From the NCBI RefSeq assembly GCF_003344785.1, contig NZ_QPMK01000013.1:1-64000 (forward strand): DNA of 64,000 nucleotides, written 5' to 3'. The position numbers were made by a program, and so were the translations under genes. Shown piece by piece: positions 1 through 64,000 of this stretch (position 1 is its first letter; each line of letters starts with the position of its first letter). The DNA is from Thalassococcus profundi. GTDB lineage: Bacteria > Pseudomonadota > Alphaproteobacteria > Rhodobacterales > Rhodobacteraceae. The notes below the pieces were generated by a model. The model did no database searches, was not told the DNA's origin, and was given only the letters and a program-made list of their open reading frames with translations.

Positions 1-110
1 ATCGAAAGATGGCGCCGCCACTACAATACTGTCAGACCGCACAGCTCCCTCGGATATCGCCCGCCAGCGCCAGAAAGCTTCATGCCGATGGACCACAGAC
101 CGACCATGCA

Positions 111-401
111 CTAACATTCCATATGGATCACTCGATGGGGGCAGGCCATACCGATGCGGCTGTCGTGAACCCGCCGTGCCGATTCGATCACACCACTAAG
201 GCGGGCGGCGTCGGAGCGACTGCCATAAATAGGCGAAAGAAATGCCGACGCGTGAGGGGAGAGCCAAAGCGAGGCCCACCAATCGCTTTGCTCTTTCTCG
301 CCCAAATACCCGACGCACAGCCTAAGGGTCAGGATGTCGGAAAGAGTGGCATCGGCAGCGACAAGTCTTCCTTCATTCTCAGTCAAGCTCTGCTCCCTCA
401 A
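111..401 (-). pseudogene. BrxE-like protein, short or truncated
   Basis: A 96-residue protein. Its core, with LTLRLCVGYLGE, a WW pair, SPHASAFLSPIY and a GVIESARRVHD stretch, resembles from memory the N-terminal half of BrxE-family proteins, the first gene of some BREX phage-defence loci. That family is roughly twice this length. Here a stop follows soon after the VHDSRIG segment, and no convincing continuation appears in the other frames before the window edge, so I read it as truncated. The start is a TTG at 401 that overlaps the TGA of the upstream HTH gene as TTGA, suggesting coupled translation. The family assignment is by recall and uncertain; any other BREX genes would lie left of the window. 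Confidence 0.45.
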
Positions 402-589
402 CTCTTTCCTGGCTGTTTCTCGCCAGTTTGCTCATCTATCCATTGCTCGATCTCTGTGCGCCTAAAGCGCCACGAGCCGCCAACTTTGAAGGCGGGGAGC
501 TTACCCTCACCGGCGAGGCGGTATGCCGTCTTCTCCTTTATTCTCAGGTAGGCCGCGACCTCGCTGACGGTAAGGATGTCTTGCTGCAT
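398..589 (-). CDS. small helix-turn-helix (excisionase/MerR-like) DNA-binding protein
   Basis: A 63-residue protein made almost entirely of one DNA-binding domain. The segment LTVSEVAAYLRIKEKTAYRL is the helix-turn-helix, followed by GKLPAFKVGGSWRF and an R..EIEQWI helix. This is the pattern of the excisionase family (helix_turn_helix_17), found in phage excisionases and small regulators of mobile elements and restriction loci. The length fits a stand-alone member. Its stop overlaps the start of the BrxE-like ORF, so both are probably co-transcribed and this protein may regulate the unit. The role, regulator or excision factor, cannot be told from the sequence. Confidence 0.8.
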   Translation of the reverse strand: MQQDILTVSEVAAYLRIKEKTAYRLAGEGKLPAFKVGGSWRFRRTEIEQWIDEQTGEKQPGKS

Positions 590-979
590 CGCCGGCTCCG
601 AATATTCGGCCTTCTTGAGAAAATACGGGAAAGTTGCCCCCTCCTACAACCCTCCGGTGTTCGCTTCTAAGCCATGTTTGGTGGTCGCCTGTCGGCATGG
701 CACGTTCGCCGATCCCTGCCTCAGGGACCGGCCCAGGGTCTTCAACACCAGCCCCGCCGACGTTCGCACCGTCCCGGACGAAACTACGGAAGAGCGACGG
801 AATTTGCATCCGGATGTCACCAAGAATGTCGCCGCGCCCTGCTAGACCCGGGCCCGCAGCTATGGGGCTCGAGGCGCACGTTTGGAGTAGTTCGCGGATG
901 CGGAGGCCCCGGACGCAGTCGGGGCTCCCCCAACGGCCAAAGGTTGTTCCGGCGTTCGCCCGACAGGACAAACGGGGCG
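590..979. other. intergenic stretch, no gene recognised
   Basis: About 390 bases between two small HTH genes on the minus strand. Open frames here are overlapping and proline/arginine-rich on both strands, as expected for non-coding GC-rich DNA. It may hold the promoter of the 589-398 HTH gene. I see no RNA gene or clear hairpin terminator. Confidence 0.5.
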
Positions 980-1183
980 TCAGTAGGCCGGGACGTTCTG
1001 ATCGGAGGTGGCGTTGATCACGTCGCGCTCGAAGGCCTCGATATCGGCGATACGGTAGACGACACGCCCTCCGATCTTCATGTATGCAGGGCCCTCGCCG
1101 GCCCACCGCCAGCGTTCCAAGGTTCGGTGCGAAATGGTCCAGCGTTCCGCCAGTTCTTTCTGGTTCAAGCAGGTTGGTTTCAT
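980..1183 (-). CDS. AlpA-like helix-turn-helix DNA-binding protein
   Basis: A 67-residue single-domain protein. LNQKELAERWTISHRTLERW forms a winged helix-turn-helix start, followed by GPAYMKIGGRVVYRIADIEAF, the wing and second helix seen in AlpA/excisionase-type proteins. These are transcription factors or recombination directionality factors of prophages and integrative elements. It lies on the same strand as the other HTH gene, some 390 bp away, and upstream of no recognisable partner. With the serine recombinase further right it could serve as an excision factor, but that is inference. Confidence 0.75.
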   Translation of the reverse strand: MKPTCLNQKELAERWTISHRTLERWRWAGEGPAYMKIGGRVVYRIADIEAFERDVINATSDQNVPAY

Positions 1184-1807
1184 CGTGATCTCCTTCTTCG
1201 CAACTCACAGCGGTTGCAGGAGGAAGAAGGCGTGAAAGAAAAAGAGAGGCAAGTCAGTGTCTTGAGGCGCTCTGCGCAAAGGAGCCGCGGCCGCGGAGAG
1301 CCGTTATCGCGCCCGGCGAGAGCGAGAGAAAGCAATCGTATCGGACGATATTCCCAGAGAAACGTGGCAGATGGTCGGCATTTGAATCTGCCCGCTGAGC
1401 GGAGTTTTTGCGTATCGCTTTCCCTCCGATTTCGCGGGATTACGATGGGATTCACAGCAATAACCGATGGCTACGATTCCCCTTAGAATCATGCGTTTGA
1501 AAGTCTCGGTCGGACACTTTGCTCCCGCTTTATATTTGCTTTGATCGTGTTCTGTTCAGTCGCAACCGAGTAGTAGCGAGAAGAAATGGCGGGTGGGCGT
1601 GCCGAAGTTGCCCGGCCTTCGACACGCCCCGAAGAAACGCAGTCACGAGCGCGGCCGCGCGGCCGGCGAAAACTCGAGCCAGCCTGGTGGGCCCCGAGCG
1701 GGTTCGCCGCCATCCCCACCGCCGCGCTCGATCCGGCCCACAGTCCGGCGTCTCCCGCGGTCCCCGCGCTTATCGGGTCCGGGTCCCCATCAAGTCTGCC
1801 GCGCCGG
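1184..1807. other. intergenic stretch, no gene recognised
   Basis: About 620 bases between the AlpA-like gene and the end of the second ParB-like gene. Several short ORFs overlap on both strands, rich in Arg, Pro and Ser, with no recognisable domain or good ribosome site. I see no tRNA, no tandem repeat and no strong terminator. Confidence 0.45.
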
Positions 1808-2725
1808 CTATTCCGTCTCGGCCGGCACCACTGACTCCATCTCGGCAATCGTCTGAAACTCGGACAGGAATTCGGGTCGCGTCTGCATGAGGTAGCGAAC
1901 GACCCTGGCGTTCCCGAGCAGCTTGACGACGTAGGCCTTGATCACGGTCAGATGCAGGTGATCTTGGCCGTAGGTGTCCTGGATCGAGGCGATGCCCTCC
2001 TGCAGGCGGGCGAGTTCCTGTTCCATCCGCGCAATCGCCTCGGGAGTGATGCCCTTCACCTTCTTTGGCTTGGACGCGTCGACCAGCTGCGCCTGCGGCG
2101 TGCCAGCGAGGATCGCCTTCACGTAGGCGACGGAGTAGTTGTTGGCGTTGACCAGCAGTTCGGCCGCCTCGATCTGGCGCATGGTCTTCATCTTGCGGAG
2201 CGCGTCGAACACGGCGCCCGTAGCGGGCTTGTCTTTCAGGATCGCAATGGCTTCCTCGGAGATGCCATCGAGCAGCTTGATCTTCTTCTGGATGCTGCGG
2301 GTGCCGAGATCGAGCGCGGCTGCGATCTTCTCCTCGGGCACGCCGCGCTCGATCGCCTTGCGGATCATCCTGTGCTCCTGGATCGGCGCAAGGCGGCTGA
2401 CTTGCCTATTGTAGGTGAACGCCTCGTCGTCGGTGGAGACGAGGCATTCCACCTCCTGCACGCCGTCATCCTTCAAGGCCTCGATCCGCAGGTGCCCGTC
2501 GAGCAACAACCAGGTGGCGGATTTGTCGGGGTTCGGGACGACGACTGGTGGTTCGACGATCCCGATCTGCGCGATGGAGGCGACGATCTGACGGTATTTT
2601 CGGCTGGATTTTGCGCTCTTGCTAAGGGTTCGCAGGGGCAAGATCACGTCGATCGGCAGCGTGACACAGTCATCCTCGAAGCCGTGATTGACGCTGGCCG
2701 GGCGTTTGTCCGCACCCCGTTTCAT
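1808..2725 (-). CDS. ParB/RepB-like partition-type protein (second copy)
   Basis: A 305-residue protein. An N-terminal ParB/Sulfiredoxin-like domain carries LLLDGHLRIEAL, the counterpart of the ParB GxRRxxA motif, followed by a helix-turn-helix region (VPEEKIAAALDLGTRSIQKK) and a C-terminal part like the RepB family of plasmid partition proteins. I chose the ATG at 2725 (MKRGADK) because it overlaps the upstream stop as ATGA; the longer upstream reading has no such support. It is third in an operon with a serine recombinase and another ParB-like gene. There is no ParA here, so ordinary plasmid partition is unlikely. It may be a DNA-binding co-factor of the recombinase or a regulator. Confidence 0.8.
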   Translation of the reverse strand: MKRGADKRPASVNHGFEDDCVTLPIDVILPLRTLSKSAKSSRKYRQIVASIAQIGIVEPPVVVPNPDKSATWLLLDGHLRIEALKDDGVQEVECLVSTDDEAFTYNRQVSRLAPIQEHRMIRKAIERGVPEEKIAAALDLGTRSIQKKIKLLDGISEEAIAILKDKPATGAVFDALRKMKTMRQIEAAELLVNANNYSVAYVKAILAGTPQAQLVDASKPKKVKGITPEAIARMEQELARLQEGIASIQDTYGQDHLHLTVIKAYVVKLLGNARVVRYLMQTRPEFLSEFQTIAEMESVVPAETE

Positions 2726-3636
2726 GACAAGGGTCCGTCGGTAACCGCCTGCTGCGCAAGATCGGCGGGCATCGTCTCCAGCCCCTCGGCCCGCAGCAAC
2801 GTCATGAAGTGCTCGTCCGCGCATAGCTTCCGGAACGCCTCGCGCACGAACATGAGCCGGCTCTGCGTGAGTTCGGCCTTCTTGATCAGCAGCTTCTGGC
2901 GTGCCGCTTCCTGCTGATACGCCCGGACAAGTCCCTCGCTGGTCAGCGCGCGTTTCGCCACCCTCCGCCCGAGCGCATTGCTCTTGATCTGGGGCCCGCG
3001 GAGCTCGCGCTGCTGGATCAGGCGGCGCACAAGCGACAGTTTCCGGCCACGCAGCTTTTTCTGAGTGTAGGCGTCCATCAGCGCCTTCTGAGCGCCCTTG
3101 GCGTCGGTCTTGGAGATCTGGATGGCGAGGTTGAGCGGGAGCAGTCCAGTCTCCACGGCGGAGACGAGGCGCTCCTCGCCCTTCTCCAGCAGTCCGGCGA
3201 TCATGTTCACGTACTCGTAGGAGACCCCGATCTTTTCGCCGATCTGGCGGTCGTTGTAGCCGCGTTCGCGAAGCGAGCCGATCTCGCGCATCAGATCGAT
3301 CGGGTTGTACTGCCGCCTTGCGCAGTTCTCCACGAGGCTCATGACGAGGCAGTCGCTCTCGTCGGCTTCGATCACGATGGCCGGGATGTTGTCCTGCTTG
3401 AGTTCGATGAAGGCCTCGAGGCGGCCCTGACCGCAGACCAGGTCATACTCCTGCGGATCGGTCCCGGCGCGCGGCGCCACGGTGATCGGTCGCTTCAGGC
3501 CGATGCGCGCGATGTTCTCCACCATCGCCTCGAAGGTGCGCCGGTTGCGGACGCGGGGATTGAGGATCCGGATCCGGTCACAAGGGATCAGGGTCACCTG
3601 CTTCTGGCTGGTCGGCTCCATGTCGTCGGGCATCAC
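2722..3636 (-). CDS. ParB/RepB-like partition-type protein (first copy)
   Basis: A 304-residue protein with a ParB N-terminal domain: YDLVCGQGRLEAFIEL matches the ParB GERRxRA nucleotide-binding motif in position, and VENCARRQYNPIDLMREI matches the ENLQRxxLNPIE motif. A helix-turn-helix follows (NDRQIGEKIGVSYEYVNMI), then a basic C-terminal RepB-type region. ParB-family domains bind DNA and often CTP; whether this divergent copy does is unknown. Start and stop both overlap the neighbouring genes by four bases, so recombinase, this gene and the next copy form one coupled operon. The two ParB-like proteins are clearly different in sequence and not a recent duplication. Confidence 0.85.
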   Translation of the reverse strand: MMPDDMEPTSQKQVTLIPCDRIRILNPRVRNRRTFEAMVENIARIGLKRPITVAPRAGTDPQEYDLVCGQGRLEAFIELKQDNIPAIVIEADESDCLVMSLVENCARRQYNPIDLMREIGSLRERGYNDRQIGEKIGVSYEYVNMIAGLLEKGEERLVSAVETGLLPLNLAIQISKTDAKGAQKALMDAYTQKKLRGRKLSLVRRLIQQRELRGPQIKSNALGRRVAKRALTSEGLVRAYQQEAARQKLLIKKAELTQSRLMFVREAFRKLCADEHFMTLLRAEGLETMPADLAQQAVTDGPLS

Positions 3637-5204
3637 GCCACCTCCGCGATCCTGGCCCGCGAGGCGAGCGCGTAGAAGAAATCGAGCGTGTCGAACCGGT
3701 ACGCATCGAGCGCGAGCCCGTTCTGCTCGGCGAATTTCAGCTTCCCGAAGGTCATGTCGATGCTGGGCAGCACGTAGTAGTCGCGCGGCGCCTCGTTTAC
3801 CTCGTCCATGCGCACGGCGATGGTGATGTCGGGAACCAGGCCGGTGTCGAGGCGGATGCGCCAGCGCAGCGATCCGGCCGCCGTCGCCGCGCAGCGGGCG
3901 AGCACGATGGACACGGTGAACTCGTCGTTGACGCGAAGCAGATCGGTCTCCGGATCTTGCACAGCCCGCCCACCGTGCCGCGTGACCCCGGCGATGATCT
4001 CGGCCACCACCTGCGGATGCGCCTGTCGCAGCGCCCGGTTGATCTCGATGTAGCTGTAGTCGCGGTCCGGCTCGTAGCCGATCAGCCGGTAGGCGCGCAG
4101 CAGGCTGCCGAAGCGGCTGCGATAGGCGCTGGAGGAGGGAAGATCATCCTCCTCGTCGATGATCAGACCCGACAGCATGCCTTGCCGCTTCAGGATCGTG
4201 CGCAAAGCATCGAGCAACACTTCGTCAGAGAAATGGTGGCTGCGGGCGTCGACGATTTCCCGGGTCCGCAGGAAAAGGGCCTTGTCGACGATAGCCGGGA
4301 ACGCGCCCTCCGCCCGGATCCACATATCCCGAGGGTTCACGACACGGCGCTGCTTCAGCTTGAACGACACCTTGTTGAAGACGTTGTTCCCGATGTACTT
4401 TTCGTTGGTCAGCACCTGATGGACGGTCGCCCGGGTCCACGGTCGGTCGAGATCGGTGCGGTGGCCTTCGGCGTTCAGGACCTCCGCGATCTCGCGCTCG
4501 GGACTTCCCTCGTTGACGAACATCTCGTACATGCGCTGGACGACCCGCTGCTCCTCTTCAGGGCCCGGCACCAGGATCACGCGATCGGTCTGGAGGCTCT
4601 TCTGCTCGCCGCGGGACAGCTCGCCCTTCGGATTGCCGTGCTCGTCGATCAGCACTCGCCGCAGCCCGTATCCGGCGGCGCCGCCCTGGCGATAACCGAG
4701 TTCCACGAGGCGGCACTGCCCGGCGAAGACCTTCACCGACAGCTCGCGGCTGTACTCGCCGGCCATCACGCGCTTCACGGTCTTCAGGAGGTTCGAGCCG
4801 ATGCTGCCGTCGTTCTCGAACTGCTCGCCGCAGTAATGGACCCGGATGCCGGCGCGGGAGCAGACGTGCTCGTGATAGGCGCCCTCGTCGGCGTCCTGAA
4901 ACCGGCCCCAGCGGCTGACGTCATAGACGAGGATCGCCTTGAAATCGGCTTGGCCCGACTGGACCTCGGCCATCAGGCTCTGCAGCGCCTCCCGGCCATC
5001 CAGCCGCAGGCCGGATCGCCCGGAGTCCTCGAACGTCCGCAGGATCGTCAGGCCGCGGGTTTCGGCATACTTGCGAATGACGTCCAGCTGATTTTCGGTC
5101 GAGTACTTCTGGTGGTCTGTCGACATCCGGACGTAGGCGACAGCGGGGACGTCTTGCTCGGCCGCCGTGCTACCCGTTTCGGTGTTGCCGCTTTGACCTG
5201 CCAT
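3633..5204 (-). CDS. large serine site-specific recombinase
   Basis: A 523-residue recombinase of the resolvase/invertase superfamily. The N-terminal catalytic domain has AVAYVRMSTDHQ with the expected nucleophilic serine, then FEDSGRSGLRLDGR and YDVSRWGR. A recombinase domain follows (GYGLRRVLID, then EREIAEVLNAEG with a TRATVHQVLTNEKYIGN segment). Large serine recombinases cut and join DNA at short att sites and move integrative elements or phages. It is first gene of the operon with two ParB-like proteins. It is not at a visible island edge, and no att sites could be recognised, so whether it mobilises this island or a smaller element is open. Confidence 0.92.
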   Translation of the reverse strand: MAGQSGNTETGSTAAEQDVPAVAYVRMSTDHQKYSTENQLDVIRKYAETRGLTILRTFEDSGRSGLRLDGREALQSLMAEVQSGQADFKAILVYDVSRWGRFQDADEGAYHEHVCSRAGIRVHYCGEQFENDGSIGSNLLKTVKRVMAGEYSRELSVKVFAGQCRLVELGYRQGGAAGYGLRRVLIDEHGNPKGELSRGEQKSLQTDRVILVPGPEEEQRVVQRMYEMFVNEGSPEREIAEVLNAEGHRTDLDRPWTRATVHQVLTNEKYIGNNVFNKVSFKLKQRRVVNPRDMWIRAEGAFPAIVDKALFLRTREIVDARSHHFSDEVLLDALRTILKRQGMLSGLIIDEEDDLPSSSAYRSRFGSLLRAYRLIGYEPDRDYSYIEINRALRQAHPQVVAEIIAGVTRHGGRAVQDPETDLLRVNDEFTVSIVLARCAATAAGSLRWRIRLDTGLVPDITIAVRMDEVNEAPRDYYVLPSIDMTFGKLKFAEQNGLALDAYRFDTLDFFYALASRARIAEVA

Positions 5205-5450
5205 TCACCGTGCCCCTGTTCACAGCGCGAAGCCCCGGCAAGCCCGTTGCGGGTGCCGCGCTGTGCCTCGGCGGGCGGCCAGTCGCATTGGCCCCCTCAT
5301 GCGTCCATGCGCCGGCGTTCCGGTTCTGCCGTTCATATTCCTCACCTTCGGAAGTGCGGATGCCCGCCGCAGCTTTCCGGACCGGCCCGTCACGGGCGCA
5401 GACGGATTCTGCGGTTTTCATGTCTCTCCAGACATTTAGCGGAGAAACAC

Positions 5451-5762
5451 ATGAAGATGCGGGTGAAGATGGGCACAGTTGTGCCGAAGATGGGCACATT
5501 TGTGCACCCCGAGGATGTTCCGGGCGATTATCGCGCGGCCGTGGCGATGGCGTTGCACGCGGAACTCGGATCGACCCACCGGGCGATCAAGTCCGCCATG
5601 AAGTGGACTGGGGCCAGCGAGAGGACGGTGAAATACTGGTTCGCAGGCGAGCGCGGTCCGAGCGGCGAGCACCTGGTGTCGCTCGCTCGGCATTCGGACG
5701 TTGTGCTGGTCTTGCTGCTGACAATGGCGGATCGTCTGGTTCTGGAGGATGGAGAAGGGTAG
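5451..5762 (+). CDS. small helix-turn-helix protein, divergent from the recombinase
   Basis: A 103-residue protein beginning at the ATG at 5451, preceded by GGAG. Its central part, with THRAIKSAMKWTGASERTVK and YWFAGERGPSGEHL, looks like a helix-turn-helix of the XRE or transposon-regulator kind. It is transcribed divergently from the recombinase operon across about 246 bp, the usual place for a regulator of that operon. The first 20 codons contain two copies of a KMGT segment encoded by two palindromes (see the site at 5471). Function beyond DNA binding is not clear. Confidence 0.7.
   Translation: MKMRVKMGTVVPKMGTFVHPEDVPGDYRAAVAMALHAELGSTHRAIKSAMKWTGASERTVKYWFAGERGPSGEHLVSLARHSDVVLVLLLTMADRLVLEDGEG
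5471..5507. promoter_or_regulatory. two tandem palindromes GCACA-N2-TGTGC, 21 bp apart
   Basis: GCACAGTTGTGC lies at 5473-5484 and GCACATTTGTGC at 5494-5505. The arms are perfect, and the centre-to-centre distance is 21 bp, two helical turns. Both are inside the 5' coding region of the small HTH gene, between it and the divergent recombinase promoter. They look like a double operator for a dimeric repressor, possibly the HTH protein itself. They also encode part of a protein, so chance or protein-level repetition is possible. Confidence 0.4.
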
Positions 5763-5798
5763 GCAGGACCGCCACCCGCCGAGCGTGCCCCTTGTTCC

Positions 5799-5825
5799 GT
5801 GTTCGATATTGGTTATCTTGAACAC
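5799..5825. promoter_or_regulatory. candidate ParD operator (inverted repeat)
   Basis: The arms GTGTTC (5799-5804) and GAACAC (5820-5825) are perfect inverted repeats, and inside them GATA (5805-5808) pairs with TATC (5814-5817). The site ends 21 bases before the parD start codon. ParDE operons are normally repressed by ParD, or ParD-ParE, binding such a dyad; the assignment is by position. Confidence 0.5.
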
Positions 5826-5846
5826 ACACGATGTAGGGAGATCGCC

Positions 5847-6101
5847 ATGTCTCGGACCACCACCATGACCGTGCGCGTCAGCGGCGCGCTCAGCGAGTTC
5901 GTCGCGACCAATGTCGGCGAGGACGGCGCCTATGAGAACGTCAGCGAGTACATCCGCGATCTGATCCGTCGCGACAAGGAGCGCGTCGAGCGTGAGGCGT
6001 TTGATCGGCTGAAGGCCGAGTTGAACCGTGCCTTCGCCGCGCCCGAGGAGAGCTACAAGCCCCTAACCGCCGCCGAGGTGATCGCCCGGAACCGGACCTG
6101 A
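5847..6101 (+). CDS. parD: ParD-type antitoxin
   Basis: An 84-residue antitoxin. A ribbon-helix-helix domain (TTTMTVRVSGALSEFVA, then YENVSEYIRDLIRRDKERVE) binds operator DNA, and the C-terminal tail (LKAELNRAFAAPEESYKPL, then AEVIARNR) is the part that neutralises ParE. I chose the ATG at 5847, which follows GGGAG, over the upstream in-frame start because the domain begins there and an operator-like dyad lies just before it. The toxin gene starts 4 bp after the stop. It is a typical chromosomal or plasmid addiction module of proteobacteria and may stabilise the island. Confidence 0.9.
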   Translation: MSRTTTMTVRVSGALSEFVATNVGEDGAYENVSEYIRDLIRRDKERVEREAFDRLKAELNRAFAAPEESYKPLTAAEVIARNRT

Positions 6102-6105
6102 GCGC

Positions 6106-6417
6106 ATGGCGATCCGGATCCAGGAGGCGGCGTCCGTCCGCCTCGACGAGATCTACCAATACACACGTGACACGTGGGGCGAAGCGCAGGCCGAGACCTA
6201 CATCACCGGCTTGTTCGCCGCGTTCGAGCAGATCGAAACGCGCGGTGTGCATTCGCGGGCCGTGCCCGCCGAATTCGGGGTGGAAGGGTATTTCTTCCGG
6301 TACGAGCGGCATTTCGTCTATTGGAGGCACCTGTCGAATGGCGATGTCGGCATCGTCACGATCCTGCACGAACGGATGCATCAGATTGACCGTTTCAAAG
6401 AAGATTTCTTCGGATAA
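6106..6417 (+). CDS. parE: ParE-type toxin (RelE/ParE superfamily)
   Basis: A 103-residue toxin with family hallmarks: ASVRLDEIYQYTRDTWGEAQA near the start, the YITGLFAAFEQIE helix, FFRYERHFVYWRH, and the late VTILHERMHQIDR motif. ParE toxins usually inhibit DNA gyrase. Length and gene order (antitoxin first, 4-bp spacing) match a complete module. A terminator-like hairpin is 240 bp downstream. Nothing indicates inactivation. Confidence 0.9.
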   Translation: MAIRIQEAASVRLDEIYQYTRDTWGEAQAETYITGLFAAFEQIETRGVHSRAVPAEFGVEGYFFRYERHFVYWRHLSNGDVGIVTILHERMHQIDRFKEDFFG

Positions 6418-6659
6418 AGCTCGGCGCGCGGGCCATTCTCCAAGGCCTTGAGCCGGCAGCCGCAGACAAAATGATCTTGGTTTGTATCCGTTTTGATCAT
6501 GCTTTGTTTTGCAAGCAGCGCAAGCAAGCGTAGGCCCGAGTTTTGAACAGAACCTCCTTGGATTCGCCGATTTCAGAATGGATCCCGGTCGCTACTTCGA
6601 GCAGAGGTTTCAGGCGCTCCGCTCCCTCCGCCACTTGCCCTCGCGAAAGCGTTCTCCCG

Positions 6660-6681
6660 ATCCGGCTGCGGCCGGATTTTT
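6660..6681 (+). terminator. rho-independent terminator
   Basis: Stem ATCCGGC / GCCGGAT around a TGCG loop, followed by TTTT on the plus strand. It lies downstream of parDE and just before the 3' end of the convergent transposase gene. Confidence 0.65.
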
Positions 6682-6697
6682 CCGTTGTTTTCGGGGG

Positions 6698-8914
6698 TTA
6701 TGCGGGAGGGGCTGTTAACCGGCTCACGCGCCGAAGGGCACACACGCATTCGCGAGGCAGGATCTCCTCGCCAGGTTCCTCGCCATCGTCCAAAAGCGAA
6801 CCGCCGTCGACCATGTCGAAAGTCGAAAAGAGCGATGCTTCGAGGCGCTTGAATTCCTTTTCGGAGATCGCCGTGTCGGGAAGTCCAAAGACCGCCGCCT
6901 TGTGCGCGGAAAGAGCCTCGATCTCGTCGATCGCTCGAAACACCGTCTCCTCGTCCCAAGCTTTTCGCCCTGCCGACCGGGCACGAAGCGCTCGGCGGCT
7001 CGTCAGCCAGACGTGGAGGTTCACACCGGCGAACCGCTCATGAACAGCAGGAATTTCGCGCCATTCGCCATCAAGGAAAACCTCGATTGCCCCCAGGTCT
7101 TCCGCTTCCCAGCGGATATCGACGACCGTGGGTCCGGACCGGATGAGCCGTGCCGCGAGGTCTCGGTGATGATACTTGATGCCCATGACAACGATGCCGG
7201 ATTTCGAGATTTTCCGTTTGTCACGAAGCCCGAATGCCAGTCTTTTGCTCCGCGTGTCCGGCAGAGCTCGGAGCGGATAGTTGCCGTTGGATATATCCTC
7301 ATCCCATTGCTCGCGGGGTGTGAGCCCTTCGAGACCCGCATGCGGAGAGTTGTGGTAAATATCGACGATCCAGCGGACCAGGGCGAAGGCGACATCTGAC
7401 GCATCCAGACATGCGCGGCCTGCCGCGGGATAGTCACCCCTCTCCCTTGGATTGGAAAACGTTCGTCCGCGAAGCCGTGGCATGAGATCGAGACCTGCCG
7501 TGTGAAACACTCGCTCGACAGTCCCGCGCATGCCGGGAATGCCGCCAATTGTCCTGAGGAACGACATCCCCAAGTCCATGCAGGTACTGCTGAACAAATC
7601 CGCTTTAAAAGCTGGGCCATTGTCAGAGACAAGTAGTTCGGGAATTACGGCATAGGGCCATGGGCTCAGGGCACCCACGTCGTCTGCCCATTGACCCTTG
7701 TCACTCATCACCATGCGAAGGCATTCACGTGCTGCGCTGGTGGTCGGGTTTCTGGTAAGCTTGGCTCCAAGGATGACCTTTGTGCGACAATCTATTGCGA
7801 GAACCAACCACCAGCGCGCTTTCTCCCCGTTCAGCTCCAACGCCTCTATGAAGTCTTTCCCAAAAACCTGATCAAGTTTCGCAGAAAAAATCATGGATAT
7901 GAGGTCAATTCGCCACTCATCAATTTCGACGCGTTCACCAGGTCGGGAGACCTGCACGCCCTTCGCGACGGATCGTAATTTCTTTATTGCGTGATCACGG
8001 CCCCACCGTGCGATAAGGACCTTCAGAAAGTCGAGCTTACCAATCGTTGACAGAATGGCGTCACGCCCCGGAATATCCAGCAACTCTACTCGCTCTGCCG
8101 CCGGCTTATCCCTATTCTCGGCCTCGCGCCTCTGATTTTCCTTCCGGAACCCGCGCCGAACGTCTTGGACAGTCTGCTTTTTGGTCTTTCTCTCGGTTGT
8201 AAGGTAGCTCGCCTGAACAAGCTCCATCATCAGACCGAGCACCTCCGGCCTATAGGCAGAGGTTCTGTTCCCCGAATACGAAAGATTGTCGACCAAGGCT
8301 GACAATCCGTGTTTCCGATATTCAGCGACAAACTTTCTGATCGTGTCCGAACTGAACAGGGTAACGGTTACCTCGGGCTTGCCGCCTCGCTGCTTCCGGC
8401 CAGCCCTCTCTATACGCCGATCACCACGGTTCTTCCGTTCGTGCTCGAGCATCTGCTGCTGAGAGGCCACCTCTTGGAAGTAAGGTTTGATCAGCTCCTC
8501 AATCTTGTCTCGGGACTCTTCAATGTCTGTGGTGTTATTGCGAATTCCCAGTTCTTCGACTGCCATTACATGGGCATACCGGCTGAAGAACCGTGCCCTT
8601 GGCTTATCGGGAAGATCAGAAACCCTGAAGCTGACGTCTGCCAGCCCCACCGCCGGCCTCAGATCGGCGGGAAGGTAATACCCGACCTCGTGCTTGATGC
8701 GTCCAATTGCGCTCAAGCGACTTAGATTAGACATCGGAAACTGCTCGGCTAAGCCAATCCCATCTGCAGGCACGAGTTCCACGTCTTCGCCGACGTATCT
8801 GTTCAAACGAAAGGCTTTGCCGTTGATCGTTATCCGATCATGCACGCCGATGCTGAACCCGGTCCCGACAGGCTTTATCTGGTCCGCCGGCACCATTCTG
8901 AATGGAACACTCAA
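6698..8914 (-). CDS. TnsB-like DDE transposase (Mu/Tn7 type)
   Basis: A 738-residue transposase. The N-terminal half contains winged-helix DNA-binding regions; the catalytic core shows the first Asp in VEIDEWRID, the second in ELLVSDNGPAFKADL, and the Glu in GGIPGMRGTVERVF, so the DDE triad appears intact. A Mu-type C-terminal beta-barrel follows. TnsB binds the transposon ends and joins the 3' ends to target DNA. Its start overlaps the TnsA-like stop by four bases. In Tn7-like elements a TnsC/TniB ATPase normally follows, but none is seen after the stop at 6698, so the element is a remnant or depends on a partner elsewhere. Confidence 0.85.
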   Translation of the reverse strand: MSVPFRMVPADQIKPVGTGFSIGVHDRITINGKAFRLNRYVGEDVELVPADGIGLAEQFPMSNLSRLSAIGRIKHEVGYYLPADLRPAVGLADVSFRVSDLPDKPRARFFSRYAHVMAVEELGIRNNTTDIEESRDKIEELIKPYFQEVASQQQMLEHERKNRGDRRIERAGRKQRGGKPEVTVTLFSSDTIRKFVAEYRKHGLSALVDNLSYSGNRTSAYRPEVLGLMMELVQASYLTTERKTKKQTVQDVRRGFRKENQRREAENRDKPAAERVELLDIPGRDAILSTIGKLDFLKVLIARWGRDHAIKKLRSVAKGVQVSRPGERVEIDEWRIDLISMIFSAKLDQVFGKDFIEALELNGEKARWWLVLAIDCRTKVILGAKLTRNPTTSAARECLRMVMSDKGQWADDVGALSPWPYAVIPELLVSDNGPAFKADLFSSTCMDLGMSFLRTIGGIPGMRGTVERVFHTAGLDLMPRLRGRTFSNPRERGDYPAAGRACLDASDVAFALVRWIVDIYHNSPHAGLEGLTPREQWDEDISNGNYPLRALPDTRSKRLAFGLRDKRKISKSGIVVMGIKYHHRDLAARLIRSGPTVVDIRWEAEDLGAIEVFLDGEWREIPAVHERFAGVNLHVWLTSRRALRARSAGRKAWDEETVFRAIDEIEALSAHKAAVFGLPDTAISEKEFKRLEASLFSTFDMVDGGSLLDDGEEPGEEILPRECVCALRRVSRLTAPPA

Positions 8915-9582
8915 CTTACGGACTCCTTGCGCGAAACCAGCGTCACCGGGGTTATCCGCTCGTTTTGGGGCACGAGCAGGTCACCGAAAGAAATGAGCTT
9001 CAGGAGCGCGCGGTAGCCACGTGCTCCGAGACCGAGATTGTCTGTCAGGGCCTTGATGCTGACGCGCCCCTGAAGATTCCCCACGAGCGCCCGGGCGGCA
9101 TCTTCGGCATCTGGATCCCGATCCCGAAGCGCGACGTTGATGTTTGCGTTGTGCAGCGCTTTTGCGTCGATATCCTGCTCAGTCAGCAACCGGACCGAAT
9201 GGGCAAATTTCTTTTCCTGCACCCACCACGCGACTGTCCGCATGTGTTCGACAAAGCGACCCGACTGAAGGTCGATCGTCGGCTTGATTGTGCACGCAAT
9301 ACGCCGACCGTCGCCTTTCGTCACGACCATGTCGAAGAAATGCCGAAGCTCGTCCCGTCGTCCATAGACGAAGCGCACCTGCTCCCGCACATCGACAACG
9401 TCTGCACGCACGCTCTGCAATTGCAGATGGCACTGTTCGATCCAGGCCTCCGATACCGTGCGCATCCCGGGACCATCGCCAAGCACGGTGAAGCCTGTAC
9501 AGTGCCCTTTCGACGCATTCGCGATCCTTCGGTCTGCCCGAGATGGTTCGGGCAACACTCTTCCCTCCGAAAAACACGGCAT
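8911..9582 (-). CDS. TnsA-like transposon endonuclease
   Basis: A 223-residue protein with a PD-(D/E)XK-type core: a Glu in MRTVSEAWIEQ, an Asp in HFFDMVVTKGDG, and the Lys in RIACTIKPTIDL followed by an EHMR..AWW helix, in the order known for TnsA nucleases. A C-terminal winged helix-turn-helix (GRVSIKALTDNLGLGARGY) completes the fold. TnsA cuts the 5' ends of the element so that TnsAB together perform cut-and-paste transposition. Promoter-proximal position and the four-base overlap with the TnsB-like gene fit the Tn7 order. Assignment rests on motif order and context. Confidence 0.75.
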   Translation of the reverse strand: MPCFSEGRVLPEPSRADRRIANASKGHCTGFTVLGDGPGMRTVSEAWIEQCHLQLQSVRADVVDVREQVRFVYGRRDELRHFFDMVVTKGDGRRIACTIKPTIDLQSGRFVEHMRTVAWWVQEKKFAHSVRLLTEQDIDAKALHNANINVALRDRDPDAEDAARALVGNLQGRVSIKALTDNLGLGARGYRALLKLISFGDLLVPQNERITPVTLVSRKESVS

Positions 9583-10139
9583 ATTCGTTCTCCTTTTGCA
9601 TAGAGAGACCGCCTGCCGGCACGGCGGCCGACAGCGCCCGAAGGCTGCGGTCTATTTTTGGGGTTAGTGTCGACGCTCAGCCGATACGGGCTGGCTCCGC
9701 TCTTGAAGATCCTGACATTTCAACGAGCCAGTGACTCGGTGCCAATGGATGAGCTATGGAAAGTCGCGACGTCCGATCGGGGTATCATCTCCGGTCCGTG
9801 GTTGCTTCGTTTCAAAAGCAATGTTGGCCACTCTTTCTCGCGACGAAGAATTTTTTTTCTTTTGGGCGTTTCTCCTTCTGATCAGTGATTCTCTCGCTAA
9901 GGAATCCGATCACGAGTCCTCTGGTCAACGCTGAGAAACTTCTTTGTGCGCCGCGAGTGATGCGCCGTGCTGCCAACATGGCCTCAAGCATGGAACTCGC
10001 ACGGCAAAACGCTGAAGTTTAATCCAAATTCTGACGCTGAATTTTCCCGGACTATGGTGGTCAACAACCTATAAATTGTGCATGATGTGCGAAGCGGCCC
10101 CTGCATCTTGAGTCCGCTTCAAGAAGACGGAGCTTTACG
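9583..10139. other. gene-free region, possible Tn7-like element end
   Basis: About 560 bases upstream of the TnsA-like gene and before the degenerate transposase. It is lower in GC than its surroundings. It carries three copies of an (A/G)ACGCTGA octamer (9927, 10008, 10033), possible transposase-binding sites. In Tn7-like elements one end lies just upstream of tnsA, so a transposon terminus is expected here, but I could not find a matching opposite end. Confidence 0.4.
9927..10040. repeat. three short direct repeats (A/G)ACGCTGA
   Basis: AACGCTGA at 9927-9934 and 10008-10015, and GACGCTGA at 10033-10040; flanks are partly alike (GAAACTT, AGTTT, ATTTT follow). They sit between a TnsA-like gene and the next ORF, where TnsB-binding repeats would be expected. 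The repeats are short, and chance is not excluded. Confidence 0.35.
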
Positions 10140-11393
10140 GTGACCAAAGCAGCATCTTTTCGAACGCCAGATGCGCGGAGGTCGGCGCTCAAGCTGGCTG
10201 AAACCATTGGCGTGAAAAGGGCGGCTCAAGAGCTGGGTTTACACCGCAACACACTGAACAACTGGAAACGTCGAAAGAAGGAGCAAGGGACACAGGGGTT
10301 GAAGCCTTCACCCCGAAAACAGACGACACATCCGCAGATGACGCCCGCCGCCACGGTTCAGGCGATAATCGATCTCGCTTTGGCGCATCCTTCTTTCGGC
10401 TGTTACAGGCTTAGGGAACTACTGCGGTCGGATGATCGCCAGGTCTCGACGACGACGATCCAGAACATCCTGAACAGGAAAGGTCTCGGGACACAGAGGG
10501 GCCGCCTGATGGCCCTGGAGGATCGCGGAACTCTGGACGGTATGAGCTGCGAGCAGACCGAGTTCGTCAACCGCATGAATCCGTGTTTCCCCAAGTGCAA
10601 TGTCCGGAACCAAGGCCCCGGTTGGGCGCTCGTGGCTGGATCATGGAGCATCCGTGCTGGCGGCTCACCGGACAACATGTTGCTCTTCACCGTCCTTGAT
10701 GTCTGGACAGGATATGTGTTTAGCGTTGTGACGAATGACGATAAGAAAGATAAGGCGCTCCAGAAGCTGAACCATCAGATTGCACGATTTTACCGTGGAT
10801 GGGGGTGCAAGGTTCAGTCCATATACTTGTTCGAAGGAATGGATGAGTCGGACAATTCATTTCTCTCTTATGAGAACAGCCACTTTCTTTTTCAGGCGCA
10901 TCTATCTCAGAACATCATAGTGCGAAATCATCGGTCATGTTGCCTGATGCGGTTTCAAGAGATAATTTCAAAGGAATTCTTTAAGCTTCTTGATGCCGAC
11001 ACGTTCCGATCAAACGTGGATGAGTTCGATCAGTTGCTCCATGAATGGCTGCGCTACTACAACGCGGAACGGAAGCATGAAGGCTATCCGCACAGCGGAA
11101 GGGCACCACTTCACCGTTTCAACTTGCGACCCAAGGTTCGATCCCAGCGAAAGACGTCTGAGCGGCAGCCTCCTGAACCAGCCCGCTGCGGCACATCCGG
11201 CGCAGAAAATTCGCGTTTTTGCGAGCCGTGGCATGGTCGAGGTCGCAAGATAAATAACCTTCTCGATTTCATCGTGAACGACATTCCGGAGGTTACAATT
11301 CAGCCCAGCAACATTCACCCGCCGCCGTTCGATTTCCTCTGGTATTATTGCAACCGGTCCCGAGTTGGCCCAGCACGAGAATTTTTTTCGTGA
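10140..11393 (+). CDS. transposase/integrase-like protein that seems to lack the DDE triad
   Basis: A 417-codon ORF with a GTG start after GGAG. The N-terminus is an IS3/IS481-type helix-turn-helix (ALKLAETIGVKRAAQELGLH then NTLNNWKRR), and the end of the core keeps the shape of an rve integrase domain (LFTVLDVWTGYVFSVVT, and LLHEWLRYYNAERKHEGYPH near the end). The places where the catalytic Asp, Asp and Glu are expected read VAGSWSIRAGG, IYLFEGMDESDN and HRSCCLMRFQE, none matching DxT, TDNG or NGxVERF patterns. The frame is open throughout despite this. It could be a decayed insertion sequence or a protein kept for DNA binding. Codon use is more AT-rich than the neighbours. Confidence 0.65.
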   Translation: MTKAASFRTPDARRSALKLAETIGVKRAAQELGLHRNTLNNWKRRKKEQGTQGLKPSPRKQTTHPQMTPAATVQAIIDLALAHPSFGCYRLRELLRSDDRQVSTTTIQNILNRKGLGTQRGRLMALEDRGTLDGMSCEQTEFVNRMNPCFPKCNVRNQGPGWALVAGSWSIRAGGSPDNMLLFTVLDVWTGYVFSVVTNDDKKDKALQKLNHQIARFYRGWGCKVQSIYLFEGMDESDNSFLSYENSHFLFQAHLSQNIIVRNHRSCCLMRFQEIISKEFFKLLDADTFRSNVDEFDQLLHEWLRYYNAERKHEGYPHSGRAPLHRFNLRPKVRSQRKTSERQPPEPARCGTSGAENSRFCEPWHGRGRKINNLLDFIVNDIPEVTIQPSNIHPPPFDFLWYYCNRSRVGPAREFFS

Positions 11394-11588
11394 AGGGGAA
11401 GCGGCTTATCTTTGGCTTTCGCCGCCGGCCCACGCTACTGCGGGCCCTCATGGCAGCAGGGCACCGTGAACCTGATAGTAAGCTTTGACAGGTACTTTTT
11501 CCATGGCATTGATAGGCTACAAGTTGTAGCGTCCGTGATCTGAGACCCTGGTTCTCGTATGTAGGCGCTCAATTCTCGGAGAACACAC

Positions 11589-12662
11589 ATGGCCGCTTTT
11601 TCGCACGGTTTCACCTTCATCGACCTCTTCGCGGGCATCGGCGGCCTGCGCATAGGTTTCGAGGCGGTTGGAGGCACCTGCGTCTTCACCAGCGAGTGGA
11701 ACAAGTTCTCGCAGCAAACCTACCGCGCGAATTTCGAAGACGGTCACGAGATCAACGGCGACATCACCAAGGTCGACGAGCGTGACATCCCCGCCCACGA
11801 CGTCCTGCTCGCCGGATTTCCCTGCCAGCCGTTTTCCATCGCCGGGGTGTCGAAAAAAAACTCGCTGGGTCGTGCCCACGGTTTCGCGGACGAGACACAG
11901 GGCACGCTCTTCTTTGACGTGGTGCGTATCCTCAGGCACCACAAGCCGAGGGCCTTCCTGCTGGAAAACGTCAAGAACCTCTTGTCGCATGATAAGGGGA
12001 ACACCTTTCGGGTCATCCTCCATGCCCTCGACGAACTGGGATACGATGTCGATCACAAGGTGATCGACGCGCGCCACTGGGTTCCGCAGCACCGGGAACG
12101 CATCTTCATTGCCGGTTTCCGGCGTGACGTGCCTGCCGTGTTTTCCCTCGACGAGGTCATCCTGCCCGGAGGCATTTCACCGACACTTGCGGACATTCTA
12201 CACCCGCAGGACGGTTCGGAGGCTGTCGAGGAGCCTTATACCACCGGTCCCTTGGCCGAGGTGGGAGCCAAATATACGCTCACGCCCAACCTCTGGAAAT
12301 ACCTCCAGAACTACGCGGCCAAACACAAGGCGGCAGGGAACGGTTTTGGCTATGGCCTGTGCCAGCCCCACAACGTCGCGCGCACGCTCAGCGCCCGATA
12401 TTTCAAGGATGGCAGCGAGATCCTGATCGCCCAGGACCACGGAACGCCGCGCCGCCTGACACCGCGAGAGTGCGCGAGGCTCATGGGATTCGACCGCAAG
12501 GGTTCGAACCGCCCGTGGAAGATCGTCGTCTCCGACACCCAAGCCTACCGGCAGTTCGGCAATGCTGTCGCCGCCCCGGTTGCCATTGCCATTGCCGAAG
12601 CGATGGCCCCGTGGATCACCAATACGGTCGCACTGCACCCCAAACGGGGGATGCGTGCCTGA
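11589..12662 (+). CDS. dcm: Dcm-type DNA (cytosine-5) methyltransferase
   Basis: A 357-residue C5 methylase, complete. Motif I DLFAGIGG is at residues 12-19, the catalytic PCQ loop at 78-80, ENV at 126-128, QHRERIF at 167-173, and the closing FGNAVAAP motif near 330. The target-recognition part, with [20 protein letters not shown] and [16 protein letters not shown], closely resembles E. coli Dcm and M.EcoRII as I remember them, which methylate the inner C of CCWGG. It opens unit A and overlaps the Vsr-like gene by eight bases. Its likely job is to protect host sites from the nucleases encoded downstream. CCWGG specificity is an inference from the recognition region. Confidence 0.93.
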
Positions 12663-13143
12663 CAAGCCGCCTATGACCCGGTCCGCGATGATGTCGCGGA
12701 TCGGTCCGAAGGATACCAAGCCCGAGATGATGGTGCGCAAAGGGCTGCACAGGCGGGGTTTCCGCTATCGCCTGCACAGACGGGACCTACCCGGAAAGCC
12801 GGACATCGTTCTGCCCAAGCATCGCGCCGTGATCTTCATCCACGGTTGTTTTTGGCACGGCCACGAGGGCTGCCATTATTTTCGCATCCCCAAGACGAAT
12901 ACAGATTTCTGGCAAGCCAAGATCGGACGGAACCGGGAAAGGGATGCTGCGGTCCGACAACACCTTGTAGAGTCAAGGTGGCGCGTTCTAACAGTATGGG
13001 AGTGCGCAACACGCCAGGTGCCAGGGGATTTTCTGATATCGGTGATTGCAGATTGGTTGGCAGGGCCTGAAAGCGAGGCCAGCATTTCAGGGCAGGACCT
13101 TTTCTCACGTCTGGACGGAAAGTCCGGCTCGCGAATGAAGTGA
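12655..13143 (+). CDS. vsr: Vsr-like endonuclease
   Basis: A 162-residue protein of the very-short-patch repair endonuclease family (PD-(D/E)XK-like fold). [20 protein letters not shown], the catalytic Asp in PGKPDIVL, the [11 protein letters not shown] segment with metal-binding His and Cys, and [10 protein letters not shown] all match E. coli Vsr. GTG at 12655 is chosen because GGGGG lies just upstream and it overlaps the dcm stop; ATG at 12673 is the alternative. Classic Vsr nicks T:G mismatches formed by deamination in Dcm sites. In restriction clusters, Vsr-like proteins are predicted to cut unmethylated or foreign DNA. Context here supports the restriction role but does not exclude repair. 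Confidence 0.92.
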
Positions 13144-13155
13144 AAGAGCAGGAAG

Positions 13156-14784
13156 ATGAACGACCTCATCAACGATCCGAATGCCGCGCGGCTCATCGTC
13201 GGACTCCGTGATACCGGTTACAATGTCAAGACCGCGGCGGCCGACATCATCGACAATTCGATCGCCGCGGGAGCCAATGCGGTGAACATCAACGTTGAAT
13301 TGATGCATGACGGGCGGAAGATCGTCTATTTCGGTGACGATGGTCACGGCATGACTCGCGATGAGGTTCGTAATGCCATGCGATACGGTGCCGACGAGCG
13401 CGCGGACGCAAAGAGCCTCGGGAAATTTGGGCTGGGGCTGAAAACTGCTTCCAGCTCGGTCTGCAAGCGATACAGCCTTATTTCGAGGAAGTCGCCTGAC
13501 CAAGAACTGGCGAAGTTGACCTGGGATCTCGAACATGTCGAGGCGCAGAACATCTGGGAAATGCTCGACGATCCGGTGACGCCCGATCAGGCTGATCTGT
13601 TCGAGGAACTCTGTGGTGATACCGGGACGCTCGTCGTCTGGGAAAACTGTGACCGTATCCTGTCGAAGGATTACGATCCCGGTTCCAAGGAAAAGGCCGC
13701 GATCAAGCGGCTGGCCGAAACCCTGGGCAAGCACGTTGCGCTGGTTTTTCACCGGTTCCTCGACACGTCGGATGAACGCGAACGGAATGTCACCATCCGG
13801 ATCAACGATGCCGATGTGGCCGCGTGGAATCCATTCTATCCGACCCGCTCCGACCAGGTGCTCGCAGAGTCGAAACAGAGAATCCTTGTCGAATTGCCCG
13901 ATGGCAGCGAAGCGGAAGCCGGTATCAAGGCGTGGATTTTACCTCACCGTCGCGACATGACAAAGGAAGAAGAGGCCAAATTCGCGCGCATTTCGAACCG
14001 GGCGCAGGGTTTTTATGTCTATCGCGAGGGGCGTCTCATTCAAGATGGCGGCTGGCTGGACGTATTTGGCGCACCCGAACCCCATACGTCGCTCCTGCGC
14101 ATCGAATTCGACTTCACCCACGAATTGGACGAGGCATTCCGTATCGACGTGAAGAAATCTCGCATCCTGTTCCATCCAGAACTGGAAGACGGACTTCGCG
14201 GCCTCCTGCAACCGGTCTACCGTGAAGCCGGCAACCGGTATCGCCGCATCTCCCGCGATGACGCCAACAAGAAGGCGACAGTCGACCATGGAAGTTCCAA
14301 CAAGAACATCGCGGCAACGGCGAACGTCGCCAAACCACAGGTGGCCAGCGCAGATCCGGTGAGCCAGACCGTCGAGGTGAACAACAAGCGCGGCGTAAAG
14401 ATCAGGATCAAGGTTCCCGTTCAGGAACACGTCAATCCGGAGTCGATTTACGTCGAGGCGGTCACGACAATCACCAGTGGACACCTGTTCGAACCCGCCT
14501 ATCGCAGTCCCGGGGTGTCGGATCACGTTCCGGGCGTTCTGCTGAACAAGCATCATGACTTCTACCAGAAAATTTACCAACGCGCCGCCGCCAGCGGATA
14601 TGCCGTTGAGGGCATGGACCTGCTCCTTTACGCCTTTGCGATGGCGGAACAGAATAACACAGATCCGGAACTGGAGCCGGTGTTCGAGGACATACGCGAG
14701 GAGATCTCGTCCAACCTCAAGAAGCTGCTGCGAAATCTGCCCGATCCCACTTCGGTGGAGCTGAATGAGGCTGACGAAGTCTGA
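13156..14784 (+). CDS. GHKL ATPase, MORC/MutL-like, of a restriction system
   Basis: A 542-residue protein with an N-terminal HSP90/GHKL ATPase domain. The N-box is ADIIDNSIAAGA (Asn34), the G1 box DDGHGM (61-66), and the G2 box LGKFGLGLKTAS (88-99). An S5-like region follows, including KSRILFHPELEDGLRGLLQP. These are the marks of the prokaryotic MORC/paraMORC families, which were predicted by Iyer, Abhiman and Aravind (2008) to act in restriction systems with helicases and nucleases. Such ATPases close as DNA clamps or loops on nucleotide binding. The gene starts 12 bp after vsr and overlaps the HNH gene by 20 bases. The C-terminal 150 residues have no domain I recognise. Confidence 0.87.
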   Translation: MNDLINDPNAARLIVGLRDTGYNVKTAAADIIDNSIAAGANAVNINVELMHDGRKIVYFGDDGHGMTRDEVRNAMRYGADERADAKSLGKFGLGLKTASSSVCKRYSLISRKSPDQELAKLTWDLEHVEAQNIWEMLDDPVTPDQADLFEELCGDTGTLVVWENCDRILSKDYDPGSKEKAAIKRLAETLGKHVALVFHRFLDTSDERERNVTIRINDADVAAWNPFYPTRSDQVLAESKQRILVELPDGSEAEAGIKAWILPHRRDMTKEEEAKFARISNRAQGFYVYREGRLIQDGGWLDVFGAPEPHTSLLRIEFDFTHELDEAFRIDVKKSRILFHPELEDGLRGLLQPVYREAGNRYRRISRDDANKKATVDHGSSNKNIAATANVAKPQVASADPVSQTVEVNNKRGVKIRIKVPVQEHVNPESIYVEAVTTITSGHLFEPAYRSPGVSDHVPGVLLNKHHDFYQKIYQRAAASGYAVEGMDLLLYAFAMAEQNNTDPELEPVFEDIREEISSNLKKLLRNLPDPTSVELNEADEV

Positions 14785-15616
14785 GATGCTGTCAGCGCGC
14801 CAAACCCTCATCCGTGAAGAGCTGGAGGTTGGAACCGGCGCCGCGATCGGCATGGCCGTTGACGGATCGAAAACGCGGACCGGCCTGCGGATCTGGTTTG
14901 CGGATCTCGAGGAACGGCATGGCCCCGTGGCCGAGCTGCGTCCGCATGGCCTGAAGGGTTACGCGGTGACTTTGAGGTTTGGCGCATTTGCGGGTGAGGT
15001 TGTGCGTCGGATCGCCGGTGCCGTGCCCGAAGATGTGCATTTGGCACGGGCCCTCATCGCATCCATCGACAATTCTGTCGAGATCGCAATCCAAGGGCAA
15101 GACACAGCCGACTGGAAGATCACTTCCGGAGATTTCCGGATGACGGCCATTGTTCGAAACCTCCCGCGTGACCCGGAAATCGCACTGACGCAAGTAAGCC
15201 GCGACACGATCGTGCCCATGATGGCCGCCATGGCCGAACTGATCGGATACGACATTATCGATGAGGTCGACCAAGGCGAGCCGGAATATGAAGGGGCGGA
15301 ACTCGTCTCAACGGTCCGGCGCCGGGAACGGAACCCCCGCAACAGGCTCCTGTGCATCAGGCTGCACGGCGAAATCTGCGTCTGCTGCGGCGTCGACCCG
15401 CGCGCAACCTACGGCCCAGCAGGGAGCATCATCGAGGTTCACCATCTCGAGCCACTTTCACTCCGTAAAGAACCACGCCTCTATGATCCCGCGTTCGACC
15501 TCGTGCCGCTCTGCCCGAACTGTCATCGCGCCGTGCACACGCGCCGCCCCGAACCGTGGTCATTGGACGAACTGCGCGAATTGATGGCCGATCCGATGGG
15601 CAAGGCAGCCCTGTGA
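14765..15616 (+). CDS. HNH endonuclease with an unrecognised N-terminal domain
   Basis: A 283-residue protein. The last third is a zinc-containing HNH nuclease: CVCCG at 205-209, IEVHHLEPLS with the HH pair at 226-227, and LCPNCHRAVH with Cys250, Cys253, His254 and His258, spaced as in McrA-like enzymes. The first 190 residues contain RIWFADLEERHGPVAELRPH and a mixed alpha/beta pattern but no domain I can name; it may read DNA or modification state. ATG at 14765 overlaps the upstream gene by 20 bases; ATG at 14786 is possible. The stop overlaps the next start as GTGA. It is a second possible nuclease of unit A besides Vsr. Confidence 0.88.
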   Translation: MRLTKSEMLSARQTLIREELEVGTGAAIGMAVDGSKTRTGLRIWFADLEERHGPVAELRPHGLKGYAVTLRFGAFAGEVVRRIAGAVPEDVHLARALIASIDNSVEIAIQGQDTADWKITSGDFRMTAIVRNLPRDPEIALTQVSRDTIVPMMAAMAELIGYDIIDEVDQGEPEYEGAELVSTVRRRERNPRNRLLCIRLHGEICVCCGVDPRATYGPAGSIIEVHHLEPLSLRKEPRLYDPAFDLVPLCPNCHRAVHTRRPEPWSLDELRELMADPMGKAAL

Positions 15617-17436
15617 CCTTACCGGTCGACATGCCCCGCACGTTTGACGCGGTTGTCGCTGAATTTGGCGACCGGTTCAGCATTTCCGAGCGGGTCCTCG
15701 ATCCGGCCCTGCGGATCGGCAACGGCCCCGTGCGCCTTGCCGCCCGGTTGGGTGGCCTGCGGACGGTTCGTGGCGCGCAGACCTTTGTCGAGTCGCCCTC
15801 ACCGCGCCACGCTTGGGTGCTGGATGGCGATACGATAAGGCCTCTGCCGCAGGATACGCCTGATCTGGTAGCCAAGATCCTTGAAGGTGCCAATCCGCAG
15901 GATGTCCCGTTTGCCTTGGGCATAAGGCTTACGCGGGAGCCGAACGAATTGATCCAGATCGAGGCAGATCAGGATATGTTCCGGTCCGGCACGGGTGCCG
16001 CCGACGAACTTGGATCGGAGATGGCCATTCCCGGACTGGACGCCAAACTGTTTCCCTATCAGGCCCGCGGTGTCCAGTGGATGTGGCAGACCGCCAAGCG
16101 GACCGGAGGTTTGATCCTCGCGGATGAAATGGGCCTTGGGAAAACCCTGCAGATCATCGCACTCCTTTTGATGGATCCGCCTCCGCACACTGCACCGGCG
16201 CTCATCGTCTGCCCGACAAGCCTGATCGCCAACTGGGTCCGTGAGATCCGCCGTTTTTCGCCATCACTCTCCATTCTGGTGCATCGGGGTGCGTATCGCG
16301 CTGGCATCTACCGCGACCTGCAGGTCGCCTCCGTCGTCATCACGACCTATGACACCATGGTCAACGACATTGCCGTGCTTTCGTCTTTGGAGTGGTCCTG
16401 GGTGATCTGCGACGAAGCTCAGGCCGTCAAGAACCCGGAGTCCAATCGTCGTCAGGCACTGGCCACCATTCCTCGGCGCTGCGCCATCCCCATGACAGGC
16501 ACGCCCGTCGAGAACACCCTTCTCGACCTTTGGTCGCTGGTCGATCTGGCGGTGCCCGGAATGCTGAGCACACGAAGCGTCTTCGAGGTCGAGTTCCCAG
16601 ATACTGTGGAAGCTGCTCAAAGCCTTGCGCGGCTGACCGACCCGGTAATCCTGAAGCGGCGGGTCGCCGATGTCGCAGGCGACCTGCCCGAACGGATCGA
16701 TGTCGATCTTCCCATCTCGCTCGACGACGACCTCGCCCGGCAATACGAATTGGTCAGGCAAACGACTCTCGAGAAATATCCTGTGGCCGGAGCGCTGGTC
16801 GCAACGCTGCAATTGCAACTGTTCTGCGCTCACCCATGGCTACGGAGCCGGGACGATGCTCAGGATCACGACAACGCCGACGTGGTGGCAAATGACACTG
16901 TGCCCCTGATGACGCCGAAGATGGAGCGGGCCATTGCACTCCTGCGCGAAGCATTCATCAACCGGCGCAAAGTGATCATCTTTGCATCCTTCAACAGGAT
17001 TGGAGACCTGCTGAAGAAAGCCGGGCATGACCTGCCCACCGCGTGGTGGGGTGCCATCAACGGCAGCACTGCTCAGGAAGATCGTCAAGCCATTGTCGAT
17101 GAATTCTCGGCCTTCGACGGTCCGGCCTGTCTTGTGCTCAACCCGCGCGCCGCGGGCGCAGGGCTGAACATCACCGCCGCGACCATCGTCATCCACTTCA
17201 CGCCCCTCTGGAACCCCGCCCTCGAGACGCAGGCCAGCGCACGCGCGCACCGCCGCGGACAGACCGAGCCGGTTACGATTTACCGCCTCTTCTACGAGAA
17301 TACTGTGGAACAGGTGATGGTCGAGCGATCAGCATGGAAGAGTGAATTGGCGAACGAGACCTTGCCCGTGGCAATCCGCGACACCGAGGATCTGACACGG
17401 GCACTCCAGATGACCCCCAATGGAAATCCCCGATGA
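15613..17436 (+). CDS. SNF2-family DNA helicase/translocase
   Basis: A 607-residue SF2 ATPase. After a 140-residue N-terminal domain come LFPYQARGVQWM, the Walker A segment ADEMGLGKT (171-178), CPTSLIANW, the DEAQ box (267-270), TGTPVENTLLDLWSLVD, and in the second lobe LNPRAAGAGLNITAA and SARAHRRGQTEPVTIYRLF. These are complete SWI2/SNF2 motifs. Such motors translocate on double-stranded DNA. GTG at 15613 overlaps the HNH stop as GTGA and is preferred; ATG at 15631 is the alternative. The stop overlaps the next ATG as ATGA. It probably drives the GHKL/Vsr/HNH complex along DNA, by analogy with other helicase-containing restriction systems. Confidence 0.93.
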   Translation: MTLPVDMPRTFDAVVAEFGDRFSISERVLDPALRIGNGPVRLAARLGGLRTVRGAQTFVESPSPRHAWVLDGDTIRPLPQDTPDLVAKILEGANPQDVPFALGIRLTREPNELIQIEADQDMFRSGTGAADELGSEMAIPGLDAKLFPYQARGVQWMWQTAKRTGGLILADEMGLGKTLQIIALLLMDPPPHTAPALIVCPTSLIANWVREIRRFSPSLSILVHRGAYRAGIYRDLQVASVVITTYDTMVNDIAVLSSLEWSWVICDEAQAVKNPESNRRQALATIPRRCAIPMTGTPVENTLLDLWSLVDLAVPGMLSTRSVFEVEFPDTVEAAQSLARLTDPVILKRRVADVAGDLPERIDVDLPISLDDDLARQYELVRQTTLEKYPVAGALVATLQLQLFCAHPWLRSRDDAQDHDNADVVANDTVPLMTPKMERAIALLREAFINRRKVIIFASFNRIGDLLKKAGHDLPTAWWGAINGSTAQEDRQAIVDEFSAFDGPACLVLNPRAAGAGLNITAATIVIHFTPLWNPALETQASARAHRRGQTEPVTIYRLFYENTVEQVMVERSAWKSELANETLPVAIRDTEDLTRALQMTPNGNPR

Positions 17437-17867
17437 AGAAATTCCTCAAGACCCTCAGTGCCAATGATGTCGGCTCGACGGGAGCCCACATGGGTGGCAT
17501 CCTCATTCCCAAGGGCGATGCCGAGCTTCTGGCATTCCTGCCGCACTTGGACCCCAAAGAATACAATCCAGACGAATGGATCCAGTGCGTGACGCCCGAT
17601 GGGCGCGAACTTCGCTTGCGTTACGTTTACTACAACAATCGCTTTCACAAACCGAACGGGACGCGAAACGAATACCGGATCACGCACCTCACAAAATTCC
17701 TGAGGACGGAAGGTGCCAAGGAAGGCGATACTTTCGAAATCTCCAAAGAGGACGGCGCCACCCGCTACCTGATCAGTGTTGTCAAAGCCGAGCAGGAACC
17801 CGACGAGCCAGCCGACGATGGCCCCGTCCGCATCAAGATTTCCAATGGCTGGCGCCGCATACATTGA
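17433..17867 (+). CDS. EcoRII-N/B3-like DNA-binding protein
   Basis: A 144-residue protein formed almost wholly by an EcoRII N-terminal (B3-like) domain: LSANDVGSTGAHMGGILIPK at the start, RYVYYNNRF in the middle, and GTRNEYRITHL, then DTFEISK, near the end. In EcoRII this domain binds CCWGG as allosteric effector and restrains the catalytic domain. Here there is no catalytic domain; only about 30 acidic and basic residues follow. It is last in unit A, coupled to the SNF2 gene by ATGA. It is a likely specificity subunit that recognises the same sequence as the Dcm enzyme. That recognition is an inference from family and context. Confidence 0.8.
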   Translation: MKKFLKTLSANDVGSTGAHMGGILIPKGDAELLAFLPHLDPKEYNPDEWIQCVTPDGRELRLRYVYYNNRFHKPNGTRNEYRITHLTKFLRTEGAKEGDTFEISKEDGATRYLISVVKAEQEPDEPADDGPVRIKISNGWRRIH

Positions 17868-17920
17868 CCATCGGCCGACCGGGAAACGGAAGACCGAGGG
17901 TCAAAGCCCGCTCAGCTTAC

Positions 17921-19681
17921 TTACTCGACCAGATCCTTGAAAAAAGAGAGCGGTCCGGCACTTAACAAGCTCCGGTCAAGAAAACCATTCCAAGCCTCAC
18001 AACTCGTCTCTGGCAGGAACACGCAGTTATGGCAGGCCGCGTGGTTTCCGTTCGAGCCACTCCGCGCCATGCCTTCGGAACAAAGCGGATCAGCGGAGCA
18101 AAGTTCATGGTCGGCCAGCGCCTGCAGGACAAGTAGCTCCATCCGCGCCGGTCGCGCCTGCCGCGAAAGCCCGCCCATGGTTCCATCTGCATCGGGCGTT
18201 GAGGTGTAGATCAGGAGTCCAGCCATATCCGGCCCGACATAAAGCCGTTCGCGCAAGGCGCTCGAAGAATATCCGCTGTCGAGGGACAGGCGCGCGATCA
18301 GCGCATGCGCAAAAGTGTGGATCAGCATGTATCGTGCGTTGAGTTGGGATGGCGCGCCATCCGCCTGCTTTCCCTCGGCCCGAGCGGTATCCATGTGTGT
18401 CTGAGTCAGCCGGGCAAGATGTTCGATAACATCCGGCCTGTTTTCCCATTCTGAAACAGCATCGAGGTTCAACGACAGGAACACGCCTTCCCCGTGCATC
18501 GCAACGGCCGGCAGCCATGACAGACCAGATCGAGACAGCGGCACCGCATCCGGCTTGCCACCGACCTGCGCCTTCAGTCTCGTGAACCCGGTCAAGGCAC
18601 GCACCTCCCGAAGACGTTCCACGGACGAAACCCAAGAGATCATCCCTGAGAATGTGGCCGGCACAGGCTGCTGACGGTTCAGCAGGATCATCGCATTTTC
18701 GTCGGACGCCGAGGTATCCGTCAGCAGCATCCGGAACTCGTCCAGCCGCAGATCTCCTTCACTTCCCGAATTGTCTTCCTTAATCTCCCTGAAACGACGA
18801 GCAATTTGCTCTGCACTTTCGGTACCGTCCCAGGTAGGAAGGACTTTCTTCGTGATGAAGGCGATCTTCATGTCTTCATCGTCGAGGAAATCGAGCATGT
18901 CGACGAAGTCCGCGATCTTTTCCCTGAATGGCACCTTCCAGTCAGGAAGCGTGATCGCGCTCTGCTCAATCGAGAAGTAGACGTTGCTTGCTCCCCGTTG
19001 CGTGATCCGTGGCGCAGCCTCGCATCCCATCTCGCGTCCGCCAAGCCATGGCCGGCCACCGCCGCACTTGTGTTTTGGGATACCCTTTGGTGAAAACGCT
19101 TCGGCCATTGAACGGCCAGCGCCGCAGGACTTGCAGGTCAGTAGCAGTCCTCCGATGCCCGCTCCGACCGTCTTCAACGCCAGGACTGGCTGAGAACATT
19201 CGGCTTCATGCGTTAGCCACGACGTCCACGGAAAATCGTCGAGGTGGCCGTTCTCGCAAATCGTGACAAAACGGACAGGCACCACGGCGGGTTTTCCGCG
19301 GCATCGGCCACAATGCAGGCTATCGCCATTCCTCGAGGGTGCCCATTGTCCTGAGCGGTTGATGGCGTGGCATTCGGGACAGGAGAGCCAATCCGGAAAC
19401 CGTTCCATGGGAAGCACGCGGTCCCTGGTTTGTCCGTCCTTGAGGTAGGTCCCGACTGGCGGCGCCCGGAAGTGATCGACGCCCAACAGAGCTTCAAGTC
19501 TCGGTTCGCGAACCACGTCCTGCTTGTAGCCGCCTTTCGTGTAGGCCTCCCATGCCTCCAACCCCTGCATGACCCCTGAAAGCAGTGCGCCGCTTCCCGG
19601 CAGACGGAAATCAACAATCGATCCGGGACCGAAGGTTGATATGATCTGGCTGCGGCGGATGCTGCCAACATTCTTGCTCAT
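17921..19681 (-). CDS. DrmB-like DUF1998 protein
   Basis: A 586-residue protein. The N-terminus IRRSQIISTFGPGSIVDF is typical of DISARM DrmB. Zinc sites are visible: CPEC/CGRC (101-104, 124-127), a CKSCGAG site, and a C-terminal group with CSADPLC and CHNCVFLPETSC. The DUF1998 core includes MLIHTFAHALIARLSLDSGY, and YTSTPDADGTMGGLSRQ. In DISARM, DrmA and DrmB form a complex that is loaded on incoming DNA and held off by methylation. The start overlaps the DrmA-like stop as ATGA. No enzymatic motif is seen, as for the family. Last gene of unit B; converges on unit A with about 50 bp between. Confidence 0.9.
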   Translation of the reverse strand: MSKNVGSIRRSQIISTFGPGSIVDFRLPGSGALLSGVMQGLEAWEAYTKGGYKQDVVREPRLEALLGVDHFRAPPVGTYLKDGQTRDRVLPMERFPDWLSCPECHAINRSGQWAPSRNGDSLHCGRCRGKPAVVPVRFVTICENGHLDDFPWTSWLTHEAECSQPVLALKTVGAGIGGLLLTCKSCGAGRSMAEAFSPKGIPKHKCGGGRPWLGGREMGCEAAPRITQRGASNVYFSIEQSAITLPDWKVPFREKIADFVDMLDFLDDEDMKIAFITKKVLPTWDGTESAEQIARRFREIKEDNSGSEGDLRLDEFRMLLTDTSASDENAMILLNRQQPVPATFSGMISWVSSVERLREVRALTGFTRLKAQVGGKPDAVPLSRSGLSWLPAVAMHGEGVFLSLNLDAVSEWENRPDVIEHLARLTQTHMDTARAEGKQADGAPSQLNARYMLIHTFAHALIARLSLDSGYSSSALRERLYVGPDMAGLLIYTSTPDADGTMGGLSRQARPARMELLVLQALADHELCSADPLCSEGMARSGSNGNHAACHNCVFLPETSCEAWNGFLDRSLLSAGPLSFFKDLVE

Positions 19682-22600
19682 TGTATTTCCTCAGCGTCCG
19701 ACGAAGCAATTTCCTTGATGACGAACTCTGTCGATGGCTCGACAGCGCGAAGCGTTCCCGGAGTGGCCCGTGAAAGGCCTTTGGTGAAGCCGGAGGCATT
19801 CGATGTCGCCTGTGCGTCCGCTGAAATCAGCAGACCGTTGTCCGACCAGTTGTCCCAGTATTTCGGCAATGCCCCACGGCGCAGCCAGAGCTTGAGGAAT
19901 TCTTCAAGCTCGCGACGGGAAGCGTCAGCTTCACCCGGGTCGACGTTGGCAATTCGCTGACATATCAGATCGATCAACGCCTTCAGGTCGGCCGCGTGGT
20001 CCGCCGCCGCGGCCGGAGTGTCCAACATGCCCGGCACCAGATGCCGCGCCATGGCAACGAACGGAGCATGGAGCGCCTTGTCCCGCGCCCTCGGTGCAAA
20101 TGGGGTCACACCAGTTGCCTCGACATCCCGGTAGAGGGCACCATGCCAAGTCGGGAAGGTCTCATAACGGCTTCGGTCGCGGGACTTGCTCGCGTTGTAG
20201 AGCGTGACGACAAGCCCGGGCACACGACCGCGGCCAACGCGGCTCGTTGCCTGGATGTACTCGGCGATGGTCTTTGGCTGGCCGTTGACCAGCATCAAAC
20301 CCAGACGCCCGACGTCGAGACCGACCGAAATCATGTTTGACGCGAGCACCACATCGGCCGCTTCGCCATTGTCGCGGGTCGCATCCAGTTCCACGAGCTT
20401 GTCGCGGATTTCGTCCGACTTGACCCGGCTGGTCAACTCAGTCGGCGGCTGCAGGTGACGAGGCTCTTCCTGCCGTCGCGCCGATACCAGTTCGAGCCCA
20501 TGCGTGACGTCATCCTGCATTATGATCGAAGCGCTGCCGAGTTCGCGCAGCGAATTGAAGTAACCAACGAGCGTCCAGTAGTGATCCCCCTCCACGTCAG
20601 TGAAGCTGGGATCGGCAGCGGCTTGGAGGAGCGACGACGCGATCGCCTGATAGATGTAGCTCCCAGTGCGTCCAGCCGTCGTGACGCCCAGATACAGTCG
20701 ACCGAAGCTATCCTCTTCAACACAGGCGAAACCCGAATTGGAATGATGCAATCCGGGCGGTGGGAATTGCATGACGCGACGATCGAACAGGTTCAGCACC
20801 TGATCCGCCGCGCGCCTGATCGTTGCGGTGGAGCCGATCACCTTCGGGCGTCGGCCGTCCCGGGTGCAAAGCGCGTCGATGGCAGTTTCAAAGAGGCCCG
20901 CCATGCTGCCCAATGGCCCGGATATGAGATGCAGTTCGTCTTGGATGATCAGATCGGGTGGCAACCGATCGGCATTTCCGAGACCGAAAAGGCGACCGGT
21001 TTCCTTCTTTGTGACGATCTGGACGAATTTGTCAGCGGTGCCCAGCAGCAGCGTCGGAAGTTCGCGGTAGATGTCCTCGTCAACCGTCCAGAACGGAAGG
21101 TGATCACGCGCCTGTCCTGATTTGCATCCGGCATCACGACAGCATGCATGAATCCGGTCGCCACTTGCGGCTATGTCCCAGTCGAGGTGCGAACCGCAGT
21201 CCGGGCAATGCTCGATCTGGGCCGGTGAGCCGGTCTTTTCCGTTTCGACGATCCTGTTCGGCGTTGTATCCCGCCCGACCCAGAGGCCGATGGAAATCGG
21301 CGCGCCTTGCGCGAGCGAGGAAGGGACATCGATTCCAGGGCAATCACAGTCCCCTGTCCGCAACAGATCACAGGCAAGGATCATCGCTGCTGCCCGCTGG
21401 AACTGCTGCGCCGTCAACAGACGCAGCGTGTAGCGCATCAGGACGGTCACGCCTTCCGACTCGGGGCCACCCTGCTGACGGCGCAGGAATATGGTATATG
21501 CGGTCAGCAGAAGGTAGGCCTCAGTCTTGCCGCCCCCGGTGGGAAACCAGAGCAAGTCCATCACACCGCGATCAGTGTGATCCCGGTCCCCTGCCGAAGC
21601 CATGCACAGCAGAACGAAAGCCATCTGAAACGGGCGCCAGACCAGAGGGCCGATGCGGGAATCCCGCTTCCGCTTCCATTCGTTCTGCTGCCAGAGTGCA
21701 CGGTTGGCGAGGCGGAATGCCAAGAGCTCCGGACCATCAGCCCGCAGAAGATTTACACCCCCTCTCATCCTGGCCAACGCTGTGCGGCACTCATCCAGAT
21801 GTCGCCGCGCCGTTTCCTGAAGCCCGGTCGGCAGCACCTCAACTTCCGCGTCTCGAGCCTTGATCCAGTCGTCGTAGCACGCGCAAAGGTCGTCGAGCGC
21901 CGCACAAACATCGCTATGGGGCGCGATAGACAGCCACTCGGACCCCAAGGCCCCCTCAAGCTTCGTCGCGACGAGTTTCGCAAAAAATTCTGGATCGCCC
22001 AAAGGTCCCGGCGATCTGACCAGAGTTGACGGCAGCCACTCGGTCGCGAGGCGAACCGTTCCATCCGGCATTTGCTCACTTCGGATGGAGCAGGTGTGGC
22101 CTGCGCCGTAGTCAGGTGCGTCGCGATAAAGCAGCGCGGCCGTGGCACGGTCCTCATCGGGCATCCGCTGCATCGGGTCCGGACGCGGAACGATAAGGCC
22201 GAAATCTGGGTCAGCCTCGACGCTGAAGCCCACCTGATGCAAATCGCCAACACCCCTCAATCCAGGCTCGGGTTTCTTTGGCGTCACGTTTCTGTTCAGA
22301 AGAATGACCGTCACGAGATAAAGGTCGCCGTGTTTGCGACTACGCAACCATAGCGCCAGATCCGGAATTCCCGGCACATCATATTCGCCGTCGCGATCCT
22401 CAGGTAGTTCTATGGAGTTACGGGCGGTCAGAGGTTTGCGGGTCCAGTCGAAGCGTGGGCGCCCTTCATCTGAGGTTGCACGGGCCACAGCCTCGTAGCG
22501 GGCCGCCGAAACATCCACATTGAGCAGGACGTTTTCGCCATCCTTCGAGCGCACGGCGAATGACAAACCGGCCGAACTCGGGCGAAAAGTTTCCGGCGGC

Positions 22601-22818
22601 ACACGAGCCGCAGCATCGTCTTCCTCATCGGAGACAAGAACTGCGCCTTCCGTTTCGCCCACGCCCTGTGGGCTCTTCTGAGCGAACAGGATGCCCGTCA
22701 TGTAAATTTCCGACGGACTGTCGTGCAGGATCTCGTCACCCACCAAGGGCCCCATGAGATCCTGCCTGAGGCGTTCGATCATCCGCTGGCGCGCGGCATC
22801 CCCAACATTATTGGTCAT
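19678..22818 (-). CDS. DrmA-like SF2 helicase
   Basis: A helicase of about 1046 residues. The Walker A segment LLWFPTGGGKTEAY is near residue 430, the Walker B segment is IIQDELHLISGPLG, a zinc-like group CPDCG/CC/C lies between them, and the second lobe has SNMISVGLDVGRLGLMLV and IQATSRVGRG. This arrangement matches DrmA of DISARM. The N-terminal 400 residues are the family's DUF-type region. ATG at 22818 is preferred to 22824 because GGGGAG lies seven bases before it. Both overlap the end of the UvrD-like gene. DrmA is a DNA translocase of the DrmAB complex in DISARM. It is somewhat shorter than most DrmA proteins. Confidence 0.88.
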   Translation of the reverse strand: MTNNVGDAARQRMIERLRQDLMGPLVGDEILHDSPSEIYMTGILFAQKSPQGVGETEGAVLVSDEEDDAAARVPPETFRPSSAGLSFAVRSKDGENVLLNVDVSAARYEAVARATSDEGRPRFDWTRKPLTARNSIELPEDRDGEYDVPGIPDLALWLRSRKHGDLYLVTVILLNRNVTPKKPEPGLRGVGDLHQVGFSVEADPDFGLIVPRPDPMQRMPDEDRATAALLYRDAPDYGAGHTCSIRSEQMPDGTVRLATEWLPSTLVRSPGPLGDPEFFAKLVATKLEGALGSEWLSIAPHSDVCAALDDLCACYDDWIKARDAEVEVLPTGLQETARRHLDECRTALARMRGGVNLLRADGPELLAFRLANRALWQQNEWKRKRDSRIGPLVWRPFQMAFVLLCMASAGDRDHTDRGVMDLLWFPTGGGKTEAYLLLTAYTIFLRRQQGGPESEGVTVLMRYTLRLLTAQQFQRAAAMILACDLLRTGDCDCPGIDVPSSLAQGAPISIGLWVGRDTTPNRIVETEKTGSPAQIEHCPDCGSHLDWDIAASGDRIHACCRDAGCKSGQARDHLPFWTVDEDIYRELPTLLLGTADKFVQIVTKKETGRLFGLGNADRLPPDLIIQDELHLISGPLGSMAGLFETAIDALCTRDGRRPKVIGSTATIRRAADQVLNLFDRRVMQFPPPGLHHSNSGFACVEEDSFGRLYLGVTTAGRTGSYIYQAIASSLLQAAADPSFTDVEGDHYWTLVGYFNSLRELGSASIIMQDDVTHGLELVSARRQEEPRHLQPPTELTSRVKSDEIRDKLVELDATRDNGEAADVVLASNMISVGLDVGRLGLMLVNGQPKTIAEYIQATSRVGRGRVPGLVVTLYNASKSRDRSRYETFPTWHGALYRDVEATGVTPFAPRARDKALHAPFVAMARHLVPGMLDTPAAAADHAADLKALIDLICQRIANVDPGEADASRRELEEFLKLWLRRGALPKYWDNWSDNGLLISADAQATSNASGFTKGLSRATPGTLRAVEPSTEFVIKEIASSDAEEIQ

Positions 22819-25114
22819 CGTCATTCTCCCCGTGCCCGGCGCCACGCGCGACGCCCTGAAGCACCGGCAGCAGTGTCACCGCTTGAATTTTGCCATCGCT
22901 CCGACGGTCAACCACGGTCGTGGCTCCGACCACGCGTAATGTGCCGGAGGCAAGCCCGCCCCGGGTGGACTCGATGTGATCGAGGTCATCGGTCAATTGG
23001 CCTTCGGCTTCCGCCAACGGTTCGCCACTGTCCGTGACAAGATGCCAGGGCGACCCGTCACCAGAGGCAATCCGCCGGAAAGAGCAGTTAGGTTGCCGGA
23101 ACGCGGCCTCCCAGACGGACAATGCAGGAACGACCCCAGCGAGCGGGCGCAATCCTTCCGACCCTGACAAAAGAAGGCCCCCACTGTTTCCACGCAACCA
23201 TCTGCTGCCATTCTTGCCAGGCCGCACCATTCCCGCCTGCGCCCTGCCCAGATACAGGTGTGTCGATGCCCTTGTCGCACCGACGAACAGAACCCTGGCC
23301 TCCTCCTGCCAATCGACATCATCGCCGGACGGAACCGGCGGCAGCATGAGAAGAACATTCGTCGCTTCCCGCCCCTTGGCACCATGGATAGATCCCAACA
23401 TCGGCCCCGCGGTGCCGACATGATCGCGCATGTGTCCCACCGGCTCACGTTCAATAGTTTCCGCGATGTCTTGGGGACGAGCTGTTGGCCCTTTGCCAAG
23501 GGACTGAAGGTCAGAAAGAACGTCTTCTTCATTCACATCGAACGGCGCGGGGTGGAGGTCTGCAAGCCGCCGGCGTACATGCTCAAGGCGAATTGCGGCG
23601 CCCGGAGCAAGACCAGCGCAAATCGCGCCTACCAGAGGATCGCAAACCGTGGTTTGACCCGACAATTTCAGACGATGTACGCGGGCTGCCCGCGTCAGCC
23701 GAACCGACGCGGCCTCGGTTGCCGCGCGGCCCCGGAAAAGGACCAGGCTATCATCCCGCCACGGGAAAACCTGCCCGGTCAGGCTCACGCTCGGGTCCGT
23801 CGCCACATCCTCGAGCATTTCGCGGATTTCGAGGTAGGTCGAACGCGGATCGCCGTCGGCCTCGAGTAGCGTCCGCGCCCGGGAAAAGAACTGCCGCAAG
23901 CTGTCTGATTTCGTCCGATGGTTCGACGTCAGGGAACGGTCCTCCCAACCGTGTTTACCTCTGAGCTCGGCATGAAGAGATCCTCCACCCCCGTTGTTTC
24001 CAGCCCACGATCCGTAGATCGCCTGCGCGTCGTCGCCCAGTATCGTTACGCCAACGCTCGCTGGCAGCGCATCGATCAAAGCGCGACAGAACATTCGGCG
24101 CTCTCCGACGATGTCCTGTGCTTCATCGATCACCAGATGTGAGGTGCGTGCCAACTGATCCAGCATCGCCTGCTCGCCGTCCGTGATCGATCTCCGGGCA
24201 ATGCGGATGGTCCGCTCACGTCCACCGCGCGGTCCATCACCAAGCGTGGTCACAAGGTTCCACGCGAGCGAGTCGATCGTTCCGCACATGACACCGCCGG
24301 CGTAGGTGTGCTCGGCCAAGGCATGTGAGATACGACGGCCCACCTCTTCGGCGGCGACCCGGGTGAAGGTGATGAGCCGAATGCCTGCGGGTGGAAGACC
24401 TTGCTTCACGAGATGGATGACACGTTCGGTGGCGGTGTGCGTTTTGCCACTACCAGGCCCGGCGGTGATGATTTGTCGTGCTCTTGCCGAGCACTCGATG
24501 ACTGCCATTTGCGATGGATCGGCAGCCTTTCCCTCTGTCCGGGGCAAAGGGAAATACTCCCTTAGCCAAGCCGATGAATCCTCGAGGATAGGTTGGTCGG
24601 GCACGACACCTGCAAGGCACAGCACCCGCGTTACTCTGTCGGAGGAAGTCGCGTCCATCGACCAGACACCTGTGTCCAGGATTTGCCAGAGCACTACGAG
24701 GTCAGAGCCTGAAAGCTCGCCGACCCAGTCGAGGAAACTGATGACACCGGATGGGACCACATCCGTTGTCCGCAACAGGCCATGGGGTTCACCTTGAGAT
24801 GGGTCGCCCCCGAGAAGGATGCATCGATCGCCCTGATACAGTACCGACACCATTCGCCGTTTGACCAGGACCTTGTCACCGTAGGATTTTCCGGAACCGA
24901 CGTCGCCACACGCCAGCAACGCTGACACGACAGCCTGTGCCTGCTGCTTTGCTGCCGTCTCGGACAAACAGTCAGCCACGGCGGCCGCCTTCAGACCTGC
25001 GATTGCCCGAGATGCCGGCACCGCCCCGAGATCATGCACGTCCCTGCGCAACTGCACGGCGAGTTTCTGAACCGGGGCGACGGCCTCGAGGGTGTCGGCA
25101 TCAGTGTTTTGCAT
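22808..25114 (-). CDS. UvrD/Rep-type SF1 helicase with an N-terminal extension
   Basis: A 768-residue protein when started at the ATG at 25114. Residues 200-700 form an SF1A helicase: AGPGSGKTHTATERV (218-232), TFTRVAAEEVGRR, the DEAQD box (330-334), ILGDDAQAIYGSW, LTSNHRTKSDSLRQF, SIHGAKGREATNVLL and RVLFVGATRAS. The first 200 residues are not part of the usual fold; they include a second P-loop-like GDVGSGKS at 71-78 and YQGDRCILLGGDP, perhaps a DNA-contacting or docking domain. It opens unit B and its 3' end overlaps the DrmA-like gene. A UvrD helicase is not a core DISARM component. The upstream in-frame extension to 25300 crosses the divergent gene and was rejected. Confidence 0.87.
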   Translation of the reverse strand: MQNTDADTLEAVAPVQKLAVQLRRDVHDLGAVPASRAIAGLKAAAVADCLSETAAKQQAQAVVSALLACGDVGSGKSYGDKVLVKRRMVSVLYQGDRCILLGGDPSQGEPHGLLRTTDVVPSGVISFLDWVGELSGSDLVVLWQILDTGVWSMDATSSDRVTRVLCLAGVVPDQPILEDSSAWLREYFPLPRTEGKAADPSQMAVIECSARARQIITAGPGSGKTHTATERVIHLVKQGLPPAGIRLITFTRVAAEEVGRRISHALAEHTYAGGVMCGTIDSLAWNLVTTLGDGPRGGRERTIRIARRSITDGEQAMLDQLARTSHLVIDEAQDIVGERRMFCRALIDALPASVGVTILGDDAQAIYGSWAGNNGGGGSLHAELRGKHGWEDRSLTSNHRTKSDSLRQFFSRARTLLEADGDPRSTYLEIREMLEDVATDPSVSLTGQVFPWRDDSLVLFRGRAATEAASVRLTRAARVHRLKLSGQTTVCDPLVGAICAGLAPGAAIRLEHVRRRLADLHPAPFDVNEEDVLSDLQSLGKGPTARPQDIAETIEREPVGHMRDHVGTAGPMLGSIHGAKGREATNVLLMLPPVPSGDDVDWQEEARVLFVGATRASTHLYLGRAQAGMVRPGKNGSRWLRGNSGGLLLSGSEGLRPLAGVVPALSVWEAAFRQPNCSFRRIASGDGSPWHLVTDSGEPLAEAEGQLTDDLDHIESTRGGLASGTLRVVGATTVVDRRSDGKIQAVTLLPVLQGVARGAGHGENDDDQ

Positions 25115-25220
25115 TCCGCGCTGTACTCGACCTAAGGTAATGACATAGCTATTGAAAATGGCCGTAAACCGCTCAAACCATGTAGCACCATTATTGGCGT
25201 CTGCGTGACGAAATGAAAAG
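25115..25220. promoter_or_regulatory. divergent promoter region of defence units B and C
   Basis: A 106-bp gap between the UvrD-like start and the start of unit C, more AT-rich than the genes on either side (for example AATGACATAGCTATTGAAAA). It must hold both promoters, which implies shared control. No operator was recognised. Confidence 0.55.
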
Positions 25221-25931
25221 ATGAATGACTTGTTTGCCAGTGAGGATCTGCTGGCGCAGATTTTTTCGGACCTGTCCCGGCAACGGGATGGCCGAACCAT
25301 CTCCCTGATCGAGCATGGCCTCGCTCGCGACGAAATCGAGCAATTGCTGTACCACGTCAGCCAGCGGGCTGGGCAGCATCAGTTCACCAGGCGGGCGTGG
25401 CAGGACTTGCCACTGTCGCTTGCGGTAGTCGTAACCGAAATCGGCTATGAATATAGAGGGACAGGGACCGACTTCTGGCCATTGGTTGAGTCGGCAATCA
25501 AGATCGAAGTCCCAGTAACGCAACGAGGCGTGATCTCCGATCTGTTCCGGGATTGCGCAAGACGGTTCGGAACCGCGCGACCTTTTGACGATGCCTGGTC
25601 CTCCGTCTTTCCGCATATTGCATGGCCTGTCCGGAACGCCATGGTTCCACGTGAGGTCCATGGCTCCTTGGCACGACTTGTCAGGGAGTTCCTCAATCAG
25701 ACTCGCAGTCTAAGCGTAACCCGCGCCGCGCTGCCGGGCCTGCGGGAACTCGCCCGAGGCTTCGGTTCGCGACGGCTGGAATCCTGGCTTCAGGATGACG
25801 ATCTTGCGCTTTCGGTCATCGGCCATCTCGTCTCTGGTCGGACTGGCGACTTGGGAATGGAACCAAGATTCCTTCAACGTCTCGCCAATGACTTACGCTC
25901 CGAAAGCGAGACTCGTGGACCGCGCTCGTGA
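25221..25931 (+). CDS. unrecognised defence-unit protein
   Basis: A 236-residue protein with a good start (AAAAG seven bases upstream of ATG). I recognise no domain. It is mostly alpha-helical with many Arg and Asp residues; a segment near residues 72-90 (VTEIGYEYRGTGTDFWPLVE) is the most distinctive. There are no nuclease or ATPase motifs. It opens unit C, divergent from the UvrD-like gene, and its last 44 bases overlap the next gene in another frame. The two might be one longer protein if the frame changes there. Its position suggests an adaptor or DNA-recognition subunit working with the RapA-like helicase. Confidence 0.7.
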   Translation: MNDLFASEDLLAQIFSDLSRQRDGRTISLIEHGLARDEIEQLLYHVSQRAGQHQFTRRAWQDLPLSLAVVVTEIGYEYRGTGTDFWPLVESAIKIEVPVTQRGVISDLFRDCARRFGTARPFDDAWSSVFPHIAWPVRNAMVPREVHGSLARLVREFLNQTRSLSVTRAALPGLRELARGFGSRRLESWLQDDDLALSVIGHLVSGRTGDLGMEPRFLQRLANDLRSESETRGPRS

Positions 25932-26262
25932 GGCTGCCCGCCTTCCTGAGTTGTCTGAACTCGTGCTGCCCGCGCCGCGCGCTGAGTGTCTCGAAAGAGT
26001 GCCATACGAATCCAGCCATCTGGACGACCTGATCGCCGCATTGGTTTCCTGCCATGTGGATGTTCAGTCCCGAAGCGGACGCTGGCTCACGCCCGCGGAC
26101 CTACGTGCCTTGTTGTACCTTTTCCTGGCTCCGGAACGTGTCATGGATGACCCGGAATGGCGGGGCAGGCTGCTGCGCTTCAGCGCGGACCGCTTCACGG
26201 CGCGCGCCGTGCGCTACGCTGCCTTGCGCTATCGCGCGATGACGAATGTTGATCTTTCATGA
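25888..26262 (+). CDS. unrecognised small defence-unit protein
   Basis: A 124-residue protein, starting at ATG 25888 (MTYAPKARLVDRAREAARLP) inside the end of the previous gene. It contains WLTPADLRALLYLFLAPERV, an all-helical pattern, and no motif known to me. The stop overlaps the RapA-like start as ATGA, so the unit is translationally coupled. Start choice is uncertain because no clear ribosome site is present; the overlap with the upstream frame leaves open that it is the C-terminal part of a single protein. Confidence 0.6.
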   Translation: MTYAPKARLVDRAREAARLPELSELVLPAPRAECLERVPYESSHLDDLIAALVSCHVDVQSRSGRWLTPADLRALLYLFLAPERVMDDPEWRGRLLRFSADRFTARAVRYAALRYRAMTNVDLS

Positions 26263-29045
26263 ACACGTTTCACCTTGCACAGTCGGGCTTTCACGCCCTC
26301 GAACGCCTCGTCGCAGCCGAATCTTGGGAAATGGGTGGTGCCCTCGGCGTCGCGGCTGACCCCTATCCACATCAGATCGCAAACCTGCGCCGCATCCTTG
26401 ACGATACGGAAATCCGTCACTTGCTCGCCGATGAGGTCGGCATGGGCAAAACGGTGCAGGCTTTGATGATCCTCAATATCCTGCGCAGACGCGATCCGTC
26501 CTTGAGGGTCGCAATCGTTGCACCGGAACGCATTTGCTACCAGTGGCAGGTCGAGCTTTCGGCGCGCGGCCACATCGCGGCCCGCATCCTGACAGACGCA
26601 GATGAAGAGCAGGAGCATCCCGATGGCGAAGGCTATGTACACCTGATCAAAGCAGACATGGTCCGCAGGCAACCGGCGCGTCCCTCGCCGGACGACTATG
26701 ACATGCTCATCGTGGACGAGATCCACGCCATGAATCTCGAGGACGCGGCATTCCTTTCCAGCCTGTGCCGAGAGCGGCGCGACGCCCCACGGTTCAGACA
26801 TGTCCTGCTGTTGACTGCCACGCCGCGTCTGGGCAATCCCGCGTGGGCGCGGGCAGTCATCGGTGCGATCGAGCCGGAACGCTCTGGAATCGCCAATCTT
26901 CTCGGCCGCGAGCCCTTGGAGTTTATTGTCGAAGACGCCGCTGCGGCACAGGCGCGCGTTTCGGACGGCACCCTCTCCGCCGCGGCCTACAGGACAGCCT
27001 TCGCGGCAGATCGCCGAATCCTTCGCCAAACGCGGAGCCAATGGCCCGGCATCGCACCAAAGCGCAAGGTGTACACGGTCCAAACTGCGCCCTCCGATGC
27101 CGAGATGCCAAAAATCCTGCTGCAAAACGCAGCCTGCCGCGACGGTCGGGACGCCCCGATGGACGCGGCACCTTGGCTGCAGTGCCGTCAGATGTTCCGC
27201 GCCGGATCAAGCCTGCGTGACGTCCTCCGCCACCGAACCTTTGCGGCGCATCCGGATTTGCGTGACGAGGTGGAGTCCGCCCTGTCGCGCAATCCCGGTA
27301 ACGCGTTGTTCGACGAACTGTGCGACGTGTTGCTGGGCTTCTGGCAAAAGAATCCAGAGCGGCGCATTATCGTCGTCGCCGGCGACACGCCCACCGTGGA
27401 CATGCTGGAACGGCGCCTGTCCGACATGTTCCCGCACCTCTTAGACGGCGGCATTGCAACGATGCGTGGCCGCCACAACACCGATCTGGTGGATGTCGTC
27501 GGCGCCGTTCAGAGCGAGTCCACTGTCCTGATCATGGAGGAGTTTGTCGAGGCTGGCCTGAACCTGCACGACTTCGCCGCCGATATGATCTTCTACAACC
27601 TGCCGTGGCAGGCCTCGCGTATCGACCAGCTCGTCGGTCGTCTCGACCGGCTGCGGGCCGGCGGGCTCAGTGCTTACATGAAAGACCGGACCGTTGGCAC
27701 CATCGGCATTTGGCGCATGGTTGTTGCCGGCTCGGCAGATGAGCGGGTGCTTGAAGCTCTCGATCTAATGGATGTCTTCGAGCAACCCTTGCCATACCTC
27801 GACGAAGCCCTGTCCCAACGTATCGACAGGATCATCACCGACGCAGCGGCTGGTCGGGCCAATTTCAGGCAGGCTGCATGTGAACTGAAAAGAGAGCTCA
27901 TTTTCGGTCTGAATCCCTCTGGAGGGAGCGTTGTTTCGGCTCATGCGGATACTTCGGATGACATCAGCAGGATCGTTGGCAACATTCGCGCGTCGGAACA
28001 TTCTGGAATCGCCTGGTTGCGCCTATTGCACGTCAGTGGAGCGTTGAAAGGCGGTTTCCCAAAGACCAATGATGGAGAACGGGTCGCGACACTGTCTTTA
28101 CCGCCGCTTTTGGAAAATTGCCCATATAATCTCGGTGCGATGACAACGCGCGAAGCGGAGGTCTTCCGCTGGCGCCGGGATCGCCTTGGAAAGCCACCCA
28201 AAAAAGATGTCGTGCTACCAAAGGATCGCCTCGGGAAACGGGCGCGTTTCTTTTCGACCGGCGACGAATTGCATGATGACTTGGTCCATCAGGCATACGC
28301 AAACTTGAAAGCAGGCACGATTTCGCCGATCCCGGTCGGTGTCCACTTGTCCGACGAAACACTGACTTCAGGCCTGCTCGGGAAAACACTGATTCTGGTT
28401 CGCAGCGCATGGCGGCCATCGTTGCTCAAAGACAAGCAACTCAGAGTGCGCGACGACGACGCTCCTGCCGTACGAGTGGGACGCCTCTCAGACCGCCAGT
28501 GGATTTCTACCCTGTTCCCCGACGCCGTCAGGACGCGTTGCCTCGTGGTCTCCGTTGACGGCACTGTCGAGGTCGCCACCGACGAGATCGCTCGAGCCCT
28601 CCTTGGCGAAGGCTGCAAACCGACAACGAACCGTCAGATACAAAAGACGATTACGCCTTTTCGCGAAATTCAGAAGTTTGTCAGCGCACTGGAACGCGAA
28701 ATGATCCAGGAAGCACGCCTGCGCCTTGGGAATTTGCGCGAGGAAGCAGCGGCAGTCTTTTCAGACAGGAGGCAGATCCTTACGTCCGAGACCGAAACAT
28801 ATATTCGATGGAAGCAACTCAGCATCGAGCAATTGCGCTCACGCAATATCCAGGACCAGCAACAGATCCAAATGAATGAAGGGCAGACCGCCGCCGAACA
28901 GCGACGCATAGAGGCGCGAATATCAGGAATGACCGATCGGTTGCGGAATCTCGAAGACGTGCTTGCAAACCTCGCCCACCACTCGATGCCGGAGACTTTC
29001 TTCATAATGGTGAGAGTGCTTCCGTCAGCCCACCTCGGGGGCTGA
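26259..29045 (+). CDS. RapA/SNF2-type helicase (DrmD- or DpdE-like)
   Basis: A 928-residue SF2 ATPase. DPYPHQIANLRR leads into Walker A LLADEVGMGKTVQAL (56-70); DEIH is at 153-156; LLTATPRLGNPAW follows. The second lobe has VLIMEEFVEAGLNLHDFAAD and WQASRIDQLVGRLDRLRAGG. This is closest to the RapA/HepA branch, as in DrmD of class 1 DISARM and DpdE of 7-deazaguanine DNA systems. The last 200 residues include a long charged helix region rich in Glu, Gln and Arg (about 820-905), probably coiled coil. No phospholipase D motif is present, so it does not replace DrmC. It ends unit C, and a weakly defined gap follows. Confidence 0.88.
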   Translation: MNTFHLAQSGFHALERLVAAESWEMGGALGVAADPYPHQIANLRRILDDTEIRHLLADEVGMGKTVQALMILNILRRRDPSLRVAIVAPERICYQWQVELSARGHIAARILTDADEEQEHPDGEGYVHLIKADMVRRQPARPSPDDYDMLIVDEIHAMNLEDAAFLSSLCRERRDAPRFRHVLLLTATPRLGNPAWARAVIGAIEPERSGIANLLGREPLEFIVEDAAAAQARVSDGTLSAAAYRTAFAADRRILRQTRSQWPGIAPKRKVYTVQTAPSDAEMPKILLQNAACRDGRDAPMDAAPWLQCRQMFRAGSSLRDVLRHRTFAAHPDLRDEVESALSRNPGNALFDELCDVLLGFWQKNPERRIIVVAGDTPTVDMLERRLSDMFPHLLDGGIATMRGRHNTDLVDVVGAVQSESTVLIMEEFVEAGLNLHDFAADMIFYNLPWQASRIDQLVGRLDRLRAGGLSAYMKDRTVGTIGIWRMVVAGSADERVLEALDLMDVFEQPLPYLDEALSQRIDRIITDAAAGRANFRQAACELKRELIFGLNPSGGSVVSAHADTSDDISRIVGNIRASEHSGIAWLRLLHVSGALKGGFPKTNDGERVATLSLPPLLENCPYNLGAMTTREAEVFRWRRDRLGKPPKKDVVLPKDRLGKRARFFSTGDELHDDLVHQAYANLKAGTISPIPVGVHLSDETLTSGLLGKTLILVRSAWRPSLLKDKQLRVRDDDAPAVRVGRLSDRQWISTLFPDAVRTRCLVVSVDGTVEVATDEIARALLGEGCKPTTNRQIQKTITPFREIQKFVSALEREMIQEARLRLGNLREEAAAVFSDRRQILTSETETYIRWKQLSIEQLRSRNIQDQQQIQMNEGQTAAEQRRIEARISGMTDRLRNLEDVLANLAHHSMPETFFIMVRVLPSAHLGG

Positions 29046-29229
29046 ATTTTGTCACAAAGGACGGATTCCGGATATTCTCTGCGCGAGCGAGTCAATCATG
29101 CCGGTGAAACGGAAACGGACATTCGAGTCGCTCTACAAACAGGACTCGTTTGGCACTGCCGAATTGCCGCTCCGACCCGGTCAACGCGCTCTTCGTGCGG
29201 CGCGCTGGACCGGTGCTGGACTCCAGGGC

Positions 29230-29697
29230 CTACTCAGCAAAACGGTCGATCCCGCGGCGAAGCTCGAGCAGTGCCTCGAGATAGCCACGCATCTCGCGGT
29301 GATTGACGATCGACCCAAGCCGCCAAGGGTAGCTGGGATCAAATTCGACCGTGTCGCAAGGCGCGTAGACGGACATGAACTCCGGCACGTGAGAAGCGGC
29401 GACCTCCTTCATTGCGGCGATGAGCTCGGTTTCCAGTATCCCCACATAGATCGCCTGAAAGCGCCGCAGCTCGTCGCGCCCCCGCTCGGCCGGGCCGCAA
29501 TTATTGGCCATCCAGGCGCCGTGGTGATGCGGCGCCTCGCCCCTGAGATCGATGCTGTCGAGGCGCTCGAGCGCCCCGTCGGCCAGCAGCCGCTCGATCA
29601 TCGCCGCGTCGGGATTGCTCTGTGCCCCGTCGAGCTCCCAGAGGAGTAGGCGAAACGGCCCGACGAGATCACGCCAGGCCAGCCGGACTTCTTCCAT
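29230..29697 (-). CDS. unrecognised protein, second gene of a two-gene unit
   Basis: A 155-residue protein, alpha-helical, with LLWELDGAQSNPDAAMIERL, a central GAWMANNCGPAERGRDELRRF, and a C-terminal EALLELRRGIDRF. No known domain or catalytic motif is visible. It begins nine bases after the stop of a small membrane protein and is probably co-expressed with it. The opposite strand is also open here with a frame starting at 29098, but the minus-strand reading has a more natural composition and a good gene neighbour. Confidence 0.6.
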   Translation of the reverse strand: MEEVRLAWRDLVGPFRLLLWELDGAQSNPDAAMIERLLADGALERLDSIDLRGEAPHHHGAWMANNCGPAERGRDELRRFQAIYVGILETELIAAMKEVAASHVPEFMSVYAPCDTVEFDPSYPWRLGSIVNHREMRGYLEALLELRRGIDRFAE

Positions 29698-29706
29698 GGC
29701 GAGGCG

Positions 29707-29907
29707 CTACCGCTCGAGCTGGTCCTGGTAGGCGCGCCAGCTATCGAAGGTGGAGGCCGCAAAGCCGGCGAGTGCGATTGCGATCGCGAACCACCCGGTC
29801 GGGCGCAGCCGCGCGATCCCGCGCCGTGTCGCATCCCAGGTGTCGCCAGCCACGGCAATGCCGGCCGCAAGAAGCGCTATGACATGCCCGATGATGCTGA
29901 GGAGCAT
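29707..29907 (-). CDS. small membrane protein
   Basis: A 66-residue protein with two hydrophobic segments: LLSIIGHVIALLAAGIAVAG at the N-terminus and WFAIAIALAGFAAST in the middle, joined by a basic loop (TRRGIARLRP). It is likely a two-pass inner-membrane protein. It is followed after nine bases by the 155-residue gene. The pair might be a toxin-like or defence membrane module, but nothing in the sequence shows that. Confidence 0.6.
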   Translation of the reverse strand: MLLSIIGHVIALLAAGIAVAGDTWDATRRGIARLRPTGWFAIAIALAGFAASTFDSWRAYQDQLER

Positions 29908-30203
29908 GGGGTGGTTCCGGATGCGCGCTTGATGTTCCGCCGACTATCCACACCCGAAGCGTCGGAAGCAACATGCAGCTGGGGCTGACGCACGAGCAAA
30001 GTGGAGGCCAGCATAGTGAGCGCCTCAGAGAATGGCAGGCGCATAACATTCCAGAAGAAGCAGATCATTGCGGGTCGACGCGAACGAAATCTGGTTCCGC
30101 ATAACATGAATTCTCCGAGCTCTCAAAGCCGACATCGGTCCTTCGCAGTGGGTTTGCGCTGCTTCTTGTTTTCAGAACACTGCCGGATCAGTATCTTCCC
30201 GAC

Positions 30204-32888
30204 ATGGCAAGTGCACCCTTAGACAGACGAGTCGCCTTCCAAGTTCAAGGAAAGAACGTGGTTCAGCCGCTGAGCCATTTGCGCGGCCATCCATATGTTG
30301 TTTTGCTTGGTGAGCCCGGTGCCGGAAAATCGACGGCTCTGGAGAAGGAGGCTCGTGACGAGGGTGGCGAGGTCGCAACTTGCAGGGAAGTGATGAACGG
30401 CTTTCCAATCGGCGTGTCTGGAACCGTTTATCTTGATGCCCTCGATGAATATCGTTCAGACGACGGCGGCAAAGACAAGCTTCTGCGGATCGCCAGCGCG
30501 ATATCGAGCAGGAACATTGGCAGATGGCGCCTCACCTGCCGTGCTGAGGATTGGCGCGCAACGGCCGACATCAATGCGATGCGGCGTGCAGCGAAGAACA
30601 TGCCCATCGTTGTGGCCCATCTCCTGCCTTTGAGCGAGGACGAGGCGCAACTGGTCTTGGCCTCTCTGGCAGAAACCAATCCCGAGCGCTTCATCCGTGA
30701 AGCACGAAATCGAGGGGCTGATGCATTTCTCGAGAATCCGCTTAGTCTGAGACTGCTTCACTCGGTTGTAGTTTCGAACGGCCTGTGGCCGACCTCCCGC
30801 TTTGACTTGTTCGCGAGAGCCACATCGTCACTTGCCCACGAACACGACCCTCAGCGCGCAACAGATCCACGGCCGGGAGCGGAAGAAATCCTCGCCGCGG
30901 CTGCCGCGATGAGCTTTTACCTTCTTGCCTCCGGGGGGAAAGCACTTTGGCGCTCAAACGCGTTGCGTCCTGGTTCCACACAAAGCGAGTATGTTGCTAC
31001 GCATGCCTTGGGACTCGAAGCGCGCGTTCTCGAAGCCGCGCTGGATACAGCCCTGTTCAGGGGAGAAGGGCACGAGTTCGCGCCCGTTCACCGAACGGTC
31101 GCTGAGTTTTTGGCAGGGCGTTTTCTGGCAAGAAGGGTGACGGGTGCTGGAGAAACTTCCGCATTACCATTGCGGCGTGCGATTGCCCTCATCACGGGAA
31201 GCGACCAGAAGGCACCGAGCGAACTCAGGGGGCTATTTGCGTGGTTTGCCGCCCATTTGCAATCAGCAGGAGATCCCGGTGGTGCAAGACGGCTCATTCG
31301 AAATGATGCTACAACGGTGCTGGCATATGGCGACGCCGCAGCGTTCGACACCGATGGACGACGAGAAATCCTCTATCACCTGGATCGTAACGACCCGTTT
31401 TTCCTCGCCTCCCAAGATGACGCTACTGTCATAGGTGGGCTTGCCGGCGATGATCTTGCTGATGATTTCACAGCTGTTCTCGACGCCGAGGTCCGCAGCC
31501 ATCTACAGGTCACCGTCCTTCAAGCACTCGCCGACGGTCCGCCCGTTGAACGGATGACGCCGAAGTTGCGGGAGATCGTGCTCGACGCTGCGCGACCACT
31601 CTGGATGCGGGAGAGGGCGGCCAGAGTCCTCGTCTCTAAAGCCATCGACACGGACGGTATGCAACGTGGACTATTGGACGATTTAGCCGGCATGACAGTG
31701 GACCGGGACCAAGTGGCGATCCGCGCCTGCATCCTTTCAAGCGGTTCAGCTCAAGATGTTCAGTTTTCCGATCTTCATGCACTACTAATGGATTTTAACA
31801 TCGTTTCTGCGAAAACGCGTGATGGCGCAGACAACGACGATATTGGTTCGCTGGTCTCTCTAAGCATAGCGATCGCGCGGTCTCCGCGACCGGACTTTTT
31901 CGACAAAGGTATTGGACGAAGCGAAACAAAGCACCAGCACACAGTTCAGGTTCAATCACTCCTCGAACGCGCGTTTGTCATCACAATTGATGCCAACCCG
32001 GACATATCCGCTGTGCGTCTTCTATGTTGGATTGGCAATCTCCGGAAACATCGATGGGATATGCTTGTCAGCGAAGTTGTTGAGGCCATTCGGAGGTGGA
32101 TTGATCGCGATTCTGACGTTCGTGAGCTTGAGTTTTTCCTCGCCCACATGGATGAAACCTGCTCCCAAGACCGTCCTTGGCTGGTGACAAGCGAATACGT
32201 CTCCACTACGAGGCGTTTGCCGTCAGACCCATTGATCCGCGGTTTATTGGATCGAGCAAAAGCGACGAAGAAAGGTGCGGCGCGAAAGCAATTATTTCAG
32301 ATCGCGGCCTATACAGCGCGTAGTGAAACGCACTGGCCGAAATGGAAAGATCTGATCGTGTCGCTGCTTGAGCAGGAACACGGCTTCAAGGGTTTCATTA
32401 AGTCAATTCTCTCTGACCCCAACGCAAGATGGGAGAAGAAGGAGGCCAAGCAAAAAGTGAAACAGGAGCGAGAAACAGAGAGATCGCGGAATGGCAATGT
32501 GGTTCAACTCACGCCGAAACTCGCAGGGATCGCAAGCGGAGCTGCTGACCAGTTCGGAGTGTTGAGGTGGGCTGCCGACCATTATCGTAATGGCTGCATC
32601 CGCAAGGACGAAGCGCCGCTTCAAAAAGTTGTAAAATACACGAATGAGCAAATCGCGGCCGCGATCGCCGAAGGGTTGGTCCAGTTTGCGATAAACACTG
32701 ACATCAAGGTTGATGTCCAGGATCTCGGCAGGGCCGAAGCCAAGCGCGGGACATTCCCGCAAGAGATTGTCGTAGCCGCAGGGTTGCATCAAGCGCTATT
32801 GCACGGGCGTGAAAACGACATCGATGCGTCCCCCTTGATAATTGCGTTGGTCGGGCTTCGGCAAGCCTATTTCCAGCTCCGACGATGA
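30204..32888 (+). CDS. NACHT/STAND-like NTPase, N-terminal part of a split gene
   Basis: An 894-residue ORF. Near the start, VVLLGEPGAGKSTALEKEA gives Walker A (36-43), and TVYLDALDEYRSDDGG gives a Walker B of the NACHT/STAND kind (77-83). LTCRAEDWR and LPLSEDEAQLVL follow, as in NTPases of prokaryotic defence. The long remainder (300-894) is helical and looks like a repeat scaffold, the usual sensor region. The frame stops at 32888, but a frame shifted by +1 continues at once, without a gap, into a region ending in a PD-(D/E)XK nuclease motif. I read the two as one former or frameshifted gene of about 1340 residues. GC content is lower than in flanking genes. Confidence 0.8.
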   Translation: MASAPLDRRVAFQVQGKNVVQPLSHLRGHPYVVLLGEPGAGKSTALEKEARDEGGEVATCREVMNGFPIGVSGTVYLDALDEYRSDDGGKDKLLRIASAISSRNIGRWRLTCRAEDWRATADINAMRRAAKNMPIVVAHLLPLSEDEAQLVLASLAETNPERFIREARNRGADAFLENPLSLRLLHSVVVSNGLWPTSRFDLFARATSSLAHEHDPQRATDPRPGAEEILAAAAAMSFYLLASGGKALWRSNALRPGSTQSEYVATHALGLEARVLEAALDTALFRGEGHEFAPVHRTVAEFLAGRFLARRVTGAGETSALPLRRAIALITGSDQKAPSELRGLFAWFAAHLQSAGDPGGARRLIRNDATTVLAYGDAAAFDTDGRREILYHLDRNDPFFLASQDDATVIGGLAGDDLADDFTAVLDAEVRSHLQVTVLQALADGPPVERMTPKLREIVLDAARPLWMRERAARVLVSKAIDTDGMQRGLLDDLAGMTVDRDQVAIRACILSSGSAQDVQFSDLHALLMDFNIVSAKTRDGADNDDIGSLVSLSIAIARSPRPDFFDKGIGRSETKHQHTVQVQSLLERAFVITIDANPDISAVRLLCWIGNLRKHRWDMLVSEVVEAIRRWIDRDSDVRELEFFLAHMDETCSQDRPWLVTSEYVSTTRRLPSDPLIRGLLDRAKATKKGAARKQLFQIAAYTARSETHWPKWKDLIVSLLEQEHGFKGFIKSILSDPNARWEKKEAKQKVKQERETERSRNGNVVQLTPKLAGIASGAADQFGVLRWAADHYRNGCIRKDEAPLQKVVKYTNEQIAAAIAEGLVQFAINTDIKVDVQDLGRAEAKRGTFPQEIVVAAGLHQALLHGRENDIDASPLIIALVGLRQAYFQLRR

Positions 32889-34230
32889 TCCTTCGATCGC
32901 CGCTTGGGCAGTTGACCGCTTGGCTCGCTATCCTGATCAAGGCGCTGCCATGATGGTACAATATTGGAACGCCGCTCTGGATGCGGGCGATGACGACCTC
33001 GACGCTATCCATTATCTGACGAGTGCAGACAGGCCGGAACTGGTATCCATGTGCATGGTTGGCCTACTTGGCGAGAGACCGGGACTTCCAGAGCCCGCCC
33101 TAAAGCAGGCGATCTCCGCATGCGCGGCCAGTTTAGATAGCAGTCAACTCACAGAGCTTGTCAGGCTTGCACTCGATCGCGATGATCTCGAGCGGGAGCA
33201 ATTAGATCTTTGGTCGTTCGTCGGCCTCGCGCTGAAGCCCGAGGAATTTGCCGATCGGTTTTCGGAAAGAGATCTTGAAGCGGCGCTGTTGGCTCCGAAC
33301 GGGGACCTTGTGCAAGCATTCAACGAGTCGTGTCCGAACATCGATCTGCTGGACCACATCAGGATAAGCGTTCTCGGCAAAAGATATCAGGCACGCGACA
33401 ATGATTGGTGGCATTCAGATGGAGGAAGTGGGATTGTGCGAGCGGCCATTCAGCGCCTCGGAGCATCCGATGCAACTGATGCGGGAGAGCGCCTGAAAAA
33501 GCTTGCTCCAACCGTGGACGCAAGTTGGGCGCCGCACATCGCGCATGCAGCTGCGGAACACGCTCGCAAGCTGAGGGATGAGCAATTCTCAGCACCTTCG
33601 GTAATCCAGCTGATGAGCGTGCTCGCAAACGGCTCCCCGGCATCTGCATCGGATCTTGCGGCCGTAGTTCTCGAGGAAATCGACCGATACAAGAGTACCC
33701 TGAGAACAGGAAGCGAGACACCCTGGAAGCGGTTCTGGAACACCGATAAGTATGGAGCGGCGACAGAACCACAGATCGAGAATGAGGACAGGGACCGCCT
33801 TCTGGAACTGTTTCGTCCGCGTTTCGAAAAATATGGCATTGCCGCCAGCATTCCCGAGGCACGTCGCGGCGAAAACACCAGAGCCGACATCCTAATATTG
33901 AGCCACGCGGGTAAGAATCTGCCGATTGAAGCCAAGAGACACTACAACGGCGAACTCTGGACGGCCGCTTCGACCCAGCTGGCGGGCTACGCCGCCGATC
34001 CGGACGCCTGCGGTTTCGGGATCTATCTCATTTTTTGGTTCGGCACGGAATTCAAAGCCGCGAAGAGAAACGATGGCGCCGACGGGCCAGACAGCGCCGA
34101 AGCGCTTGAGGCAATGCTCGTAGATGACCTTCCACTTCACTTAAAGGAGAAGTGCTCGGTTGTGGTTCTGGATGTATCTCGGCCCCAGCCGATGATCGAC
34201 TCTGTCAACAAACGACGAAAAATAGCTTGA
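32842..34230 (+). CDS. PD-(D/E)XK nuclease-containing C-terminal part of the split NTPase
   Basis: An open frame of 462 codons starting at a TTG directly after a stop and overlapping the NTPase ORF by 47 bases. No ribosome site precedes the TTG; the first ATG is about 110 bases further. The early part (WAVDRLARYPDQGAAMMVQY and onward) continues the helical scaffold of the NTPase. Near residues 355-375, ENTRADILILSHAGKNLPIE followed by AKRH gives the Asp...Glu-x-Lys pattern of Mrr-like or PD-(D/E)XK nucleases, and a GELWTAASTQLAGYAA helix follows. So it would be the effector of a sense-and-cut defence protein. It may be a pseudogene piece, an assembly error or a product of programmed frameshifting. 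Confidence 0.7.
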   Translation: MRWSGFGKPISSSDDDPSIAAWAVDRLARYPDQGAAMMVQYWNAALDAGDDDLDAIHYLTSADRPELVSMCMVGLLGERPGLPEPALKQAISACAASLDSSQLTELVRLALDRDDLEREQLDLWSFVGLALKPEEFADRFSERDLEAALLAPNGDLVQAFNESCPNIDLLDHIRISVLGKRYQARDNDWWHSDGGSGIVRAAIQRLGASDATDAGERLKKLAPTVDASWAPHIAHAAAEHARKLRDEQFSAPSVIQLMSVLANGSPASASDLAAVVLEEIDRYKSTLRTGSETPWKRFWNTDKYGAATEPQIENEDRDRLLELFRPRFEKYGIAASIPEARRGENTRADILILSHAGKNLPIEAKRHYNGELWTAASTQLAGYAADPDACGFGIYLIFWFGTEFKAAKRNDGADGPDSAEALEAMLVDDLPLHLKEKCSVVVLDVSRPQPMIDSVNKRRKIA

Positions 34231-34555
34231 AACAGGCGGTAGCATCTTTTCATCGGCAGCATGCTCCATCCTAAATTGCATTGGCGTTGCCCGGCAAGAG
34301 GCACATGAGGTTGGCCATCGTGAACGGCAGCTAAGCGGACGCCGCATTGCAGTGACGAACTCCAAGATGAAAGTCCGCAAAGGGCCGCTCGAGACATTCC
34401 GGCAGATCGGGCGGACAGCGGACGTTTGCTGCACCTCGGGCGAACGGCAGCTATGCTCAGACAGTCGCGGTAACTCCGGGAGTTGCCTGCCAACCCTCAC
34501 TGCAGCATTTTCAGCTTGTTGATAGGCAGGTCAGCATACCTTCCGACCACTCCAT
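34231..34555. other. intergenic stretch with a repeated 12-mer
   Basis: About 325 bases between the nuclease part and the next gene's 3' end. GAACGGCAGCTA occurs at 34322-34333 and 34442-34453, within text rich in GCGGAC/GTCCGC words. Such non-coding stretches are, as I recall, dispersed in Rhodobacteraceae genomes. No gene is supported. Confidence 0.4.
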
Positions 34556-35197
34556 CTACCGCGCAAGATCATATTGAAGCCGGTCGATTGCGTTGTTGGC
34601 CAACGTCTTAAACCGGTAGGCATCCGTTACGCTAACTTCCTCGGTGTGGGCTGCCGCGTTCCGCAAACTCTGGAGATGGCTGATCATCTCCATCGTGTGC
34701 GCGTGAATGACACCCATTTTATATAGCTTCATGCCCACCTGGAGCGGGGCAATCATTCCCTTCTCCCGAGGCAGACCGGATCTCTCAAAGGAGCGCTTTA
34801 ACTCCAGCTCCACATCACGCCAAGCGTCGAGCACGGCAGCACTCGGGGAAAGCTTGGCTATCTCAGTGAAACGATCCTGCCGTTCGGATATTTGAATCGT
34901 CTCAGGACCATCATCGGAAGCCCGTTCGCAGTCTGTGTTTGTCCGCGTCGCGGACTGTGATGCCTCGATTGAAGTCTCTCCGACATCTGCTTCTGACCGT
35001 GTCAGAAATCCGCTGGCCTGCGCCTCGATCTTGTCCAATTCGGCGCCAAAATAGACTTCGGCGTTGCCATACTTTGCTCCCTTAATCCGCTTGAGAAGCC
35101 GGCCGATTTGCCCCCGATATATCAGCGCGACAACGCTGATCGCTATGGGCCATGCCGTCGAGCCTATGACCGCGGATGACCATTCCAACCAATTCAT
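34556..35197 (-). CDS. membrane-anchored HEPN-like protein (DUF4145-like)
   Basis: A 213-residue protein. An N-terminal hydrophobic segment (TAWPIAISVVALIYRG) anchors it, a linker with many acidic and polar residues follows (about 45-105), and the C-terminal domain carries EMISHLQSLRNAAAHTEEVS. The RNAAAH sequence is the Rx4H motif of HEPN domains, some of which are RNases of defence and toxin systems; in DUF4145 proteins the same site occurs. A cytosolic domain tethered to the membrane fits a stress or phage sensor. The GC content is lower than average. It is alone on its strand, with about 375 bp before the next gene. Confidence 0.65.
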   Translation of the reverse strand: MNWLEWSSAVIGSTAWPIAISVVALIYRGQIGRLLKRIKGAKYGNAEVYFGAELDKIEAQASGFLTRSEADVGETSIEASQSATRTNTDCERASDDGPETIQISERQDRFTEIAKLSPSAAVLDAWRDVELELKRSFERSGLPREKGMIAPLQVGMKLYKMGVIHAHTMEMISHLQSLRNAAAHTEEVSVTDAYRFKTLANNAIDRLQYDLAR

Positions 35198-35573
35198 ATT
35201 ACTCGCCTCTCATCTTATCTGGCCATGCCGACATTTATATTCTTCGAGATTTTTCTGAGATGTCGCTCTTCCGCATCCAAGCATCTATGCTTCATTGGAG
35301 GTCGAAGCACTTCAAATACCACAACCGATTGCAATAATGTCAACTCAGAGAGCTCAAATCGTCGGCCTGTTTGGGCCTTCAAGACACAACACTCACGAGG
35401 TTCGCTCGCGGGTCAACGGTTGGCCATTCCCGCCTGTTTTAACCAATGCCGTGAATCGAACGAATGCCGGAGAAAGGGCCAAGAACGGTCATTCACTGCA
35501 CTTGGCTCGAAGATCGGCCGTGGGCTGTTTGCGTTTAGATTGCGTGAGCTTCCACCCTGACAAGACAAACATG
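35198..35573. other. intergenic stretch, no gene recognised
   Basis: About 375 bases between two HEPN-like genes on the minus strand. Short ORFs on both strands have no recognisable features. It holds the promoter of the 34556-35197 gene. The GTCGGCC, GTTCGCTCGCGGG and AAGAACGGTCATTCACTG words look like the dispersed non-coding sequence described for the 34.3-kb gap. Confidence 0.4.
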
Positions 35574-36065
35574 TTAAGAGAACTGGATTGCGTAGCTCCA
35601 TGATTCATCCGATGAATACTCGCCCGCAATAAAGTGGATCAGATGATGCCCTGCTTCGAGAAACTCCCTTGTTCGATCGTGTGTGAAAGGCGCCGAAAGC
35701 TGAGCCTTGTTTCCGTGTGCAACGTTATTCCGTAACTGCGCGTAACTACGCCCCAACAATACCTGCCAAGACCAAACTTCGATTTCATCACTGTCCCATT
35801 TCAAACCGCTGCCATCTTTGGCTACCAGAAGTTGAGGGGTCGTTCTTTTGAAGACTTGGAATCCCGACCCTACAAAATCAAACTCTTCGAAAGGATGCTT
35901 GCCTTCCAATGATTGGCCGATCCGGTCCCAGTTGACGCCCCTAACTACCCGCGTCTCTCCATCCACATGGGCAAAGTCTTGGGTGAGATTGACCAAAAAG
36001 AACTCCAGCTTGGCAGCCAAAAGCATAAATTTTGAGATTTCTTCGTCCAAGCAAGCCTCCCGCAT
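35574..36065 (-). CDS. HEPN-like protein
   Basis: A 163-residue protein. ISKFMLLAAKLEFFLVNLTQ at the start and SYAQLRNNVAHGNKAQL near residue 115 make the two helices of a HEPN-like domain, with RNNVAH as the Rx4H motif. EVWSWQVLLGRS precedes it. HEPN proteins without a partner nucleotidyltransferase can be RNases or scaffold proteins. No MNT or other partner is adjacent, but the next minus-strand gene, 376 bp downstream, is also HEPN-like. The function is a guess based on the motif and island context. The start at 36065 is the first available; AAACTGG gives no clear ribosome site. Confidence 0.6.
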   Translation of the reverse strand: MREACLDEEISKFMLLAAKLEFFLVNLTQDFAHVDGETRVVRGVNWDRIGQSLEGKHPFEEFDFVGSGFQVFKRTTPQLLVAKDGSGLKWDSDEIEVWSWQVLLGRSYAQLRNNVAHGNKAQLSAPFTHDRTREFLEAGHHLIHFIAGEYSSDESWSYAIQFS

Positions 36066-36442
36066 GTTCGCGTCAGGCTACAGCTCAAACTGGTAAGGGG
36101 CAACTTAGCCTTGCAATTGGCATCTGTCCGCTCTGGGAAGCCGCACCGCAGCATTCATCTCCCATGCAGAGGTCCGGATTTGGCCCGGAGACAGCCTGCC
36201 GGGCAAAGCAAAGTTCAAAAAAACTTCTTCGTCCTCAAGAGATCTGACCAATGTTCCTTGCATCCCGGGGCACAGACCGCGCCGGAACCCTAAGAGAGAG
36301 AGGAACCGCACATCCTTCCCGACGCCGATCTCCTGCCCTTTCTGAAGAGGCGTCCGCTACGGCGACCGGCAACCAACACGGATCTCCGACCCGCCCTGAC
36401 CCCTGGGGCGATACCCGGGACCAAGAAACCAAAGGAGGATCC
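36066..36442. other. intergenic stretch, upstream region of small gene
   Basis: About 375 bases. It must contain promoters for the HEPN-like gene (-) and the next plus-strand gene, which has a strong AGGAGG ribosome site at 36433-36438. No other structure is seen. Confidence 0.45.
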
Positions 36443-36838
36443 ATGTTTCACACGAAATTCATCCCCGGCGCGGAAGACCGCGTAATTCCGACCGGAGAGC
36501 TGGCCCTGCGAGCCTATTTCTCCGGACACGACGAGGCGCTCGGTCATGCGGCCGTGCTGTTGGCAGGTCGGCGCGGTGCGCGCCTGGTAAACGCCATCCG
36601 CGATGGCCTCGACCAGCGCGGGCGGATGACGTGCCGCGTGCAGCGCCTGCTCATCGAACTTCGCCGGATCCTGTTTCTCGATCACGCAGATGATGATGAC
36701 TGGGACGACTCAAGCAGCATTGCGATGGTAGAACCCGACGATCCCATCGTGCCAGAGATCTGCCTGCTGGCGGATGGTCTCGACGAAGCACTGCACGCGG
36801 CCGGGATCGTCAGAGCCGCGGACGAACGCGCTGCCTAA
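36443..36838 (+). CDS. small unrecognised acidic protein
   Basis: A 131-residue protein after a near-consensus AGGAGG site, so expression is likely strong. It has a helical core (HAAVLLAGRRGARLVNAIRD and MTCRVQRLLIELRRILFLD) and an acidic patch (DHADDDDWDD). I know no family. With the next two plus-strand genes it forms a group of small cytosolic proteins on the right edge of the island; similar small genes are common in alphaproteobacterial integrative elements. The longer in-frame reading from 36251 lacks a start signal and was not used. Confidence 0.6.
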   Translation: MFHTKFIPGAEDRVIPTGELALRAYFSGHDEALGHAAVLLAGRRGARLVNAIRDGLDQRGRMTCRVQRLLIELRRILFLDHADDDDWDDSSSIAMVEPDDPIVPEICLLADGLDEALHAAGIVRAADERAA

Positions 36839-37095
36839 AGCCCAACTCCGCGCCGCCGCAAACGCCTGTGGCGGTGCGAGACAGGAACTGGCAAGAAATT
36901 TCTCGGCCGGCACATTTCCCCTTCGTGGTCGGAATGAACGGCTAATTTCCTTCTCATCAGCACCCGAGGCCAGCCTTGGCAACCAATCGAAAGGAGCCGG
37001 TCGAACCCACCCTGTCTCCCGCGACGCACGGAACATGACGCCGAAGAACAGGCAAAACTCCATCGTTTCCGCCACCGCATGAAAGGGAGATTATC

Positions 37096-37446
37096 ATGCT
37101 AAACACCAACACCTTCGACACCGCCGAGGCACGTCTCGGCGCGACCTATTTTGTCGAGCAGCACCTCCGCCGTCACGGCGCGAGTCTCTGCGACCTGCTC
37201 GACGCGCTCGATGACAGGAATGGGTTCGCTTCTCTCTGCGATCTCCATGGCGCCTTCGGTCGGCCGATCCCGGATACCGATGCCGTCGAGGCCGCGCTGC
37301 GCGACATCCGACGCATCCTGGCCGAGCAGAGCCCCTCGTCGCTCGACCGGATCGGTCACGATAGGGGGCTGCCAGCCTCCGACATGGCACGGTGGCACGG
37401 CGCACGCATCAGCGAGCTCCTCGCGCGGTTCCGTCATGCCGAATGA
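37096..37446 (+). CDS. small unrecognised protein
   Basis: A 116-residue protein with AAAGGGAG eight bases before its ATG. The sequence is predicted helical throughout, with SLCDLLDALDDRNGFASLCD and ALRDIRRILAEQSP. No family is recognised. The final 11 bases overlap the start of the next gene, so the two are coupled. The 257 bp gap before it has no gene. Confidence 0.6.
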   Translation: MLNTNTFDTAEARLGATYFVEQHLRRHGASLCDLLDALDDRNGFASLCDLHGAFGRPIPDTDAVEAALRDIRRILAEQSPSSLDRIGHDRGLPASDMARWHGARISELLARFRHAE

Positions 37447-37834
37447 GACCGGGGCACGCTGTGCCCTTCAGGTGGCGCGTCAGCGCCGCCTGAGCGTCCG
37501 TCCCGATGAGTTCGGATTGGAGCAGGACATTTGCGACGTGACGCTGTGGCTCATCGAGATGCACAGCCTGACCCATGTCCACGTGTGGGTGGACCGTCAC
37601 TACACGCAGATCGGCCGGGAGATCGCCGGCGTGACCGTCATGACCTCGCCGACGCACCCCGAGGGGCTGACGGAGGCGGCGCACGAGGCGTTTCTCGCGC
37701 TCGGCTACACGATCGAAGACACCCGCGCAGACACCTACGGCCACCAGTTCTGCGACGGGCATCACTCGAAGCATGAGGCGATCCAGGCCTACGCGCGTAT
37801 CGAGGGTGCGTTGCGACGCTGGCGATCCCTATAG
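37436..37834 (+). CDS. small unrecognised protein, His-rich
   Basis: A 132-residue protein. It contains THVHVWVDRHYTQIGREIAG and a C-terminal HQFCDGHHSKHEAIQAYARI, with several His and one Cys that could bind metal, although no known metal-site pattern is matched. The start at 37436 overlaps the upstream gene by 11 bases. A strong terminator follows after 21 bases. It is the last gene before the likely island edge. Confidence 0.6.
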   Translation: MPNETGARCALQVARQRRLSVRPDEFGLEQDICDVTLWLIEMHSLTHVHVWVDRHYTQIGREIAGVTVMTSPTHPEGLTEAAHEAFLALGYTIEDTRADTYGHQFCDGHHSKHEAIQAYARIEGALRRWRSL

Positions 37835-37855
37835 GAAATTCGCAGGCACCCCGGA

Positions 37856-37882
37856 AAAGGGCGGCGAAAGCCGCCCTTTTTT
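37856..37882 (+). terminator. rho-independent terminator
   Basis: Perfect 10-bp stem AAAGGGCGGC / GCCGCCCTTT with GAAA loop and a following T-run. It ends the 37096-37834 gene pair. Confidence 0.9.
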
Positions 37883-38395
37883 CTCCTGTCGGGTTCGGTA
37901 CACCGCCAACTTACGCCCTCCGATCAGTTTTCTGGGAACCGTGTCCTGTCTCCATCTGCCTCAGGCGCGGAACGCTCTCATGTCACGCGTCAAAATCACC
38001 CAATATGCGCCGCCTTGGGTAATAGATGGCCCGGAGCTCCGACTACCGACACCATGGATCGGAATTGCTGTAGGAAAAAGACCCACGTTGTCACGCGGGC
38101 AGCGAGGCCATGGGCCCCATAAAAGCAGAAACTGACAAGGAAAAACGGCCCGCCTCCCGGAAGGGAAGCGGGCCGAACTTTTACTCATGCCGGAGAACTC
38201 AGGGGGGACCTGCCAGCAGGAATGTCACGGCAGCATTTTCCCACCAAAACAGGCTTGGATACGCGTTCTCAAGAAACCCAGTGATTTCAATCCCTAACGG
38301 GCTCCTGGCAAAACAGGTCCCGACCCTTGGCAGGCAAACTCACGGGTTTTGGCATAACTACGCCCGTAAAAACACTAAGTGGACTTAGTCAATGA
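37883..38395. other. gene-free junction between island and chromosome
   Basis: About 510 bases with one strong hairpin (38146-38175) and no supported gene. To its left are accessory genes; to its right nrdJ and other chromosomal genes. The island boundary and an attachment site may lie here, but no direct repeat partner is visible inside the window. Confidence 0.5.
38141..38182. terminator. bidirectional terminator, probably for nrdJ
   Basis: Stem CGGCCCGC (38146-38153) with GCGGGCCG (38168-38175), extended by TCCC/GGGA, around a GGAA loop. There is AAAAA before and ACTTTT after, so it can act on both strands. On the minus strand it lies some 220 bp after the nrdJ stop. Confidence 0.75.
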
Positions 38396-41300
38396 CTATT
38401 GGCATTTCGAATGGCCGCAGCTGGCGCAGGTCATGCAGCCCTCCACCATGCGCATGTCGTATTGACCGCAGCTGGGACAGACCTTCCCGCGGGGGGCGTC
38501 GAGGTTGACGACACGGGCTTGCGGGTCGGTCTTCAGGCCCATGCCCTCGCCTTCGAGGAAACCGATGGCGATCAGGTGTTGTTCGATCACGCCGCCGATG
38601 GCTGCAAGGATCGACGGAATGTATTTGCCCTTGACCCAGGCGCCGCCGCGCGGATCGAACACGGCCTTGAGCTCTTCGACCACGAACGACACGTCGCCGC
38701 CGCGCCGGAACACCGCCGAGATCATCCGCGTCAGCGCCACCGTCCAGGCGAAATGCTCCATGTTCTTGGAATTGATGAAGACCTCGAAGGGCCGCCGGCG
38801 ACCGCCCACGACGATGTCGTTGATGGTGAGGTAGATCGCGTGTTCGCTGTCGGGCCATTTCAGCTTGTAGGTGTTGCCCTCGAGCGTCTGCGGCCGGTCC
38901 AGAGGTTCCGACATGTAGACCACGTCGCCATGGGGCTGCTGCGGTTCGGCGTCGGTCAGGGCGATGACTTCGGGGGCGGTCTTCTTCTCCTCAGCCACGC
39001 TCAGCACCGACCCCGTCACCTCGTTGGGCCGGTAAGTCGTGCAGCCCTTGCAGCCGCTCTCCCAGGCCTGCAGGTAGACTTCCTTGAAATCCTCGAAAGA
39101 GATGTCTTCCGGGCAGTTGATCGTCTTGGAGATCGACGAATCCACCCATTTCTGCGCCGCCGCCTGCATCCGCACGTGGTCCAGCGGCGCCAGCGTCTGG
39201 GCGTTCACGAAAAAACCGGGCAGCTCGGCGTCCCCATGCTTTTCGCGCCACATCTGCACGGCATAGTCCACCACCTCTTCCTCGGTGCGCGACCCGTCCT
39301 TCTGCAGCACCTTGCGCGTGTAGGCATAGGCAAAGACCGGCTCGATCCCCGAACTCACGTTGCCGGCGTAAAGCGAGATCGTGCCAGTGGGCGCAATGGA
39401 GGTCAGCAGCGCGTTGCGGATGCCGTGCTGCCGGATCGCATCGCGCACGTCTTCGTCCATCTGCATCATCGTGCCCGAGGCAAGGTAGGCCTCGGCATCG
39501 AAGAGCGGAAACGGCCCTTTCTCTTTCGCCAGTTCGACCGATGCAAGGTAGGCGGCACGGGCGATGGCGTGCAGCCAGGCCTCGGTCTGGGCGGCGGCCT
39601 CTTCCGAGCCATAGCGCAGGCCCAGCATCAGCAGCGCATCGGCAAGGCCTGTCACCCCCAGCCCGATGCGGCGTTTCTGGCGTGCCTCTTCGGCCTGCTG
39701 CGGCAGCGGGAATTTCGAGGCGTCCACGACGTTGTCCATCATCCGGATCGCCGTGGTTACAAGCTCCGACAGCGCCTCCGCATCCAGCGCCGCGGCATCC
39801 TCGAACGGGTCGGTGACCAGCCGGGCGAGGTTGATCGACCCCAGCAGGCAGGCGCCGTAGGGCGGCAGGGGCTGTTCGCCGCAGTTGTGCACATAAAACC
39901 CGTTTGCGTCGAAAGCGTTGACCCCAGGCACCTGTACATCGAACACCTCGGCGACGCCGTCTTCTTCCACTTCGCTGACCTGCGCAACAAACCGTTCGCG
40001 GTTGAGAGTGCGCTTGTAGCTGCCCAGCGCCGCCGACAGCCGCTGCGCCTTGTCCGCATCGGCAAACCCGACGCGTGCCTGATAGACTTGCAGGTTCGCA
40101 CCGCTGACCACCAGTTCATGCTGTGCCTTGACCTCATAGGCCTTCTGCCCGCCTTTGCCATCGGGAAGCAGTGTCGTGCTGCCCTCTGGCCGGCGGTCGG
40201 TGTAGATCGAGGCGTTCACTCCCAGCCGCGCCAGCATCCGCTGAACGGCTTCGAGCAGGGCGAGGTCGCTTTGTGCCAGACGCACCGACACACCCTTCTG
40301 CTGGTTGCCCTGCACCGATCCGTCGGCGTCAAAAAGCCCCTGCAGCACGGCGGCGACAAATCCGGGCGTGGCAGCCTCGATCTCGGGTGTGATCGTCTTG
40401 CGGCCTCGGGACAGGTCATAGCGCGCGGCAAGATCGCGCAGCCCGACGGTGCCGATCCGATATTCGCCCCGACCTTCCACACTTTGCCAGCCTGCGAAAT
40501 CCGCGCGGTGCGGCAGGGTGCGCAACAGCTTCTCGACCTTTGACATGACGTGATCCAGCTCGAAGGAACCGTTGGCCACCGCAGGCCTGGGCCAGACCGA
40601 AATCAGCGTCTTGTCATCCCGGATCACGCCGTCGCCAATCAGGAGGCCGAGCAAGTAGCCCTTTGCGTCCTCGGGATGTTCACGGAGCAGCGCCCCGCGA
40701 TGATCGTGCAACATCACCTCCTCGCCGGGGGACAGCGTTCCGGCAGCGACCCACGCGGTCTCGAGCCGCCAGCGGGAGCGTGCCGTCACCTTGCGTACCA
40801 GATGATCCGCGGTGAGCCGCAAGACGCGCCCGCAGCGTGTCGACAGCCGTTTGACCGGCTTGGTCCCGGTCGGGAAGAACCCCTGCGGACCGCTGGAATG
40901 AACGGTTCCGTCGACCAATGCCTCGAACGGTCGTCCGATCAGATCGCGCACCTGCCGTGCACCATCGGGCGTGGTGACCCAGGTGTCGGCGGTCACGCAG
41001 GGGTTGGTCGCCGCGATGGTTTCGCAGTAGCTCAGGTTGTTGGCCTGGTTGATACGGTCAATGAAGATCACCCCGGGTTCGGCGTAATCGTATGTGGCAC
41101 GCATGATCCGGTTCCACAGGTCGCGCGCCTGCACGGTCTTGTAGACCTTGTCGCCGAACCGCAGATCCCACGACCCGTCCGCCTTGACCGCATCCATGAA
41201 CGGATCGGTGACCAGAACACTGAGATTGAACATGCGCAGCCGCGCGGCGTCGGACTTGGCGCCGATGAAATCCTCGATATCCGGATGGTCGCAGCGCATC

Positions 41301-41800
41301 GTCGCCATCATCGCCCCACGGCGCGACCCCGCGGACATGATCGTCCTGCACATGGCGTCCCAGACATCCATGAAGGACAGCGGCCCCGAAGCGTCCGCCG
41401 CCACGCCTTTGACATCCGCGCCCTTGGGCCGGATCGTGGAGAAATCGTAGCCGATCCCCCCGCCCTGCTGCATGGTCAGCGCCGCCTCTTTCAGCATCTC
41501 GAAGATGCCGCCCATGCTGTCGGGGATCGTGCCCATGACGAAGCAGTTGAAAAGCGTCACCGACCGTTCGGTGCCGGCACCCGCGGTGATGCGCCCGGCG
41601 GGCAGATACTTGAAATCCTCGAGCGCGGTGAAAAACCGCTCTTCCCAATGCGCCGGATCGCTCTCGACCTCGGCCAAGGACCGGGCGATGCGGCGCCAGG
41701 TGTCCTCGACCGTGCGGTCGATTGCCGCGCCGTCCGCCTCTTTCAAACGGTATTTCATATCCCAGATCTGTTCTGCGATGGGGGCGGCAAAGCGGGTCAT
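38396..41800 (-). CDS. nrdJ: B12-dependent (class II) ribonucleotide reductase with intein
   Basis: A 1134-residue precursor; without its 372-residue intein the enzyme is 762 residues. It reduces ribonucleotides to deoxyribonucleotides using adenosylcobalamin. Visible motifs: NPCGEQPLPPYGAC (interrupted by the intein), GTISLYAGNVSSGIEPVFAY, and a C-terminal zinc-like tail CPSCG/CMTCASCGHSKC. The ATG at 41800 is chosen because the family begins with RFAAPIAEQIWDMKYR; the in-frame extension to 42073 runs into the divergent gene. Transcribed divergently from a DUF1489 gene, with a possible NrdR box between. This is the first clearly chromosomal gene right of the island. Confidence 0.95.
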   Translation of the reverse strand: MTRFAAPIAEQIWDMKYRLKEADGAAIDRTVEDTWRRIARSLAEVESDPAHWEERFFTALEDFKYLPAGRITAGAGTERSVTLFNCFVMGTIPDSMGGIFEMLKEAALTMQQGGGIGYDFSTIRPKGADVKGVAADASGPLSFMDVWDAMCRTIMSAGSRRGAMMATMRCDHPDIEDFIGAKSDAARLRMFNLSVLVTDPFMDAVKADGSWDLRFGDKVYKTVQARDLWNRIMRATYDYAEPGVIFIDRINQANNLSYCETIAATNPCVTADTWVTTPDGARQVRDLIGRPFEALVDGTVHSSGPQGFFPTGTKPVKRLSTRCGRVLRLTADHLVRKVTARSRWRLETAWVAAGTLSPGEEVMLHDHRGALLREHPEDAKGYLLGLLIGDGVIRDDKTLISVWPRPAVANGSFELDHVMSKVEKLLRTLPHRADFAGWQSVEGRGEYRIGTVGLRDLAARYDLSRGRKTITPEIEAATPGFVAAVLQGLFDADGSVQGNQQKGVSVRLAQSDLALLEAVQRMLARLGVNASIYTDRRPEGSTTLLPDGKGGQKAYEVKAQHELVVSGANLQVYQARVGFADADKAQRLSAALGSYKRTLNRERFVAQVSEVEEDGVAEVFDVQVPGVNAFDANGFYVHNCGEQPLPPYGACLLGSINLARLVTDPFEDAAALDAEALSELVTTAIRMMDNVVDASKFPLPQQAEEARQKRRIGLGVTGLADALLMLGLRYGSEEAAAQTEAWLHAIARAAYLASVELAKEKGPFPLFDAEAYLASGTMMQMDEDVRDAIRQHGIRNALLTSIAPTGTISLYAGNVSSGIEPVFAYAYTRKVLQKDGSRTEEEVVDYAVQMWREKHGDAELPGFFVNAQTLAPLDHVRMQAAAQKWVDSSISKTINCPEDISFEDFKEVYLQAWESGCKGCTTYRPNEVTGSVLSVAEEKKTAPEVIALTDAEPQQPHGDVVYMSEPLDRPQTLEGNTYKLKWPDSEHAIYLTINDIVVGGRRRPFEVFINSKNMEHFAWTVALTRMISAVFRRGGDVSFVVEELKAVFDPRGGAWVKGKYIPSILAAIGGVIEQHLIAIGFLEGEGMGLKTDPQARVVNLDAPRGKVCPSCGQYDMRMVEGCMTCASCGHSKCQ
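39884..40999 (-). mobile_element. LAGLIDADG intein within nrdJ
   Basis: 372 residues (268-639 of the precursor) inserted between NP and CGEQ. Block A is CVTADTWVTTPDG, with Cys1; a block B-like LRLTADHLV follows; the homing endonuclease blocks are GYLLGLLIGDGVI and VLQGLFDADGSVQ; block F/G is VFDVQVPGVNAFDANGFYVH then Asn, and the next residue is the host Cys. All splicing residues (Cys1, the penultimate His, the terminal Asn, Cys+1) are present, so it should splice. Two LAGLIDADG motifs with acidic residues suggest an active endonuclease. Confidence 0.93.
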
Positions 41801-41906
41801 GGGCGATTCCCTTCGAATGGCAGGCAAGCAGAATAACGCGAAGCGGCAAGGCGACACAACGGCTACCGCGGGAAATGCACAACTGCTTGAAGGCTTGAAC
41901 ATCCAG

Positions 41907-41922
41907 TCTACAATATATGCGC
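41907..41922. promoter_or_regulatory. NrdR-box-like sequence upstream of nrdJ
   Basis: TCTACAATATATGCGC lies about 110 bp upstream of nrdJ and within the leader of the DUF1489 gene. The ACAATATAT core resembles half of an NrdR box, but a clean second box about 31 bp away is not present. It may just be a promoter -10 region. Confidence 0.25.
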
Positions 41923-41939
41923 AGCTTGGGGAAGAATCT

Positions 41940-42371
41940 GTGGATAATTTCACGCATATCCTGAAACTCAGCGTCGGCACGGAGGCGGTCGAGGACCTGG
42001 CCGCCTGGCAGGCCTCTGCCCGCGCACGCGGCGCCGACGGCCTGCCCCGGCACGTGACGCGGATGTGGCCCAAGCGCGAGGCAGAGATTCTGGGCGGCGG
42101 CAGCCTCTACTGGGTGATCAAGGGGGTGATCCTGTGCCGTCAGCGCATCCTGCGGCTGGACGAGGTCACAGGCTCCGACGGCATCCGCCGCTGCGCCTTC
42201 GTGCTCGACCCCAACCTGATCCGCACCAATCCCGCGACCAAGCGCCCGTTCCAGGGCTGGCGTTACCTGGCGCCCGCCGACGCGCCCGCCGACCTCTCGG
42301 CGAAACGCGCGCAGGACGATGCCCTACCCCCGGAACTGGCCGGCGCGCTGGCCGACATCGGCGTGCTCTGA
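41940..42371 (+). CDS. DUF1489 family protein
   Basis: A 143-residue protein of a conserved alphaproteobacterial family of unknown function. The start is GTG at 41940, with GGGGAA upstream, giving DNFTHILKLSVGTEAVEDL, the usual family beginning. RHVTRMWPKREAEILGGGSL and YWVIKGVILCRQRI are the family core. The longer in-frame ORF from 41472 would run through nrdJ and was rejected. Divergent to nrdJ; convergent with the porin gene. Confidence 0.88.
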   Translation: MDNFTHILKLSVGTEAVEDLAAWQASARARGADGLPRHVTRMWPKREAEILGGGSLYWVIKGVILCRQRILRLDEVTGSDGIRRCAFVLDPNLIRTNPATKRPFQGWRYLAPADAPADLSAKRAQDDALPPELAGALADIGVL

Positions 42372-42395
42372 TCCGTTCCGGACTCACCACGCATA

Positions 42396-42421
42396 AGCGC
42401 GCCGACCCGCATCGGCGCGCT
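42396..42421. terminator. hairpin between convergent genes
   Basis: Perfect 10-bp stem AGCGCGCCGA / TCGGCGCGCT with a 6-base loop, between the DUF1489 gene and the porin-like gene that end here. No long T-run on either side, so termination strength is uncertain. Confidence 0.6.
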
Positions 42422-42445
42422 GTCATCGGCTCATCCGATCCTCGA

Positions 42446-43354
42446 TCAGAAACCGATGCCGGAAATCAGGCCCGACACCGCGTTGCGGTCGCTCTTGAGC
42501 AGCGGGCTGGTCACAGCATTGCCCGGAACGCGCTTCTCGCGTGCATCGCCGAACAGCACCGTGGCGCTCAGGCTCAGGCGGTCCGCGCTTTCGTCGAAGC
42601 CCGCGGCGTCGAACCGGGCGCGGGCGTATTCGCCGCTCAGGATCACCGGCGTTCCGCCCGCATTCAGCGCATAATTGACGCCCACCGACGCAGTGCCGAC
42701 CTCGGCATCCACATCGTCGATCGAGGTCGACTGGTAGCCGCCGAACATCGCGAAGCCGTTGCCGAAATCGTAATGCGCGCCAAGGCCCAGGCTGTAGGCA
42801 TTGACGTCGTCGCCGCCGGCTTCGAAATTCGACCGCACGCCGCTGCCGAACAGGCTCAGTTGCGGCGAGGCATCGAACCGGGCACGCAGGCCGATGTCGC
42901 GGATGTCGAGGTCGCCCGCCAACTCGTCCGCATCGGTCCTGCCCACAAAGGCCGAACCTTCGAAGCCGGCGCTGCGATAGGTGCCTTCGATCCCGTAACT
43001 GTCGAGGTTCACGACGTCACCGACATCGAGGTCGAGCGAGTCGCGTGAGAAATACACACCCGCCCCGGCGCTTTGCGAGAACCAGTATTTCGGCAGGATC
43101 TCGGTGCTGAGGTTCGACACGTCGATGCCGTCGTCGCTGGCGCGGTCCCACCCCAGGTCGATGTCCAGCGTGACGTTGCCGAAGGACAGGTCGGTTTCGC
43201 TCTGCAGGGTGGTGCCGGTCGCGTCCAGCCCGTCGGCGTTGTAGTTGTTGACGCCCAGCGTCAGCGCGGTGCCGTAAGACGATTGCGCCGTCGCGGCCCC
43301 GGCCAGGCACACGGTGACGGCTGCCGCACCTGCGGCGATGGAAAAACTGCTCAT
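42446..43354 (-). CDS. porin-like outer membrane beta-barrel protein
   Basis: A 302-residue protein. A signal peptide is clear (SIAAGAAAVTVCLAGAATAQ, cleavage near residue 23). The mature part alternates short beta strands and Gly/Asp-rich turns (YNADGLDATG, LGAHYDFGNGFAMFGGY) and ends with Phe, as expected of outer membrane barrels. It resembles the small porin-like proteins of Rhodobacteraceae. No charged constriction-loop residues can be assigned. Substrate unknown. Its promoter must lie in the 200 bp before it, shared with the divergent yghU gene. Confidence 0.8.
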   Translation of the reverse strand: MSSFSIAAGAAAVTVCLAGAATAQSSYGTALTLGVNNYNADGLDATGTTLQSETDLSFGNVTLDIDLGWDRASDDGIDVSNLSTEILPKYWFSQSAGAGVYFSRDSLDLDVGDVVNLDSYGIEGTYRSAGFEGSAFVGRTDADELAGDLDIRDIGLRARFDASPQLSLFGSGVRSNFEAGGDDVNAYSLGLGAHYDFGNGFAMFGGYQSTSIDDVDAEVGTASVGVNYALNAGGTPVILSGEYARARFDAAGFDESADRLSLSATVLFGDAREKRVPGNAVTSPLLKSDRNAVSGLISGIGF

Positions 43355-43556
43355 GATGACCTCGGGTTATGATGTTGTTATCGAACAGCATTCGCACAGG
43401 GCACGGACCTTGGCAATCGGGGCGCGAGGCCTCGGGCGCAAGGGCCGTTCACATCTGAGTCATCGCCCCGGCGCGCGGCAGGGGATGGCTATTTTCCGCA
43501 AAGCGCTTACATCTCCGCCGAACCGACACAACCGCACAACCGAAGGAGCCGACGCC

Positions 43557-44420
43557 ATGACCAAAGCCTATGAACCGCCCAAAGTCTGGACACACGATGC
43601 CGAGTCCGGCGGCAAGTTCGCCAGCATCAACCGACCGGTCTCGGGCCCCACCCACGACAAGGCGCTGCCCGAAGGCAAACATCCGTTCCAGCTTTATTCC
43701 ATGGCCACGCCCAACGGCGTCAAGGTCACCGTGCTGTTCGAGGAGTTGCTGGCCGCCGGCCACAAGGGCGCCGAATACGACGCCTGGCTCATCCGCATCG
43801 GCGACGGCGACCAGTTCGGGTCTGGCTTCGTCGAGGTGAACCCGAATTCCAAGATCCCCGCGCTGCTGGACCGCAGCGGCGAGACACCTATGCGCATCTT
43901 CGAATCCGGCGCCATCCTGCTGCACCTGGCCGAAAAATTCGGCGCCTTCCTCGGCGCCCCCGAGGACCGGCCCGAGATGCTGTCCTGGCTCTTCTGGCAG
44001 ATGGGCAGCGCGCCCTATCTCGGCGGCGGCTTCGGCCATTTCTACGCCTACGCGCCCGAGCCGATGGAATACCCGATCAACCGCTTCACCATGGAGGCCA
44101 AGCGCCAGCTCGACGTGCTGGACAAGCGCCTGGCCGAAACACGGTACCTCGTGGGCGACGACTACACCATCGCCGACATGGCGGTCTGGTCCTGGTACGG
44201 CCAGCTGGTGCTGGGCCGTCTTTACAATGCCGCGGACTTCCTCGACGTGGACAGCTATACCCACGTGATGCGTTGGGCCAAGGAGATCGACGCCCGTCCC
44301 GCCGTGCAGCGGGGACGCATGGTCAACCGCACCTTCGGCGCGCCTGAAACCCAGCTACACGAACGCCACGACGCCGCGGATTTCGACACCCGCACCCAGG
44401 ACAAGATCGCGGCGGAATAA
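43557..44420 (+). CDS. yghU: glutathione S-transferase YghU-type disulfide reductase
   Basis: A 287-residue glutathione transferase of the Nu class (YghU/YfcG). Family features: FQLYSMATPNGVKVTVLFEE with the TPNG GSH-binding loop, VEVNPNSKIPALLD, RIFESGAILLHLAEKFG, and YLVGDDYTIADMAVWSWYG. Such enzymes reduce disulfides, for example 2-hydroxyethyl disulfide, with glutathione. ATG at 43557 follows AAGGAG. Stand-alone gene, divergent from the porin gene and converging on choV. Confidence 0.93.
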   Translation: MTKAYEPPKVWTHDAESGGKFASINRPVSGPTHDKALPEGKHPFQLYSMATPNGVKVTVLFEELLAAGHKGAEYDAWLIRIGDGDQFGSGFVEVNPNSKIPALLDRSGETPMRIFESGAILLHLAEKFGAFLGAPEDRPEMLSWLFWQMGSAPYLGGGFGHFYAYAPEPMEYPINRFTMEAKRQLDVLDKRLAETRYLVGDDYTIADMAVWSWYGQLVLGRLYNAADFLDVDSYTHVMRWAKEIDARPAVQRGRMVNRTFGAPETQLHERHDAADFDTRTQDKIAAE

Positions 44421-44595
44421 CGCGGGTATTCCCGATCCGACCGGAGTCGCAGCGGGCCCGTCTCCTTGCGGCTCCGGTCCACGAACCGCGCCGGGCGGAC
44501 CGGCGTAGTCACAGGAAACATGAGCGGCCCGCCCAAGCCATCGAACGCCGCGCGCCAGGTCTTCATGCCGAACGGCGCCCGACCGCAGCCCGCCC

Positions 44596-44649
44596 CAGCT
44601 TCTTCTCTGGTTCCAAATAACCCTCGGGGGAGTCGCCGCTCGCGGCGAC
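44596..44649. repeat. Rhodobacteraceae-type intergenic repeat plus hairpin
   Basis: AGCTTCTTCTCTGGTTCC followed by AAATAACCCTCGGGGGAG, then the hairpin GTCGCCGCTCGCGGCGAC (44632-44649). A related copy lies near 52083. I know similar GAGGGTTAT elements from intergenic regions of this family, where they seem to serve as terminators for minus-strand reading or as dispersed repeats. Confidence 0.45.
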
Positions 44650-44695
44650 GGGGGCAGAGCCCCCTCCCACACGGCAGATGCGCAAGGATCGCCGG

Positions 44696-45706
44696 TCAGG
44701 CCGAAAGCCGCGCCACGATAGACGCGGCGCTCACCCGCCCGATCACCTTGCCCAACTGCTCGACCGCCAGCGCCTCGGTGCCGCGCAGGCGGGCCATGAC
44801 CTCGCGGACCGGCAGTTCGGCATTGACCCGCGCCAGCCCGTCCGCGGCCGCGTCGGTCATCACGTCGCGGGCGGTCAGCACGCCGAGCGGGTTCATGTTC
44901 GCCACGAACTCGGCCACGTAGTCCGATGCCGGGTCCGAGAAGATCTCGCGCGGGGTGCCGATCTGCACGATCCGCCCGCCCTCCATGATGGCGATGCGCC
45001 CGCCCAGCTTGAACGCCTCGTCAAGGTCGTGGCTGACGAAGACGATGGTGCGCCTGAGGTCCCGCTGCAGCTCCAGCAACTCGTCCTGCAGCCGCGTCCG
45101 GATCAGCGGATCGAGCGCCGAGAACGGCTCATCCATCAGCAGGATCGGCGCTTCGGTGGCGAAAGCGCGGGCCAGCCCCACGCGCTGCTGCATGCCGCCC
45201 GAAAGCTCCGCCACCTTGGCCTCGGCACGTTCGGCAAGCCCCACCAGCTCCAGCTGCCGCGCCACTTTTTCGGCACGATCGGCCTCGGGCATCCCGGCCA
45301 GTTCCAGCCCGAAGCCGACGTTTTCGCTCACCGTCCGCCAGGGCAGCAGCCCGAACTGCTGGAACACCATGGCGACGCGGGTCTGGCGGATGCGGCGCAG
45401 GTCGGCGGGCTTGCACTTGGTGACGTCGACCATCTGCCCGCCGTCGTTGACCCGGACAGCACCCCGCGCCACCGGGTTGAGCCCGTTCACCGCCCGCAAG
45501 AGCGTCGACTTGCCCGATCCCGAAAGACCCATCAGCACCAGGATCTCGCCCTCGTCCACGTCGAGCGTGCAGTTGTGCACGCCCAGCACCTGGTCGGTCT
45601 CGGCCTGGATCTCGGACCGCGTCTTGCCCTTGTCCGCAAGCGGCAGCGCCCGGTCCGGGTCGGCGCCGAACATGATGCAGACCTTTTCGAATTCCACGGC
45701 CTTCAT
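44696..45706 (-). CDS. choV: choline ABC transporter ATP-binding protein ChoV
   Basis: A 336-residue ABC ATPase of the ProV/ChoV type. Walker A GLSGSGKST, signature LSGGMQQRVGLARAFA, Walker B ILLMDEPFSALDP, and H-loop FVSHDLDEAFKL are intact. The C-terminus (LTARDVMTDAAADGLARVNA) is a reduced regulatory tail. It energises uptake of choline by the ChoW permease; choline is then used to make glycine betaine. ATG at 45706 overlaps the choW stop as ATGA. The long upstream in-frame ORF is antisense to choW and was trimmed. Confidence 0.93.
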   Translation of the reverse strand: MKAVEFEKVCIMFGADPDRALPLADKGKTRSEIQAETDQVLGVHNCTLDVDEGEILVLMGLSGSGKSTLLRAVNGLNPVARGAVRVNDGGQMVDVTKCKPADLRRIRQTRVAMVFQQFGLLPWRTVSENVGFGLELAGMPEADRAEKVARQLELVGLAERAEAKVAELSGGMQQRVGLARAFATEAPILLMDEPFSALDPLIRTRLQDELLELQRDLRRTIVFVSHDLDEAFKLGGRIAIMEGGRIVQIGTPREIFSDPASDYVAEFVANMNPLGVLTARDVMTDAAADGLARVNAELPVREVMARLRGTEALAVEQLGKVIGRVSAASIVARLSA

Positions 45707-46539
45707 CGCTTGTCCCCCACCCGGAGCATCCGGTCGAGCATGATCGCCACCACCACGATCACGAACCCGGATTCGAACCCCAGCCCGGTGTCGACGCGGT
45801 TGAGCGCCCGCACCACCGGCACACCCAGCCCATCCGCGCCCACCAGCGCCGCGATCACCACCATCGACAGCGACAGCATGATCGTCTGGTTGAGCCCGGC
45901 CATGATCTGCGGCAGCGCGTAGGGCAGCTCGATCTTCCAAAGCGTTTGGCTGGGCTTGGCCCCGAAGGCCTCCGCCGCCTCCAGAAGCGCGGTCGGAGTG
46001 TTGGAAATTCCCAGGTGCGTCAGCCGGATCGGCGCCGGCACAACGAAGATCACCGTGGCGATGAGGCCCGGCACCATGCCGATGCCGAAAAACACGATCG
46101 CCGGGATAAGATAGACGAAGGTGGGAAGCGTCTGCATCAGGTCCAGCACCGGCCGCAACCACGCGTAAAGGCGTGGACGGTGGGCCGCGGCGATGCCGAT
46201 GGGCACGCCGATCCCCATGCAGACCACGCAGGCCGAGAGCACCAGCGTCAGGCTTTCCGTGGTCTCTTCCCAGTAGCCCTGGTTGACGATGAAGAGAAAC
46301 CCGAGCCCCACGAAGAGCGGCAATTTCCAGCCGCGGTGGATCCACCAGGTCAGCGCCACGAAGACCGCGATCACCAAAAGCGCCGGCGGCGCCTGCAGCA
46401 CCCAGAGCACCGCGTCGATCAGCGCCTCCATCCCGATGGCCAGCCCGTCGAAGAACCAGCCGCCGTTGGTCTGCAGCCAGCCAAAGACCGCCTCGGCCCA
46501 GTCTCCCACGGGTATCTTGCGGTCGGTCAGCCAGTCCAT
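45703..46539 (-). CDS. choW: choline ABC transporter permease ChoW
   Basis: A 278-residue inner-membrane permease with about six hydrophobic segments (for example LLVIAVFVALTWWI and LFVGLGFLFIVN). The EAA loop EAFGAKPSQTLWKIELPYAL contacts the ATPase. Matches the ProW/ChoW family in length and motif. It lies between a DUF6946 gene, which it overlaps by 13 bases, and choV, which it overlaps by four, so it belongs to the cho operon choX-DUF6946-choW-choV. Confidence 0.93.
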   Translation of the reverse strand: MDWLTDRKIPVGDWAEAVFGWLQTNGGWFFDGLAIGMEALIDAVLWVLQAPPALLVIAVFVALTWWIHRGWKLPLFVGLGFLFIVNQGYWEETTESLTLVLSACVVCMGIGVPIGIAAAHRPRLYAWLRPVLDLMQTLPTFVYLIPAIVFFGIGMVPGLIATVIFVVPAPIRLTHLGISNTPTALLEAAEAFGAKPSQTLWKIELPYALPQIMAGLNQTIMLSLSMVVIAALVGADGLGVPVVRALNRVDTGLGFESGFVIVVVAIMLDRMLRVGDKR

Positions 46540-47225
46540 GCGGGGGTCTCTCCTGTCTGTGTCGGATCGGCGAGGAAGTCGGGCGCACCCTGCGCCCAGC
46601 CGATCCAGAGTTCGGTGCCGCAGGGCAGGCGCTTGCGCCCGAGCCGGCCGTATCCGGCGTCCATGTCCAGCGCCCGCGCGAAGGCCTCGAAATCCTCCAG
46701 CCAGCGGGCGCCGGGCGAGAAGGACTGCACCACCATGGCCGCGACCGGCCGGCGGAACCTCTGCGCTTCGAGAACCGCCGCGGCAGTACGGTGCAGCAGT
46801 TGGTAGCGCAGCACCTCCGGCGGCGGGCCGTCCAAGCCCAGCAGGTCGCAGATCGCGCTCAACCGAAACTGCTTGTTATCCGAGCGGGGACGAAGCCACT
46901 CCGCCACCGTCGGGCCGAAGGGTTCATCGACCTTCGCCTCGATCGCCAGCGCGACGCCCTGCGCGCCCGCCTGTACCAGGGCAAAGACGTCGCACTGGCT
47001 GTCGGCGCCGCGGCCCGGAAGCGGCACCTTGTGTTCGGGGATCGCCAGTTGCAGCTCTGTCTCGCCGCCCAGCAGCGCATCGATCTCGGGCGGCAGACCC
47101 GCCGCGGCTTGCCAGCTTTGCGCCGCCGCCATCGCCGAATAGCCGGCGCGCCACTGGCGAACCGGATCGGCCAGCAGCGCTTGCCAGTCTGCGACGCCCT
47201 GCGCTGGAATGTAGATGCGTGCCAT
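46527..47225 (-). CDS. DUF6946 family protein inside the cho operon
   Basis: A 232-residue protein starting MARIYIPAQGVADWQALLAD. ALAIEAKVDEPFGPTVAEWL contains an acidic-x-Lys triplet with nuclease-like flavour, and the end (WIGWAQGAPDF) is compact. From memory it belongs to DUF6946, function unknown. It is placed between choX (54 bp gap) and choW (13-base overlap), which breaks the usual choX-choW-choV order. It may be co-transcribed by chance insertion or act in choline-related control. The ATG at 47225 is the only good start. Confidence 0.75.
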   Translation of the reverse strand: MARIYIPAQGVADWQALLADPVRQWRAGYSAMAAAQSWQAAAGLPPEIDALLGGETELQLAIPEHKVPLPGRGADSQCDVFALVQAGAQGVALAIEAKVDEPFGPTVAEWLRPRSDNKQFRLSAICDLLGLDGPPPEVLRYQLLHRTAAAVLEAQRFRRPVAAMVVQSFSPGARWLEDFEAFARALDMDAGYGRLGRKRLPCGTELWIGWAQGAPDFLADPTQTGETPAWTG

Positions 47226-47278
47226 CTCTGCGGATGTCGCGACCGGCCCGCCGAACCCTTCCGGCGGGCCAGCGATGC

Positions 47279-48202
47279 TCACATCTTGAGCGCGTCCATC
47301 ACCGCCGCCTCGGAATCGCCGCCGTCCACGGTGGTGACACCGTCGAGCCATCCGCTGACCACGTCCGGATTGGCGGCCATCCAGGCGCGCGCGGCATCCT
47401 GCGGATCCTCGCCGTCGTCGAGGATCGCACCCATGATCTCGTTTTCCATCGCCAGGGTGAACTCGAGATTCTGCAAAAGCGCGCCGACGTTCGGGCATTC
47501 CTCGACATAGCCCGCGCGGGTGTTGGTATAGACCGTGGCCCCGCCCAGGTCCGGGCCGAAGTAGTCGTCCCCGCCTGTGAGGTAGGTGAGGTCGTAATTG
47601 GCATTCATCGGATGCGGCTCCCAGGCCAGGAAGACGATCGGCTCGTCGCGGCTGCTGGCCCGGCCCACCTGCGCCAGCATCCCCTGTTCGGAGCTTTCGC
47701 GCACATCGAACTCGGACAGGCCAAAGGCGTCTTCCTCGATCATGCTGAGGATCAGGCGGTTGCCGTCGTTGCCGGGCTCGATGCCGTAGATGTTGCCCTC
47801 GAGCGCGTCGGCGTTCTCGGCGATCTTGGAGAAATCGTCGATCCCCAGCGCCGCTCCGGCGGCATTGGTGGCCAGCGTGTACTTGGCGCCTTCGAGATTG
47901 GCGCGCACGGTATCGACAGTGCCCGCCTCGCGGTAGGGGGCGATGTCGGCCTCCATCGTCGGCATCCAGTTGCCAAGGAAGACGTCGATGTCGCCATTGG
48001 CCATCGACGTGTAGGTCACGGGCACCGACAGCACCTTGGTGTCGGTCTCGTAGCCCAGCGCCTCGAGCACCACGGTCGTGGCGGCGGTGGTGGCGGTGAT
48101 GTCGGTCCAGCCGACATCCGAGAAGGTCACGCTGTCGCAGGCGGCAAAGGCCTGTCCGGCCAGCAGGGTCAGGGCGGCGGCGCTGGTAGTGGTCTTGATC
48201 AT
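47279..48202 (-). CDS. choX: choline ABC transporter substrate-binding protein ChoX
   Basis: A 307-residue periplasmic binding protein. The signal peptide is AAALTLLAGQAFAAC (cleavage before about residue 21). The mature part has CDSVTFSDVGWTDI, NGDIDVFLGNWMPTMEADIA and a WEPHPMN segment; aromatic residues of the choline cage are expected from these. The family is ChoX/ProX-like, high affinity for choline. It is first in the operon; a leader of about 90 bp separates it from repeats at 48.3 kb. Regulation by BetI is typical, but no BetI site was identified. Confidence 0.92.
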   Translation of the reverse strand: MIKTTTSAAALTLLAGQAFAACDSVTFSDVGWTDITATTAATTVVLEALGYETDTKVLSVPVTYTSMANGDIDVFLGNWMPTMEADIAPYREAGTVDTVRANLEGAKYTLATNAAGAALGIDDFSKIAENADALEGNIYGIEPGNDGNRLILSMIEEDAFGLSEFDVRESSEQGMLAQVGRASSRDEPIVFLAWEPHPMNANYDLTYLTGGDDYFGPDLGGATVYTNTRAGYVEECPNVGALLQNLEFTLAMENEIMGAILDDGEDPQDAARAWMAANPDVVSGWLDGVTTVDGGDSEAAVMDALKM

Positions 48203-48744
48203 AAGTCTCTCCCGGTTGGTGTCTTGTTTGGGGGAGAGTTAGCGCCGTTGCGTCCCACAATGCAACCAAAGCCGCGCCATATCCGGCCCGGCGCCGTTTT
48301 CCTCGCGGAAAACGAACCGGAAACCTCAAGGTTTCCGGACCGTCCAGACAGATGCACCGTCACGATCCGAATCCGGCATCGCGGAGGTGACGAACCTCTG
48401 CCGCAGAAAAACCGGATTGAAGCCGTTCGCGTATCCGAGCACCTTTCGCAAGCGGTCTGATGCTCCCCGCAAACTGTGCCGCGGCCGGAACTCCCTTTTT
48501 CCTCGCGGAAAACGGGCCGGAAACCTCGGGGTTTCCGGCGGCCTCACCCAAGCGGTCCGGTGCGGTTCGAACCCGGCATCGCCGAAGCGGCGCAGGCCGG
48601 GCTCCCGGAAACCGGATCGGACCGTTCCCTTCAGCCGTCCGGCCACAGGCGGCCTGCCAGGACCGGATCATGGCATCGCGGACGGGATCATGGTCCTCTC
48701 CAAAAGCGCCGGGCGGGTCTGACGGGTTTTCCGCCGCCCAGGCC
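48203..48744. other. gene-free region with repeated double hairpins
   Basis: About 540 bases between choX and hisG containing two copies of a two-hairpin unit exactly 200 bp apart (see the repeat entry) and the choX promoter region. No protein-coding frame is convincing: the open frames are antisense or low complexity. Confidence 0.6.
48297..48538. repeat. double-hairpin repeat, two copies 200 bp apart
   Basis: Each unit has TTTTCCTCGCGGAAAA (48297-48312; 48497-48512) and, four bases later, arms CCGGAAACC and GGTTTCCGG around a 4-base centre (48317-48338; 48517-48538). The flanking ATCCGGCATCGC or ACCCGGCATCGC occurs about 40 to 60 bases after each. The exact 200-bp offset points to duplication of a segment. 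They could be terminators or REP-like elements. Confidence 0.7.
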
Positions 48745-49461
48745 TCAGACCGTCACGCGGTTGCGCACCTCGAAACCAAGCCGGTCGTAGAGCGCGCTCA
48801 GCACCGCCTGGTGTTCGGGCTCCCGCACGGCGCGGCGGCTGCGGTAAAGCGTCGCCTGGCTGCGCAGCACCGGTTCCTCGGAGAGGATCTTGAGGTGGTT
48901 GGCCCGCAACGTCTCGCCGGTCGAGGTGATATCCGCAATGGCCTCCGCCGTCAGGTTCTTGACCGTGCCCTCGGTCGCGCCCTGGCTGTCGACCAGCCGG
49001 TAGTCGGCGACCCCGCCCCGGCGCAGGTATTCCCGCACCAGCCGGTGATACTTGGTGGCGATGCGCAGCCGGACGCCGTGCCGGGCCCGGAACGCCGCCG
49101 CCGCCGCGTCGAGATCGTCGAGGGTGTCCACGTCGACCCAGGCCCCCGGCACCGCCACCACCAGATCGGCAAAGCCGAAGCCCAGCTCCGCCAGCGGTTC
49201 GACCTTCTGGTCCCATTGCACCAGCGTCTCCTGCACGAGGTCGGTGCCCGTGACACCGAGGTGGATGCGCCCCGACGCCAGTTCGCGCGGTATCTCCCCG
49301 GCCGAAAGCAGCACGAGGTCGATGCCCTCGATCCCCTCGACCGCCCCGGCATATTCCCGCTCCGACCCGGTGCGCGACAGGATCAGGCCGCGGTCCGCGA
49401 ACCAGTCGAAGGTCTTTTCCATCAGCCGCCCCTTGGACGGCACCCCCAGCTTCACGCTCAT
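48745..49461 (-). CDS. hisG: ATP phosphoribosyltransferase, short form (HisG)
   Basis: A 238-residue enzyme, the short HisG form that needs HisZ. It catalyses the first step of histidine synthesis, ATP plus PRPP to phosphoribosyl-ATP. Features: LGVPSKGRLMEKTFDWFADR at the N-terminus, LVLLSAGEIPRELASG, and the phosphate-binding DSQGATEGTVKN loop. It begins in a 4-base overlap with hisZ and ends the hisS-hisZ-hisG operon. Confidence 0.93.
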   Translation of the reverse strand: MSVKLGVPSKGRLMEKTFDWFADRGLILSRTGSEREYAGAVEGIEGIDLVLLSAGEIPRELASGRIHLGVTGTDLVQETLVQWDQKVEPLAELGFGFADLVVAVPGAWVDVDTLDDLDAAAAAFRARHGVRLRIATKYHRLVREYLRRGGVADYRLVDSQGATEGTVKNLTAEAIADITSTGETLRANHLKILSEEPVLRSQATLYRSRRAVREPEHQAVLSALYDRLGFEVRNRVTV

Positions 49462-50549
49462 GCCGCGGTCCTTTCGGTCAGGCGCAAGAGGATGTCGGGC
49501 CGGATCACCCCGCCCACCGCCGGAATGCTCGCCCCCTGCCCCAGTTGACGGGTCAACGCATCGTAACGCCCGCCGGTGGCCACGGGCGGCAGGTCAGGCT
49601 GCGTCGCGGCGTAAAAGCCGAAGACGAAGCCGTCGTAGTATTCCATCGAAGTGCGCCCGTAAGAGGCTTCGAAATCCAGCGCGTGAATGTCGACACCGCG
49701 CTGGTAGAGCGCCTCGCAGCGCAGCGCGAACCGTTCCACCGCATCGTGGATCGCAGGCAGGTCGACGGCGATGTCGCGCAGGTGATCCAGCGCAAAGGCG
49801 CAGGTCTCGCGCACCGCCAGCACCGCGTCGATGAGCGCCACCTGCCCCTCGGCCAGCGGCGGCTCCGCGGCATCCTCGCGCAGCGCCGCGATCCGCTCGC
49901 CGATTTCCTCCGCGCTGCGCCGGCCGATCATCGGCGCCGCCCCGGCCAGGGGGTCGGCGGCCTCCAGCAAGGCGGCGCGGGTCGCCGGCACCGGGCTGCG
50001 CCCGGCAAAGCGGTCGACCAGCTGACGAAACCGCCGCGGCCGCCAGATGTGCCGCATCAGAGCCGCGCGCCGGCGTTCGGAGGTCTTCAGCCCCTGCACC
50101 GCCGCGGTAAGAATGCCGATATCGCCCGTCGCCGCGCGCAGACCATGCGGTTTCAGCACCTGCTCGAACAGCGCGAAGACCTCGGCATCCGCCGCTTGCG
50201 GGTCGGCGCGGTCGAAGACCTCGAACCCCACCTGCAGGTATTCCGACGCGCGCTCGGGGTGATCCTCCTGGCGCCGGAACACCTCGCCCGCATAGGTATA
50301 GCGCGCAGGCTCCGCCCCCTCGGCCATGTGCATCTGCACCACCGGCACGGTGAAATCCGGCCGCAGCATCTGCTCGCCGCGGCTCGGGTCCTGCGTCACG
50401 TAGGCGCGCGCGCGGATATCCTCGCCGTAGAGGTCGAGCAGGGTTTCGGCGGGCTGCAGGATGGCGCAGTCCACCGGTTGCGCCCCCGCCGCCTCGAAGC
50501 GTGCGCGCAGGCGCGCCGCTTCGGCCCGTATCGTGGCGATCCCGGTCAC
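49458..50549 (-). CDS. hisZ: ATP phosphoribosyltransferase regulatory subunit HisZ
   Basis: A 363-residue class II aaRS-like regulatory subunit. It has [14 protein letters not shown] and [12 protein letters not shown], the aaRS motif 2 region of HisS-like proteins, and [10 protein letters not shown] near the end, but it lacks aminoacylation and is needed for HisG activity and histidine feedback. GTG at 50549 overlaps the hisS stop as GTGA and is preferred over the longer antisense extension. Its partner hisG overlaps its stop. Confidence 0.92.
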
Positions 50550-52012
50550 TGTCCCAGCATCTCGCGCACGCGGGCCACGAGGTCGGCACGCGGCACCTCG
50601 ACCTGGCTCGGCCGGTCCTTCCATTCCTCGAGCGTCGCGTTCTCGGCGATCTGCGCGCCCAGGACCAGGTCCTTGATCTGGACCTTTCCGGCGTCGAACT
50701 CCTCGGCCCCGGCGATCACCGCCACCGGGCTGCCGCGCTTGTCCGCGTACTTGAGCTGGTTGCCGAAGTTCTTCGGATTGCCCAGGTAGACCTCGGCCCG
50801 GATACCGGCGCCGCGCAGCTCCGCCACCATCTGCTGGTAGTCGGCCATGCGGGCGCGGTCCATCACGGTGACGACCACCGGCCCCGGCGCCTCGCCACCG
50901 ACGCGGCCCTTTTCGCGCAGGGCCGCCAGCAGCCGGTCGACCCCGATGCTGACGCCGGTGGCCGGCACTTCCTGCCCGGTGAAGCGCTTGACCAGGTCGT
51001 CATAGCGCCCGCCGCCCGCGACCGAGCCGAACTGCCGCTTGCGGCCCTTCTCGTCGAGGATGTCGAAGGTCAGCTCCGCCTCGAACACCGGCCCGGTGTA
51101 GTACCCAAGCCCGCGCACCACCGATGGGTCGACGATTATTTGATCGTCTCCATAACCCAGACAGAAGCAGAGGTCGCAGATCTCCATAAGCTCACCGATG
51201 CCTTCGTGTCCGACATCGGATTCTCCGATCAATTCTCCGAGCCTTTCGAGCGTCTTCGTATCGGTCTCGCGTCGCGCTGTAACGTAACCAACAGCTAGCT
51301 CAATCTGCGCGTCGCTCAGCCCTACCCCGTCAATGTAAGCGCCCGACGCATCGAGCCGCCCCTTGCCCAGCAACTCGCGCACACCCGCCTCGCCGACCTT
51401 GTCGAACTTGTCGATGGTGCGCAGCACATCCGCCGCCTGAGCCTCGTCAGAGACACCCATCGCCTCCAGCACCCCGTTCAGCACCTTCCGGTTGTTGACC
51501 CGGATCAGGTAATCCCCGCGCGGAATCCCCACCTCTTCCAGCGTGTCCGCCAGCATCGCGCAGATCTCCGCATCCGCCGCCACCGACGCCGCCCCCACGG
51601 TGTCCGCATCGCACTGGTAGAACTGCCGGAACCGCCCCGGACCCGGCTTCTCGTTGCGCCAGACCGGCCCCATGGCATAGCGCCGGTAGGGCAGCGGCAG
51701 GTCGTTGCGGTGCTGGGCATAGACACGCGCCAGCGGCGCGGTCAGGTCGTAGCGCAGCGCCACCCAGCCCTCGGCATCGTCCTCCCAGGCAAAGACGCCC
51801 TCGTTGGGCCGGTCGACATCGGGCAGGAACTTGCCCAGCGCCTCCACCGTCTCCACCGCCGACGACTCCAGCGCGTCGAACCCGTAGCGATGATAGACCG
51901 CCGCGATCCGCTCCAGCATCAGCGCGCGGTCGCGCACCTCGGCGCCGAAATAGTCGCGGAACCCCTTGGGCGTCTGAGCCTTGGGGCGGGGCTGTTTCTT
52001 GGTCTTGGCCAT
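50546..52012 (-). CDS. hisS: histidine-tRNA ligase
   Basis: A 488-residue histidyl-tRNA synthetase. [18 protein letters not shown], motif 2 region [20 protein letters not shown], the histidine loop [14 protein letters not shown], and motif 3 VSIGVDRLL are present. It charges tRNA-His. ATG at 52012 is supported by the family start. An unusual patch at about 51130-51310 (residues 236-295) has lower GC and different codons than the rest, suggesting replacement by recombination, but the reading frame is intact. First gene of the hisS-hisZ-hisG operon. Confidence 0.95.
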
Positions 52013-52080
52013 GGGACGATCCAGCTCTGTGCACATTCGCCGCCCGGATACCCGCTCCCCCTCGCGGGGGCAAGCGTCCC

Positions 52081-52125
52081 CCCTTCTTCGGTTCACAATA
52101 ACCCTCAGAGAGCACGAGAGACTGG
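52081..52125. repeat. second copy of the GGGTTAT-type intergenic repeat
   Basis: CCTTCTTCGGTTCACAATAA followed by CCCTCAGAGAGCACGAGAG upstream of hisS, similar to the element at 44.6 kb (CTTCTTC, GGTTC, AATAACCCTC shared). The core AATAACCCTC is identical. Confidence 0.4.
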
Positions 52126-52214
52126 TCTCTCGTATCGCCCGGCACGGGCGATCCGGCAATTGCGCGCACCGGCCAAAGCGCCTATGTCCCGGGCAGCCCC
52201 AAGGAGCCGGAGCC

Positions 52215-52418
52215 ATGACCGACACCACAGCCCTGACCGAACACCTGGCCCACCTCACCCGGATGCTGGACGACCTGTCGGACGTGGTGGCGCGGCAGGA
52301 CCGTGAAATCGAGCGGCTGAAGACCCGCGTCGAAATGCTGAGCCAGCGCGAGGCGCAGCGCGAGGCCGATGCGACCGGGGCGGTGGTGCTGGGCGACGAA
52401 CGCCCGCCGCATTACTGA
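52215..52418 (+). CDS. slyX: SlyX family protein
   Basis: A 67-residue coiled-coil protein. [20 protein letters not shown] and [17 protein letters not shown] form heptads, and it ends with GDERPPHY, the usual SlyX tail. Function unknown. ATG at 52215 follows AAGGAG. It converges on dnaE with 15 bases between stops. Confidence 0.9.
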
Positions 52419-52433
52419 TCCGCACCCGCCGGA

Positions 52434-55400
52434 TCAGAATTCCTCGACCGCGAGGATCCCGCCCAGCGACTTGATCGCGCCCTTGATCTCGGGCGTCACC
52501 GGGAACTGCTGGCCCAGGTCCATGTCGACCTCGCCCGGCAGCCCCGCATCCGACAGGCAAAGGTGCACCGGGCCGCGCGCGGCCTTCGGCAACTGTTCCG
52601 CCGCACGGCCCAGCACGGAGGCGATGTGCGGAAGCGCGTCGGGCGTCTCGACGAAGATGCGCAGGCCCAGCGCCGCCGCCCCCGCCACAGCCGCGTCCAC
52701 GGGCGCCACCGACCGGCCCAGCAGCTTGAGCTGGTCGCTCTCCATCGTCGCCTCGACCGTGACGACCACCTTGGCGCCGGTCTCCAGGTGCTCGCGGCTC
52801 TTCTCCAGCGTTTCGGAAAAGAGCGTCACCTCGTAGGCACCCGTGGTATCGGAGAGCTGCGCGAAAGCGAACCGGTTGCCGCGCGCCGACTTGCGCTCCT
52901 GCCGGCCGGCGACGACGCCCGCCAGCTTGGCGATGCAGGGGCCGCGCTCGGCCTTGGCCATGACCTCGTCCAGCGTCATCACCCCATTGCGCTTGAGCGG
53001 CGCCATGTAATCGTCAAGCGGATGGCCCGAGAGGTAGAATCCGATGGCCTTGAACTCCTCGGACAGGCGTTCGGCGGGCAGCCAGTCGCTGACCGGCGAC
53101 AGGCGCGGTTCCGGCAGGTCGTCGCCGGCCTCGCCGAAAAGCGACACCTGCGCCGATCCCTTCTGCTCGAAGATCGCGGCGGAATAGTTCACCAGCGCGT
53201 CGAGGCTGTCGAAGACCCGGCGGCGGTTGGGATCGAGCTGGTCGAAGGCGCCGGCCCGCGCCAGCATCTCCAGCGGCCTCTTGCCGACGCGTTTGAGGTC
53301 CACGCGCCGCGCGAAATCGAACAGCGTCGCGAACGGCCGCTCCGCGCCCGCGCCCGGCGAAGACGCCCGCCCGGGCGGATGAGCCCCTTCGCGCCGCCCC
53401 TCGACCACCAGCCGCATCGCGTCGAGGCCGACGTTCTTCAGCGCCCCGAGACCGTAGACCAACGCCCCGTCCTGTACGTCGAAGGCCGGCTGGCTGCGGT
53501 TCACGCAAGGCGGCACCCAAGGCAGGCCCAGCCCCTTCTTCACCTCTTCGAAATAGATCGCCAGCTTGTCGGTCAGGTGGATATCGCAGTTCATCACCCC
53601 GGCCATGAACTCCACCGGGTGATTGGCCTTGAGCCAGGCGGTCTGGTAACTCACCACCGCATAGGCCGCGGCATGCGACTTGTTGAAGCCGTAGTTGGCG
53701 AATTTCTCCAGCAGGTCGAAGACTTCGCGCGCCTTCTTGGGATCGACGCCGTTCTTCTTGGCGCCGTCCTCGAACTTCGGCCGCTCGGCGTCCATTGCCT
53801 CCTTGATCTTCTTGCCCATGGCGCGGCGCAACAGGTCGGCGCCGCCGAGGCTGTAGCCCGCCATCTCCTGCGCAATCTGCATCACCTGTTCCTGGTAGAC
53901 GATGATGCCCTGCGTTTCCTCGAGGATATGGTCGATCAGCGGATGCACGGATTCCCGCTCGCGCAGCCCGTTCTTGACCTCGCAATAGGTCGGAATGTTC
54001 TCCATAGGGCCGGGGCGATACAGCGCCACCAGCGCCACGATATCCTCGATGCAGGTGGGCTTCATGCGCTTCAGCGCATCCATCATGCCCGAGCTTTCCA
54101 CCTGGAACACCGCCACGGTCTTGGCCGCGGCATAGAGTTTGTAGGATGCCTCGTCGTCCAGCGGGATCGCACCGATGTCGTCCACCGCCACGTCGGGCGG
54201 CTGGTAAAGCTCCGTCCCGTCGGCGGCGATGTGCAGGTGCCGGCCGGATTTCTTGATGAGATCGACGGCGTTCTGGATCACCGTCAGGGTCTTGAGGCCC
54301 AGGAAGTCGAACTTCACCAGCCCCGCCTGTTCGACCCATTTCATGTTGAACTGCGTCGCGGGCATGTCGGATCGCGGGTCCTGGTAGAGCGGCACCAGCG
54401 CATCCAGCGGCCGGTCGCCGATCACCACGCCCGCCGCGTGGGTCGAGGCGTTGCGCAGCAGCCCCTCGACCTGCTGTCCGTAGGTCAGAAGCCGGTCCAC
54501 CACCTCTTCGGCGCGAGCCTCTTCGCGCAGGCGCGGCTCGTCGGCCAGCGCCTTTTCGATGCTGACGGGTTTGACGCCCTCGACCGGGATCATCTTCGAC
54601 AGCCGGTCGACCTGCCCGTAGGGCATCTGCAGCACCCGCCCGATGTCGCGCACCGCGGCCTTGGACAAAAGCGCGCCGAAGGTGATGATCTGGCCGACCT
54701 TGTCCTTGCCGTACTTGTCCTGCACGTAACGGATCACCTCTTCGCGGCGGTCCATGCAGAAGTCGATGTCGAAGTCGGGCATCGAAACCCGTTCGGGGTT
54801 CAGGAACCGTTCGAAGAGCAGCGAATAGCGCAAGGGATCGAGGTCGGTGATGGTGAGCGCATAGGCCACGAGGCTGCCCGCGCCCGACCCCCGCCCCGGC
54901 CCGACCGGAATGTCGTGATCCTTGGCCCATTTGATGAAATCGGCCACGATCAGGAAATAGCCCGGAAAGCCCATGCCCTCGATGATCCCGAGCTCGAATT
55001 CGAGCCGTTTCTCGTACTCCTCGACCGGGGCCGCGTGCGGGATCACCCGCAACCGTTCGGCCAGCCCTTCCTTGGCCTGTCGGCGCAGTTCGTCGACCTC
55101 GTCATCGGCGAATTTCGGCAGGATCGGGTCGCGGCGGTAGGCCATGAAGGCGCATCGACGGGCAATCTCGACGGTGTTCTCCACCGCCTCGGGCAGGTCG
55201 GCAAAGAGTGTCACCATCTCCTGCTGGGACTTGAAGTAATGCTGCGGGGTCAGCCGCCGCCGTTCGCCCTGCTGGTCCACGTAAGCGCCCTCGGCGATGC
55301 AGATCAGCGCGTCATGCGCCTCGTACATCTTGGCCTGCGGGAAATAGACGTCGTTGGTGGCCACGAGCGGGATGTCCATGGCATAGGCCATCTCGACGAA

Positions 55401-55982
55401 CCCGCGCTCGGTCGCGCGCTCGGCCTCCGGCAGGCCGCTCTCGCCCGGATGGCGCTGCAACTCGATATAAAGCCGATCGCCGAACGCCCCGTGCAGCCGC
55501 ACCATCAGCGCCTCGGCCGCGCCCCGCTGGCCCTGCCGCAAAAGCCGCCCGACCGGCCCGTCCGGCCCGCCGCTGAGGCAGATCAGCCCCTCTGCGTGCC
55601 GCTCCAGCTCTTCCAGCGTCACATGGGCGAGTTCCCCGTCGCCGCGCAGATAGAGGCACGAGTTGAGCTTCATCAGGTTCTCGTAACCGGCCTCGTTCTG
55701 CGCCAGCAGCACCAGCGCCGCCGGATCGCGCGGCCGTTCGCCCTGGGCCGGTTCGACGTACCGCAGGTCGACCTGGCAGCCGATGATCGGCTGGATGCCC
55801 TCGCCCGCCGCCGTCACGGAGAATTCCAGCGCCGCAAAGAGGTTGTTGGTGTCGGTCACCGCCACCGCAGGCATGCCCGCCGCCGCACAGAGGCCCGGCA
55901 GCTTCTTGAGGCGCAAAGCGCCCTCCAGCAGCGAATATTCGGTGTGAGTGCGCAGGTGAATGAATCGGGGGGTGTCGGTCAT
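52434..55982 (-). CDS. dnaE: DNA polymerase III alpha subunit
   Basis: A 1182-residue replicative polymerase, C-family. The PHP domain starts HLRTHTEYSLLEGA. GPGRGSGAGSLVAYALTI and the catalytic PDFDIDFCMDRREEVIRYV are intact, as are the fingers GVVIGDRPLDALVPLY. The C-terminal part contains an OB domain (CIAKLAGVVAGRQERK) and tau-binding tail. Length is typical for alphaproteobacterial DnaE1. A proline/alanine-rich loop (HPPGRASSPGAGAERP) is inserted near residue 875. The large open frame on the opposite strand is a shadow. Confidence 0.97.
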   Translation of the reverse strand: MTDTPRFIHLRTHTEYSLLEGALRLKKLPGLCAAAGMPAVAVTDTNNLFAALEFSVTAAGEGIQPIIGCQVDLRYVEPAQGERPRDPAALVLLAQNEAGYENLMKLNSCLYLRGDGELAHVTLEELERHAEGLICLSGGPDGPVGRLLRQGQRGAAEALMVRLHGAFGDRLYIELQRHPGESGLPEAERATERGFVEMAYAMDIPLVATNDVYFPQAKMYEAHDALICIAEGAYVDQQGERRRLTPQHYFKSQQEMVTLFADLPEAVENTVEIARRCAFMAYRRDPILPKFADDEVDELRRQAKEGLAERLRVIPHAAPVEEYEKRLEFELGIIEGMGFPGYFLIVADFIKWAKDHDIPVGPGRGSGAGSLVAYALTITDLDPLRYSLLFERFLNPERVSMPDFDIDFCMDRREEVIRYVQDKYGKDKVGQIITFGALLSKAAVRDIGRVLQMPYGQVDRLSKMIPVEGVKPVSIEKALADEPRLREEARAEEVVDRLLTYGQQVEGLLRNASTHAAGVVIGDRPLDALVPLYQDPRSDMPATQFNMKWVEQAGLVKFDFLGLKTLTVIQNAVDLIKKSGRHLHIAADGTELYQPPDVAVDDIGAIPLDDEASYKLYAAAKTVAVFQVESSGMMDALKRMKPTCIEDIVALVALYRPGPMENIPTYCEVKNGLRERESVHPLIDHILEETQGIIVYQEQVMQIAQEMAGYSLGGADLLRRAMGKKIKEAMDAERPKFEDGAKKNGVDPKKAREVFDLLEKFANYGFNKSHAAAYAVVSYQTAWLKANHPVEFMAGVMNCDIHLTDKLAIYFEEVKKGLGLPWVPPCVNRSQPAFDVQDGALVYGLGALKNVGLDAMRLVVEGRREGAHPPGRASSPGAGAERPFATLFDFARRVDLKRVGKRPLEMLARAGAFDQLDPNRRRVFDSLDALVNYSAAIFEQKGSAQVSLFGEAGDDLPEPRLSPVSDWLPAERLSEEFKAIGFYLSGHPLDDYMAPLKRNGVMTLDEVMAKAERGPCIAKLAGVVAGRQERKSARGNRFAFAQLSDTTGAYEVTLFSETLEKSREHLETGAKVVVTVEATMESDQLKLLGRSVAPVDAAVAGAAALGLRIFVETPDALPHIASVLGRAAEQLPKAARGPVHLCLSDAGLPGEVDMDLGQQFPVTPEIKGAIKSLGGILAVEEF

Positions 55983-56099
55983 GATGCCACACTATGTTGC
56001 GGCGCCGGGCCTGAGAAGGCCCAAATCCACTTTCAAAAACCTAGCCATCGAGCTATCTTTTTGATTGACGCGACGTCGCATTCAGCGATACTTAGCCAA

Positions 56100-56429
56100 A
56101 TGGATACCCAACTCGACACCTTCTTTGCCGCCCTCTCCGATCCGACCCGTCGGGCGGTGATCGAACGGCTCACGCAGGGTCCGGCGCCAGTGTCCGAACT
56201 TCACGCGCCGCACGACATGGCACTGCCGAGTTTCCTCAAGCACCTGCGGCGCCTCGAAACGGCCGGCCTGATCCGCAGCGAGAAAACCGGCCGCGTGCGC
56301 AGCGTGCGTCTGGCGCCGGAACCGCTGCGTCAGGCAGAGGACTGGCTCAATCGACAACGCAAGCTCTGGGAAGGCCGGACCGACCGGCTCCAGGCCCTGG
56401 CGGAAGCCCTGGAAAGGAAACCATCGTGA
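56100..56429 (+). CDS. ArsR-family transcriptional regulator
   Basis: A 109-residue winged-helix regulator: FFAALSDPTRRAVIERLTQG at the start, then SELHAPHDMALPSFLKHL and LRRLETAGLIRSEKTGRVRS. It belongs to the ArsR subgroup paired with AHSA1 proteins and lacks the metal-binding CxC of classic ArsR. It is followed directly by an SRPBCC gene (GTGA overlap), a standard pair in which the regulator controls its own operon. The signal is unknown. Confidence 0.92.
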   Translation: MDTQLDTFFAALSDPTRRAVIERLTQGPAPVSELHAPHDMALPSFLKHLRRLETAGLIRSEKTGRVRSVRLAPEPLRQAEDWLNRQRKLWEGRTDRLQALAEALERKPS

Positions 56430-56896
56430 CTGATTTCGACCCGACCCTCGATTTGCGGCTCGAGCGCATGATCGCCGCCAGACCCGAAACGCTCTGGCGC
56501 TGCTGGACCGACCCCGAATTGATCAAGCAGTGGTTCTGCCCGGTGCCCTGGCGCGTCTGGCACGCCGAGGTCGACGCGCGCCCCGGGGGCATCTTCCTGA
56601 CCGCGATGGAAGGCCCCGACGGCGAACGCCACGACGGGGAACCCGGCTGCGTACTGGCGGCGGAACCGGGGCGGCTGTTTTCCTTCACCGACAGCCTTTC
56701 GCCGGGGTATCGCCCGCGCGGCTCCGGCTTCATGACCGGCATCATCAGTTTTACCGCCGATGGCGACGGCACGCGCTACCTGGCGCAGGTGCTGCACGGC
56801 ACCGCAGAAGACCGGCAGAAACATCTCGAAATGGGGTTCGAAGAGGGCTGGGGCATCGCCGCGGACCAGCTGGCGGCACTCGCGGCAACGCTCTGA
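56426..56896 (+). CDS. SRPBCC/AHSA1 domain protein
   Basis: A 156-residue single-domain protein of the START-like SRPBCC superfamily. ETLWRCWTDPELIKQWFCP and WHAEVDARPGGIFLTAMEG are the family signature, and the C-terminal helix (GFEEGWGIAADQLAALAATL) closes the ligand cavity. Such proteins bind hydrophobic ligands or assist stress responses. GTG at 56426 overlaps the regulator's stop. The bound ligand cannot be told. Confidence 0.9.
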   Translation: MTDFDPTLDLRLERMIAARPETLWRCWTDPELIKQWFCPVPWRVWHAEVDARPGGIFLTAMEGPDGERHDGEPGCVLAAEPGRLFSFTDSLSPGYRPRGSGFMTGIISFTADGDGTRYLAQVLHGTAEDRQKHLEMGFEEGWGIAADQLAALAATL

Positions 56897-57065
56897 CGCC
56901 TGCGCAGCGGGCAGCGCCCTGCAGCGTTCTCGACGCTCCGAAGAAATCGCTTGCAATACCGCGCGGCCCGCGCCTAGCCTGACCGAAAGACCGGCCCGCG
57001 CACCTTCTACGCCGCATCGAGGGCGCGCAAGATCGGGTCTTCTGGTAAGGCGGCGGGTTTTCACC

Positions 57066-58427
57066 ATGGATATCACCTTTCTTCTGAACGGAGAGAGTGT
57101 GTCGCTCACGGGGGTCGCCCCGACGGTCACGCTGCTCGACTGGCTGCGCGAAGAGCGCAGCCTCACCGGCACCAAGGAGGGCTGCAACGAAGGCGATTGC
57201 GGCGCCTGCACGGTGATGGTCACCGGGCCGGGCGGCATGGCACGGCCGCTCAACGCCTGCATCCTGCTGATGCCGCAACTCGACGGCCGCGCGGTGCGTA
57301 CGGTCGAAGGCATTGCCGCACCCGACGGCACGCTGCACCCGGTGCAAGAGGCGATGATCGACTGTCACGGATCGCAATGCGGCTTCTGCACGCCGGGGTT
57401 CATCGTCTCGATGGCCACGGCACATCTGAACGGAGACACCGCTCATGACGACGCGCTGGCGGGCAACCTCTGCCGGTGCACCGGCTACGCGCCCATCGTC
57501 CGCGCCGCCGAGGCTGCGGCGGAGAGCCCCGCGCCCACGCATCTGCGCGACGACATCTCGGCACTGGCCGCCACCGGCGACAGCCCCGTCAGCGCCGATG
57601 CGCTGGCCGAAGCCTATGCCGCCAATCCCGACGCCACGCTGATCGCGGGCGCGACCGACGTCGGCCTATGGGTCACCAAGGGATTGCGCGACCTGCCCGC
57701 GCCGATCTTCCTCAACCGTTGCGCCGATCTGGCGCAGATCGAGGTGAGCGATGACACGATTTGCATCGGCGCCATGGTGACAATGGACCGGGTGCGGGAG
57801 CTGATGCAGGAGCATCATCCGGGCTACGCCGAGATGATCCGCCGCTATGGCTCGGCCCAGGTGCGCGCCGCCGCCACCATCGGCGGCAACATCGCCAACG
57901 GCTCGCCGATCGGCGACAATCCTCCGGCGCTCATCGCACTCGGCGCCACGCTGCACCTGCGCTTCCGCGAGACCCGCCGCGAAATGCCGCTCGAGGACTT
58001 CTTCCTCGCCTATGGCAAGCAGGACCGCCATCCCGGCGAATTCGTCGAGGCGGTCAGCATTCCGCGCCAGCCCGACCGCCTGCGCGTCTACAAGCTGTCG
58101 AAACGCTTCGACCAGGATATCTCGGCGGTGTGCGGGGCGTTCAACATCCGCACCGAAGACGACCGCGTGACCGAGGCGCGCATCGCCTTTGGCGGCATGG
58201 CCGCCACCCCGAAACGCGCCTTGTCGGTTGAAAAGGCACTAACCGGCAAGCCCTGGAGCGACGACACGCTCGCCGCTGCCTGGGACGCCTGGGAGGACGA
58301 CTTCCAGCCCCTTTCGGACATGCGCGCCTCGGCCCGCTACCGGCTGACGGCAGCGCGCAACATGCTCAGCCGCTGCCTGCTGGACGATCTCGGCGCCGCC
58401 ACCTCGGTGCTGGAGGTGATGCCATGA
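57066..58427 (+). CDS. xdhA: xanthine dehydrogenase small subunit XdhA
   Basis: A 453-residue subunit with two 2Fe-2S clusters and FAD. The N-terminal clusters use CNEGDCGACTVMV and CGFCTPGF / CRCTGYAP; the FAD domain has ATLIAGATDVGLWVTK and AAATIGGNIANGSPIGD. It oxidises hypoxanthine and xanthine to urate together with XdhB, passing electrons to NAD. ATG at 57066. It overlaps xdhB by four bases. Compared with the R. capsulatus enzyme all cluster residues appear present. Confidence 0.95.
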   Translation: MDITFLLNGESVSLTGVAPTVTLLDWLREERSLTGTKEGCNEGDCGACTVMVTGPGGMARPLNACILLMPQLDGRAVRTVEGIAAPDGTLHPVQEAMIDCHGSQCGFCTPGFIVSMATAHLNGDTAHDDALAGNLCRCTGYAPIVRAAEAAAESPAPTHLRDDISALAATGDSPVSADALAEAYAANPDATLIAGATDVGLWVTKGLRDLPAPIFLNRCADLAQIEVSDDTICIGAMVTMDRVRELMQEHHPGYAEMIRRYGSAQVRAAATIGGNIANGSPIGDNPPALIALGATLHLRFRETRREMPLEDFFLAYGKQDRHPGEFVEAVSIPRQPDRLRVYKLSKRFDQDISAVCGAFNIRTEDDRVTEARIAFGGMAATPKRALSVEKALTGKPWSDDTLAAAWDAWEDDFQPLSDMRASARYRLTAARNMLSRCLLDDLGAATSVLEVMP

Positions 58428-60844
58428 CCGTCGCCAAACCTCTGCCCCACGACGCCGCCCGACTGCACGTCACCGGACAGGCGCGCTACGTCGACGATAT
58501 CCCCACCCCCGCGAACACGCTGCACCTGGCCTTCGGCCTCGCCACCATCGCGGCGGGCCGGATCACCGGCATCGACCTCGCGCCCGTGCGCGCCGCCCCG
58601 GGTGTCGTCGCGGTGCTCGAAGCTGCCGACCTGCCCCATGCCAACGACGTATCGCCCTCGGCCCATGACGAACCGCTGCTCTCGGGCAACACGATCCACT
58701 ACCACGGCCAGCCGGTGTTCCTGGTGGTCGCGCGGTCCCACCTCACCGCCCGCCGCGCGGCACGGCTGGCCGAGATCCGCTACCAGGAACGCGACGCGAT
58801 CCTGAGCATCGAGGATGCGCTCGCCGCCGACAGCCGGTTCGAGGACGGCCCGCGGATCTGGACCAAGGGCGACGTGGACGAGGCGCTGGACGACGCCCCG
58901 CACATCGTCGAGGGCAGCCTCGAGATGGGCGGGCAGGAGCATTTCTACCTCGAAGGCCAGGCCGCACTCGCCCTCCCGCAGGAAGGCGGCGACATGGTCG
59001 TGCACAGCTCGACCCAGCACCCGACCGAGATCCAGCACAAGGTCGCCGACGCGCTTGGCCTGCCGATGCATGGCGTCCGGGTCGAAACCCGGCGCATGGG
59101 CGGCGGCTTCGGCGGCAAGGAAAGCCAGGGCAACGCGCTGGCCGTGGCCTGCGCGGTGGCAGCGAACATGACCGGCCAGCCCTGCAAGATGCGCTACGAC
59201 CGCGACGACGACATGGTCATCACCGGCAAGCGCCACGATTTCCGCATCGAGTACCGCGCCGGCTTCGACGATCACGGGCGGCTCTCGGGCGTCGAATTCG
59301 TGCAATACGCCCGCTGCGGCTGGGCGCAGGACCTGTCGCTGCCGGTGGCCGACCGCGCCATGCTGCATGCCGACAACGCCTATCACCTGCCGCATGCGCG
59401 GATCGAAAGCCACCGCCTGCGCACCAACACCGCCAGTGCCACCGCCTTCCGCGGCTTCGGCGGACCGCAGGGGATGCTGGGCATCGAACGGGTGATGGAC
59501 CACGTCGCGCATACGCTGGGCCGCGACCCGCTCGAAGTGCGGCGGATCAACTACTACACCCCGCGCAAGGGCGCCCCCGCCCCGGCGCCGGCACCGGCCC
59601 CCGCTGCCGACGGCCCCGCCCGGAGCGACGCCGGCGACACCGACCTCGCCAGCCGCGGCGCCGCCGGCTCAGTGCCGCCTGCCCCGGCCCCGGTGCAGCC
59701 GGACGAGGCGCAGACCACCCCCTACGGCCAGCCGGTCACCGATTTCATCCTGCACGAATTGACCGACCGTCTGACCGCGTCCTGCGACTATGCCGCCCGC
59801 CGCGCCGCCGTCGCCGACTGGAACGACGCAAATCCGGTGCTGAAGAAGGGGATCGCCCTCACCCCGGTGAAATTCGGCATCTCCTTCACACTCACGCACC
59901 TCAACCAGGCGGGCGCGCTGGTGCATGTCTACCAGGACGGCTCGGTGCAGATGAACCACGGCGGCACGGAGATGGGCCAGGGCCTGTTCCAGAAGGTCGC
60001 CCAGGTCGCCGCCGCGCGCTTCGGCATCGACACCGGCGCGGTCAGGATCACCGCCACCGACACCGGCAAGGTGCCCAACACCTCGGCGACCGCCGCCTCG
60101 TCGGGGTCGGACCTCAACGGCATGGCCGTGCAGGCCGCCTGCGACACGATCCGCGACCGCATGGCCGCGCATCTCGCCAAGGTACACCAGGACGACCCCT
60201 CGGACGTGCGCTTTGCCGACGGGCTCGTGCATGTGGGTGGAAACCGCATTCCCTTCGCCGAGGCGGCGCAAATCTGCTACCAGGCGCGCATCAGCCTCTC
60301 GGCCACCGGATATTACCGGACGCCGAAGCTGCAATGGGACCGGATCCGCGGTTTGGGCCGGCCGTTCTTCTACTTCGCCTATGGCGCGGCCTGTTCCGAG
60401 GTGGTGGTGGACACCCTCACCGGCGAATACCGCATCCTGCGCACCGATATCCTGCACGACTGCGGCGCCTCGCTGAACCCGGCGATAGACCGCGGCCAGA
60501 TCGAGGGCGGTTTCGTGCAGGGCGCGGGCTGGCTGACAACCGAGGAACTGGTCTGGGATTCCGAAGGCCGCCTGCGCACCCACGCGCCCTCGACCTACAA
60601 GATCCCCGCCTGTTCCGACCGGCCGCCGGTCTTCAACGTGGCGCTCTGGGACGGGCGCAACACCGAAGACACGGTCTACCGCTCCAAGGCGGTGGGCGAG
60701 CCGCCGTTCATGCTCGGCATCTCGGTCCTGATGGCGCTGTCGGACGCGGTGGCCGCCTGCGGTATTGCCTACCCGGCGCTCGACGCGCCTGCCACACCCG
60801 AACGGGTGCTGCGCGCCATCCGCCGGATGCAGAACGATGACTGA
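58424..60844 (+). CDS. xdhB: xanthine dehydrogenase large subunit XdhB (molybdenum cofactor)
   Basis: An 806-residue molybdopterin subunit. Key parts: RRMGGGFGGKES, ATAFRGFGGPQGM, NHGGTEMGQGLFQKV and the catalytic Glu in SKAVGEPPFML. It carries the active site for purine hydroxylation. It is longer than usual owing to an Ala/Pro-rich stretch at residues about 384-430 (59573-59710: APAPAPAPAPAADGPARSD and following), a low-complexity linker between otherwise conserved parts. The frame is open and the linker is likely a surface loop. Coupled to xdhA by ATGA. Confidence 0.95.
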   Translation: MTVAKPLPHDAARLHVTGQARYVDDIPTPANTLHLAFGLATIAAGRITGIDLAPVRAAPGVVAVLEAADLPHANDVSPSAHDEPLLSGNTIHYHGQPVFLVVARSHLTARRAARLAEIRYQERDAILSIEDALAADSRFEDGPRIWTKGDVDEALDDAPHIVEGSLEMGGQEHFYLEGQAALALPQEGGDMVVHSSTQHPTEIQHKVADALGLPMHGVRVETRRMGGGFGGKESQGNALAVACAVAANMTGQPCKMRYDRDDDMVITGKRHDFRIEYRAGFDDHGRLSGVEFVQYARCGWAQDLSLPVADRAMLHADNAYHLPHARIESHRLRTNTASATAFRGFGGPQGMLGIERVMDHVAHTLGRDPLEVRRINYYTPRKGAPAPAPAPAPAADGPARSDAGDTDLASRGAAGSVPPAPAPVQPDEAQTTPYGQPVTDFILHELTDRLTASCDYAARRAAVADWNDANPVLKKGIALTPVKFGISFTLTHLNQAGALVHVYQDGSVQMNHGGTEMGQGLFQKVAQVAAARFGIDTGAVRITATDTGKVPNTSATAASSGSDLNGMAVQAACDTIRDRMAAHLAKVHQDDPSDVRFADGLVHVGGNRIPFAEAAQICYQARISLSATGYYRTPKLQWDRIRGLGRPFFYFAYGAACSEVVVDTLTGEYRILRTDILHDCGASLNPAIDRGQIEGGFVQGAGWLTTEELVWDSEGRLRTHAPSTYKIPACSDRPPVFNVALWDGRNTEDTVYRSKAVGEPPFMLGISVLMALSDAVAACGIAYPALDAPATPERVLRAIRRMQNDD

Positions 60845-60964
60845 AAAACCTCCCCATCTCGCGCATCGGCCCGCAGGTGACGCGCAACCCCGGGCTTCAT
60901 CTTGCCAAAAAACCTCCCGCCGGAGGCCCCCGCCCGCAACGGGCGACGCGCCGGGGCAGCGCGC

Positions 60965-61906
60965 ATGAGCTTCGACCTCGCCCAGCTTCGCGCCGCCGTC
61001 GCGGCGCACGGCACCGTCGCCCGCGTCGTGGTCGCCGCCACCGCCGGCTCGGCCCCGCGCGAGGTTGGGGCGGCGATGCTGGTCTGGGACGGCGGACAGT
61101 CCGGCACCATCGGCGGCGGCGCGCTGGAATTCGCCGCGGCGAAGGCGGCGCTGTCCACCACCGGCCTCACGCGTCACCCGCTGGGCCCGGCGCTCGGCCA
61201 GTGCTGCGGCGGGGCCGTGACCCTGCTCACCGAACACTGGACCGCCGAAGCCATCGCAAACCTCGACGGGCGGGCCGTGATTGCCCGCGGTCCCGGCCCG
61301 CAACCCTTGGCGGTGGCCCGCCTCCTCGACCGCGCCCGCGCCCGCGGCGAACGGCCGTCACCGCAGCTGGTGCAGGGCTGGATGGTCGAACCGGTCTCGA
61401 CCCCCGCGATCCCCGTCTGGATCTGGGGCGCGGGTCACGTGGGCCGCGCGCTCGTCTCGGTGCTGGCCCCCCTGCCGGACCTTGCGATCACCTGGATCGA
61501 CACCGCGCCCGAGCGCTTTCCGCCCGACGTCTCCGACACCGTCACCGTTCTGCCCGCAACCGATCCCGCCCTGCTGGTGCCGCGCGCGCCCCGCGCCGCG
61601 CACCACCTGGTGCTGACTTACAGCCATGCGCTGGATTTCGCGCTCTGCCACGCGCTTTTGCAGCACGATTTCGCCTCTGCCGGGGTAATCGGGTCGGACA
61701 CCAAGTGGGCGCGTTTTTGCAGCCGGTTGCGCAACTTGGGCCATGCGGATGCCCAGATCGCGCGCATCTGCTGCCCGATTGGGCAGAAACACCTTGGAAA
61801 GCACCCCCAAGCCCTTGCCCTCGGCGTCGCCGCGCGGCTACTCAATGACCTGCACGACAAGGACAGCGACCGGTGGCCGACCCACTCCTCCGTCTCAGGG
61901 GCCTGA
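60965..61906 (+). CDS. xdhC: xanthine dehydrogenase accessory protein XdhC
   Basis: A 313-residue accessory protein that binds and sulfurates the molybdenum cofactor before it is inserted into XdhB. ATAGSAPREVGAAMLV and SGTIGGGALEFAAAKAAL are the N-terminal motifs; the C-terminal Rossmann domain has IWGAGHVGRALVSVL and GVIGSDTKWARFCSRL. It starts 120 bp after xdhB. Its last 34 bases overlap the start of the ABC ATPase gene, linking purine oxidation with the importer. Confidence 0.93.
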   Translation: MSFDLAQLRAAVAAHGTVARVVVAATAGSAPREVGAAMLVWDGGQSGTIGGGALEFAAAKAALSTTGLTRHPLGPALGQCCGGAVTLLTEHWTAEAIANLDGRAVIARGPGPQPLAVARLLDRARARGERPSPQLVQGWMVEPVSTPAIPVWIWGAGHVGRALVSVLAPLPDLAITWIDTAPERFPPDVSDTVTVLPATDPALLVPRAPRAAHHLVLTYSHALDFALCHALLQHDFASAGVIGSDTKWARFCSRLRNLGHADAQIARICCPIGQKHLGKHPQALALGVAARLLNDLHDKDSDRWPTHSSVSGA

Positions 61907-63396
61907 CCAAGGCCTATCCCGGCGTCATCGCCAATGACGATGTGTCCTTCGACATCGGCACCGGCGAGATTCACGCGCTGCTGGGCGAAAACGGCGCGGG
62001 CAAATCGACGCTGGTCAAGATGATCTACGGCCTGGTGGCGCCCGACCGGGGCGAGATGCGGATGAACGGCGCCCCCTTCGCCCCGCCCCGGCCCAGCGCC
62101 GCGCGCAGCGCCGGCGTCGCCATGGTGTTCCAGCATTTCTCGCTCTTCGACGCGCTCGACGTGGCCGAGAACGTGGCCCTGGGCATGGAAGACCCGCCCA
62201 AGCCCCGCGACCTCGCGCGCCAGATCCGCGAGGTGTCCGAGAATTACGGCCTGCCGCTCGATCCCTCGCGGCTCGTGGGCACGCTGTCGGCGGGCGAACG
62301 GCAACGGGTCGAGATCATCCGCTGCCTGCTGCAGGACCCGCGCCTGCTGATCATGGACGAACCGACCTCGGTGCTGACCCCGCAGGAGGTCGAGATCCTG
62401 TTCGAGACCCTGCGCAAGCTGAAATCCGAAGGCACCTCGATCCTCTATATTTCGCACAAGCTCGAGGAAATCCGCAGCCTCTGCGACACCGCGACGATCC
62501 TGCGGCTGGGCAAGAAGGTCGACACCTGCACGCCGGCCGAAAAATCCGCGCGCGAACTGGCCGAGATGATGGTCGGCGCCAGCTTTGCCACACCCGAGGC
62601 CCGCGCCCACGACCCCGGCGCGGTGATCCTGAGCGTCAGCAACCTGTCGCTGCCCGCGCCGGGCGCCTTCGGCACGCCCCTGCGCGACATCACCTTCGAG
62701 CTGCGCGCAGGCGAGGTGCTCGGGCTGGGCGGCGTCGCGGGCAACGGCCAGGACGAATTGCTGGCGGCGCTCTCGGGCGAGCGGCTGGCCCCGGCGGGCA
62801 CGATCCGGCTTGACGGACAGGATATCAGCCGCGCCAATCCGGTGGCGCGCCGCGATGCCGGGCTGCTCTCGGCGCCCGAGGAACGTCTGGGCCACGCCGC
62901 GGCCCCCAACATGAGCCTGATCGAGAACGGCGTGCTGACCGCGGCGCGGCGCGAGGGCCTGGTGTCGAACGGCCTGATCAGCTGGCCCAAGGCCCGCGCC
63001 TTCGCCGAGAAGGTGATCGCGCAGTTCGACGTGCGCACCCCCGGTCCCGGCACCGCCGCCCGGGCGCTTTCGGGCGGGAATCTGCAGAAATTCGTCATCG
63101 GCCGCGAGATCCTGCAGCGGCCCCGGGTGCTGGTGGTGAACCAGCCCACCTGGGGTGTCGATGCCGCCGCCGCCGCCGCGATCCGCCAGGCGTTGCTGGA
63201 CCTCGCCGCCGAGGGCGCGGCGATCCTCTGCATCAGCCAGGACCTGGACGAGCTCATGCAGATCTCCGACCGCTTCGGCGCGCTGAACGAAGGCCGGCTG
63301 TCGACCATCCACCCCGTCGCCGGCCTCAGCATCGAGAAGATCGGCCTGATGATGGGCGGCGCCCATGACATGGAGGTGGCGCATGTGGCGGAATGA
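61873..63396 (+). CDS. nucleoside/purine-type ABC transporter ATP-binding protein (two ABC domains)
   Basis: A 507-residue protein with two fused ABC ATPase modules, as in the YufO/RbsA type. The first has LLGENGAGKSTLVKMIYG, LSAGERQRVEIIRCLL, and LLIMDEPTSVLTP; the second has GGVAGNGQDELLAAL, LSGGNLQKFVIGREIL and VLVVNQPTWGVD. GTG at 61873 overlaps xdhC by 34 bases. In this context the system probably imports purines or nucleosides for xanthine dehydrogenase. A permease gene follows; the binding protein would be right of the window. Confidence 0.93.
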   Translation: MADPLLRLRGLTKAYPGVIANDDVSFDIGTGEIHALLGENGAGKSTLVKMIYGLVAPDRGEMRMNGAPFAPPRPSAARSAGVAMVFQHFSLFDALDVAENVALGMEDPPKPRDLARQIREVSENYGLPLDPSRLVGTLSAGERQRVEIIRCLLQDPRLLIMDEPTSVLTPQEVEILFETLRKLKSEGTSILYISHKLEEIRSLCDTATILRLGKKVDTCTPAEKSARELAEMMVGASFATPEARAHDPGAVILSVSNLSLPAPGAFGTPLRDITFELRAGEVLGLGGVAGNGQDELLAALSGERLAPAGTIRLDGQDISRANPVARRDAGLLSAPEERLGHAAAPNMSLIENGVLTAARREGLVSNGLISWPKARAFAEKVIAQFDVRTPGPGTAARALSGGNLQKFVIGREILQRPRVLVVNQPTWGVDAAAAAAIRQALLDLAAEGAAILCISQDLDELMQISDRFGALNEGRLSTIHPVAGLSIEKIGLMMGGAHDMEVAHVAE

Positions 63397-63412
63397 CCCG
63401 ACACCCCGCGTG

Positions 63413-63461
63413 CGCGCGTTTTCGGAAAACGCGCGGCAAGACTTTTTCCAAAAGTCTTGCC
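63413..63461. repeat. two adjacent perfect hairpins in the operon gap
   Basis: CGCGCGTTTT / AAAACGCGCG (63413-63422 and 63426-63435) and GGCAAGACTTTT / AAAAGTCTTGCC (63435-63446 and 63450-63461), both with 3-base loops, between the ATPase and permease genes. Possibly an RNA-processing or attenuation site, or a dispersed repeat unit. Confidence 0.65.
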
Positions 63462-63483
63462 CCCGGCCCCGGAGGCCGCGCCC

Positions 63484-64000
63484 ATGATCCGCCTCGAGAA
63501 ACGCCCGCAGCCCTCGCAGCTCTGGACGGTGCTGACGCCGGTGCTTGCCGTGCTGCTGACGATGCTCGTAGGGGGGATCATGTTCGCCTTCCTCGGCACG
63601 GACCCGCTGGAGGCGATCCGCACGATCTTCTGGGATCCGCTCTTCAACCCGCAATTCGCGGGCTTCACCCGGCCGCAGCTGCTGGTCAAGGCCGGGCCGC
63701 TGATCCTCATCGCCATCGGTCTGTCGATCGGCTTCCGGGCCGGCATCTGGAACATCGGCGCCGAGGGGCAATACATCATGGGCGCCATCTGCGGCGCCGG
63801 CGCTGGGCTGGCATTCTACCCCGCCGACAGCGTGCTGATCTTCCCGCTTATGATCCTCTGCGGCGCGCTCGGCGGCTTTGCCTGGGCGATGATCCCGGCG
63901 CTGCTGAAGGTGCGTTTCGGCACCAACGAGATCCTCGTGTCGCTGATGCTGGTCTACGTGGCCGAGAACCTGCTGGCCTCGGTCGCCTCGAACCTGCTTC
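63484..64000 (+). CDS. nucleoside-type ABC transporter permease (partial)
   Basis: The N-terminal 172 residues of a permease of the YufP/RbsC-like family, cut by the window end. Hydrophobic segments include WTVLTPVLAVLLTMLVGGIM and GPLILIAIGLSIGFRAGIWN; NIGAEGQYIMGAICG is the family's conserved motif after the early membrane segments. It would form the membrane channel with the upstream ATPase and a second permease. The ATG at 63484 is the only good start. Confidence 0.9.
   Translation, partial: MIRLEKRPQPSQLWTVLTPVLAVLLTMLVGGIMFAFLGTDPLEAIRTIFWDPLFNPQFAGFTRPQLLVKAGPLILIAIGLSIGFRAGIWNIGAEGQYIMGAICGAGAGLAFYPADSVLIFPLMILCGALGGFAWAMIPALLKVRFGTNEILVSLMLVYVAENLLASVASNLL

Follow-up and report, generated by a model that had tools for sequence, protein, structure and literature searches.

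A putative DISARM-related defence locus headed by a UvrD-like helicase in Thalassococcus profundi

Results

The window, the 64,000-nucleotide stretch of Thalassococcus profundi DNA analysed here, carries on its reverse strand at 17921-25114 three genes, encoding UvrD, DrmA and DrmB, that overlap end to start and form one operon. The first gene encodes a UvrD/GajB-like SF1 helicase of 768 aa (22808..25114, reverse strand; PF00580, 4.5e-20) with the motifs AGPGSGKT, DEAQD and VGATRA, whose orthologues in the related loci L001-L005 are 73-93% identical. DrmA (19678..22845, reverse strand; 1055 aa, with a true start likely near 22824) is a YprA-family SF2 helicase containing the motifs TGGGKT, DELH and QATSRVGR; it matched the PADLOC DrmA model at E=6e-198 and reached 816 bits against NCBIfam NF038325, for which the cut-off is 950, a score far higher than for any non-DISARM helicase family. 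Its DUF1998/MZB zinc-binding partner DrmB (17921..19681, reverse strand; 586 aa) matched PF09369 and passed NCBIfam NF038324 with 475 bits against a cut-off of 240. The open reading frames, the leading position of UvrD and the lack of a DrmC gene in the operon agree with the first-pass annotation of this DNA, whose reading of the locus as a DISARM-related variant headed by a UvrD helicase is likewise supported.

The conserved unit is larger than that annotation had it, since the divergent partner genes at 25221-29045 belong to it. In the relatives L001, L002 and L004, an intact gene for a 979-aa protein, here called P979, lies divergent from UvrD and is paired with SNF2b, a 928-aa RapA/BrxH/DpdE/DrmD-like helicase encoded in the window at 26259..29045 on the forward strand. 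SNF2b scored below the cut-offs of three models, with 145 bits against NF041062 DpdE (cut-off 500), 92 against DrmD (610) and 91 against RapA (576). P979 had no match in Pfam, PADLOC, NCBIfam or PDB sequences, and a fold search with a model of mean pLDDT 51 was uninformative. A first scan of viral contigs retrieved no P979, and the corresponding UvrD scan did retrieve loci carrying P979.

In the window, P979 is broken into an N-terminal remnant (residues 1-232; 25221..25931, forward strand; 79-93% to L001, L002 and L004) and a C-terminal remnant (residues 863-978, from 25909) within an ORF at 25795..26262 on the forward strand, the two being out of frame, and the gene is intact in the close relatives examined. 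Comparison by blastn with L001 and L004 placed the deletion junction at 25908..25910 (forward strand), at a 3-bp GAG microhomology. Compared with L001 the gene lacks 1,898 bp, and its frame is shifted. All genes of the block other than P979 are open, with Ka/Ks values of 0.06-0.26 against L001 and L002, suggesting that the lesion is recent. Because P979 carries this frameshifting deletion, the copy in the window is probably impaired, with reduced or no defence activity. A stronger reading, that the locus is a decaying non-functional copy inactivated by the deletion, stands at about even odds in our judgement; the open state of the other genes and their low Ka/Ks count against it, though low Ka/Ks mostly reflects the time before the deletion, and it is compatible with the explanation that we favour below for the whole family.

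The first-pass annotation had described the first 200 or so residues of UvrD as lying outside the SF1 fold, which is borne out by the start of the PF00580 match near residue 200. An AF2 model of the N-terminal fragment, built from 8 aligned sequences (mean pLDDT 64 for the whole fragment, block pLDDT 68-89 over residues 11-80), contained helices at residues 4-29, 34-47 and 52-68 and strands at residues 31-33, 72-77 and 80-85. Foldseek matches to this model were at the top mostly winged helices (BlaI, MecI and E2F-DP), none of them individually significant (best E 0.18). Taking the two predictions together, we assign with moderate confidence a winged-helix DNA-binding domain to UvrD residues 4-94 (24833..25105, reverse strand), its modelled helices and strands covering residues 4-85. 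The non-SF1 character of this region stands, but the second P-loop proposed for it does not. The string GDVGSGKS is present (UvrD 70-77; 24884..24907, reverse strand), but its lysine is K, R or Q among orthologues 72-93% identical and T, A or L in more distant ones, and it falls at the first wing strand, in the hairpin of the predicted winged helix. A Walker A function of this string was rejected because the lysine varies and the predicted fold is a winged helix.

P979-SNF2b lies divergent from UvrD-DrmA-DrmB in 14 of 14 loci with the extended UvrD. These comprise the subclade of the window, here called W (the window, L001-L005, L028 and L029, from Rhodobacteraceae and kin), all of whose members carry the pair, together with L020, L021, L030, L031, L036 and L040 of a second group, X. 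UvrD-DrmA-DrmB and P979-SNF2b are thus a five-gene block conserved as a unit. A DrmA tree was built from 42 rows, with nine class 1 sequences as its confirmed DISARM reference; in it, the 20 DrmA encoded downstream of a UvrD gene (groups W and X and a third group, Y) formed a single clade with support of 100/100, and the nine class 1 DrmA formed a separate clade, also at 100/100, with the window's DrmA outside it. Placed against the DISARM classes in this way, the variant status proposed in the first pass holds with respect to class 1, and the window's DrmA sits in a largely DrmC-free, UvrD-linked clade; a known group of that kind was not found described. At least 11 of the 20 proteins in this clade come from loci with a C5 methyltransferase gene close by. 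The DrmA of a Tsukamurella plasmid (L024) also has a UvrD gene upstream, yet it falls outside the 20-member clade, so that the link to UvrD may have several origins or may be more ancient. L037 branches near the base of the clade without clear resolution.

Several neighbouring arrangements were seen in these loci. On the Tsukamurella plasmid, a RelA/SpoT-domain gene (11708-13120) precedes UvrD-DrmA-DrmB, and an SNF2-type helicase and a methyltransferase follow it. L032 has a tandem pair of UvrD genes upstream of DrmA (8145-12067). In another DrmAB group (L085, L086, L087 and L099), the gene immediately before DrmA encodes a NERD-UvrD protein, and in L085 and L086 this gene is preceded by one for a protein of ~1100 aa with a DUF1232 match. 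A pair of ParB-like genes together with a serine recombinase gene flanks the system both in the window (at 1808-5204) and in L030 (at 17582-19901), with 46-63% identity, and this common flank suggests that the two systems travel on a shared mobile cassette. Elsewhere in the window, a ribonucleotide reductase-like ORF (38396-42073) contains an apparent intein, judged from its translation alone.

The first-pass annotation had treated DrmC as an obligatory part of the DISARM core, a view contradicted by the report that DrmC is dispensable and often missing (Bravo et al. 2022, PMC9142583), so that its absence is unremarkable by itself; annotated DrmC was also missing in several of the class 1 DISARM loci examined here. 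The absence as such was upheld. The ORFs at 8-36 kb of the window contained no HxKxxxxD motif, no phospholipase D (PLD) gene adjoins UvrD-DrmAB, the PLD matches of the genome sit on other contigs, and no credible DrmC was found in the genome, where the DrmC model gave at best a 17-bit match on a different contig. Downstream of DrmB, most X and Y loci encode a NERD nuclease-helicase, L037 has in its place a DrmC-like PLD (PADLOC DrmC, 8e-30), and the W clade has neither. A protein search for NERD found no homologue in the W-clade genomes G000, G505 and G697, and its positive controls were G587 and G622, of which the G587 gene was missed by PF08378 alone. The idea that a PLD or NERD protein from another part of the genome supplies the missing effector was accordingly set aside, with no NERD and no credible DrmC found. 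From these arrangements we infer that the nuclease encoded after DrmB can be exchanged, the position holding NERD, DrmC or nothing.

P979 relatives also occur in Druantia-like surroundings. On plasmids of Leisingera S132 (L105, 11188-23820) and Paracoccus versutus (L106, 11809-24181), P979-SNF2b is convergent with DruD-like-NERD-DruE, the DruD-like call being based in Leisingera on a weak PADLOC match and in Paracoccus on position. In L091 (10152-19901) and L107 (7762-18511; Nitrosococcus plasmid pNWAT01), a P979-like protein of 954-955 aa occupies the DruB/DruC slot of a four-gene Druantia, DruA-P979-like-DruD-DruE. A search with the DruC model for canonical Druantia gave only weak, apparently spurious matches. 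The likeness to Druantia thus consists of the P979-family protein and, in two loci, of SNF2b and NERD as well, whereas the helicase there is DruE instead of DrmA and DrmB, the Druantia loci have no UvrD, and the window's DrmA had no DruE match. Because P979 relatives also sit in Druantia loci, P979-SNF2 looks like a module common to DISARM-like and Druantia-like systems.

Compared with class 1 DISARM, the block shares separate DrmA and DrmB genes, the DrmC slot after DrmB and, in the neighbourhood, an SNF2 helicase and a methyltransferase, which in the window belongs to the adjoining unit A described below. It differs in that the window's DrmA belongs to another clade and falls under the NF038325 cut-off, UvrD leads, P979 is present, DrmMI is missing here, DrmC is mostly replaced by NERD or absent, and the SNF2 helicase stays far below the cut-off of the DrmD model characteristic of class 1 (92 bits against 610). 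Class 2 DISARM is marked by DrmE and DrmMII, and P979 matched no PADLOC model of any kind. The closest published frame is that of Bell et al. 2025 (PMC12458937), the main text of which describes ARMADA, BRIGADE and TALON and gives ARMADA type II a BrxHII-like helicase, a YprA helicase and a GajB-like UvrD that bears an additional domain at its N-terminus. This inventory, a RapA/BrxHII-like SNF2 helicase, a YprA-type helicase and a GajB-like UvrD with an N-terminal extension, resembles that of the block closely enough to raise the possibility that the block is a relative of ARMADA type II and not of DISARM. We consider this unlikely, as DrmA and DrmB are separate genes of the DISARM type that score to DISARM models and are not DruE-like, the conserved block contains no PglX-like methyltransferase, and a winged helix is predicted at the UvrD N-terminus where ARMADA type II has a RelE-like domain, as judged against the main-text description of ARMADA. 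No description of the UvrD-DrmAB clade or of P979 was found in the literature including that main text, supplements aside.

The operon is convergent with a neighbouring set of genes, unit A, which reads C5 methyltransferase (11589-12662)-Vsr-GHKL-HNH-SNF2a-EcoRII-N and which the first-pass annotation had suggested as the source of the effector; in the corresponding model, DrmAB-UvrD would detect phage DNA. Unit A does adjoin the operon in 5 of 8 W-clade loci and tracks the same lineage, in one W subclade only, but it occurs complete and without DrmAB on one plasmid each of Pseudomonas putida and Fuscovulum, it is missing beside the close relatives L003, L005 and L029 and from the X and Y loci, and L003 has a methyltransferase-Vsr-MvaI set in its position. 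In gene content it matches the MORC-type restriction-modification operons with GHKL, HNH, SNF2, EcoRII-type, cytosine methyltransferase and Vsr genes (Iyer et al. 2008, PMC2292703), which are autonomous and lie outside the DrmAB unit. Unit A is, by its gene content and distribution, best taken as an autonomous MORC-type restriction system neighbouring DrmAB; its candidacy as effector of UvrD-DrmAB was rejected on these grounds, and we hold the corresponding scenario to be improbable. That the block is a DNA-repair cluster is least probable of all, for although some helicases of the YprA and UvrD families act in repair, a UvrD match in 7 of 395 genomes of the family, a patchy and mobile distribution, plasmid carriage, restriction-modification neighbours and DISARM and Druantia relatives speak for defence.

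Discussion

The block at this locus is probably a phage-defence system related to DISARM and made of several helicases, and by its sequence a DISARM-related variant for which we found no published description. We regard as evenly balanced the further reading that UvrD-DrmAB together with P979-SNF2b is a class of YprA-helicase defence in its own right, so far without a description. In this reading, DISARM-type and Druantia-type helicases would trade P979-SNF2 as a two-gene module, and the position of the nuclease could be filled by DrmC, by NERD or by nothing.

Using the DrmAB mechanism of DISARM as an analogy (PMC9142583), we infer every functional step of the following scheme. DrmAB would act, as in DISARM, as a DNA-loading translocase that engages phage ssDNA or 5'-overhang intermediates, and the predicted winged helix of UvrD would tether or place a second helicase on the DNA. 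P979-SNF2b may serve in recognition or remodelling, as a module that Druantia-type helicases use as well. The C5 methyltransferase of the neighbouring restriction-modification system may supply a self mark, with unit A possibly its source. A nuclease would be optional and exchangeable, and without one, the system might either block phage DNA by unwinding it or rely on a nuclease encoded elsewhere.

Read as a DISARM relative, the family offers DISARM-like systems in a natural series, with DrmC, NERD or no nuclease after DrmB, and the action of DISARM without DrmC therefore becomes testable by gene swaps. A module common to DISARM-like and Druantia-like systems would, in addition, help explain how parts are exchanged between them.
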